Assembly (NCBI GenBank): GCA_026981655.1
Contig: JALSIJ010000250.1
Coordinates: forward strand, 1 to 39,870
Origin: Rhizobiaceae bacterium
GTDB taxonomy: Bacteria > Pseudomonadota > Alphaproteobacteria > Rhizobiales > Rhizobiaceae
DNA: 39,870 nt
Reading direction: 5' to 3'
The position numbers were made by a program, and so were the translations under genes. A model generated the notes under the pieces. The model saw only the letters and a list, made by a program, of their open reading frames with translations. It did not search any database and was not told where the DNA came from. This document shows positions 1 to 39,870 of the stretch, piece after piece. Within the stretch, counting starts at the first letter, position 1. Each line of letters begins with the position of its first letter.

Positions 1-209
1 AGCGAATGGCTAAACAAAAGAGTGAGCGCACGTGAGGTAAAACCTCGCGCAAGCGAATGGCTAAACAAAAGAGTGAGCGCACGTGAGGTAAAACCTCGCG
101 CAAGCGAACGTCTAAACAAAAGTGAGCGCACGTGAGGTAAAACCTCGCGCAAGCGAACGTCTAAACAAAAGTGAGCGCACGTGAGGTAAAACCTCGCGCA
201 AGCGAACGG
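1..209. repeat. Tandem 51/49-bp repeat array with internal dyad
   Basis: The segment starting agcgaa(tgg/cg) recurs at 1, 52, 103, 152 and 201, giving periods of 51, 51, 49 and 49 bp. The two shorter units lack a 'ga' in the A-rich part. Each unit carries the dyad CGTGAGGT-AAA-ACCTCGCG (8-bp stem with one G-T wobble), so a transcript would fold into a row of identical hairpins. The array probably continues left of the window. There are no variable spacers, so this is not CRISPR. It lies downstream of the leftward DUF2207 gene. Function unknown; REP-like or another intergenic repeat family is the most economical reading. Confidence 0.9.
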
Positions 210-285
210 CACTCTTCTCGCTCACGGCCATTTGTGCTTCGCACGGCCTGCGCGGTCGCGCTTTGCGCTTCACCTATCGGTTCAG
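201..285. repeat. Dispersed intergenic element, copy A
   Basis: This stretch between array and outlying copy resembles 25751-25850. The 28 nt at 258-285 match 25823-25850 at 26 of 28 positions by eye, and both are preceded by 'agcgaac' and 'gctcacg' blocks in the same order. It also contains a small hairpin, GTGC-TTC-GCAC, flanked by GGCC on both sides. Two loci 25 kb apart with the same block order suggest a repeat family of this genome. Confidence 0.7.
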
Positions 286-350
286 TAAACCGAAGTGAGT
301 GCACGTGAGGTAAAACCTCGCGCAAGCGAACGGCTAAACCGAAGTGAGCG
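286..350. repeat. Degenerate outlying copy of the tandem repeat
   Basis: After a non-repeat insert of about 75 bp, the unit reappears at 286-350 with the same GAGGT-AAA-ACCTC dyad and the same agcgaacggctaaac tail, followed by a partial gtgagcgcac. It differs from the array copies by 'gtgagtgc' for 'gtgagcgc' and by 'cgaa' in place of 'aaaa'. The remaining stretch 351-483 up to the DUF2207 stop holds nothing I recognise. Confidence 0.8.
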
Positions 351-483
351 CACTTGATTTTCTTTCCGACGGGTCATCCGGCCCACCGTCCGTTCACGCG
401 CCTGCACGCCGACTTTAGCCGTCGCTTGCGCTGCCACGGAGGGATAATTCAAGCCGCACAAGCGCACATACCAACCAATCGCC

Positions 484-2421
484 CTACCAGCCGCCGCCGC
501 CGCCACCACCACCACCACCACCGGAAAAGCCACCGCCACCGCTGGAACCGGAGCTTGACGGCGGGCTGGCTTGTGACATGCCGGATGAGACCGAACTGAC
601 AATCTTGGAAGTCGAGGAGGCAAAATTGCTGGTGTTCCAAGTAGATCGGCCAGAATACCACATAGGCTGATAGCTGTTGGAAGGAGCTTTTGTTTTGGCA
701 AGGTGTGATGCGAAGGCCGATGACCAGGGCTTTTCAACACCCAAACCAATCGCGTAAGGCAAAAGCTTTTCAAAGGTTATTGAATCAACCTCGGGTGCAT
801 CATTCATGTTCATCCGCTCGGCTTCCGCCACCGACAAATAAAGTTTGAAGCCTTCGACCTCGTCCATAATTTGTTTGCCGTGAACGGTTGGCGCGCGCAT
901 CAAATGCAAAAAGCTGACATTCAAGATTCCAAGCGCAATACCGCAATAGGCAACCCAGGCCGGTATTTGATTAATGCCCAATGGGGCAATCAGGGTAACC
1001 AGCATGATCGCTCCGGCACCAATTGTAAAAACCATACCCCAAATTTTTGACCCGCCACCGGGTATCCAGTTCCAAAGTCGCCCCAACCCCATTGAGCCTA
1101 AATAGGCTCCCAAAGTTGCTACAATTGTAAGGCCAATAAGAATGGGAAATGCATTTTCGTCCATTTGCAGAATTAGGGATACTGCAATGACAAAAATTGA
1201 TGCCACCATTCCGATGACGAACCACAGGTAATTGTCTTTGAAGAATTTGTTCTCATGCTCGCTCAGTAGGGCAGATTTGAACAATCGCCGGGACCCTTGA
1301 ACGGCAGGGTAATTGGTTTGGATAAATGAAATTTGGTCATCTGTCCCAAGCAGACGGTCAACCAAAGCCTGCTCTCCCGGCGGTAAAGCGCCAAAATTTC
1401 GCAATTCACCTTTTTTGATGATCAGATCATCCTCGGTATCATCTATGACTATGTATTTTTTCACAGCGAGTGACACAAGTGCAGCTATATAGGCCTTTGA
1501 TGCGCCAAAGCTAGCCGACTTAAAGCCCATATAATGTAGATATGAAACGACAGCTGGAGACAATCCTGCAGGCGGGTTGAAGCGTGGGAAAATCACCCCG
1601 CCTTCCGGGTCGCGGCCAACCCAGCGCCATACGACATAGAAATAGGTTGCAACGCCAATGGTGCCCGCGGCCAAAAACATATAACCGAGATTATCCCAAA
1701 TTCGCCATAACCATTTTACCAGCGCTGATGGTTCTGCAATCACGCCTTTTGGCCAGCCGACCGCAAATGTCAGCCCCTCAAACAGGTTTAACGGCTTGGT
1801 CGATTCAAATATCATGGAATTCTGGCTGACTGACCGGGCGGTATAATCATTGCCCTTGGCACCATATCGCCCGATAAAAGCGGAATTATTAATGATCCTG
1901 CCATTTTCAGGCAAATTGACCCGCGCAATCACCTTGTCGATTGGGAAAGCCCAATTGTTGCCGGTTACATTCCAGTATAATTCATCAAATTCCTTGAAAT
2001 ATCTTAGTTGTCGACTGGTTTCATAAATGATTTCATAGGTGTATTCACCGGCGGGCAGATATTTGGTTTTCTCCCCTATATAGGTGCGCTTGTGGTCGCC
2101 ATAATTTCCCTGAAAATACGGCTCATCCTTGCCATCGCGCTTTATTGTTATAATTTTAAAGCCCACATAGCGGCTATAGCCGCTTTTATCCCGGTAGCGC
2201 ACCGGGAAATCGCGGTAAATTCCGCGCTTTATATCCCGACCTTCAGCTCTCACTTTAATGGTTTCGCGAACCAGCAGCGATCTATCTTCGCGCACTGTAA
2301 TTGTCGAATCAAACAGCAAAATGCGTTCTTCAGTATGTGCAATTGAAGTTTGGGCCAATAGCGAAAGCACTAGCCACAACAAAAGCCTTATCATTAGGTT
2401 GTGACCAGACCCAGCCCTCAT
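484..2421 (-). CDS. DUF2207 (YciQ-like) membrane protein with glycine-rich C-terminus
   Basis: A 645-residue protein of the DUF2207 family, whose biochemical role is not established. The N-terminus holds a probable signal peptide (hydrophobic stretch after MIRLL, cleavage likely after TSIA near residue 28). A long extracytoplasmic domain follows, then a membrane segment near residues 250-270 and four more hydrophobic segments around 400-510. The tail is Ser/Gly-rich and ends in an almost pure glycine run with a final Trp, as in many DUF2207/TPM-type proteins. The first start codon overlaps the LemA stop by one base (TAATG), indicating translational coupling; an internal Met at residue 10 would place the signal peptide directly at the N-terminus. 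LemA plus DUF2207 is a recurrent pairing, so the two probably act together at the envelope. Confidence 0.85.
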   Translation of the reverse strand: MRAGSGHNLMIRLLLWLVLSLLAQTSIAHTEERILLFDSTITVREDRSLLVRETIKVRAEGRDIKRGIYRDFPVRYRDKSGYSRYVGFKIITIKRDGKDEPYFQGNYGDHKRTYIGEKTKYLPAGEYTYEIIYETSRQLRYFKEFDELYWNVTGNNWAFPIDKVIARVNLPENGRIINNSAFIGRYGAKGNDYTARSVSQNSMIFESTKPLNLFEGLTFAVGWPKGVIAEPSALVKWLWRIWDNLGYMFLAAGTIGVATYFYVVWRWVGRDPEGGVIFPRFNPPAGLSPAVVSYLHYMGFKSASFGASKAYIAALVSLAVKKYIVIDDTEDDLIIKKGELRNFGALPPGEQALVDRLLGTDDQISFIQTNYPAVQGSRRLFKSALLSEHENKFFKDNYLWFVIGMVASIFVIAVSLILQMDENAFPILIGLTIVATLGAYLGSMGLGRLWNWIPGGGSKIWGMVFTIGAGAIMLVTLIAPLGINQIPAWVAYCGIALGILNVSFLHLMRAPTVHGKQIMDEVEGFKLYLSVAEAERMNMNDAPEVDSITFEKLLPYAIGLGVEKPWSSAFASHLAKTKAPSNSYQPMWYSGRSTWNTSNFASSTSKIVSSVSSGMSQASPPSSSGSSGGGGFSGGGGGGGGGGGW

Positions 2422-2978
2422 TAAAATTCAACCTTTGGAAGTGCACGGGCTGCCGCATCATCAATTTCGAAAAACTCAGCCGAGGTAAACTGAAACTGGT
2501 TGGCGATCAGGTTCGAGGGGAATGATTCAACAGAAACATTCATATTGCGCACCGCACCGTTATAATAACGGCGGGACATTTGAATCTGATTTTCAATTTC
2601 TTCCAGCGAGTTTTGAAAATCCATGATGTTTTCATTGGCTTTCAATTCGGGGTAATTTTCCATCACCGCAAACAGTTTCAACAATCCGCCGGAAAGTGCG
2701 CCTTCAGCCTTTGCCCGTGCTTCCGGGCCTTCATTTTGTGCTCCATCTGCATTGGCGCGCATAGCGGTTATTTCTTCCAGCAGGTCTTTTTCGTGGCTCA
2801 TATAGCCTTTAACCGCAGCCAGTAGATTGGGGATCAGGTTCGACCGGCGTTTCAACTGCACATCAATACCGCTCCAGCCCTCATTCACCATTTGCCGGTT
2901 TTTCACCAGTTTGTTGTAAAGTGAGATGGCGTACAGCACGACCAAAACGATTAAACCAATAGTAATCCATGTGCTCAT
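2421..2978 (-). CDS. lemA: LemA family protein
   Basis: This 185-residue protein has the family layout: one N-terminal membrane anchor (residues about 4-22), then the conserved stretch YNxLVxxRxxVxEGWSGIDVQLKRRxxLIPNL at about 20-55, followed by a helical body. The length is normal for LemA. The start is supported by a GGAG about nine bases upstream. It is the first gene of a two-gene unit with the downstream DUF2207 gene, overlapping by one base. The molecular role of LemA proteins is poorly defined; they are thought to present helices outside the cytoplasmic membrane. A short CGACC-AAAA-GGTCG dyad lies just upstream at 3009-3022. Confidence 0.93.
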   Translation of the reverse strand: MSTWITIGLIVLVVLYAISLYNKLVKNRQMVNEGWSGIDVQLKRRSNLIPNLLAAVKGYMSHEKDLLEEITAMRANADGAQNEGPEARAKAEGALSGGLLKLFAVMENYPELKANENIMDFQNSLEEIENQIQMSRRYYNGAVRNMNVSVESFPSNLIANQFQFTSAEFFEIDDAAARALPKVEF

Positions 2979-3115
2979 GAACAGGGTCTCCAGTGTTTAA
3001 AGTGCGTTCGACCAAAAGGTCGTAAATCAGAATTATGAGAATAGTAGCCGAACCGCAATAGAATCAAAAGGGTGTTTAGAATCAACGCATCCGGCATAAA
3101 ACTCTATGCATTAAA

Positions 3116-3865
3116 TCACATGCCTGCCAGATCATCATAATCTCCGGGCGCAAGCACCACACAATCCCTGATCTTCAGTGATTGCCATTCTGAATTTGCA
3201 TCTGCATTTGATATTACTTTTTTCAATATATCGCGCAGGGATTTTACTTTATCGGGGGGCGTTTTGAGCGAGGTGATGAATGGCAATCCGGGTCTAAGTT
3301 TTGTCCAGCCGATAATCTTCAACTTTGACGCAATGTTCGGTTCGATAACCATCAAATGATGCCAGCAAATTGCATCAAGAGCTGCCACATCAGCCTGACC
3401 CGCCGCAACCATTTTGGCCGATTGGCGATGTGCACCTGAGCGCACCATTGCGCCAAAATGCTTAGCCGGATCACCGACCATCGCGCGAACACAGCGATAG
3501 CCGGAAAGCGAATTTTCTGAATTATAGGCAAATCGGGAGCCAGCCATTGTTTTCAGCGTAATGCGGCTTGATTTATGCACAAGCAGCGCACTTGAATATA
3601 ACGGCCCGTCGCAGCCTTCGACATTATATTCAGGTGTGGCAAGATATTGAACCATGCCTTTCAACCGGGTTGAAAGCGGATAGCCACAGGTTTGCCCCAA
3701 GATCAAATCCGGGCTCAGTGCGAAACTCGTATCATCGTCCGACCGGGAAAGTTCATCCGGCGCTTCAATGCCACATGCGCGCAATTCCCCGGCCAATTCT
3801 CGCCACAGGGCATTGGTTGCACCTTCAAGCTCCGGCCAGTCATACATCGGCAAGGCGGCGATCAT
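3116..3865 (-). CDS. PhnD-like substrate-binding protein lacking a signal peptide
   Basis: A 249-residue protein resembling the phosphate/phosphite/phosphonate-type periplasmic binding protein fold (PhnD-like). Recognisable parts are the LSPDLILGQTCGYPL segment (about 50-65), the YSSALLVHKSS strand, the SLSGYRC loop (about 120-126), and the GQADVAALDAICW segment (about 155-167) that follows the hinge in this family. There is no N-terminal signal peptide or lipobox: the sequence begins MIAALPMYDWPE, directly on the first strand. It therefore appears cytoplasmic, or is a soluble sensor or enzyme using the same fold. The gene follows the ThDP-enzyme gene after 17 bp, so the two are probably cotranscribed. 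No clear ribosome binding site precedes the start, and a Met at residue 7 is an alternative. No permease or ATPase of a Phn system is nearby. Confidence 0.7.
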   Translation of the reverse strand: MIAALPMYDWPELEGATNALWRELAGELRACGIEAPDELSRSDDDTSFALSPDLILGQTCGYPLSTRLKGMVQYLATPEYNVEGCDGPLYSSALLVHKSSRITLKTMAGSRFAYNSENSLSGYRCVRAMVGDPAKHFGAMVRSGAHRQSAKMVAAGQADVAALDAICWHHLMVIEPNIASKLKIIGWTKLRPGLPFITSLKTPPDKVKSLRDILKKVISNADANSEWQSLKIRDCVVLAPGDYDDLAGM

Positions 3866-3882
3866 ACAAACACTTTCGTCAT

Positions 3883-5532
3883 TTATTTCAAACCGGAAAG
3901 GCTGTTATCCGGGCCAAAACTATCGGGGCCAACCCGAATTTCCAAAAGGGTCGGGGCGCTTGCTGCAAGCGCGCGTTCAAAGGCCGGAACAAAATCACCC
4001 GTTTGTTCAATCACTTCACCATTTGCACCAAAGGCGCGGGCGAAGGCAGCAAAATCAGGATTGGTCAGATCAGTACCGCTTACTCGATCCGGGTGGCGCT
4101 TTTCCTGATGCATACGAATAGTGCCATAGCTGCCATTATTGATGACGAGGAATATTGGATTAACGCCAAATTGAATGGCTGTTGCAATCTCCTGTCCGTT
4201 CATCAGAAAATCGCCATCACCGGCAAAACTTACAACTGTTCGTTCAGGATAGGCGATTTTCGCACCCACGGCCGAAGGTATCGAATACCCCATAGCACCT
4301 GAAACCGGGGCAAGGGTTGTGCGTGCCCCTCGATAGGTGAACATTTTGTTGGGCCAGTCGGCATAATTTCCAGCGCCATTTGTCAAAATCGCATCAGCAG
4401 GCAGCGTGGCGCGCAGATATTCCATAATCGTGCCCATATCCACCGGCCCGACTTGCGGCCTGAGGAACAGGGCTTGTTGAAAACCTTCTGCCAGTTCTTT
4501 GGTTTGTGCTTCCCATGCGGGATTGGCAATTGTAATTGACCTGTTAAGGGATGCGGCGCACAGGCTTGAATCGGCACAAATCGCCAGATCAGGCGTCAAT
4601 ACGCGCCCAAGGTCCTCGTGGGTTGGCAGAATGTGCACAAGCTTTTGCTCGGGCTTTGGCGCTTTAACCAGCGTATATTTTCTAACCGTTGCATCGGCCA
4701 GCCGCGAACCAATAGCGATGATCAAATCAGCAGATACGGCATAATCAAGCAGCGATTGAAAACTGCCAAAGCCAAGATTACCGATATAGCTTGGATGAGT
4801 GTTGTTGATCAAACAATGGCGGCGAAATCCGGTCGCGACCGGAATGTGATTGCGCATTGCAAATTCGTCGATGGCGCTGCGGCCTTCGATGGTCCAATCT
4901 GAACCACCAAGTACGATCAAGGGTTTGTGCGAGGATTTGAGCATTTGCCCGATCTGCTCAATGTCTGGCTCATTTGGCGCGGTACGGGTAATTGGAGCAG
5001 GGGGCAGGTCTTCCACATCAGCCAGTTCCAGCAACATATCTTCCGGCAATGCGAGAGCCACCGGTCCGGGTCTGCCGCTGGTGGCGATGCGTATGGCGCG
5101 GTTGATAAACTCGGGAATTCTTGCCGCATCATCAATCTCGGCAACCCATTTGGTGATCGGCCCAAGCATCTGGCGATAGTCAATTTCCTGAAAGGCTTCA
5201 CGTTCCCGCTGGTGTCGCGGGATCTGCCCAATCAGCAGCAAAAGCGGGGTCGAACCCTGAAATGCCGTGTGCAGGCCGATCGAAGCATTGGTTACCCCAG
5301 GGCCACGGGTAACAAAACACAGCCCCAGTTTTCCGGTGGCGTTGGCCCATCCATCCGCCATATAAGCGGCTCCGCCTTCCTGACGACAGGTTACAAAACG
5401 GATCTGGTTTTGCCGCTCATATATAGCATCCAGCGCTTCCAGATAGCTCTCGCCAGGCACGCCGAATATAGTGTCTGCGCCATTGACAAGCAGCGCATCG
5501 ATCAAAATCTGACCGCCAGTTCTTATCGCCAT
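3883..5532 (-). CDS. Thiamine diphosphate-dependent enzyme, acetolactate synthase-like
   Basis: A 549-residue enzyme of the ThDP-dependent decarboxylase/synthase superfamily, similar in layout to acetolactate synthase large subunits. The N-terminal Pyr domain has the FGVPGES start and the catalytic Glu in CRQEGGAAYMADG (Glu near residue 52). The middle domain spans about 190-320. The C-terminal PP domain has the metal/diphosphate motif GDGDFLMNGQE...NN (about 437-465). No regulatory-subunit gene is adjacent, so a catabolic 2-oxoacid decarboxylase or related carboligase is as likely as branched-chain biosynthesis; the substrate cannot be read from the sequence. The start is well placed: GGAG lies eight bases upstream. 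It heads a two-gene unit with the PhnD-like gene and is divergent from an MmgE/PrpD gene. Confidence 0.88.
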   Translation of the reverse strand: MAIRTGGQILIDALLVNGADTIFGVPGESYLEALDAIYERQNQIRFVTCRQEGGAAYMADGWANATGKLGLCFVTRGPGVTNASIGLHTAFQGSTPLLLLIGQIPRHQREREAFQEIDYRQMLGPITKWVAEIDDAARIPEFINRAIRIATSGRPGPVALALPEDMLLELADVEDLPPAPITRTAPNEPDIEQIGQMLKSSHKPLIVLGGSDWTIEGRSAIDEFAMRNHIPVATGFRRHCLINNTHPSYIGNLGFGSFQSLLDYAVSADLIIAIGSRLADATVRKYTLVKAPKPEQKLVHILPTHEDLGRVLTPDLAICADSSLCAASLNRSITIANPAWEAQTKELAEGFQQALFLRPQVGPVDMGTIMEYLRATLPADAILTNGAGNYADWPNKMFTYRGARTTLAPVSGAMGYSIPSAVGAKIAYPERTVVSFAGDGDFLMNGQEIATAIQFGVNPIFLVINNGSYGTIRMHQEKRHPDRVSGTDLTNPDFAAFARAFGANGEVIEQTGDFVPAFERALAASAPTLLEIRVGPDSFGPDNSLSGLK

Positions 5533-5702
5533 TTGAAATTCTCCAGATAGAGTCAGATTTTCAGCTATTTATGTCGATTTTACACGATCAACCCGATCGA
5601 ATGCGGGTAACCTTAGACAGAATAATGGAATTGACAATCGAAAAAATGTCGATGTCTGAAATTACTAACTGGCGATATGCAACTCGCTGGAAAGGGGTAT
5701 TT

Positions 5703-7052
5703 ATGCCTTCATTTTGCAGCTTCATTTTCGATACAGAGTTCAATAATATTCCGGCAGATATACGCGCGATCATGAAACGATCGGTGCTCGACACATTGGG
5801 CATTGCAATTGTTGGCACCACATCTGATTTGGCAAAAATAGTGAGCGGATACGCCAAGGGTCACTGGTGCGCCGGTGCAAATGCCCCCCATGCAAGGGTT
5901 TTGCTTGATGGGACATCTTTAAGCCCGGAAGGTGCTGCATTTGTTGCAGCCTTTACGATAGACGCAATTGATGGCCATGATGGATACTCGCCCGCCAAGG
6001 GCCATGCGGGCTCGGCAATCATACCGGCATTATTGGCGTTTTGTGAGGACAGAAAACAGGCCGGCAACCCGGTAACAGGCCGGGAGTTTTTGACGGCGAT
6101 GACAATCGGCTACGAGGTGTCATATCGTGCCGGTCTTGCTCTGCATGCCACCACCAATGACTATCATACTTCAGGTGCATGGACAGCTGTCGGTGTAGCC
6201 GCAATGGGCGCGCGTTTGCTGGGGCTGAGCGAAGAGCAAATGCGCCACGCCATCGGGATTGCAGAATATCACGGTCCGCGCAGTCAAATGATGCGCTGCA
6301 TTGACCACCCAACCATGCTGCGTGACGGCGTGGGATGGGGCGCGCCAACCGGAGTGAGCGCCACATATATGGCACAAGCCGGGTTTACCGGTGCACCGGC
6401 GATTACCGTTGAACGAGAGGATGCTGCTGAATTTTGGCAGGATCTTGGAGAAAATTGGGAAATATCGCGGACGAATTACAAGAGCTATCCTGTTTGTCGT
6501 TGGGCGCATCCGGCAATTGACGCAGCCGCTGATTTGATGAACGACAATAATTTGTCCAGCGCTGATGTGGAGCGGGTTCGAATTCAGACATTCCACAATG
6601 CCATACGGCTGGCCGGGCATGCCCCAAAAACTGTCGATGAGATTACCTACGCGATTGCTTTTCCAACGGCCACAATGATTGTCCGTGGAAAAATTGGCAT
6701 GACCGAATTGTCGGCTGAAATACTCAATGATGCCGAAATTAGCCGCATCAGTTTGGCAACCGAATTGGTGGAAACCGAATATTTTAACAAAATCTCGGTT
6801 GGAGAGCGTTGGGCCGACGTGACGCTATACTTGAAAGACGGTCGTGAATTGCAATCGCCGCCGCGAAAGCCAAAGGGCGATCAGCACACTGACCCGCTTA
6901 GTGATGAGGAGATTTCCGACAAGTTTCACGCTTTTGCTGACCCGGTGATTGGTGCCGGGCGGGCGGGAGCGCTTAGGTCTGCAATCAATGATATGGATGG
7001 GGAGAATGCTGATTTGGATTGGCTGGATGAATTGCTATATTCGGCAAATTAG
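5703..7052 (+). CDS. MmgE/PrpD family protein
   Basis: A 449-residue protein of the MmgE/PrpD superfamily, which includes 2-methylcitrate dehydratase, cis-aconitate decarboxylase and iminodisuccinate epimerase. Family hallmarks visible are RSVLDTLGIAIVG near the N-terminus, the AIDGHDGY segment, the KGHAGSAIIPALLA motif, the HTSGAWTAVGVAAMGARLLGL helix and the YKSYPVCRWAHPAIDA stretch of the second domain. The reading frame is open from 5571, but I place the start at 5703: AAAGGGG lies five bases before that ATG, the family homology begins there, and the 44 extra residues look like leader translation. A consensus TTGACA sits at 5631-5636 without a convincing -10 box. The divergent neighbours suggest a shared catabolic pathway. 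PrpC and PrpB are not present here, so the 2-methylcitrate cycle is not supported. Confidence 0.87.
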   Translation: MPSFCSFIFDTEFNNIPADIRAIMKRSVLDTLGIAIVGTTSDLAKIVSGYAKGHWCAGANAPHARVLLDGTSLSPEGAAFVAAFTIDAIDGHDGYSPAKGHAGSAIIPALLAFCEDRKQAGNPVTGREFLTAMTIGYEVSYRAGLALHATTNDYHTSGAWTAVGVAAMGARLLGLSEEQMRHAIGIAEYHGPRSQMMRCIDHPTMLRDGVGWGAPTGVSATYMAQAGFTGAPAITVEREDAAEFWQDLGENWEISRTNYKSYPVCRWAHPAIDAAADLMNDNNLSSADVERVRIQTFHNAIRLAGHAPKTVDEITYAIAFPTATMIVRGKIGMTELSAEILNDAEISRISLATELVETEYFNKISVGERWADVTLYLKDGRELQSPPRKPKGDQHTDPLSDEEISDKFHAFADPVIGAGRAGALRSAINDMDGENADLDWLDELLYSAN

Positions 7053-7127
7053 AGCCTGCCGACAAATCTCCATTTCACTTTTAAAACCGAACCGACCAGC
7101 AAAATCCAAACTTTTGAAGTTGGCGCT

Positions 7128-7571
7128 CTATTTCACCACCAGAACCGGACATTTTGCCAGGGTCTCCACCCGGTGCGAAACGCCGCCGCGTAACATGCCT
7201 TCAAGATCGCCCATGCCGCGCGAGCCAATGACAATCATGTCGGCCTTGAACGATTTGGCACGATCAATGATAGAGCGGGCAATCGGGCCTTCTTCGGTTT
7301 CGATTTTGACATCTTTCAGGCCGGCTTTTCTAGCCTCGTCGCGTGCACCGGAAAGCAGGTATTCAGCACCTTTTCGTAGCAATTCGGGGTCAAATGTTGC
7401 CATATGCTCCGATTTGGCGAATGCCTTTAAACTGTCCGGCAAACTGTATGGCTTTACCACATGATATAACAACACTTCAGCCCCCAGGCTTTTGGCAATT
7501 TCCGCACCATAGCGAACGCTGGTATTTGAGTGTTTGGAGCCGTCAACGGCAATCAGAATTTTCTTAATCAT
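7128..7571 (-). CDS. Universal stress protein, UspA family
   Basis: A single-domain universal stress protein of 147 residues. The N-terminus MIKKILIAVDGSKHS is the usual first strand with the nucleotide-contacting Asp. The C-terminal loop GSRGMGDLEGMLRGGVSHRV matches the ATP-binding G-x2-G-x9-G(S/T) pattern except that Gly stands where Ser/Thr is usual. Translation most likely starts at 7571, where AAAGGA lies seven bases upstream; the frame extends nine codons further upstream without ribosome-binding support. It follows the ABC transporter ATPase gene on the same strand with a 60-bp gap, so it may be the last gene of that unit. Its 3' end faces the MmgE/PrpD gene 75 bp away; no obvious terminator is visible between them. 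Confidence 0.93.
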   Translation of the reverse strand: MIKKILIAVDGSKHSNTSVRYGAEIAKSLGAEVLLYHVVKPYSLPDSLKAFAKSEHMATFDPELLRKGAEYLLSGARDEARKAGLKDVKIETEEGPIARSIIDRAKSFKADMIVIGSRGMGDLEGMLRGGVSHRVETLAKCPVLVVK

Positions 7572-7631
7572 GGAATAGTCCTTTGCTGGATCACCCAACT
7601 TTTATAAACAATCCGATTTAAAATCGCCGCG

Positions 7632-9521
7632 TCAGGTTGCGACAGTTTTCGCGCCATCCGGTGCAGGTTTTTCGAAACCATGCAAAACCTGCTGCGGATT
7701 TTCTTCAATTTGTTCTATTTCCTCCATTGTTCGGTGGCAGGAAATAAAGTGGTCCGGTGAAGGTTCGCGGGTAGGGGCTGTTTCGCGGTCGCAAGTACCG
7801 TCAATGGCAATCGGGCAACGGTTGTAAAACGGGCAACCGGTATCAGTAATTTCAACACCACGCGCAATGCCAACCGCCATTTCGCGTTTTTTCATGGTGT
7901 CCTCAAGCCAGCCAACCCGCAGTTCGGGCACAGATGAGATTAGCAATCTGGTATATGGGTGATAAGGCGGTGCAAGCACCTCGTCGACCGGACCTTGCTC
8001 CACCACACGGCCAGCATAGAGCACTACAATCTCATCGGCAAAAGAGCCGACGGTGGAAAGGTCGTGCGAAATAAACACAAATGAGACACCTGTTTTATCA
8101 CGCAGTTTTTTCAATAGTTTTATGACGTTCGAACTGACAATTGAATCAAGAGCTGAAGTAACTTCATCGCACAGCATGACCTCAGGGTTGGCTGCCAGCG
8201 CGCGCGCCATATTCACCCGCTGCTTTTGTCCGCCAGATAATTCTGAAGGGTATCGTGATTCAAAATCAGATGGCAGTTCCACCAGATCGAGCAGTTTGGC
8301 AACTTCTTCGCGCCGCTCCCGGCCTTTGATACCGCGATAAAATTCCAGCGGTCGGCCCAATATGTCGCCAATAACCTGGCGCGGGTTTAATGCCGTGTCA
8401 GCCATTTGATAAACGAATTGAATTTTTTGCAGTTCCTCCAGCGAGCGATCTTTTAATGAGCGCTCGAGCTTTTTGCCGTCAAGATATACTTCACCTTTCG
8501 CGGCAGGCAAAAGTCCGGCAATCACCCGGGCAAGCGTAGACTTTCCGCAGCCGGATTCGCCAATGACACCAACCACATGGGAGTTTTTGATTTTTACATT
8601 GATGTCACGCAATACGGTAATGGCCGGTTTGCCGTTGACGACGCCACCATACCCGGCGGTCATATTTTTAACTTCAATATTATATTCAACGCGGTCGTGT
8701 TGATCACTGAGCAATTCGCCCATACCTGCTTTTGGTGTGGGCTTTACCGCTGCCATCAGCCTTTTTGTATAAGGATGCTGCGGATTGTTGATAATCTGCT
8801 CGGTCGGCCCCTGTTCCTGTACTTCACCGGAATACAGCACCACAATATGATCGGCGACCTGCGCCACAACCGCCAAATCATGGGTCACATAAATTGCCGC
8901 CGAACCTTCTTCCTGAATGACCTTTTTAAAGGCTTTCAGCACTTCGATCTGGGTGGTCACATCAAGCGCTGTTGTCGGCTCGTCCAACACCAGCAGATCG
9001 GGCCGTGAAACCAGTGCCATCGCTGCCATTAGACGCTGCAATTGTCCGCCAGATACCTGGTGCGGATAGCGACGCCCAAGTCGTTCTGGGTCGGGCAGTT
9101 CCAGTGCGTGATAAAGTTCGATTGCGCGCTTGTCCGCTTCCTCCTGGGTCAGCGTTCCGTGCAATACGGCAGCCTCGGTAACCTGCTCGCCAATTGTAAT
9201 GGCCGGGTTAAACGTGGCGGCTGCACTTTGCGCCAGATAGGCAACTTTATTACCGCGCAATTCGCGTTGATCTTGCGGGTCCATCGACAATACATCTTCA
9301 CCATGCAGACGCACTTCACCACCGGGAAATTCCAGCCCCGGCCTGCAATAGGCCATTGTGGCCATTGAAATTGTAGATTTACCAGAGCCGGATTCGCCAA
9401 TTAACGCCACAACCTGACCGGCCTTAACTTTAAAGCTAACCCCTTTAACAATAGGGATGGGGGTGCCATCTTCCTTGCGAGCCTGTATCTGCAGATTATC
9501 AATTTCAAACAGTTCAGCCAT
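7632..9521 (-). CDS. Fused double ATPase of a peptide/nickel-type ABC transporter (DppD-DppF-like)
   Basis: A 629-residue protein with two complete ABC ATPase modules, equivalent to separate DppD and DppF fused in one chain. Module one has Walker [10 protein letters not shown] (residues 42-50), signature VSGGQLQR and Walker B LLVLDEP. Module two has Walker [10 protein letters not shown] (about 330), signature LSGGQKQR and a Walker B reading [11 protein letters not shown], with Val for the usual Pro. A C-terminal oligopeptide/dipeptide extension carries the Cys motif CPFYNRCP...C...C typical of the family. The enzyme would power uptake through the two permeases encoded immediately upstream. 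It is fourth in the order binding protein, permease, permease, ATPase. Substrate is unknown. Confidence 0.93.
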
Positions 9522-9579
9522 TAGGTGTTCTCTTCTTCCTGATCGTTTTTAGGCGCTTCACATTGGTCAAGGCGGGTAA

Positions 9580-10521
9580 CTACGAGATCATTTTCTTAGC
9601 CAGGTCACCACCAGATTCAGCCGAGACATCATCGACAATCAGATTGATTGCAATTGTAAACGAGGCAATTGCCAGAGCTGGCCAAATTGGTGCCAGAATC
9701 CCCCAACCTTCAGCAAATTGCATAGCCTCCAGATTGCCACGCACCATCGAGCCCCAGTCCGCATTTGGCGGTTGAATTCCAAGCCCCAGGAAACTGAGTG
9801 AGGAAATAAACAGCACCACAAATACCAGCCGCAAACCAAAATCCGTCGCCAATGGCATTGCCGCATTGGGCAATACTTCGCGGAAGATAATCCACCATAT
9901 GGTTTCACCGCGCGCCTGTGCAGATTCGACATAATCCATAACCATGATTTCCTGGCCATAGGCGCGGGCAATCCGGTAGACACTCGATGCATAAATAATG
10001 GCCGCCGTACCTATCAATATCGGGATTGATGAACCAAGTGCCACGACAATGAGCAGACCCAACATAATGGTTGGCAAAGAAAGTATTGCGTCATTGATAC
10101 GGCTGAGGATCATATCAGTCCATCCGCGTTTAACAGCTGCCGCAATACCGGCTGTCACGCCCATTAAATAGGCCAATAAAGTTGCAATAACCGAGATGCC
10201 GACAGTCATGCGCGCACCCCACAAGACACGGGAAAGTATGTCGCGTTCGTTTTTATCGGAACCAAGCCAGTGAGTGCCACCACCGTCAATTTCTGCTCCG
10301 GGCGGTAAATAGCTGTCCATATCAAGAATGGCCGCCTGATCGTAAGGGGCAATCCAAGGTCCTATCACAGCGATTACAATCCAGAATACAACGATTACCA
10401 CGCCGATCTTGCCGGTCCATGATAGTTTTAACCGCTTCTTCGGCGGTGCATCATGCAATTCGTCATAGATTGACATATCCTGATCGGTTTCAGCTTCTGC
10501 GCCTTGGGTAACGTCACTCAT
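9580..10521 (-). CDS. Peptide-type ABC transporter permease, DppC-like
   Basis: A 313-residue inner-membrane permease of the OppC/DppC type. It has a cytoplasmic N-terminus of about 30 residues, a first membrane span (IGVVIVVFWIVIAVIGPWIAPY), a periplasmic loop containing HWLGSDKNERDILSRVLWGAR (the usual 'LGTDxxGRDxxSRxxxGxR' motif of the family), and a core of further spans. The EAA-type coupling segment is around RGETIWWIIFREVLPNAAMP. The C-terminus reads IQPPNADWG...W, also typical. It starts 12 bp after the DppB-like gene, with AGGA before the ATG. It pairs with the DppB-like protein to form the translocation channel. Confidence 0.93.
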   Translation of the reverse strand: MSDVTQGAEAETDQDMSIYDELHDAPPKKRLKLSWTGKIGVVIVVFWIVIAVIGPWIAPYDQAAILDMDSYLPPGAEIDGGGTHWLGSDKNERDILSRVLWGARMTVGISVIATLLAYLMGVTAGIAAAVKRGWTDMILSRINDAILSLPTIMLGLLIVVALGSSIPILIGTAAIIYASSVYRIARAYGQEIMVMDYVESAQARGETIWWIIFREVLPNAAMPLATDFGLRLVFVVLFISSLSFLGLGIQPPNADWGSMVRGNLEAMQFAEGWGILAPIWPALAIASFTIAINLIVDDVSAESGGDLAKKMIS

Positions 10522-10533
10522 GGGTTTCAGTTC

Positions 10534-11481
10534 CTATTTTGGGTTGCGCAGTCTTGGATTTGCTAAAATTGCAGCCACATCGGCAAGAATAATCAGAACG
10601 ACATAGGTGGCACAAAAAATCATCGCACATGCCTGGACCAGTGGCAGGTCGCGGGTTTGCACCCCGTCAATCATCAGTTTTGCCAGGCCCGGATAGGCAA
10701 AGATTGTCTCAACAATGACTACGCCGGAAACCAGATAGGCGAGGTTCAGGGCGATCACATTGACGATTGGGCCGATGGTATTGAAAAATGCATGGCGCAA
10801 AATTATACGCTTGCGGCGAACCCCTTTGAGTATAGCCATTTCAATGTAAGGCGAATTCATCACGTTTAGAATGCCTGCGCGGGTCATTCTTATCATTTGG
10901 GCGGCGACAACGATGACCAAAACAAGCAAAGGCATCGCCATGCTCCGCCACCAGTCATAATAGCTTTGTTCCGCCGAAACACGGGCAATGGAGGGTAACC
11001 AGCCTAATTGTACGGCAAAAATCAGCACCATAAATGTCGCAATGAAAAATTCGGGAACTGAAATCAGGGCAAGCGTGCCAAAGGTCAGTGATTTATCGAT
11101 CCATGTGCCAGGATACATCGCGGCCATCAATCCAAGACCAACTGAAAGTGGAACAGAGATGAGGGCGACAATTCCGGCCATTACCATGGTGTTATAGAGA
11201 CGCTCACCAATAAGGCTGGAAATCGTTGCTCCACCGGCTTTCGATGTTCCCAAATCGCCGGTTAGCATATTGCCAAGCCAGCCAAAATACTGAAATATCA
11301 AAGGTTGGTCCAGCCCGCGCTCGGCCCGGTAAGCAGCTAGTGATTCCGGGGTTGCCGATTGGCCCAATACGATTTGCGCCACATCACCTGGAAGTGCGTT
11401 GGTCATGAGGAATACCAGTACGGAAACCACCCAAAGGGTAACGAACCCAATCAATATTCGTTGAATAACCATGCGTTGCAT
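10534..11481 (-). CDS. Peptide-type ABC transporter permease, DppB-like
   Basis: A 315-residue inner-membrane permease of the OppB/DppB type. The N-terminus MQRMVIQRILIGFVTLWVVS runs straight into the first span, followed by the family motif FLMTNALPGD and the LGLDQP-like sequence GLDQPLIFQYFGWLGNMLTGDLG. The coupling segment near GVRRKRIILRHAFFNTIGPI is the EAA-like loop. I chose the ATG at 11481 because GGGAGG lies nine bases upstream; the open frame reaches a TTG at 11508, and a further Met at 11472 is possible. A 270-bp space separates it from the binding-protein gene upstream on the same strand. Confidence 0.92.
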   Translation of the reverse strand: MQRMVIQRILIGFVTLWVVSVLVFLMTNALPGDVAQIVLGQSATPESLAAYRAERGLDQPLIFQYFGWLGNMLTGDLGTSKAGGATISSLIGERLYNTMVMAGIVALISVPLSVGLGLMAAMYPGTWIDKSLTFGTLALISVPEFFIATFMVLIFAVQLGWLPSIARVSAEQSYYDWWRSMAMPLLVLVIVVAAQMIRMTRAGILNVMNSPYIEMAILKGVRRKRIILRHAFFNTIGPIVNVIALNLAYLVSGVVIVETIFAYPGLAKLMIDGVQTRDLPLVQACAMIFCATYVVLIILADVAAILANPRLRNPK

Positions 11482-11711
11482 GTGGCCGTGCCTCCCAACA
11501 CTTCCCAAGGGCAGGCCCTTGATTTATTCTTTAGTGAGGCACCTATTTCTCGTTGCAAAATACCTGAAACCGAAACTCGAATTGTCTGATCAAGTATCTG
11601 TTATCGCGATATGTGCGAATTAAAAGATATTGCCGCCCGGTTCGCGCAGTCAGACAATTGCTCAATATAGTATTTTGAACTGGAGCGTGTCCGCCTGTAC
11701 GGAATTGTCGC

Positions 11712-11731
11712 TGGCCCAAAATCTTGGGCCA
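11712..11731 (-). promoter_or_regulatory. Intercistronic hairpin after the binding-protein gene
   Basis: TGGCCCAA-AATC-TTGGGCCA forms a perfect 8-bp stem with a 4-nt loop, 20 bases past the stop codon of the binding-protein gene and about 230 bases before the first permease gene. On the minus strand no T-run follows, so it is more likely a 3'-end stabiliser or processing hairpin than an intrinsic terminator. Such hairpins are known between binding-protein and permease genes of ABC operons, where they raise binding-protein levels. The rest of the 11482-11711 gap shows no gene. Confidence 0.6.
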
Positions 11732-11751
11732 ACGATATTTTTTGTTTCGAC

Positions 11752-13398
11752 TTAAACGTCTGTGCGCCAGGCAAATTCTGGCCATTCGTAACCACCGAGT
11801 GAACCCAGTGGCATACGACCGATGCCTTCAACTTTGTCAGACTTACCATCCACATAGTTACGATGCGCAGGAATGATCATGCCGCTACCTGGTGCATCAT
11901 CTGTTCCTTCAGCAATCAGCTTCTGCATTTCGCAATACATCTCATGCCGTTTGACTGGATCGGAAACACCACGAACTTCAGTTAGCATTCTGCCAAGCTT
12001 GTCGCTTTTCCACAATGTATCGTTCCAGGGAGCATCCGGTGCAAAGGCCAGATTCAGCATTACATTTGCAGTTGGGCGCATGTTCCATGTTACCACATTA
12101 AGTGGTGTTTTCATCCATACAGCCCCCCAATAACCATCATTTGGAACTTTCTTGATCTGCAAATCAAGTCCAATTTTTCCGGCTTCGCGCTGCATTAAAA
12201 GGCTGATATCGGTAATACCCGGTGCCACTTCAGCCACATTTAATTCAGCTGAAGTTATGCCTGATTTTTTCAGATGGAATTTGGCCTTGTCCAGATCATG
12301 TTCTTTTTGAACCATTTCCGAGCAATGGTCAGCGCCATAAGCAATGTTGATCGGATGATCATTGCCAACAGTACCCTGACCCTTGAGGATTGATTTTACG
12401 ATCTTTTTGCGGCGTTGAATATATTGCAGCGCTTTAACAAAGTCAGGATTGTTACCCGGAGCCGTATGGGTCATCGCGCAGATACCAAAATAGGCACCCG
12501 ATGGAACAGACCAGACACCAACACCGTCTGTTGATTCAACTTTTCTGATCGCTTTTGGATCAAGCGCCTGCATCAGATCAATGTCACCGGATAGGAATGC
12601 GCTGGTACGCGCCACCTTATCGGTAATTGCGGTGATTTCAATCTCATCCACATGCGCACCTTCGCGCCAGTAATGGGTGTTGCGCTCACCAATAGAACGT
12701 ACACCAGGTTTGAATTCTTTTAATCGGAACGGGCCAGTGCCATTGGCAGTCTGGAAATCTGTGGTGCCATCCTTGATTATCTTAAACTGCGGTGTGCCGA
12801 GAATCACCGGCAGGTCGCTATTCGGGCCAGACAGAATTGCTTTAACCGTATGGCTGTCAATTTTCTTCCACTCTTTAACATCAGCAACCAAAGGTTTGGC
12901 GGTTGAAGTGGATTTTTCGCCATAGTGACGGGACATCGTGTAAACCACATCATCTGCGGTGAAGTCGCTGCCATCGTGGAACTTAACACCCTTGCGGAGT
13001 TTAAATGTCCATTCTGTATTGTCAGAATTGGCTGAATATTCTTCAGCAAGTTCTGGCCGTGTCGAAAGGTCATCGTTGATCTGGCAGAGGCTGTTATAGA
13101 AAGAACGACCGCGGGAATAATCAATGGTTGACGTGTTCAAGCCAGGATCAAGCGTATCGTTGGGACCGTGTAGATCGGATGCAAAGGTAATTTTACCGCC
13201 TTTTTTCGGTGTCATCGCCAAAGCTTGTGTTGCTGAAGTAACAATTGAACCAGCGCCAGCGATGGTGGCTCCTGCGGCAACCAGCCAACCCATAACTTCG
13301 CGCCGGGTTGCGCCGCGTTTCAAGCCTGTTTGGATAGTTTGTTGATCTGTAACTGAAAGATTTTCAATTGTGGGCAAGTCGCCCGTTGGATTTTTCAT
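11752..13398 (-). CDS. Tat-exported extracellular solute-binding protein, family 5
   Basis: A 548-residue binding protein of the peptide/nickel family (SBP family 5), the receptor for the permease/ATPase genes downstream. The N-terminus carries a twin-arginine signal, TRREVMGWLVAAGATIAGAG (about residues 31-50), with cleavage probably after ATQALA near 63. The mature part has family motifs such as LDPGLNTSTIDYS, a WTFKLRKGVKFHDGSDFTADDVVYT segment split across about 130-155, and a TGPFRLKEFKPG segment. The start at 13398 has an ideal GGGAGG seven bases upstream; the open frame continues 136 codons further into the divergent LysR gene, which I reject as coding. A LysR gene is divergent at 103 bp and is the likely regulator. 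Substrate class is not readable: peptide, opine or other small molecules are possible. Confidence 0.93.
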   Translation of the reverse strand: MKNPTGDLPTIENLSVTDQQTIQTGLKRGATRREVMGWLVAAGATIAGAGSIVTSATQALAMTPKKGGKITFASDLHGPNDTLDPGLNTSTIDYSRGRSFYNSLCQINDDLSTRPELAEEYSANSDNTEWTFKLRKGVKFHDGSDFTADDVVYTMSRHYGEKSTSTAKPLVADVKEWKKIDSHTVKAILSGPNSDLPVILGTPQFKIIKDGTTDFQTANGTGPFRLKEFKPGVRSIGERNTHYWREGAHVDEIEITAITDKVARTSAFLSGDIDLMQALDPKAIRKVESTDGVGVWSVPSGAYFGICAMTHTAPGNNPDFVKALQYIQRRKKIVKSILKGQGTVGNDHPINIAYGADHCSEMVQKEHDLDKAKFHLKKSGITSAELNVAEVAPGITDISLLMQREAGKIGLDLQIKKVPNDGYWGAVWMKTPLNVVTWNMRPTANVMLNLAFAPDAPWNDTLWKSDKLGRMLTEVRGVSDPVKRHEMYCEMQKLIAEGTDDAPGSGMIIPAHRNYVDGKSDKVEGIGRMPLGSLGGYEWPEFAWRTDV

Positions 13399-13458
13399 GG
13401 TGATTCCTCCCTTTTGTTTATTCTTGAAAAGAGTTTCGCGTTGTTGCGCTGCAATTGG

Positions 13459-13483
13459 AACTGTAATAATACTTATATCAGTT
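13459..13483. promoter_or_regulatory. Possible LysR operator in the divergent spacer
   Basis: The 103-bp spacer between the binding-protein and LysR genes contains an inverted repeat AACTG-N15-CAGTT. LysR-type regulators often bind such interrupted dyads in divergent spacers. The arms are only five bases, so chance occurrence is quite possible. A TATAAT at 13483-13488 overlaps the right arm, but no -35 partner at the right distance is visible. Confidence 0.3.
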
Positions 13484-13501
13484 ATAATCTGAGGTAATAT
13501 T

Positions 13502-14443
13502 ATGCTTAGGCGCCAACTGCCATCTACCAATTCGTTATTCTCGTTCGAAGTTGTTGCAAGGCTTGGCAGTTTTTCAGATGCCGCGCGTGAACTGAACGTA
13601 ACCCAACCAGCCGTTTCGCGATCTATAAGCGAATTGGAGGGACATCTTGGGTATTCCTTGTTCAAGCGCCACGGGCGATGGATTGATCTTACCCCCAATG
13701 GCGACAAGCTATATCGGGCAACCTCGCTGGCATTTGGCACGATTATCGAATCCCTGCGCGACATCGAACAGCAACAGGAAAGTCGGGAAACCGTTACTAT
13801 ATCCATGTCGGCCGGGTCGGTTGATCATTGGTTTATCCCCAGAATGGCCGAATTTAAGGAGAAGTTTCCTGAGGTGAATTTGAGTTTTGAGGCTTTTGTT
13901 CGTGATGATGATGACCGACTGACTAATTTTGATCTGGCGATCAGATTATCCAGCCCGCAACATGCAGATATGCATCGCTGGCCGTTTTCAGACGAAAAGA
14001 TACTGGCGCTTTGTTCGCCCGCTTATCTGGATAAATACGGCTCTCTTGACCAACCCGTACCGGGAAAGCCTCATACCTTGATCGAGTTATTGGACCAAAG
14101 GTATTCTCTGGATGAGTATTTTCATGCCACCGGCCAGCAAACGCCAGAAGGTGCAAAGGTTGTGAAGTTTTCAGACTATTCGAGCATAATACAAGCGGCA
14201 ATTCAGGGGCAGGGGGTTGCGCTCGCCTGGATCACGGAAGCATCCCGCCAAATCATTGATGGCAACCTTCTTCTGGCCTGCACTCAGGTGGTAAAAACCG
14301 GGCGCAGATACCATATTCTTGCATCCAATCTCACCCCAATGCGGCCAATTGTCGAAGATATACGCGATTGGCTGATTAATGAGATGCGTAATGACCAGCG
14401 GAAAATCTCGACAATCCTCAAAGCCAACTGGGATCTGTATTGA
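13502..14443 (+). CDS. LysR-type transcriptional regulator, GcvA-like
   Basis: A 313-residue LysR-family regulator. The N-terminal winged helix-turn-helix is clear: LFSFEVVARLGSFSDAARE followed by LNVTQPAVSRSISELEGHLG, residues about 12-50. The remainder is the LysR substrate domain with strands around VTISMSAGSVDHWFIPRM (about 97-115) and FDLAIRLS (about 140-148), the pattern seen in GcvA-like members. A GAGG seven bases before the ATG supports the start. It is divergent from the peptide-type ABC transporter operon, so regulation of that operon is the natural inference. It ends 13 bp from the 3' end of the convergent GlxA/GbdR-like gene. Confidence 0.92.
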   Translation: MLRRQLPSTNSLFSFEVVARLGSFSDAARELNVTQPAVSRSISELEGHLGYSLFKRHGRWIDLTPNGDKLYRATSLAFGTIIESLRDIEQQQESRETVTISMSAGSVDHWFIPRMAEFKEKFPEVNLSFEAFVRDDDDRLTNFDLAIRLSSPQHADMHRWPFSDEKILALCSPAYLDKYGSLDQPVPGKPHTLIELLDQRYSLDEYFHATGQQTPEGAKVVKFSDYSSIIQAAIQGQGVALAWITEASRQIIDGNLLLACTQVVKTGRRYHILASNLTPMRPIVEDIRDWLINEMRNDQRKISTILKANWDLY

Positions 14444-14456
14444 TCGAAGGTTTTAC

Positions 14457-15461
14457 TCATATCTCACCCAGGTTCCGATCATTGGAAGGGGGCGAATTAA
14501 ACCGTTCCTTATAACAGCGCGAGAAATAGGATTGTGATGAAAACCCGGTCGCGACGGCAACTTCCAGCAATGAAATACCCGAATGAAATATCAGGTGCCG
14601 CGCCCGTTCGAGCCTGAGGTTGAGATAATAACGATGAAGGGTCTTTTGCCTGTGTTTTTGAAACAGCCGTTCAAGCTGGCGTAAAGAGATACCCACATGA
14701 TTGGCAATTTCTGGCGAAGTTTTGGTGTCTTCAATATGCATCATCATGAATTCGATTGCGGACGCAAGTTTAGCAGACCTCCGGCGCGCCTGGGTTATTT
14801 CCACATTCCGCTGAAAGTCACCCGGAGTGCGTAAATGATCATAGACAAATTGTTCCGCGACGGCGGCTGCCAGACCTTCTCCTTCCGTTCGTGAAATCCA
14901 GTTCAGCATCAAATCGAGTGAGGCAATTCCACCCGCAGCGGTAATCCGGTTGCGGTCAATTTCGTAAATCCCGCCGGTTAGCAGGGCTTTTGGGTGGTTC
15001 TCGCGAAAACTCTCGTCGTTTTCCCAATGGATTGTGCAGCGCGTTCCGTCCAAAAGCCCCGCATTGGCAAGGATCTCACTTCCTGTACTTATGGCCCCAA
15101 GCGTACATCCGCCACGCGCTAGCTTTCGAAGCCAGTCCAACAACAGTTTGGAATTGCTTTGTTCTGCATCAAAAAAGCCCGCACAAATAATTACCAGATC
15201 AAACTTGACCAGTTTTTGCTGGATTGAGAAATGCGTGGAAATTTCAATTCCATTGCTGGCAAAAACCGGATTTCCATTTTCAGAAAGCAAGTGCCAATTA
15301 AATATTTTTCTATCTGCCAAACGGTTGGCAGAACGCAGTGGCTCAACCGCAGCACTAAACCCCATCATGGCAAATTCGGGGATCAGTAAAAAACCGACTT
15401 CCAGCGTTGGCTTTGCGGAGATTGAAGGTTTGCCGGTTGCGTTCATTTCAATGCCCGTCAT
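14457..15461 (-). CDS. GlxA/GbdR-like AraC-family transcriptional regulator
   Basis: A 334-residue regulator with an N-terminal DJ-1/PfpI-like (glutamine amidotransferase class-1-like) sensor domain and a C-terminal AraC helix-turn-helix domain. The sensor begins VGFLLIPEFAMMGFSAAVEPLRSANRLADR (about 22-51). The AraC domain covers about 230-330, with SLRQLERLFQKHRQKTLHRYYLNLRLERARHLIF split over the two helix-turn-helix units and the closing GFSSQSYFSRCYKERFN. This architecture is that of GbdR, the Pseudomonas activator of glycine betaine and dimethylglycine catabolism. The divergent neighbour is a dimethylglycine dehydrogenase-like gene, so a GbdR-type role is likely but untested. No good ribosome binding site precedes the first Met; Met6 is an alternative start. 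Confidence 0.88.
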   Translation of the reverse strand: MTGIEMNATGKPSISAKPTLEVGFLLIPEFAMMGFSAAVEPLRSANRLADRKIFNWHLLSENGNPVFASNGIEISTHFSIQQKLVKFDLVIICAGFFDAEQSNSKLLLDWLRKLARGGCTLGAISTGSEILANAGLLDGTRCTIHWENDESFRENHPKALLTGGIYEIDRNRITAAGGIASLDLMLNWISRTEGEGLAAAVAEQFVYDHLRTPGDFQRNVEITQARRRSAKLASAIEFMMMHIEDTKTSPEIANHVGISLRQLERLFQKHRQKTLHRYYLNLRLERARHLIFHSGISLLEVAVATGFSSQSYFSRCYKERFNSPPSNDRNLGEI

Positions 15462-15527
15462 TTTGAATTAAAACTGATTTAAACCTCAATGGCGAAAAAA
15501 TAGCAATAACTGTCGAATATATGCAAC

Positions 15528-15545
15528 TGCCACTTCGAGTGCCAC
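15528..15545. promoter_or_regulatory. TGCCAC direct repeat, possible AraC-type operator
   Basis: TGCCAC occurs at 15528-15533 and 15540-15545, 12 bp apart, in the 119-bp spacer between the GlxA/GbdR-like regulator and the flavoprotein gene. The downstream copy ends 35 bp before the flavoprotein start. AraC-family regulators bind direct repeats, which makes this a candidate half-site pair. The spacing of about one helical turn is shorter than in many AraC systems. Confidence 0.35.
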
Positions 15546-15580
15546 ACCATGATCGACGTATATTTGATCGGGAGAAACAA

Positions 15581-18010
15581 ATGAAATCGCAGGCCAAAGT
15601 GGTTGTAATCGGCGGGGGAGTAGTCGGCTGTTCGGTGCTTTATCATTTGGCAAAGCTGGGTTGGAGCGATGTGGTTTTGCTCGAGCGTGATGAACTGACT
15701 TCAGGTTCCACCTGGCATGCGGCCGGCGGAATGCACACAATTAACGGCGACCCCAATATCGCCAAGCTGCAGAAGTACACGATTGATTTGTATAAAGAAA
15801 TTCAGGAAATTTCCGGGCAGGATGCGGGCGTGCACATTACCGGTGGGGTGATGTTGGCGGCAAGCGAAGCAAGGCTTGACTGGTTAAAGGGCCTCGTTGC
15901 CAAAGGGGCATATCTTGATATTGATGCCCAAATTATCTCGCCGGAAGAAGCCAAGAGCTTCATGCCTTTGATTGATCCGTCCAAATTTGTCGGAGCCATG
16001 AAAACCAGCGTCGATGGTCACCTCGACCCATCTGGCGTTACCCATGCCTTTGCCCAATCGGCGCGCAAGCTTGGCGCGGAAATCGAGCGCTTTACCAAGG
16101 TCGAAAGCCTGTCACAAATGCCAGACGGTGCCTGGCGGGTAACCACAAACAAAGGCGACATTATTGCCGAGCACGTGGTCAATGCGGGCGGATTATGGGC
16201 CCGCGAAGTTGGCCGCATGGCAGGGCTTGAACTGCCCGTATTGGCAATGGAGCACATGTACCTGCTGACTGAAGATATGCCTGAAGTGGCGGAATGGAAC
16301 GAAAAAACCGGCAAGGAAATAATTCATGCGGTAGATTTCGACGGAGAATTATATCTTCGTCAGGAGCGCGGCGGGATGTTGATGGGGACCTATGAAAAGG
16401 CAGGCAAACCCTGGTCTCCGCACACAACGCCGTGGGATTTCGGCCATGAATTGCTCGAGCCGGATATTGACCGAATTGCCGCCTCGCTGGAAGTGGGTTT
16501 TGAACATTTTCCGGCTTTTAAGAATGTTGGTATCAAGCAGATAATCAATGGCCCGTTTACTTTTGCACCTGACGGAAATCCGCTGATTGGCCCGGTTCGT
16601 GGACTGCCAAACTACTGGTGTGCCTGCGGTGTGATGGCCGGGTTTTCACAAGGCGGTGGCGTTGGCCTGGCGCTTGCTAACTGGATGATTGAAAATGATC
16701 CGGGAATGGACGTCTGGGCGATGGATGTGGCGCGCTTTGGTGACTGGGCAACACCTGAATATACCTCGCTCAAGGTTCAGGAAAACTATTCACGACGGTT
16801 TTCCATCCGCTATCCAAATGAAGAGTTGCCAGCCGCTCGTCCGCTTAAAACAACACCGATATATGAGCGCCTGAAAGCCAGCGGAGCACAGTTTTCGGCA
16901 GCATATGGTCTCGAGGCGGCTCTTTGGTTTGCGCCTGCTGGCGTTGTTGATGAGTTCTCCTGGTATCGCTCTACAGATTTTGACCATGTGGGCGCGGAAG
17001 CAAAGGCAGTACGTAATTCCGTCGGGCTTACGGAAATATCGGGCTTTGCAAATTACACGATTTCAGGCGAGGGCGCGGAAGCCTGGTTGGACAAAATTCT
17101 TGCCTGCAAGATGCCGCAACCCGGCCGCATGACCCTTGCCCCGATGCTTAAACATGACGGAGGGGTCATTGGAGATTTCACCCTAGCTAACCTGGGCGGC
17201 GGCAGATGGTTCATTGCAGGGTCAGGTGTTGCTGAAGATTTTCATATGCGATGGTTCGAAACTCATTTGCCGAGTGATAATTCAGTGCAAATAACGGCGC
17301 ATGGTGCCGGAATGGTTGGCCTTTCCATTGCCGGACCCAATGCCCGCAAAGTCTTGCAGGCGATCACATATCATGATGTTTCTGCCGAAGCGTTTAAATT
17401 TATGGATATTGGTGAAATTTTCATCGGTATGGCGAAGGTGCTTGTTGGCAGGGTAAGCTATACCGGCGATCTTGGTTTTGAGCTTTGGTGTAAACCAGAA
17501 TATCAGTGCCATCTCTTTGATTTGCTGATGTCAGCGGGCAAAGACTTTGACATCAGGTTATTTGGAACCAGAGCCTTGAACTCACTGCGGCTTGAGAAAA
17601 ATTATGGCAGCTGGGCGAGGGAATATCGCCCGATCTACAGCCCTGAAGAATGTGGTTTGTCGTGGTTTGTATGCCGCGATAAAGCAGCCGATTTTATCGG
17701 CAAAAAAGCCTCTACGGAACTTTATGACAACAACATCGCAGATATGCATTTGAGAACCTTTGTCGTTGATGCAAACAATTCAGACCCCATTGGTGATGAG
17801 CCAATTTATTTCGATGGTAAAGCGGTTGGCTGGGTAACCTCCGGTGGCTATGCACACGCTTCCGGCGTTTCTGTTGCAATGGGCTATGTGCCGCGTGAAC
17901 TGGCGCCCGAACCGGAGGGTTGGGAAATTGAAATTCTTGGCGAACGTCGATCCGCAAAACTTCAATTTAAACCACTCTTTGACCCTGACGGGGTAAGGAT
18001 GAGAGGATAA
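15581..18010 (+). CDS. Dimethylglycine/sarcosine dehydrogenase-like flavoprotein (DAO + GcvT domains)
   Basis: An 809-residue two-domain flavoprotein. The N-terminal FAD-binding oxidoreductase domain (about 1-390) begins with the dinucleotide fold VVVIGGGVVGCSVLYHLAKLG and contains GSTWHAAGG, where His is the residue that covalently holds FAD in dimethylglycine and sarcosine dehydrogenases. The C-terminal part (about 430-800) is a GcvT-like folate-binding aminomethyltransferase domain. Known family members demethylate dimethylglycine or sarcosine and pass the C1 unit to tetrahydrofolate. The start at 15581 is supported by GGGAG just upstream; the frame is open from 15521. Regulator divergent upstream, MttB-like methyltransferase four bases downstream: together they suggest stepwise demethylation of betaine-type compounds. 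Exact substrate is inferred. Confidence 0.9.
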   Translation: MKSQAKVVVIGGGVVGCSVLYHLAKLGWSDVVLLERDELTSGSTWHAAGGMHTINGDPNIAKLQKYTIDLYKEIQEISGQDAGVHITGGVMLAASEARLDWLKGLVAKGAYLDIDAQIISPEEAKSFMPLIDPSKFVGAMKTSVDGHLDPSGVTHAFAQSARKLGAEIERFTKVESLSQMPDGAWRVTTNKGDIIAEHVVNAGGLWAREVGRMAGLELPVLAMEHMYLLTEDMPEVAEWNEKTGKEIIHAVDFDGELYLRQERGGMLMGTYEKAGKPWSPHTTPWDFGHELLEPDIDRIAASLEVGFEHFPAFKNVGIKQIINGPFTFAPDGNPLIGPVRGLPNYWCACGVMAGFSQGGGVGLALANWMIENDPGMDVWAMDVARFGDWATPEYTSLKVQENYSRRFSIRYPNEELPAARPLKTTPIYERLKASGAQFSAAYGLEAALWFAPAGVVDEFSWYRSTDFDHVGAEAKAVRNSVGLTEISGFANYTISGEGAEAWLDKILACKMPQPGRMTLAPMLKHDGGVIGDFTLANLGGGRWFIAGSGVAEDFHMRWFETHLPSDNSVQITAHGAGMVGLSIAGPNARKVLQAITYHDVSAEAFKFMDIGEIFIGMAKVLVGRVSYTGDLGFELWCKPEYQCHLFDLLMSAGKDFDIRLFGTRALNSLRLEKNYGSWAREYRPIYSPEECGLSWFVCRDKAADFIGKKASTELYDNNIADMHLRTFVVDANNSDPIGDEPIYFDGKAVGWVTSGGYAHASGVSVAMGYVPRELAPEPEGWEIEILGERRSAKLQFKPLFDPDGVRMRG

Positions 18011-18014
18011 TCCA

Positions 18015-19574
18015 ATGGCTCGCGAACAGGGTTCAGCAAGAAAACAACGCCGAAGACGGGCCAAGGGGGGTAATGTTGCCGCAGGTCAGGCAATCGAGCA
18101 AATGCCCTGGCATCAGCCCGAATTGAGCTTTCCACCGCAGGAATTATTGAACGAAGAGCAAATTGATATCATTCATATTGCCTCGCTAAAAATCTTAAAA
18201 GAAATTGGCATGGAATTCATGTCTGCTGATGCGCGAGATCGTCTGAAAAAAGCCGGTGCAGATGTCAACGAAGAGACACATATGGTGCGGTTTGATCCCT
18301 CATTGGTCGAGGAACTCATCAAAACAGCCCCTTCGATTTTCACATTGCATGCGCGCAATCCGCAGAAAAATCTCAAAATCGGCGGGCGTTATATCGTCAA
18401 TGGCTGCGTTTCCAGCCCGCCCAATGTTTCCTGTATGGATAAGGGGCGGCGGCCCGGCAATATTGAAGACTTCCAAAATCTGCTGCGGCTTTCGCAATAT
18501 TTCAACATCATTCATTTAATCGGCGGCTACCCGGTTGAACCTTTGGATCGGGCCGTTTCAACCCGACATTTATATAACACGAGAGACATGCTGACGCTGA
18601 CCGACAAGGCAATCTCAGTCTATTGTATTTGGGGGCAAAGAGTATCCGATGCAATAGAGATGGCCCGGATTGGACGCGGTATCAGCAACGAGCAACTTGA
18701 ACAGGAACCGTCCTGCTTTTCAGTCATCAACACCAATTCTCCGTTAAAATTTGACGAGATGATGCTGGATGGGCTGATTGAAATGTCCTCGCGAAATCAG
18801 GTGATTTGCGTCACCCCCTTTACCCTGGCAGGAGCGATGGCTCCAATCACCCTTGCGGGCGCCCTTGCTCAACAAAACGCCGAAGCGCTTGCCGGGCTGG
18901 TCATGACCCAGATTGTCCGTCCGGGCGCACCATTTGTTTATGGCGGATTTACTTCAAATGTGGATATGAAATCTGGCGCGCCGGCATTTGGCACGCCGGA
19001 ATATATGAAAACCTCAATTATTGGTGGTCAGCTGGCGCGCCGTTATAAGGTTCCCTACCGCACTTCGGGGGTGAATGCGGCCAATACGGTTGATGCGCAG
19101 GCGGCGTATGAGTCTGTGTTTTCGCTTTGGGGCGCCACGATGGGTGGCGGCAATGTAATCAAGCATGCGGCTGGCTGGATGGAAGGCGGGCTGGTTGCGT
19201 CTTACGAGAAACTGGTTCTGGATGTTGATCTGCTGCAAATGGTGTCAGAATTTTTAAAGCCGGTTATTGTTGATGACAGTACATTGGGTTTTGAATCCAT
19301 CATTGAGGCGGGTGTCGGCGGGCATTTTTTTGGCACCACCCATACCCAGGAGCGGTACCGCAATGCGTTTTATGCACCACTGATTTCAGATTGGCGCAAT
19401 TATGAAAGCTGGGAGGGAGCCGGCAGTCCGCGTGCCTGGCAGAAAGCCAACCAACTCTGGAAAAAGGCTCTGAAAGACTACCAGGAGCCACCGATTGATT
19501 TGGCAGTTACCGAAGAGCTTGATCGCCATATTGCGGCAATTGAAGAAACCGGTGGGATTGGTACTGACTTTTGA
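18015..19574 (+). CDS. MttB-family methyltransferase without pyrrolysine
   Basis: A 519-residue member of the trimethylamine methyltransferase (MttB) superfamily, an alpha/beta barrel that transfers a methyl group from a quaternary or tertiary amine to a corrinoid protein. The frame is uninterrupted, with no in-frame amber codon, so it belongs to the large non-pyrrolysine branch, characterised members of which (for example MtgB) act on glycine betaine or related betaines. Visible family features are the early LKILKEIGMEFMS segment, the CVSSPPNVSCMDKGRRPG loop, the TPFTLAGAMAPITLAGALAQQNAEALAG core (about 270-297) and the C-terminal HTQERYRNAFYAPLISD. A basic N-terminal tail (KQRRRRAKGG) precedes the barrel. 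GAGG overlapping the preceding stop supports translation straight after the flavoprotein gene. No corrinoid-protein gene is nearby. Confidence 0.9.
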   Translation: MAREQGSARKQRRRRAKGGNVAAGQAIEQMPWHQPELSFPPQELLNEEQIDIIHIASLKILKEIGMEFMSADARDRLKKAGADVNEETHMVRFDPSLVEELIKTAPSIFTLHARNPQKNLKIGGRYIVNGCVSSPPNVSCMDKGRRPGNIEDFQNLLRLSQYFNIIHLIGGYPVEPLDRAVSTRHLYNTRDMLTLTDKAISVYCIWGQRVSDAIEMARIGRGISNEQLEQEPSCFSVINTNSPLKFDEMMLDGLIEMSSRNQVICVTPFTLAGAMAPITLAGALAQQNAEALAGLVMTQIVRPGAPFVYGGFTSNVDMKSGAPAFGTPEYMKTSIIGGQLARRYKVPYRTSGVNAANTVDAQAAYESVFSLWGATMGGGNVIKHAAGWMEGGLVASYEKLVLDVDLLQMVSEFLKPVIVDDSTLGFESIIEAGVGGHFFGTTHTQERYRNAFYAPLISDWRNYESWEGAGSPRAWQKANQLWKKALKDYQEPPIDLAVTEELDRHIAAIEETGGIGTDF

Positions 19575-19716
19575 CAATGCTCCGAATTCGCAAATTAAAC
19601 TCAACCAGATTAATCACAAGAGTAAAAAGCCGTTGCCAATTTAATTCAGATTTGGCATTGATCTCAGACGTTATATGAGTTTTCGGCAGATTAACAGGCG
19701 AATTGGAGAAGTCTCG

Positions 19717-20247
19717 GTGGGAATTTCGGTAAATTGGATAAAGAGTTTTGTTTTGGTGGCCGCAATCATTTCGGCGTCTTCCGGGGTTGCACAGGAAGCC
19801 AAAAAGCCCGTTGCAAAAAAGCCGGTTGCATCCTGGGTTGTGAATTGTAATCCAGCCCGTGATGGCTCATCCATGATTTGTCAGATGTCTCAAACCTTCA
19901 ATGAGGCAAAGTCTAAAAAACGGATCATGGCGATCTCGATCAGGCCCCAACCGACAGATAAATCAAAACGCCCCTTGATGGTATTGGCATTGCCACACGG
20001 CTTGCATTTTCCATCCGGTGCAAATTTTAAGGTGGATGACCAGCCAGCCGTGCCGATTGAATTGCAGACCAGCGATCAAAACGGGGTTTATTCCGCAACA
20101 CCATTGGGCCCCAAAACCATTGCTGCTATGAAAAGAGGCAATGTGATCACCGTGACAATGTTTGCGGCTGCAAACAAGCCGCTGGCAATTCCCGTTTCAC
20201 TGGTTGGATTTACCGCAGCTTTCAACAAGATCAATTCATCAAAATAG
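19717..20247 (+). CDS. Invasion-associated locus B (IalB)-like secreted protein
   Basis: A periplasmic or secreted protein of the IalB family, widespread in Alphaproteobacteria; the biochemical role is unclear outside Bartonella. A signal peptide, VNWIKSFVLVAAIISASSGVAQ, ends near the AQ-EAKK junction. It is followed by a Lys/Pro-rich linker containing the repeated KKPVA and by the mature domain with WVVNCNPARDGSSMICQMSQ, the two-Cys pattern of the family, and the LPHGLHFPSGANFKVDD segment. I chose the GTG at 19717 because GGAG lies eight bases upstream and it gives a normal-length signal peptide; an ATG in frame at 19675 lacks a ribosome binding site. A weak TGCCAA-N12-TTGGCA dyad lies upstream at 19634-19657. 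Confidence 0.85.
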   Translation: MGISVNWIKSFVLVAAIISASSGVAQEAKKPVAKKPVASWVVNCNPARDGSSMICQMSQTFNEAKSKKRIMAISIRPQPTDKSKRPLMVLALPHGLHFPSGANFKVDDQPAVPIELQTSDQNGVYSATPLGPKTIAAMKRGNVITVTMFAAANKPLAIPVSLVGFTAAFNKINSSK

Positions 20248-20271
20248 CTGGCCATAAACTTAAATGATCCT

Positions 20272-20304
20272 CCGGTGGGCAATAAATTGCCTGCCGGGTT
20301 TATT
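20272..20304 (+). terminator. Terminator between convergent IalB-like and SapC-like genes
   Basis: CCGGTGGGCAAT at 20272-20283 pairs with ATTGCCTGCCGG at 20286-20297 through 12 positions, two of them G-T wobbles, with a minimal AA gap so that the real loop is about four bases. GTTTATTT follows on the plus strand. It fits an intrinsic terminator for the plus-strand IalB-like gene and may also stop minus-strand transcription from the SapC-like gene. Confidence 0.7.
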
Positions 20305-21076
20305 TAGATTTGGCGGCAGACAGTTCAATCAGGTTGGCCCAGTTGCCAGATGAAATCAGGTGACAATAAATTGCAGAAATTGCGCCGATCTTGCGCAGAT
20401 TGATGAATTTTTTGTCCGACAAATCATTAAATCGGGCTTCATCGACGACCTTGAAATCCGTGACACTCAAGTGCTCGCCTGATTCCAGATTGATATTGGC
20501 GTGGTTGACGACCAGCAGATTTTCATCGGCAATTGCGTTGCTGACCACCTGCGACCCCTGTACTTCGCCCTGATAAACCCTGCAAAACTCTAGCGCATTT
20601 TTAGTAGCCTCTGTCGCCTCTTTACCATCGAACAGTGCAACACCGTCTTTTGTCGCTAGATGCGGCGCTAAGCGGTCAATACAAAGCGAAAATTGTGATT
20701 GATCATTGTCGGTTACAAAGACAAATGGATAACGCCTCACATAGGAAGGAATATATGTATCAGCCTTCCATTTTCCTTTCGCATCGACAAAAAGATTTTC
20801 GTCTTTCCTAAGGCCCACAACCGCCACAGCTACGGGTGTTTCTTCGCCAATGAAGACAATAGGGTAATAGCGCGCAGCCGCCGCCAGTTCTGTAACATTC
20901 AACGGGATTACATGGGTGTTGGTTGCAAACTTGAAACCAACATCGGCGTTAAATCGCAATTCACCATGCCGTTCGCTGCTCAGCGCTTCCGGTTGTTTGT
21001 AGAACATTGGAAAAACCTGTCCCGCATCGTTATTGACGGAATCGCCGGAATTTTTTGTGCCATTTTTGCTGTTCAT
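20300..21076 (-). CDS. SapC family protein
   Basis: A 258-residue protein of the SapC family (named after Campylobacter S-layer-associated genes; activity unknown). The family signature regions are visible: FYKQPEALSSERHGELRF near the N-terminus, NVTELAAAARYYPIVF (about 59-74), the GLRKDENLFVDAKGKWKADTYIPSYVRRYPF stretch split over about 87-120, and the IDRLAPHL segment. There is no signal peptide. The first 20 residues are polar and low-complexity. AGGG lies just upstream of the start. It converges on the IalB-like gene with 52 bp between stop codons and is divergent from the RND efflux pair across 318 bp. Confidence 0.9.
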   Translation of the reverse strand: MNSKNGTKNSGDSVNNDAGQVFPMFYKQPEALSSERHGELRFNADVGFKFATNTHVIPLNVTELAAAARYYPIVFIGEETPVAVAVVGLRKDENLFVDAKGKWKADTYIPSYVRRYPFVFVTDNDQSQFSLCIDRLAPHLATKDGVALFDGKEATEATKNALEFCRVYQGEVQGSQVVSNAIADENLLVVNHANINLESGEHLSVTDFKVVDEARFNDLSDKKFINLRKIGAISAIYCHLISSGNWANLIELSAAKSK

Positions 21077-21319
21077 CGTATCCCTGTAATCCTCGTTGTT
21101 GGTTCAACGCCTTTCAATAATCTTCGAATGCATCAACTGCTCTAACATATTTGTTGAGGGAGTGAAGCTTTTGCATCCAAATTTGTTCAAATGGAGAGTC
21201 TGGATGAATTTTGGCAACATTCTTTTCACACAAGAGGTTGCATTCGTCTGGTATTCCAAAAACCGCCAGGCTCAATTCTGTTCAAGCAAAATTACTTTTT
21301 TTTGGAAAATAATGTAGTC

Positions 21320-21363
21320 TTGCATAAAAAAAACCTTGCCTTATATTACGTTTTACTAATATA
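21320..21363 (+). promoter_or_regulatory. Candidate promoter with overlapping palindromic operator for the RND operon
   Basis: TTGCAT at 21320-21325 and TATATT at 21342-21347 are spaced by 16 bases and resemble a sigma-70 promoter. The -10 box is the left arm of a perfect inverted repeat, TATATTA-N8-TAATATA (21342-21348 and 21357-21363), so a repressor bound here would block transcription start. The pump's first gene begins 31 bases downstream. No cognate TetR- or MarR-type gene is in the neighbourhood. The remainder of the 318-bp gap (21077-21319) shows no gene or strong structure. Confidence 0.5.
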
Positions 21364-21394
21364 CCGTCGAATGACTAATTGAGCAGGTGCTACA

Positions 21395-22462
21395 ATGTAC
21401 AATTTAAAACCCGGAACGATACCGCATTTATTGGTGGGCGCATTTTTCGCAACCCAGCTATTATTCGGGAGCGCCATTGCAGCAGAGCTGCCTTTTGAAG
21501 TCGGGATTGCCAAAACTATCACGGTAAATACCCAGCGCCAGTTTGAAGGCACGGTTGAGGCGATTAATAAAACCACCGTATCTGCACAGACTGCAGGTCG
21601 CATAACCTACATTAATTTCGATGTGGATGATTATGTGGAGCAGGGAGCGGTTATTTTGCGCTTCAGCAATAAAGAGCATAAAGCCCGGTTGGATCAGACA
21701 GTTAGCGCACTTGCAGCAGCAGAGGCCAGGGCCAAAGCCGCACAGCAGGAATATGATCGTGTCTCAAAACTTTATCAAAATGGCACCGTTGCCAAATCAA
21801 GATTTGATCAGGCAAAATCAGAGATAGATGCCAGCAAGGCGCAGGCACAAAGTGCTGATGCTGCGGTAAAACAGGCACGCGAACAAATGGGCTATACAAC
21901 GGTCAAGGCACCTTACAGCGGTCTGGTTGTTGCGCGGCATGTGGAGATTGGTGAAATTGCCAATCCCGGCTCTCCGTTGATGACAGGGTTTTCACTGGAA
22001 AAGCTTCGGGTTCGCTCCGAAGTGCCAGAACAATACGCGCAGGCGATTCGCAAAAGTAATGTGGCGACGGTTGTTCCAGGTGCCGGTGATAAAATTGCGG
22101 TTACAAACCTGACAGTCTTTCCATTCGCCGACCCAAAATCAAATACAGTAACCATTCGCCTGGAATTGCCTGAAGGAATTAAAACCGTTTTCCCCGGAAT
22201 GCTGGTCAAAACCCGGTTTAAAATAGGTGAGACGACTGTGCTGGCGATACCGTCCTCAGCCATTGCCGTCCGCGGAGAAGTAACCGGGGTCTATCTTATC
22301 GACAAGGACAATAATATTGCTTTGCAGCAGGTGCGCACCGGTCGGGTTCTGGATGATGGGCTGGTTCAAATTCTTACAGGATTGAGGGAACACGACAAGA
22401 TTGCACTTGATCCTCTTAAAGCGGCAATTTATCTCAAAAAGAGCGCAGGTGAAACGAAATGA
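21395..22462 (+). CDS. RND efflux periplasmic adaptor (membrane fusion protein)
   Basis: A 355-residue HlyD/AcrA-type adaptor linking an RND pump to an outer-membrane channel. A signal peptide ends around AIA-AELP (residue 29). The protein then shows a lipoyl/barrel-sandwich half-motif (TVEAINKTTVSAQTAGRITYINFDVDDYVEQG, split over about 51-85), an alpha-helical hairpin rich in Ala/Gln/Lys (about 95-160), the second lipoyl half (YTTVKAPYSGLVVARHVEIGEIANPG, about 168-194) and the beta-barrel and membrane-proximal domains. Its last four bases overlap the pump gene start (ATGA), so the pair is translationally coupled. No outer-membrane factor gene is nearby. Export substrate unknown. Confidence 0.93.
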   Translation: MYNLKPGTIPHLLVGAFFATQLLFGSAIAAELPFEVGIAKTITVNTQRQFEGTVEAINKTTVSAQTAGRITYINFDVDDYVEQGAVILRFSNKEHKARLDQTVSALAAAEARAKAAQQEYDRVSKLYQNGTVAKSRFDQAKSEIDASKAQAQSADAAVKQAREQMGYTTVKAPYSGLVVARHVEIGEIANPGSPLMTGFSLEKLRVRSEVPEQYAQAIRKSNVATVVPGAGDKIAVTNLTVFPFADPKSNTVTIRLELPEGIKTVFPGMLVKTRFKIGETTVLAIPSSAIAVRGEVTGVYLIDKDNNIALQQVRTGRVLDDGLVQILTGLREHDKIALDPLKAAIYLKKSAGETK

Positions 22463-25400
22463 GTGCGGATAAACCGACCGAAAAGCTCGGCATTTCCGGT
22501 GCAATAGCCAAGGCTTTTGTTCGCTCGGAAATTACGGCTCTATTGCTGATTGCAGCCTTGCTAGCAGGCGTATTCGCAGTGTTTGTAACACCGCGCGAAG
22601 AAGAGCCGCAAATCAATGTGACCTTTGCCAATATCTTTATTCCGTTCCCGGGTGCCGGTGCCAAGGAAGTTGAAAATCTGATTTCAACACCGGCTGAACA
22701 GGTGCTTTCGGAGCTTACTGGCATCAAGCATATTTACTCGGTTTCAAGTCCGGGCCTTTCCACTTTGACGGTGCAGTTTAAGGTCGGGCTCGATCCGAAC
22801 GATGTAATTGTACGGCTTTACAACAAGGTTTTTTCAAATCTGGACTGGCTGCCAACAAATCTTGGTGCTGGGCAACCCATCATCAAACCGCGCAGCATTG
22901 ATGATATTCCAATCGTCACAGCAACGCTTTGGAGCGAAGACCCAAACACCGGATCGCTCGAATTGCTGAAAGTTGCCCATTCGCTTGAAGCGGAATTAAA
23001 ACGCGTAAATGGCACACGCCAGATTAGAACAATTGGTGGGCCGGACCGTGTTGTAAATGTGCGCATAGATCCTGAAAAAATGGCCGGCCACGGTTTGGCG
23101 CTGGATGATTTGCGCATTGCCCTGCAGGCGGCAAATTCATCTTCCGAGCGCGGTGCCATTGTTAAAGATAATTTGAATATTCCAGTCCGCGCTGGTACTT
23201 TTTTGGTACGCCCAGAAGAGGTTCGCGACCTTATTGTCGGGCTTCAAAATGGCAAGCCGGTTTATTTGTCAGATGTTGCCGAAGTCACAATAGGGGCGGA
23301 TACGCCAAAAAACTACGTAACCTTCGTGCCGGGTGCGGCAGCTGATGTAAAAGGCATCAACAGCAAGGGGCGTTTTCCTGCTGTAACCCTGGAAATTGCC
23401 AAGCAACCGGGCAAGAATGCCGTTGATATTGCCAATACATTGCTCAAAAGAATTGAAGACCTCAAGGGCATTTATATTCCCGATAATGTGAAGGTTACGA
23501 CCACAAGAAACTATGGCGCGACAGCCGATGCCAAGGCCAAGAAGCTGATTACCAAACTGCTCTTTGCCACCGGTTCTGTTGTGATTTTAGTGTTTCTTAC
23601 TATGGGTTGGCGTCCAGCCGTTGTGGTTGGTATCGCGGTTATCGCCACTTTGGCGGTAACCCTTTTGGCATCACTCGCCTATGGATTTACCATCAACCGG
23701 GTGTCATTATTTGCGCTCATTTTCTCAATCGGCATTCTGGTCGATGACGCAATTGTTGTGGTGGAAAATATTCACCGACATATGGAGATGGGCGACAAAC
23801 GCCCCGCATGGCTGTTAATTCCGCAAGCGGTGGATGAGGTTGGCGGCCCAACCATTTTGGCCACCATTACCGTGATCGCGGCGCTGCTGCCGATGGCCTT
23901 TGTCAGCGGCCTTATGGGGCCTTATATGAGCCCGATCCCGATCAATGCCAGCATGGGCATGCTGATTTCTTTGGCCATTGCCTTTATTATTACCCCCTGG
24001 TTGGCCTTAAAGCTGATCAAGCCCCATGCGGGACATGGGGGCCTTGACGAGGGCAAAGATACCAAGATCTATCGGTTCTTCAATGTTATCGTCGGGCCAT
24101 TTCTTGCTGGTGCCAGAGGGCGGTTTTCGCGCTATATGCTGATTTTTAGTCTGATTATCCTGACCGGCTTATCTGCATATTTGGCGGTTAATCAGGCCGT
24201 GGTTTTGAAAATGTTGCCGTTTGATAACAAGTCCGAGTTTCAGGTTGTCGTTGATATGCCGGAAGGTACAAGCGTCGAGCACACTTCACGGGTACTGTCT
24301 GAAATTGCCGTATATCTCGACAAGATTCCAGAAATTACCGATTACCAGATGTATGCGGGCACCGCAGCACCGATCGGTTTTAACGGGCTGGTACGTCAAT
24401 ATTATCTGCGCCAGGCCCCGCATTTTGGCGACATCCAGATCAATCTGGTCGACCAGCACGACCGTGATCGCAAGAGCCATGAAATCGCGGTTGAATTGCG
24501 CAAAGTGCTGAGCGAAAAAATCGCCGATAAATCCGCTAATATCAAGATCGTGGAAGTGCCGCCGGGGCCGCCGGTATTCTCGCCATTGGTCGCGGAAATC
24601 TATGGTCTTGATTATGAGGGCCAGATTGCCAACGCCAAAATCGTTCGCAAAGTGTTTGAAGAAACACCGGATATTATCGACATTGATGATACGGTCGAGG
24701 CCGCATCACCACGTTTGATTTTGTCAGTTGATCGCCAGCGCGCATCCAGCCTTGGCATTCCGCAAAGTGCAATTGCCTCTGCTATTGCAGCCGTTCTTGG
24801 TGGAGAAGATGTGAACTATTTGCACCAACCCGGCGCGCGCAAACCTGTGCCGATCCGTCTGCAGCTGCCTGCCGCCAAAAAGGGTGATATTGAACAGGTA
24901 TTGAACCTTAAATTGCGGGCACAGAACGGAACGCTAATTCCTTTGTCCCAACTGGTAAAAATTGAGCGCACAACGCGTGAAACCTCAATCTATCACAAGG
25001 ATATGCAGCCCGTTGTTTATGTGCTTGGTGATATGGCCGGTAACCTCGATAGCCCGCTCTATGGTATGGCCGATATTTCCAGCCGTTTGAACAAAGTCAA
25101 TGATACGACAGGTAAGCCGTTCGATCAGTATTTTATTGCCCAGCCAGAACGACCAATTGGCTATGCGCTGAAATGGGATGGCGAATGGCAGATCACCTAT
25201 GAGACCTTCCGCGATATGGGCATTGCCTATGCGGTGGGCATCATTTTGATCTACTTCCTCGTGGTGGCTCAGTTTAAGTCCTATTATGTGCCACTGGTTA
25301 TTATGGCACCCATTCCCCTGACCATTATCGGGGTTATGCCGGGGCATGCTTTACTGGATGCAAAATTTACCGCAACCTCAATGATTGGAATGATCGCACT

Positions 25401-25716
25401 TGCGGGCATCATTGTTCGAAACTCGATATTGCTGGTTGATTTTATCAATCAGCAACTGGCCGAGGGGACGGAGCTGCACCGCGCGGTGGTCAATGCATCA
25501 GCGGTGCGGGCCAAGCCGATTATTCTGACCGCACTGGCTGCGATGATGGGGGCATTCTTTATTGTTGATGATCCGATCTTCAACGGTCTGGCGGTATCCT
25601 TGATATTCGGTATTCTGGTTTCAACGGTGCTGACAATGGTGGTTATTCCGGTGCTCTATTATGCCTATATGCGGCGTCAAATGGCTAAGAAGCCTGATTT
25701 GGAAGCTGAGGCTTAA
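22459..25716 (+). CDS. RND efflux transporter permease (AcrB-like)
   Basis: A 1085-residue inner-membrane proton-driven pump of the resistance-nodulation-division superfamily. The N-terminal span (about residues 25-43) is followed by the PREEEPQI motif, the first large periplasmic domain (about 45-340), spans 2-6, a second periplasmic domain (about 590-880) and spans 8-12. Span 4 carries GILVDDAIVVVENIHRH, whose paired Asp residues are the proton-relay residues of AcrB-type pumps. The set of motifs fits the hydrophobe/amphiphile exporter branch rather than the heavy-metal CusA branch, whose methionine relay I did not see. It is the second gene of a two-gene operon. Nothing in the neighbourhood identifies the substrate. 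Confidence 0.93.
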   Translation: MSADKPTEKLGISGAIAKAFVRSEITALLLIAALLAGVFAVFVTPREEEPQINVTFANIFIPFPGAGAKEVENLISTPAEQVLSELTGIKHIYSVSSPGLSTLTVQFKVGLDPNDVIVRLYNKVFSNLDWLPTNLGAGQPIIKPRSIDDIPIVTATLWSEDPNTGSLELLKVAHSLEAELKRVNGTRQIRTIGGPDRVVNVRIDPEKMAGHGLALDDLRIALQAANSSSERGAIVKDNLNIPVRAGTFLVRPEEVRDLIVGLQNGKPVYLSDVAEVTIGADTPKNYVTFVPGAAADVKGINSKGRFPAVTLEIAKQPGKNAVDIANTLLKRIEDLKGIYIPDNVKVTTTRNYGATADAKAKKLITKLLFATGSVVILVFLTMGWRPAVVVGIAVIATLAVTLLASLAYGFTINRVSLFALIFSIGILVDDAIVVVENIHRHMEMGDKRPAWLLIPQAVDEVGGPTILATITVIAALLPMAFVSGLMGPYMSPIPINASMGMLISLAIAFIITPWLALKLIKPHAGHGGLDEGKDTKIYRFFNVIVGPFLAGARGRFSRYMLIFSLIILTGLSAYLAVNQAVVLKMLPFDNKSEFQVVVDMPEGTSVEHTSRVLSEIAVYLDKIPEITDYQMYAGTAAPIGFNGLVRQYYLRQAPHFGDIQINLVDQHDRDRKSHEIAVELRKVLSEKIADKSANIKIVEVPPGPPVFSPLVAEIYGLDYEGQIANAKIVRKVFEETPDIIDIDDTVEAASPRLILSVDRQRASSLGIPQSAIASAIAAVLGGEDVNYLHQPGARKPVPIRLQLPAAKKGDIEQVLNLKLRAQNGTLIPLSQLVKIERTTRETSIYHKDMQPVVYVLGDMAGNLDSPLYGMADISSRLNKVNDTTGKPFDQYFIAQPERPIGYALKWDGEWQITYETFRDMGIAYAVGIILIYFLVVAQFKSYYVPLVIMAPIPLTIIGVMPGHALLDAKFTATSMIGMIALAGIIVRNSILLVDFINQQLAEGTELHRAVVNASAVRAKPIILTALAAMMGAFFIVDDPIFNGLAVSLIFGILVSTVLTMVVIPVLYYAYMRRQMAKKPDLEAEA

Positions 25717-25750
25717 CAGAGCGCGCACGTGTTCACGCGAAAAAATACGA

Positions 25751-25850
25751 AAGCGAACAGTTATTAAATCGCTCACGCAAATGGCTTTGCCATTGCTCCA
25801 CCCCATTCGATACACTCAGGAGGCGCTTCGCGCTTCACCTAACGGTTCAG
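25751..25850. repeat. Dispersed intergenic element, copy B
   Basis: Blocks 'agcgaac', 'gctcacg' and the 28-nt block 25823-25850 occur in the same order as at 201-285; the 28-nt block matches at 26 of 28 positions. Between them is a hairpin, AATGGC-TTT-GCCATT, extended by GC pairs across a one-base bulge (25777-25796). The element sits directly after the RND operon and may serve as a transcript 3' structure there, or simply be a mobile REP-like repeat. Confidence 0.65.
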
Positions 25851-25859
25851 TTGGTGCGT

Positions 25860-26123
25860 AACGATAAACTCCCTGCGTGGCAGGGCAAGCACCGGTCGAA
25901 GCCGGTGTGCCAGTGCGTGAGCGGACGATGGCCTGGAGGGGCCCGCGTAAAACAAAAAAACGATGCGCAAGATTTGAAACACAAATATTTCCAATGTGAT
26001 CGAGTGCACGTGTAGAATTGGAAAGCAGGCCTATTTTCAGGTTGTTACTTCAGTTCGACACAATGCCCCAAGTGTCGATTGAAATTTACCGCCCGGCAGC
26101 GACCCTTTGCCGGGCGGTTTTCT
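25860..26123 (+). ncRNA. Structured gene-free block, candidate small RNA or long 3' UTR
   Basis: No credible reading frame lies in 25861-26121. Four stem-loops follow each other: CCCTGC-GTG-GCAGGG (25871-25885), CACCGG-TCGAAG-CCGGTG (25890-25907), TCGACAC-N10-GTGTCGA (26055-26078) and the terminator at 26088-26118. This could be an independent small RNA ending at the terminator, or the untranslated tail of the RND transcript. I recognise no known RNA family and see no clear promoter, so the call is tentative. Confidence 0.35.
26088..26122 (+). terminator. Strong intrinsic terminator
   Basis: ACCGCCCGGCA at 26088-26098 and TGCCGGGCGGT at 26108-26118 form a perfect 11-bp GC-rich stem with a nine-base loop, followed by TTTTCT on the plus strand. 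This is a textbook rho-independent terminator for plus-strand transcription, 370 bases after the RND pump stop and directly before the 3' end of cbbR on the opposite strand. Confidence 0.85.
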
Positions 26124-27078
26124 ATTGTATGGAAATCGAAATCTTGTTTTTTGTCTGTGCGGGAATCTGGGGTAAAAAATCTTTACCCTGATTGAGCATG
26201 AATTCATAGAATTTGATTGCAGCCGGCATCATGCGTTTGTCATGCTGGCGAACCACAAACCATTGGCGAATGCGTGGCAGACCAATAACGTCCAGCGCGA
26301 TCAGCAACCCGTCCTGCAATTCGCGAGAAACGGCATGGGCAGACAGGAAAGAGATGCCAAGGCCCGCCATAACCGATTGCTTTATGGTTTCATTGCTCCA
26401 GACCTCCATGCCAAATGTATTTTCGCCTATCGGAATTCCAAGTTCGGCAAACATAGACTCGAGCAATAATCGGGTGCCTGATCCGTATTCCCGTATCAAT
26501 ATGTTCTCGTTGAGCAGCCTATTGAGCGTGATATTTCGTTCGTCTTTCAAAGAATGATCCGGCGGGGCGATAACAATATGGGGGTGGTCGCCAATTATGG
26601 TTCGATTTATACCCTGTTCTTCAGGCGGGCGGCCCATAATTGCGCAGTCCACTTTGTAATCATCAATTGCCTCAACTATTTCCCGGCGGTTGCCAACAAT
26701 AAGATTTACATCCACATCCGGGTTTTGCCGGGCAAATTCAGCGATCGCCTTGGGAGCAAAATATTTTGCGGTGCTTACTACGCCAACGGTGACATTTCCG
26801 CGTGCTCCTAAACTAATGCCGTCAATTGCAGCGCTGCACTCGGCCAGTGCAGAGTTTATTCGCGATGCTGCCGCCAAAACTTCGACCCCGGCCTGCGTCA
26901 GTCGGAAGGTTTTGCCGCTGCGGTTTATAAGCGGCAAGCCCACTTCTTCTTCTAATATTCGCAATTGGGTGGTGATTGCAGGCGGTGTTACATGCAACAA
27001 TGCCGCAGCTTTGGTAACGGATTTGGTTCGGACCAGCATACTAAAGGCCCGTAATTGCTTAAGAGTTAGGTTTTTCAT
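26122..27078 (-). CDS. cbbR: LysR-type regulator CbbR
   Basis: A 318-residue LysR-family regulator assigned as CbbR by sequence and position. The N-terminal helix-turn-helix reads LTLKQLRAFSMLVRTKS then VTKAAALLHVTPPAITTQLRILEEEVGLPL (about 4-50), with the TPPA variant in the recognition region that I recall as typical of CbbR. The effector domain starts around GNVTVGVVSTAKYFAPKAI and includes the IREYGSGTR loop also usual in CbbR proteins. CbbR activates cbb operons in response to metabolites such as RuBP, PEP or NADPH in studied species. The ATG at 27078 is preferred over the in-frame GTG at 27084; neither has a strong ribosome binding site. It is divergent from cbbF across about 150 bp, the standard arrangement. 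Confidence 0.93.
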   Translation of the reverse strand: MKNLTLKQLRAFSMLVRTKSVTKAAALLHVTPPAITTQLRILEEEVGLPLINRSGKTFRLTQAGVEVLAAASRINSALAECSAAIDGISLGARGNVTVGVVSTAKYFAPKAIAEFARQNPDVDVNLIVGNRREIVEAIDDYKVDCAIMGRPPEEQGINRTIIGDHPHIVIAPPDHSLKDERNITLNRLLNENILIREYGSGTRLLLESMFAELGIPIGENTFGMEVWSNETIKQSVMAGLGISFLSAHAVSRELQDGLLIALDVIGLPRIRQWFVVRQHDKRMMPAAIKFYEFMLNQGKDFLPQIPAQTKNKISISIQ

Positions 27079-27153
27079 AATCACACATTAAATTATATTT
27101 ATTCACAATTCAAATTAATTAAATTTACTTTTTATTCATGTATTCGCATATAA

Positions 27154-27180
27154 CGCCCAACGATTTAGAATCTGAGGGCG
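27154..27180. promoter_or_regulatory. Symmetric dyad in the cbbR-cbbF spacer
   Basis: CGCCC-aac-GATT-tag-AATC-tga-GGGCG is a 27-bp nested dyad centred at 27167, about 60 bp upstream of the cbbF start. It could be an operator for CbbR or another regulator, or a 5' leader hairpin if transcription starts upstream. It is not an obvious copy of the published CbbR motif. The AT-rich stretch at 27090-27150 beside it holds several LysR-type T-N11-A possibilities that I cannot rank. Confidence 0.45.
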
Positions 27181-27226
27181 TCTATATCAGCCTGTCAGGT
27201 CGCATAATTCAGGCAGGATATGCATA

Positions 27227-28261
27227 ATGACTGAAGGTCAATCTTTAGGCGAATTTCTTGACGCATTGGACAAGACCTCCTCGGCAGTTCCGGGCTTGAG
27301 CGGCGCTCTTATGGCAATTGCTGAAGGTTCAATGACGCTGGAAACCGTTATTTCCAGCCCGGAAGGTGCAGGGCAGGCGGATATCGTTGGGGAGAATACC
27401 GATGGAGACCAACAAAAAGCTCTTGATATTCAGGCCCACGAAATTTTTCTGGAAGCGCTAAAAGATACATCAATTGGCATTATTGCTTCCGAGGAAGCCG
27501 AGCATACAATTTCAATGGGCAATGATGGAAACCTGGCCCTGGCGATGGACCCGCTTGATGGGTCATCCAATATCGAAACCAATGCGCCAATTGGAACGAT
27601 TTTTTCAATTCTACCGATAAATGCAGCAAGTCCGGAAACGTCATTCTTTAAGAGTGGCGATGATGTTATTGCTGCAGGTTTTGTTGCCTATGGTCCGCGC
27701 ACTCAACTTTATCTGACCGTTGGTTCCGGTACTCAGATTTTCATTCTTGACCGTAAATCGAAAGAATTTGTCCTGTTCAAAAAGAACGTACAAATTTCGT
27801 CAGACACCAGAGAATATGCCATCAACATGTCGAATTTTCAGCATTGGTATGCGCCGGTCCGTCAATATATTGACGATTGCATTGAGGGTGAGGGCGGTAT
27901 TCGCGGCAAAAGCTTTAACATGCGCTGGATTGCATCGCTGGTTGCTGATGCATCCCGAATTTTCGCACGCGGCGGAATTTTTCTTTATCCCGGTGACGAT
28001 CGTAAGGGATATGAAAACGGTCGCCTGCGTTTGGTCTATGAAGCTGTGCCACTTGCCATGTTGATTGAGCAGGCCGGTGGCGCCGCATCAACCGGTTCGC
28101 TGCGGGTGTTGGATGTTGTGCCAAGTGACATCCATGAGCGCGTGCCGCTGGTTTTCGGCTCAAACAACGAAGTCAATATTGTTGAACACCTCCATCATTC
28201 TCCAAGCGTACAAAAAAACACGTCTCCACTATTTGGCGATCGTGGTCTGTTTCGCGCCTAG
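27227..28261 (+). CDS. cbbF: Class I fructose-1,6-bisphosphatase
   Basis: A 344-residue class I fructose-1,6-bisphosphatase; in Calvin cycle operons it may also hydrolyse sedoheptulose-1,7-bisphosphate. Metal and phosphate motifs are intact: SEEAEH (Glu pair near residue 90) and DPLDGSSNIETN beginning at Asp108, plus the IRGKSFNMRWIASLVADASRIFARGG region that contains the sugar-phosphate ligands (split over about 225-250). The C-terminal GAASTG...DVVPSDIHERVPLVFGS is standard. AGGA precedes the ATG by eight bases. It is the first gene of the operon, 26 bp before cbbP, and is expected to be controlled by the divergent cbbR. Confidence 0.96.
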   Translation: MTEGQSLGEFLDALDKTSSAVPGLSGALMAIAEGSMTLETVISSPEGAGQADIVGENTDGDQQKALDIQAHEIFLEALKDTSIGIIASEEAEHTISMGNDGNLALAMDPLDGSSNIETNAPIGTIFSILPINAASPETSFFKSGDDVIAAGFVAYGPRTQLYLTVGSGTQIFILDRKSKEFVLFKKNVQISSDTREYAINMSNFQHWYAPVRQYIDDCIEGEGGIRGKSFNMRWIASLVADASRIFARGGIFLYPGDDRKGYENGRLRLVYEAVPLAMLIEQAGGAASTGSLRVLDVVPSDIHERVPLVFGSNNEVNIVEHLHHSPSVQKNTSPLFGDRGLFRA

Positions 28262-28287
28262 TCGTGCTTTTATAAAGGTTGCCTTAA

Positions 28288-29166
28288 ATGTCAGTCAAAC
28301 ACCCAATTATTTCGATTACCGGTTCTTCAGGAGCAGGCACATCTTCGGTCAAGCAAACATTTGACCAGATTTTCCGCCGCGAAGGCTTTACCGCCGCTTC
28401 GATCGAAGGGGATGCGTTTCACTATTACAATCGCGCCGACATGAAAAAGGAAATGGCCGCACAGGAAGCCAAGGGAAACAAACATTTCAGCCATTTTGGC
28501 CCGGATGCAAACCTCTTGTCCGAGCTTGCAAACACCTTCAAAACCTATGGCGAAACCGGCAATGGACTTACCCGTCATTATATTCATGATGAAGAAGAGG
28601 CGGAGAAATATGGCAAAGCACCAGGCGAATTCACCGACTGGGAACAATTCCCGGATGACACGGACCTGCTATTCTATGAAGGGCTGCACGGCTCGATCGT
28701 TCATGGCGGAATTAATGTCGCGGAACATGCGGATTTGAGAGTTGGCGTCGTACCTGTGATCAATCTTGAGTGGATCCAAAAAATTCACCGTGACCGGGCC
28801 GAGCGTGGCTATTCCACCGAAGCTGTTATGGATGTGATTTTGCGCCGCATGCCCGATTATACCCGCTATATCGTTCCGCAATTTGCCCATACCAACATCA
28901 ACTTTCAGCGCGTACCGATTGTCGATACATCTGATCCGTTTATTGCACGCTGGATACCGACAGCGGATGAATCGATGGTGGTTATTCGTTTTGCCAAACC
29001 GCAGGGAATTGATTTCCCCTATCTGCTTTCAGTGATCCACGACAGTTTCATGTCCAGGGCCAACTCGATTGTGGTCCCCGGCGGCAAAATGGAACTCGCC
29101 ATGCAACTGATTTTCACACCCATGATTCAACAATTAATGGACAAGAAGCGCCGCACGGGTGGCTAA
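28288..29166 (+). CDS. cbbP: Phosphoribulokinase
   Basis: A 292-residue class I (bacterial, octameric-type) phosphoribulokinase, which makes ribulose-1,5-bisphosphate for RuBisCO. The P-loop is GSSGAGTSS (residues 12-20). Further family motifs are the GDAFHYYNRADMK segment (about 41-53), with the substrate-binding Tyr/Arg, the HYIHDEEEAEKYG loop, and FYEGLHGSIVHGGINVAEHADLRVGVVP with the Walker B-type Glu (about 130-157). The enzyme is specific to the Calvin cycle, so with cbbLS it is the best evidence for autotrophic capacity. It lies between cbbF and cbbT with short spacers. Confidence 0.97.
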   Translation: MSVKHPIISITGSSGAGTSSVKQTFDQIFRREGFTAASIEGDAFHYYNRADMKKEMAAQEAKGNKHFSHFGPDANLLSELANTFKTYGETGNGLTRHYIHDEEEAEKYGKAPGEFTDWEQFPDDTDLLFYEGLHGSIVHGGINVAEHADLRVGVVPVINLEWIQKIHRDRAERGYSTEAVMDVILRRMPDYTRYIVPQFAHTNINFQRVPIVDTSDPFIARWIPTADESMVVIRFAKPQGIDFPYLLSVIHDSFMSRANSIVVPGGKMELAMQLIFTPMIQQLMDKKRRTGG

Positions 29167-29211
29167 CCCCCGGGTATCACCTTTGTTTAATTTCTTGTCA
29201 GGAGCCTTTCA

Positions 29212-31197
29212 ATGACAACCAATAACGCAATTGAACCAACTGCCGATATGGCAAATGCGATCCGCGCCCTTTCAATGGATGCGGTCCAGGCAGCAAATTC
29301 TGGCCACCCTGGCATGCCAATGGGCATGGCTGATGTGGCAACGGTGCTGTTTTCAAAATTCATGAAATTTGACGCATCCACTCCAAATTGGGCCGACCGC
29401 GACCGTTTCATTCTTTCTGCCGGTCACGGGTCTATGCTGGTTTATTCATTGCTGCACCTTTGCAACTACCCTGGCATGACTATGGATGAGCTGCGTAATT
29501 TCCGTCAATCCGGTGCCAAAACTGCCGGCCATCCAGAATATGGCCATGCGGAAGGCATTGAAATGACCACCGGCCCGCTGGGGCAGGGCATCTCATCTGC
29601 TGTAGGTTTTGCTTTGGCTGAGCGTATGATGGCGGCGCGTTTCGGCGATGATCTGGTTGATCACTATACTTATGTTATTGCGGGCGACGGTTGCCTGATG
29701 GAAGGTATTTCCCACGAGGCCATCGATATGGCCGGCAATCTGAAGTTGAACAAGCTGATTGTATTGTGGGATGACAACTCGATCTCAATTGATGGCGCAA
29801 CGTCGCTTGCAACCTGTACCGATCAGGTTGCCCGTTTTGAAGCCAGTTGCTGGAACACAATCAAGGTCGATGGCCATGATATGGGTGCGATTGCAGCGGC
29901 AATTGAAGCTGCTCAGAAAAGCGACAAGCCAACACTGATCGCTTGTAAAACTATTATTGGATTTGGATCCCCCAACAAACAAGGCACCGCCGCAACCCAC
30001 GGCGCGCCATTGGGTGATGAAGAAATTGCTGCCACTCGTGCAGCTCTTGGTTGGTCTGCTGCTCCGTTTGAAGTACCCGCCGATATCGCAGGGGTGTGGC
30101 ATTCGGTAGGCGCTCGCGGTGCAGCAGATCGAGCTTCCTGGCAAAAGCGCCTTGATGCTTCAGGTAAAGGTGCTGATTTCAGCGCCGCAATGGCCGGTGA
30201 GCTGCCTGGCAATTTCGATGAAGTTGTCGACGGCATAAAATCAGGCTTTTCCAGCGAAGCGCCAAAACTGGCAACCCGCATATCCTCCCAGAAAACCCTG
30301 GAAGTTCTGAACACTGCTTGCCCGACAATGATCTCTGGCTCGGCTGATCTGACCGGTTCAAACGGCACCAAGACCAGCTCTTATCGTGCGGTTTCGGCAG
30401 ATGATTTTGGCGGCAACTACATTCACTACGGGGTGCGCGAACACGCGATGGCCGCGATGATGAACGGCATCTCGCTGCATGGGGGCTTTAAGCCCTATTC
30501 CGGCACCTTCCTGGCATTTGCTGATTATAGCCGCGGCTCAATCCGCCTCGGCGCTTTGATGGGCGTGCCTGTAACCCACGTTATGACCCATGATTCCATC
30601 GGTCTTGGCGAAGATGGCCCGACCCATCAGCCGGTTGAGCATGTGGCATCTTTGCGGGCCATTCCAAACCTCAATGTCTTCCGCCCCTGTGACCCGGTTG
30701 AGGTCGCAGAATCATGGGCGCTGGCGCTGAAGTCGCAAAAAACACCATCGGTGCTTTGCCTCACCCGTCAGGGGCTGGCAACAGTTCGAACAGACCATAC
30801 TTCTGAAAACCTGACCGCAAAGGGCGCTTATATTTTGCGTGATTGCGATGGTGAGCGTGATGTGACCCTGATGGCCACCGGCTCTGAAGTCGAGATCGCA
30901 GTGGAGGCGGCCGGAATGCTTGCCGATAACGGTATTAAAGCCGTTGTCGTATCCATGCCTTGCTGGGAACTTTTCGCCGAACAGGACGACGCTTATAAAG
31001 ACCAAGTGCTGGGCTCTGCACCCTGCGTTGCAGTTGAAGCTGCAGTCCGCATGGGTTGGGATCAATGGATCGGCCGCAAAGGTGCATTCGTTGGCATGAG
31101 CGGTTTTGGTGCTTCAGCACCCGCGCCTGAGCTTTACAAGCAGTTTGGCATTACCGCAGATGCGGTTGTCGAGGCTGCCCGCGCCCAGGTGAAATAG
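29212..31197 (+). CDS. cbbT: Transketolase
   Basis: A 661-residue transketolase, full length for the family. It carries out the two-carbon transfers of the regenerative phase of the Calvin cycle with thiamine diphosphate. Visible motifs are [15 protein letters not shown] (about 24-38), [15 protein letters not shown], the ThDP/metal motif [13 protein letters not shown]...DDNSIS (about 155-188), and in the second domain [23 protein letters not shown] (about 403-425, containing the catalytic Glu) with [19 protein letters not shown] (about 460-478). AGGAG lies seven bases upstream of the start. Within the cbb operon it serves as CbbT; a separate housekeeping copy elsewhere is possible. Confidence 0.97.
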
Positions 31198-31245
31198 GCA
31201 ATCTGGAATTTGAACAAATAACCCGCTGAAATAAGGATTTTAAAA

Positions 31246-32253
31246 TTGACAACACGCGTAGCAATTAACGGATTTGGCCGTATCGGACGTAACATATTAC
31301 GGGCAATCATTGAATCTGGTCGTACAGACATCGAGGTTGTTGGCATCAACGATCTTGGTCCGGTTGAAACCAATGCCCACCTTTTGCGTTTTGACAGTGT
31401 TCATGGCCGCTTTCCGGCAACCGTAACGGTTGATGGCGATACAATCGACGTTGGTCGAGGTCCAATCAAGGTAACCGCCATTCGCGATCCTAAAGAATTG
31501 CCTTGGGGTGAGTTGAATGTCGACATTGCAATGGAATGTACCGGTATATTTACCGCACGAGATAAAGCTGCAATGCATCTTGAGGCCGGTGCCAAGCGGG
31601 TGCTTATTTCGGCTCCCGGTGCAAATGCGGATCAAACGATCGTTTATGGCGTAAACGACAATGTTCTGACCGCTGCTGATACGGTCGTATCCAACGCATC
31701 CTGCACAACCAACTGCCTGTCGCCGGTAGCCTACGTCCTCAATAAAGCAATGGGCATAGAACGTGGCATCATGACCACCATACACTCCTATACGGGTGAC
31801 CAGCCAACACTGGATACAATGCATTCCGACATGTATCGCGGTCGCGCAGCTGCAATATCGATGATCCCGACATCAACCGGTGCAGCAAAAGCTGTTGGTC
31901 TCGTTTTGCCAGAACTGAATGGCAAGCTCGACGGTTCCGCTATCCGCGTCCCGACCCCGAATGTTTCGGTTGTTGATCTTAAATTCGTATCGTCAAAACC
32001 AACTACGGTTGAAGAAGTCAACAATGCGATTATCGCCGCAGCTGACGGCCCGTTGAAAGGTGTGCTTGGCTATACAAGCGTGCCGAATGTTTCCATCGAC
32101 TTCAACCATGATAGCCATTCATCCGTCTTCGCTTTGGATCAAACCAAGGTTATGGATGGCGGACTGGTGCGGATTTTGACCTGGTATGACAATGAATGGG
32201 GCTTTTCCAGCCGCATGTCAGACACAGCAATTGCAATGGGCAAACTGATATGA
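31246..32253 (+). CDS. cbbG: Glyceraldehyde-3-phosphate dehydrogenase
   Basis: A 335-residue phosphorylating GAPDH. The N-terminus [15 protein letters not shown] is the dinucleotide fold, and the active-site Cys is residue 153 in SNASCTTNC, with the catalytic His in [14 protein letters not shown] follows the second strand, so an Asp sits where NAD-specific enzymes have it; cofactor preference cannot be decided by eye. The only fitting start is TTG, with AAGGA eight bases upstream and no ATG nearby upstream. The stop overlaps the pgk start by four bases (ATGA). In this operon it would reduce 1,3-bisphosphoglycerate from the following gene's product. Confidence 0.95.
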
Positions 32254-33467
32254 GCAGCACCATCCAATCGATCGAAGATGTAGATGTTGCGGGCAAGCAT
32301 GTTCTTGTTCGTGCCGATCTCAACGTCCCGCTTAAAAGCGGCGAGATAACAGACTCAACCCGCATAGACCGGTTTTTGCCAACCGCCAAAGGCCTGATTG
32401 CGCGCGGAGCCCGTGTGGTAATCATGTCTCACCTTGGTCGCCCGGATGGCGAAGCAAACCCGACATTTTCCCTGGCGCCAATTGCCAGGGAACTTGCCGT
32501 AAAACTTGGTCAGGATGTAAAGTTTACCAATGATTGCGTCGGTCAAACGGCGGAATCATTGGTTCACGAAATGAAAAATGGTGATGTTATATTGTTGGAA
32601 AACTTGCGTTTCCACAAGGCTGAAACCGAAAATGATGACACGTTTGCCACAAGGCTTTCAATCCTTGCTGACATCTATGTAAATGACGCCTTTTCGACGG
32701 CGCATCGGGCCCATGCATCAACCGATGCCATCACCCGTAAATTGCCGTCCTATGCAGGTCCATCCCTGATGGCTGAAATCAACGCGCTGTCATCCGCGCT
32801 CACCACACCGGAAAAACCGGTTGCAGCCCTGGTTGGCGGTGCGAAGGTTTCCTCCAAAATTGGTGTGCTTGAATACCTGGTTCCAAAAATGGATAAGTTG
32901 ATCATCGGTGGTGGCATGGCCAACACTTTTCTGGCGGCCCTTGGCTATAATGTTGGTAAATCCCTTTGCGAAATGGATGCGCTGGATACAGCCAGAAAAA
33001 TTATGGATACCGCAAAAGCCAGCGGTTGTGAATTGATATTGCCGGAAGATGTTGTTGTTGCAAAAGAGTTTGCAGCGGGAGCGGAAAACCACACAGTACC
33101 AATTGATGCAATTCCTGATGATGCAATGGCACTTGATGTCGGAGCAAAGTCTGAAGCCACAACTATTGAAGCATTGAAATCCTGCAAGACGTTGCTTTGG
33201 AACGGCCCGCTTGGTGCATTTGAAATTGAACCATTTGGCCATGGAACATTTGCCGTTGCGAAAGCCGCTGCAGAACTAACCAAACAGGGTAAACTCATCA
33301 CAGTAGCCGGGGGCGGCGACACGGCTGCAGCACTCAATGCTGCAGGCGTATCTGATGATTTTACTTATCTTTCAACCGCCGGTGGCGCTTTTCTGGAATG
33401 GCTGGAAGGCCGTGAATTGCCAGGCGTTGCCGCACTCGAAAATCAATCAAAAACGGAGGCCGCATAA
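32250..33467 (+). CDS. pgk: Phosphoglycerate kinase
   Basis: A 405-residue phosphoglycerate kinase (CbbK when in cbb operons), making 1,3-bisphosphoglycerate from the RuBisCO product. Early motifs [11 protein letters not shown] and [32 protein letters not shown] (split) hold the 3-phosphoglycerate contacts, [15 protein letters not shown] follows in mid-domain, and the C-terminal nucleotide motif is GGGDTAAAL. The start at 32250 gives a four-base overlap with the GAPDH stop. The frame is open 18 codons further back, inside the GAPDH gene, which I reject. Its own stop overlaps the aldolase start by one base (TAATG). The tight couplings suggest that G, K and A are translated as one block. Confidence 0.96.
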
Positions 33468-34546
33468 TGGCTCTAATTACTCTTCGCCAATTGCTGGATC
33501 ATGCCGCTGAAAATGACTACGGCGTTCCTGCATTTAACATCAATAACATGGAGCAGGGCCTGGCCATCATGAAAGGGGCTGCAAAATGCGATTCCCCCGT
33601 TATCATGCAGGCATCCCGTGGTGCACGCTCATATGCTGGCGACATCATGTTGCGTCATATGATCCAGGCGCTCAGCGAAATGTATCCGCATATTCCGATT
33701 TGCATGCATCAAGACCACGGCAATAACGAGGCCACTTGTAATTCTGCAATTCGCCACGGCTTCACATCTGTAATGATGGATGGATCACTCGAAGCAGATA
33801 TGAAAACCCCGGCTTCTTACGAATACAATGTGGAAATCACCGAACGTGTTGCCCGCATGGCCCATTGGGTTGGAGCATCCGTTGAAGGTGAGTTGGGTAT
33901 TCTTGGGTCACTTGAAACCGGTGAAGCCGCAGAAGAAGATGGTTCAGGCGCAGTTGGCAAACTGTCAATGGACGATCTTTTGACCGATCCCGATCAGGCT
34001 GTTGATTTTGTGAAAAGAACCAAGGTTGATGCACTGGCAATTGCTTGCGGCACATCACATGGCGCTTACAAATTTTCGCGCAAACCCGACGGCGAAATTC
34101 TGGCCATGAACCAGATTGCCGCCATTCACGCCAATTTACCCAACACTCACCTTGTGATGCACGGCTCATCATCTGTGCCGCAATATTTGCAGGATTTGAT
34201 CAACGAATCTGGTGGTGAAATGCCTCAAACTTATGGTGTGCCTGTCGAGGAAATCGAAAAAGGCATAAAAATGGGCGTGCGCAAAGTCAATATTGATACT
34301 GACAACCGCATGGCAATTACTGGTCAGTTCCGCAAGGTAGCAAAAGAAAAGCCAACCGAATTTGACCCACGCAAATTCCTTATTCCAGCAATGGAAGAAA
34401 TGGAAAAACTGGTTCTGGACCGCTTTGAGCGTTTCGGCACCGCTGGAAACGCCTCTAAAATTACTGTCATCCCAATGGATGACATGGCGGCGCGTTACGT
34501 AGATGGCACACTTGACCCGCAAGTTGCTCCAGCAAAAGCAGCCTGA
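33467..34546 (+). CDS. cbbA: Class II fructose-bisphosphate aldolase
   Basis: A 359-residue class II, metal-dependent aldolase of the Calvin cycle type (fructose- and sedoheptulose-bisphosphate). The zinc/substrate motifs are visible: [10 protein letters not shown] (about 77-86), [10 protein letters not shown] in the mobile loop region, [11 protein letters not shown] with a metal His, and VMHGSSSVP (about 228-236), followed by [11 protein letters not shown] near 285. The final segment [14 protein letters not shown](V)DG is also typical. The start overlaps the pgk stop by one base. A 135-bp spacer containing a long palindrome separates it from cbbL. Confidence 0.96.
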
Positions 34547-34570
34547 ATTGAGGCCTTGTTTATAAAATCG

Positions 34571-34615
34571 CCATGCATCCAAAAAGTGGGAACCGGTTTT
34601 TGGATAAGTGCATGG
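34571..34615. repeat. 45-nt palindromic REP-like element before cbbL
   Basis: CCATGCA + TCCAAAAA (34571-34585) pairs with TTTTTGGA (34597-34604) and TGCATGG (34609-34615): 15 base pairs, with a one-sided TAAG bulge and an 11-nt loop GTGGGAACCGG. From memory, the core AAAAAGTGGGAACCGGTTTT recurs in intergenic regions of many Rhizobiales genomes; I could not search. Here it sits inside the operon between cbbA and cbbL, so in the transcript it would be a strong hairpin. No T-run follows on the plus strand, so complete termination is not expected. Confidence 0.85.
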
Positions 34616-34681
34616 ACAGAAAAGAATTGCTCAACAAACCATCCGGTTCGGTGAATTGGGTATAATTGGAAGGAATATCAA

Positions 34682-36118
34682 ATGAATGACCAAACGAAAC
34701 CTGGCAAGAAGTACAAAGCAGGTGTAACCGATTACCGCGATAATTATTGGGAACCTGATTATGTCCCGAAAGATAGCGATATTCTCGCATGTTTTAAAGT
34801 GACACCTCAACCTGGTTTGCCACGCGAGGAAGTGGCTGCTGCTGTTGCTGCTGAATCATCCACCGGCACCTGGACCACAGTGTGGACGGATCTTTTGACC
34901 GATCTTGATTATTACAAGGGTCGCGCCTATGCGATCGAAGATGTGCCGGGCGATGATGAGAGCTATTATGCATTCATCGCTTATCCAATGGGTCTGTTTG
35001 AAGAAGGTTCTGTGGTCAATGTGTTCACTTCGTTGGTGGGTAATGTGTTTGGCTTTAAAGCCCTTCGTGCCCTGCGTCTTGAAGATGTGCGTTTCCCGCT
35101 TTGGTTCGTTACCGGCTGTGCCGGCCCGCCACATGGCATTCAGGTTGAACGCGACAAACTGAACAAATATGGTCGCCCACTGCTTGGCTGTACTATTAAG
35201 CCAAAACTTGGCCTTTCAGCCAAAAACTATGGCCGTGCCTGTTATGAGGGCCTGCGTGGTGGTCTTGATTTCACCAAGGATGATGAAAACATTAACTCAC
35301 AGCCTTTCATGCGCTGGCGTGATCGTTTCCAGTTTGTTCAGGAAGCCATTGAAAAAGCCCAGGCAGAGACCGGCGAGGTCAAGGGTCACTATATGAATGT
35401 GACCGCGCCTGATGTGGAAGAAATGTTTAAACGCGCCGAATTCGCCAAGGAACTTGGCACTCCAATCATTATGAGTGACTATCTGACCATTGGTTGGGCC
35501 GCACAAAATTCGCTTTCCAAATGGTGCCGCGACAACGGTATATTGTTGCATGTTCACCGGGCCATGCATGGGGTGATAGACCGCCATCCAAAACATGGCA
35601 TCAACTTCCGAGTGTTGGCAAAAATGCTGAGACTGCTTGGTGGTGACCACCTGCATTCCGGTACAGTTGTTGGTAAACTGGAAGGTGACCGTGCTGCGAC
35701 CCTTGGCTGGGTTGACCTGATGCGCGAAAAATTCATCAAGGAAGACCGTTCACGCGGCATCTTCTTCGATCAGGATTGGGGCCAGATGCCTGGCGTTATG
35801 CCGGTTGCATCCGGTGGTATTCATGTTTGGCATATGCCAGCACTGGTCAACATCTTTGGCGATGATGCCTGCCTGCAATTTGGTGGCGGAACACTAGGCC
35901 ATCCTTGGGGCAACGCTGCTGGCGCTGCTGCAAACCGTGTTGCTCTTGAAGCCTGCGTAAAGGCCCGTAACGAGGGGCGTGAACTGGAAAAAGAAGGCAA
36001 GGACATCTTGACCGCAGCTGCCAAACACTCACCTGAACTGAAAATCGCCATGGAAACATGGAAAGAGATCAAGTTTGAGTTTGACACCGTCGACAAGTTG
36101 GACGTGACCCACAAATAA
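34682..36118 (+). CDS. cbbL: RuBisCO large subunit, form IA-type
   Basis: A 478-residue RuBisCO large subunit of the green-like form IA group. The [25 protein letters not shown] segment and [25 protein letters not shown] match form IA and differ from red-like form IC. Catalytic features are intact: KPK lysine, the carbamylated Lys199 in [32 protein letters not shown] with the loop-6 Lys, and [10 protein letters not shown]. Residues 264-276 read [13 protein letters not shown], unlike the usual MHDYLTGGFTANT, and the earlier [13 protein letters not shown] also departs from common form I sequences. GGAAGGA lies seven bases before the ATG. With CbbQ and CbbO downstream and no carboxysome genes, this is most like the IAq subtype. 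Confidence 0.96.
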
Positions 36119-36124
36119 TCGCAA

Positions 36125-36178
36125 TTGGCGGCTTAGGGCCGCCAAATGTAATCGCAACCGGCGGCTTAGGGCCGCCGG
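36125..36178 (+). promoter_or_regulatory. Tandem covarying hairpins between cbbL and cbbS
   Basis: Two 8-bp hairpins with the same TTAGG loop lie 33 bp apart: TTGGCGGC-TTAGG-GCCGCCAA (36125-36145) and CCGGCGGC-TTAGG-GCCGCCGG (36158-36178). Each is preceded by 'atcgcaa', so the 33-bp unit is a tandem duplication. The two outer base pairs differ as T-A, T-A versus C-G, C-G, changed on both sides. In the mRNA they would form stable stem-loops just after the cbbL stop. A role in transcript stability or in setting the cbbL:cbbS ratio is inference. Confidence 0.8.
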
Positions 36179-36207
36179 GCCAGAAAAGTAATACAAGGAT
36201 ACATATT

Positions 36208-36567
36208 ATGAGTGATGTACAAGATTATAATTCGCGTCTTTCAGACCCAAATAGCCGCAAGATGGAAACTTTTTCTTATCTGCCACAGCTGACCGACGCA
36301 GAGCTGCGTAAACAGGTTGAATACATTATTGCCAATGGATGGAACCCTGGCATTGAGCACACTGAGCCAGAGCATTCAATGGCAAATTACTGGTACATGT
36401 GGAAGCTTCCAATGTTCGGTGAAACGGATGTGGATGTTATTTTCACAGAAATTGAACTGTGCAAGAAAGCCAACCCAAAAAACCATGTTCGGTTGATCGG
36501 GTATGATAACTTCAAACAGAGCCAAGGCACTGCAATGGTTGTGCACCGGGCTGAATTTTCAGTCTAG
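36208..36567 (+). CDS. cbbS: RuBisCO small subunit, form IA-type
   Basis: A 119-residue RuBisCO small subunit. The family core [26 protein letters not shown] is followed by [31 protein letters not shown], then [25 protein letters not shown] short SDPNSRK stretch precedes the core (about 12-18), which carboxysomal form IA small subunits appear to lack; from memory such a stretch separates IAq from IAc. This agrees with the downstream cbbQ and cbbO. The large/small spacer is 89 bp and holds the tandem hairpins. AAGGA lies upstream of the ATG. Confidence 0.96.
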
Positions 36568-36574
36568 CTAAATT

Positions 36575-36599
36575 CTGGAGCCGGATTTTCCGGCTCCAG
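36575..36599 (+). promoter_or_regulatory. Hairpin between cbbS and cbbQ (attenuator-like)
   Basis: CTGGAGCCGGA-TTT-TCCGGCTCCAG forms a perfect 11-bp stem with a 3-base loop, eight bases after the cbbS stop. TTCAATTCT follows, only weakly T-rich, so partial termination or a 3'-end processing or stability element is more likely than full termination. It would let RuBisCO transcripts exceed those of cbbQO. Confidence 0.7.
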
Positions 36600-36630
36600 T
36601 TCAATTCTAAAATTTGCGAGTTGATCCCTT

Positions 36631-37461
36631 ATGAGTAAAATTGACACCAAACAGTTTTTGGTTACCAAAGAACCATATTATCGTCCTGTATCAGACGAGG
36701 TCGAGCGCTATCAGGCTGCATATGATGTGCGTATGCCCGTCATGCTCAAAGGCCCGACTGGCTGCGGCAAATCCCGTTTCGTCGAATATATGGCTTGGAA
36801 ATTAAATCGCCCGCTGATCACCGTCGCCTGTAATGAGGACATGACCGCCTCTGACCTTATTGGCCGGTTCCTGCTCGATATTAATGGCACCAAATGGCAG
36901 GATGGCCCGCTTACCCAGGCCGCCCGCATTGGTGCGATTTGTTATCTTGATGAAGTGGTTGAAGCCCGGCAGGACACGACTGTTGTTATCCATCCGCTGA
37001 CCGATCACCGTCGGCAATTGCCATTGGAAAAAAAGGGTGAATTGGTTGACGCGCATCCAGATTTTCAACTCGTGATTTCCTACAATCCCGGCTATCAGTC
37101 GATGATGAAAGATTTGAAGCAGTCGACCAAACAACGCTTTGGTGCGATGTCTTTTGAATATCCTTCAACTGATGTTGAGACCGAGATCATTGCCCATGAA
37201 GCGGGTATAGATACGGATATTGCCAGTCGCCTTGTGCAGGTTGCTCATAGGTCGCGCAATTTGAAAGGTCATGGTTTGGATGAGGGTATGTCGACCCGTT
37301 TGCTGATTTATGCAGGTCAATTGATTACCAAAGGCATTGCCGCATCAGCTGCCTGCCAGATGGCATTGGTTGAACCGTTGACCGATGATCCTGATATGCG
37401 AGACACTCTGGAAGCTGCGGTAAAAACGTTCTTTCCCGAACAGTCGAAAGCCGCAGAGTAA
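36631..37461 (+). CDS. cbbQ: RuBisCO activase subunit CbbQ (MoxR-type AAA+ ATPase)
   Basis: A 276-residue AAA+ protein of the MoxR group, assigned CbbQ by sequence and position. Walker A is GPTGCGKS (residues 41-48) and Walker B is ICYLDEV with Asp107 and Glu108. The sensor-type sequence VISYNPGYQS (Asn near 155) and a SMMKDLKQSTKQRFGAM segment with the arginine-finger region follow. In characterised systems CbbQ forms a hexamer that binds one CbbO and remodels inhibited form IA RuBisCO. No clear ribosome binding site precedes the ATG. The gap to cbbO is six bases. Confidence 0.95.
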   Translation: MSKIDTKQFLVTKEPYYRPVSDEVERYQAAYDVRMPVMLKGPTGCGKSRFVEYMAWKLNRPLITVACNEDMTASDLIGRFLLDINGTKWQDGPLTQAARIGAICYLDEVVEARQDTTVVIHPLTDHRRQLPLEKKGELVDAHPDFQLVISYNPGYQSMMKDLKQSTKQRFGAMSFEYPSTDVETEIIAHEAGIDTDIASRLVQVAHRSRNLKGHGLDEGMSTRLLIYAGQLITKGIAASAACQMALVEPLTDDPDMRDTLEAAVKTFFPEQSKAAE

Positions 37462-37467
37462 TTACCA

Positions 37468-39798
37468 ATGAAATTCAATCTTGACGATTACCGTGAAGAA
37501 TTGATCAAGTCGGCACCGGAACTTGCTGATACACTTGATGGCACCTTTCAGGAAGCCGCAAGGGTCATGTCTCCCAATGGGTTGAAAGATTTTTTTGATG
37601 GTGCCCGCGCCATAGTTTCGCTAGGTAAGAGCGCACAATTACTGGTCACTTACCTTGATGAAATGCCGCAGGTGGTCAAGGAATGCGGTGAAGATATTAT
37701 CCGCGATACCCTTGGTGCGGTGCTGAAACTTGCATCAATGGCCTCCGGTGAAGTCCTCATCCTTATGCTGTCGACATTGCCCGGCGCATCACGCCGGTTG
37801 GGCGACCCTGATCTTTTGCGTGGCTATTTGACCTTGGTGCACCGATTATCGGCCAAAGCGCCACGCGGCATGCGCCCGATGTTTGGTGTGATCGAAGAAC
37901 TGTTGTCTAAACTAACCTTGTCAGGTTTGCGCCGTTGGGTGGATTTTGGCGCTGATGCTTATCGTCGGGATTTGCCCAAACAGGCCGATTATTTTGGCCT
38001 TGTAAGCGAAGATTCCCGCGCCGTGCTAAAACAGGAGCGACGTGGCACATTGTTCATTGATAGCCAGCGGCGGCTCAACTTCTACCTTCGCGCCTTTTGG
38101 GGGCGTAGTTTTTTCCTGCGCCCAAGTGCAGCAGATTATCTGGGCTTTCGTCCTTTCATCGAAGATGGCGCATTGCATTTGCCCGATGCGGTGGATGCTG
38201 TCGATGGTGTGGACGGGCTCGACCTTTACCGTGCCATGTGCGCCCATATGGCGGCCCATATTACCCACTCCAGCAAAGGGCTTACCGCACAGGCCCTAAG
38301 CCCGGCGCAATTGTTCTTTGTTGGCTTTATCGAAGATGCGCGGGTTGAATATTGCGCTATCGAGCAGTTCCCCGGCCTGCGTGATATGTGGAAATCATTG
38401 ATACCGCTGTCTCAGACAAAGGCTTATGAGCATGAAACAATGTTTTTGCTTGAAAAGACAGCTATTGCATTGCTCGAACCGGGCGCAAAGACCGGCGATA
38501 TGGCGGTGGATGCATTGGTAGAGCAATTCCATATCAATATTGAAGAAAACAAGAATGAAATGATGTTCGCGTGGACCTTTGGCATGGAATTATTCAATCT
38601 ACTTTCAGACCGCCGCGCTGTGCCTTCCTTGCGCATTCTGGAAAGCCTGCGCATTCCCTATCGCGATGATAATCGCTTCGTGTGGGCACAAGATGGTTTT
38701 GATTGGGATGATGCAGTTGGTCTCACGGCCTCCAGCGAACAGCAGGTTCGCAAATATGTCAACGTGATGGAAATGGTCAACGAGGTTGAAGTGGAAACCG
38801 CTGGCGATGATGCCCAGGAAATATGGGTTCTTTCCAGCGAATTGTTCCCATATGAAGACGAAGGCGTTTCCTACAATGAAATGGAAGGCAAAGAGCCGGT
38901 CTCTGACCCTTTTCATTATCCTGAATGGGATTACAAAGTCCAATTGCACCGTCCAAGTTGGGCGACCGTGTTCGAGCGCCGTCAAGGCCGTGGCGAAGTA
39001 GAACTCATCGACAAAGTGTTGACCGAGCATAAGGGTGTCAGCCACCGTATTAAACAAATCATCGACCGACTAAGGCCGCAGGGTATTTCCCGCCAGCGAC
39101 GGTTGGAAGATGGCGATGAACTCGATATAAATGCAGCTGTTGATGCGATAATCATGACCCGAATTGGCATGCAGCCCGATACCCGTATCACCATGCGCAA
39201 TGTGCTCAACCGCCGCGATCTGGCAGTAGTGATCTTGCTTGATCTGTCAGAATCTACCAATGAAACCGTACGTGGAAGTGAGCGTACCGTGCTTGAACTC
39301 ACCCGCGATGCTTCCGCTCTTGTGGCCAGCGCTATCAACGGCATCGGCGACCCTTTTGCTATTCATGGCTTTGCCTCCGATGGGCGGCATGATGTCCAGT
39401 ATTATCGGTTTAAGGATTTTGAGCAACGCCTTGATGATGATGTCAAAAGCCGTATGGCAGGCATGAAAGGCGGGCTATCCACCCGCATGGGGACGGCCAT
39501 GCGTCACGCCGGACATCATTTGATGCAACGCAGTGAAAAGCACAAATTATTGTTGATTGTGACCGATGGCGAACCCGCCGATATTGATGAACGTGATCCA
39601 CAATATTTGCGGATGGATGCGAAAAAAGCCACCCAGGAACTGGCCCAGACCGGTATCATGAGTTATTGCCTGACCCTTGATCCGGAAGCTGACCGATATG
39701 TCGAGCGTATCTTTGGCGCAAATAATTACACCATCGTTGATCAGGTCGAGCGTTTGCCTGAAAAACTACCCGCACTTTTTGCCAGCTTAACGCGCTAG
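37468..39798 (+). CDS. cbbO: RuBisCO activase adaptor CbbO with VWA domain
   Basis: A 776-residue CbbO protein. The long N-terminal region (about 1-560) is the CbbO-type scaffold, including a helical ADAYRRDLPKQADYFGLVS segment. The C-terminal von Willebrand factor A domain (about 585-776) has an intact metal-ion-dependent adhesion site: DLSES with Asp592, Ser594 and Ser596, a Thr in the GLSTRMGT loop, and Asp700 in VTDGEPADID. In studied CbbQO activases this domain docks to RuBisCO through the metal site while CbbQ supplies ATP hydrolysis. It is of normal length for the family and shows no frame disruption. It is followed by rpe after 23 bp. Confidence 0.95.
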   Translation: MKFNLDDYREELIKSAPELADTLDGTFQEAARVMSPNGLKDFFDGARAIVSLGKSAQLLVTYLDEMPQVVKECGEDIIRDTLGAVLKLASMASGEVLILMLSTLPGASRRLGDPDLLRGYLTLVHRLSAKAPRGMRPMFGVIEELLSKLTLSGLRRWVDFGADAYRRDLPKQADYFGLVSEDSRAVLKQERRGTLFIDSQRRLNFYLRAFWGRSFFLRPSAADYLGFRPFIEDGALHLPDAVDAVDGVDGLDLYRAMCAHMAAHITHSSKGLTAQALSPAQLFFVGFIEDARVEYCAIEQFPGLRDMWKSLIPLSQTKAYEHETMFLLEKTAIALLEPGAKTGDMAVDALVEQFHINIEENKNEMMFAWTFGMELFNLLSDRRAVPSLRILESLRIPYRDDNRFVWAQDGFDWDDAVGLTASSEQQVRKYVNVMEMVNEVEVETAGDDAQEIWVLSSELFPYEDEGVSYNEMEGKEPVSDPFHYPEWDYKVQLHRPSWATVFERRQGRGEVELIDKVLTEHKGVSHRIKQIIDRLRPQGISRQRRLEDGDELDINAAVDAIIMTRIGMQPDTRITMRNVLNRRDLAVVILLDLSESTNETVRGSERTVLELTRDASALVASAINGIGDPFAIHGFASDGRHDVQYYRFKDFEQRLDDDVKSRMAGMKGGLSTRMGTAMRHAGHHLMQRSEKHKLLLIVTDGEPADIDERDPQYLRMDAKKATQELAQTGIMSYCLTLDPEADRYVERIFGANNYTIVDQVERLPEKLPALFASLTR

Positions 39799-39821
39799 CA
39801 GCACAAAACAAGGACTAAGCA

Positions 39822-39870
39822 ATGCCAAAAGATATTATTATCTCTCCTTCAATTTTGTCCGCCGATTTTG
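39822..39870 (+). CDS. cbbE: Ribulose-phosphate 3-epimerase, N-terminal fragment cut by window edge
   Basis: Only 16 codons are visible: MPKDIIISPSILSADF. The SPSILSADF motif is the first strand of ribulose-phosphate 3-epimerase, with the Ser that contacts substrate. AAGGA lies seven bases before the ATG. An epimerase at the end of a cbb operon is the usual cbbE, regenerating ribulose-5-phosphate for phosphoribulokinase. The gene continues beyond the window. Confidence 0.85.
   Translation, partial: MPKDIIISPSILSADF

Follow-up and report, generated by a model that had tools for sequence, protein, structure and literature searches.

The MttB-superfamily methyltransferase operon found in the stretch of Rhizobiaceae DNA analyzed here (39,870 nucleotides; the window) is most likely an ordinary member, a substrate-specific arm, of the known and recently described MtgBCDE-type system, and the corrinoid protein that it lacks is very probably (roughly 88%) supplied in trans by the MtgC encoded elsewhere in the same genome. 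We base this reading on the presence of a sole MtgC, on contig C143; on the match of the gene set to MtgBCDE; on the co-occurrence of MttB relatives with MtgC; and on the position of the gene pair inside mtg clusters of relatives (L042 and G099). Where several MttB paralogues share one MtgC, an MttB operon without a corrinoid gene of its own is to be expected; the apparent puzzle of such an operon is largely closed, and new methyl-transfer chemistry is not needed to explain it. Gene content, domains, clustering and co-occurrence were computed here, and the need for mtgC and mtgD is taken from work on Ruegeria pomeroyi.

Domains and coordinates confirmed the preliminary description of the module, in which a GlxA/GbdR-like regulator, a dimethylglycine dehydrogenase (DMGDH)-like flavoprotein and a non-pyrrolysine MttB are adjacent (Table 1), the last two in one operon; the flavoprotein stop and the MttB start are 4 bases apart on the same strand, and the pairing recurs in relatives. 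A Pfam search assigned DJ-1/PfpI and HTH_18 domains to the regulator, whose top NCBIfam model is the GbdR equivalog NF052371; at 320.7 bits, under the cut-off of 480, it is GbdR-like only. The flavoprotein carries DAO, FAO_M, GCV_T and GCV_T_C domains (Pfam search), and its top solved relatives are the dimethylglycine dehydrogenases 5l46 and 4p9s (563 and 558 bits), which we take to be the human and rat enzymes. It aligns with the mammalian enzyme almost end to end, the two having in common a GSTWHAAG stretch whose histidine is presumably the flavin-linking histidine of dimethylglycine dehydrogenase; unlike those enzymes, it is bacterial and stands in an operon with MttB. By sequence, then, it has both the FAD oxidoreductase/GcvT fusion and the GSTWHAAG stretch by which a dimethylglycine dehydrogenase is recognized, and it may have that activity. 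The ATG at 15581, preceded by GGGAGA, is a likelier start for this protein than 15521. The window MttB scores 633.6 bits against the MTTB model (PF06253; cut-off 25) over residues 12-509. Its 519-aa open frame has no in-frame amber codon, and the Pyl334 site of 7xcl aligns near V353. Its top solved relatives are 4yyc (a putative trimethylamine methyltransferase, presumably a Sinorhizobium meliloti protein; 358.7 bits), MtgB of Desulfitobacterium hafniense (DhMtgB, 2qne; 295 bits over residues 39-507, nearly the whole length) and 9yce, a glycine betaine methyltransferase.

Table 1. Features of the module and its surroundings, in window coordinates
Feature	Position	Strand	Basis or remark
Peptide-type ABC transporter: fused ATPase, two permeases, SBP_bac_5 binding protein	7632..13806	-	Domains; permeases by eye
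LysR regulator	13502..14443	+	Syntenic with the module in L009, L012 and L135
GbdR-like regulator (DJ-1/PfpI domain and AraC-type HTH)	14457..15461	-	Domain and NCBIfam search
19-base block between regulator and flavoprotein, AATGGCGNAAAAATNGCAA-like; possible operator	15488..15506	+	Conserved in L012 and L135
Dimethylglycine-dehydrogenase-like flavoprotein fused to GcvT domains	15521..18010	+	Domains, structure relatives
Non-pyrrolysine MttB-superfamily methyltransferase (window clade, MttBw)	18015..19574	+	MTTB domain, tree

The genome to which the window belongs (3.43 Mb, 273 contigs, 96.4% complete) contains three MttB paralogues and one corrinoid protein. Profile searches with PF02607 and PF02310 at E values up to 0.1 found no corrinoid domain in the window and one match to each profile in the whole genome, both in mtgC on C143; "without a corrinoid protein," as the module had been described, thus holds for the window and fails for the genome. 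The protein in question is a stand-alone, MtgC-like protein of 233 aa (C143:14409-15107) with both domains, and its top NCBIfam model is MtgC_2 (219 bits, below the cut-off of 370). Its gene is divergent from that of MttB paralogue 1 (MttB1), and it adjoins a DUF1638 gene, with MtgE and a choline-dehydrogenase-like enzyme also close by. MtgE is a homocysteine S-methyltransferase (L007 5120-6145; betaine-homocysteine methyltransferase in NCBIfam) that scores 483.5 bits against PRK07534, above the cut-off of 338. On contig C11 lies a RamA-like protein (RACo_C_ter, 297.8 bits; it does not reach the AcsV or RamA cut-off of NCBIfam), adjoined by a second GbdR-like regulator, which shares 39% identity with that of the window over 314 aa. 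The suggestion that the corrinoid partner is encoded elsewhere is supported: other contigs encode MtgC, MtgE, DUF1638, the RamA-like protein and the beginning of metF2, the gene behind which a congener carries mtgD. As for the MtgC/MtgA-type proteins for which a genome search had been advised, that search yielded the one MtgC-like protein on C143 and, on the methyltransferase side, a sole Pterin_bind match that we judged to be FolP from its score (262.8 bits) and sequence. A classical MetH that could act as acceptor module was not found either, the genome's PF02607 and PF02310 matches both being in mtgC and its Pterin_bind match being FolP. Coregulation of the corrinoid gene with the window operon, also raised earlier, is suggested by the GbdR-like genes at both loci, but a shared operator was not found: ungapped matching of the window operon against mtgC or gbdR2, with 20 shuffles each, gave nothing above chance. 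The 19-base block of Table 1 is possibly an operator; it is present with 2 mismatches in L012 and L135 and absent upstream of mtgC and at the matching place in L017.

With its single Pterin_bind match assigned to FolP, the assembled genome has no MtgD. All three congeners (3/3) encode MtgD-type Pterin_bind proteins (~102 bits), and that of G053 exceeds the NCBIfam cut-off for methyl-THF:corrinoid methyltransferase. The gene order in G053 is MttB1/mtgC, DUF1638, GMC, metF2, mtgD, ramA, gbdR2, and C143 aligns to this cluster up to its own end, which falls inside metF2, the gene directly before mtgD in G053. Because C143 stops there, mtgD comes next in the congener and all three congeners have it, mtgD most likely sits in an assembly gap. 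Loss of mtgD from the lineage was also considered; we think it unlikely given the metF2 gene cut by the contig end and the presence of mtgD in every congener. On C11 the RamA-like gene is not preceded by mtgD as in the congener but by another reading frame, so gene order there departs from the congener's; this frame (its 3' end at L091 6219-6728) has no Pfam match.

The gene set agrees with the MtgBCDE system of Ruegeria pomeroyi DSS-3 and the split methionine synthase of Phaeobacter inhibens in having one MtgC, several pfam06253 proteins, MtgE, a RamA-like protein, DUF1638 and metF2; MetH was not found, and the genes lie over several contigs (PMC12478193). It differs in that our assembly is without mtgD (a probable contig break) and perhaps in that the clade of the window MttB is without Tyr94. 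That paper reports that MtgC and MtgD of R. pomeroyi are required for methionine synthesis and glycine betaine catabolism, the mtgC and mtgD mutants losing growth on betaine and needing methionine; that two pfam06253 proteins are up on betaine, along with RamA, DUF1638 and MetF2; and that the mtg genes of this organism are less clustered than those of many other genomes (Mausz et al. 2025, PMC12478193). It also describes genomes in which mtgC and mtgD are accompanied by as many as seven pfam06253 genes, for which a role in feeding further methylated compounds into the same route is suggested, and cites gut MttB paralogues that act on different quaternary amines (PMC12478193). D. hafniense, by comparison, is an anaerobe with MtgA and MtgC.

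From these comparisons, we infer a route in which the window MttB, paired with the C143 MtgC, would transfer one methyl group from a carboxylated quaternary amine, its presumed substrate, to the cob(I)alamin of that sole corrinoid protein. The methyl group would then flow from MtgC to tetrahydrofolate via MtgD, with MetF2 oxidizing the resulting methyl-THF, or, as an alternative outlet, to homocysteine via MtgE; RamA and DUF1638 would hold the cobalt reduced. The DMGDH/GcvT flavoprotein would oxidatively take the next methyl group off the leftover tertiary amine and pass it on as methylene-THF. Tetrahydrofolate had been named as a C1 sink in the preliminary description, and MtgD and MetF2 in the congener and the GcvT domain of the flavoprotein fit that proposal.

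The phylogeny of the window MttB and its predicted pocket bear on which amine enters this route. A FastTree analysis of 136 sequences puts the window MttB in a clade of 99 (support, 0.98), and 15 MttB1 sequences form a separate clade (support, 0.998) together with 4yyc, which is the top solved relative of the window MttB yet groups with MttB1. Judging from record titles among the loci listed, the window clade spans Alpha-, Beta-, and Gammaproteobacteria; no characterized member of it was found in the literature. In a docking study of DhMtgB, the residues that hold betaine are predicted to be Y94, N199, R309 and H345, with Y94 as a cation-pi residue from docking only (PMC6855144). The equivalents of N199, R309 and H345 in the window MttB are N239, R349 and H384 (DhMtgB numbering taken from the alignment with 9yce, which runs one higher); they are kept in 99/99 members of the clade and, apart from one X, throughout the MttB1 clade. 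The equivalent of Y94 is Ser133, and across the clade this position is Ala in 63, Ser in 18 and Gly in 18 of the 99 sequences and Tyr in none, as against Tyr in 15/15 MttB1 sequences, 4yyc and 2qne. F353 of DhMtgB is replaced by Gly in the window MttB, and likewise in MttB1 and 4yyc.

The window MttB could be a second glycine betaine methyltransferase that draws on the shared MtgC and, with MttB1, makes dimethylglycine for the adjacent DMGDH to oxidize, and we give this version of events just under an even chance. It would account for a flavoprotein that is nearest to true DMGDH among solved structures, for the GbdR-like regulator and for the retention of the predicted carboxylate residues, and it would agree with the two pfam06253 proteins of R. 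pomeroyi that are up on betaine (PMC12478193); the replacement of Tyr94 by Ala, Ser or Gly in all 99 members of the clade, against its presence in every MttB1, argues the other way, as does the peptide-type transporter, whose synteny with the module is conserved in the loci of three relatives (L009, L012 and L135). Loss of Y94 together with the peptide-type ABC transporter adjoining the operon makes it plausible that the window MttB acts on a substrate other than glycine betaine; the argument is a weak one because the pocket residues are taken from a docking model (PMC6855144). The corresponding proposal, that the window clade feeds a methyl group from a different carboxylated quaternary amine (e.g., proline betaine, carnitine or a methylated amino acid) into the shared MtgC and that the DMGDH-like enzyme takes the demethylated product and completes demethylation, is tentative, its odds falling somewhat short of even. 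A separate, well-supported clade that has lost the pocket Tyr and kept N, R and H would fit such a substrate, and so would an importer of peptide type beside the module and the MttB paralogues of gut bacteria, each with its own quaternary amine, that Mausz et al. cite (PMC12478193). Against it, Tyr94 owes its assigned role to docking, and both the GbdR-like regulator and the DMGDH partner speak for catabolism of glycine betaine. If the proposal is true, the clade would be a separate entry point to aerobic B12-dependent methyl catabolism, and the substrate of its altered predicted pocket could extend the list of osmolytes that aerobes demethylate with vitamin B12.

The transporter itself possibly imports the substrate of the module. 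The true start of its open reading frame at 11752-13806 is probably later than annotated, and weaker relatives of the transporter lie near MttB in L019 and L129.

MttB relatives and MtgC tend to occur together. A search of 61 related genomes at E ≤ 1e-60, a cut that takes in both the window clade and MttB1, gave an MttB relative in 32, and MtgC is present in 32/32 of these versus 2/29 of the others. Of the 32 MtgC matches, 31 are nearly full length with at least 79% identity; the match in G054, a 63-residue piece (86%), was probably truncated where its contig stops. A window-type MttB (at least 53% identity) is found in 17 related genomes, our own and, by a contig-edge fragment, G102 included, and MtgC accompanies it in 17/17; in 6/17 (G090, G104, G099, G068, G060 and G083) it lies at most 18 kb from mtgC. 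Class-wide, 36 of 241 genomes including our own match MttB at E ≤ 1e-130, the other 35 all (35/35) have MtgC at 76-85% identity, and MtgC was found in 1/20 of the nonmatching genomes searched (20 of 205). Fisher tests of the association, which ignore kinship, gave 2.6e-15 for the related set and 7.1e-14 class-wide. The genome sets overlap, with the same MtgC place in G001 and G053 and likewise in G025 and G312, and one stop was counted inside the MtgC match in five genomes (G056 in the related set; G187, G268, G298 and G334 class-wide). Among 50 named genomes with a window-type MttB, which are part of the 80 listed and whose records give no completeness, 43 have MtgC at 65% identity or more; it is missing at that threshold from G009, G012, G016, G018, G023, G032 and G036, three of which are without a PF02607 match.

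Gene neighborhoods were compared for the 80 MttB loci listed. A flavoprotein homologue (at least 50% identity) is present in 35 of them and directly adjacent to MttB on the same strand in 29; it is absent from 23 whose flanks reach 3 kb or more on each side and from a further 22 with short flanks. MtgC lies within the fetched flanks in 11 of the 80, and mtgC or mtgD in only 2 of the 35 with the flavoprotein. L042 holds the window-type MttB, DMGDH, MtgE, MttB1, MtgC, DUF1638, MetF2, MtgD and RamA in one locus. Close-up neighborhoods, selected rather than random and mostly from genomes with MttB and MtgC on one contig, place the window-type pair between RamA-MtgD-MetF2 and MtgE, MttB1 and MtgC in G099; place the MttB/flavoprotein pair ~15-18 kb from mtgC in G068, G060 and G083; and place a window-type MttB without the flavoprotein ~5 kb from mtgC in G104 and G090. 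GcvT binds folate, and a corrinoid-free reaction, in which the window MttB would pass the methyl directly to tetrahydrofolate in its partner's GcvT domain and the pair alone would demethylate a quaternary amine, could draw on this, on the direct adjacency of the pair, on the rarity of mtgC and mtgD beside it and on the seven named genomes without a clear MtgC; but with MtgC in every genome of the related and class-wide sets that has an MttB relative, the pair enclosed by mtg genes in L042 and G099, and 23 well-flanked loci whose MttB has no adjoining flavoprotein, we reject this chemistry, and with it the other methyl acceptor once proposed for this MttB branch, as highly improbable.

The third MttB paralogue belongs to a clade of 20 sequences in which all four predicted betaine residues are absent, so it may act on a substrate that is not a carboxylated betaine. 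It is encoded on contig C259 (L008 7052-14360) in an operon with two DMGDH/GcvT-like flavoproteins and a 277-aa protein that, on visual inspection, resembles the PEP mutase/isocitrate lyase family and has no NCBIfam match at E ≤ 1e-20. Relatives of this paralogue divergently adjoin the window-type MttB in 21 of the 80 listed loci. Two nearby window-type MttB copies are found in each of L023, L025, L029, L043, L049, L057, L063 and L064, and in all eight the second copy has GG at two pocket positions where the window MttB has SS, which hints at further substrate splitting. The window also contains, at 26122-39798, a Calvin-cycle operon with genes for a LysR regulator, FBPase, phosphoribulokinase, transketolase, GAPDH, PGK, class II aldolase, the RuBisCO large subunit, a CbbQ-type AAA protein and a 776-aa VWA protein; the host may couple methyl oxidation to CO2 fixation.
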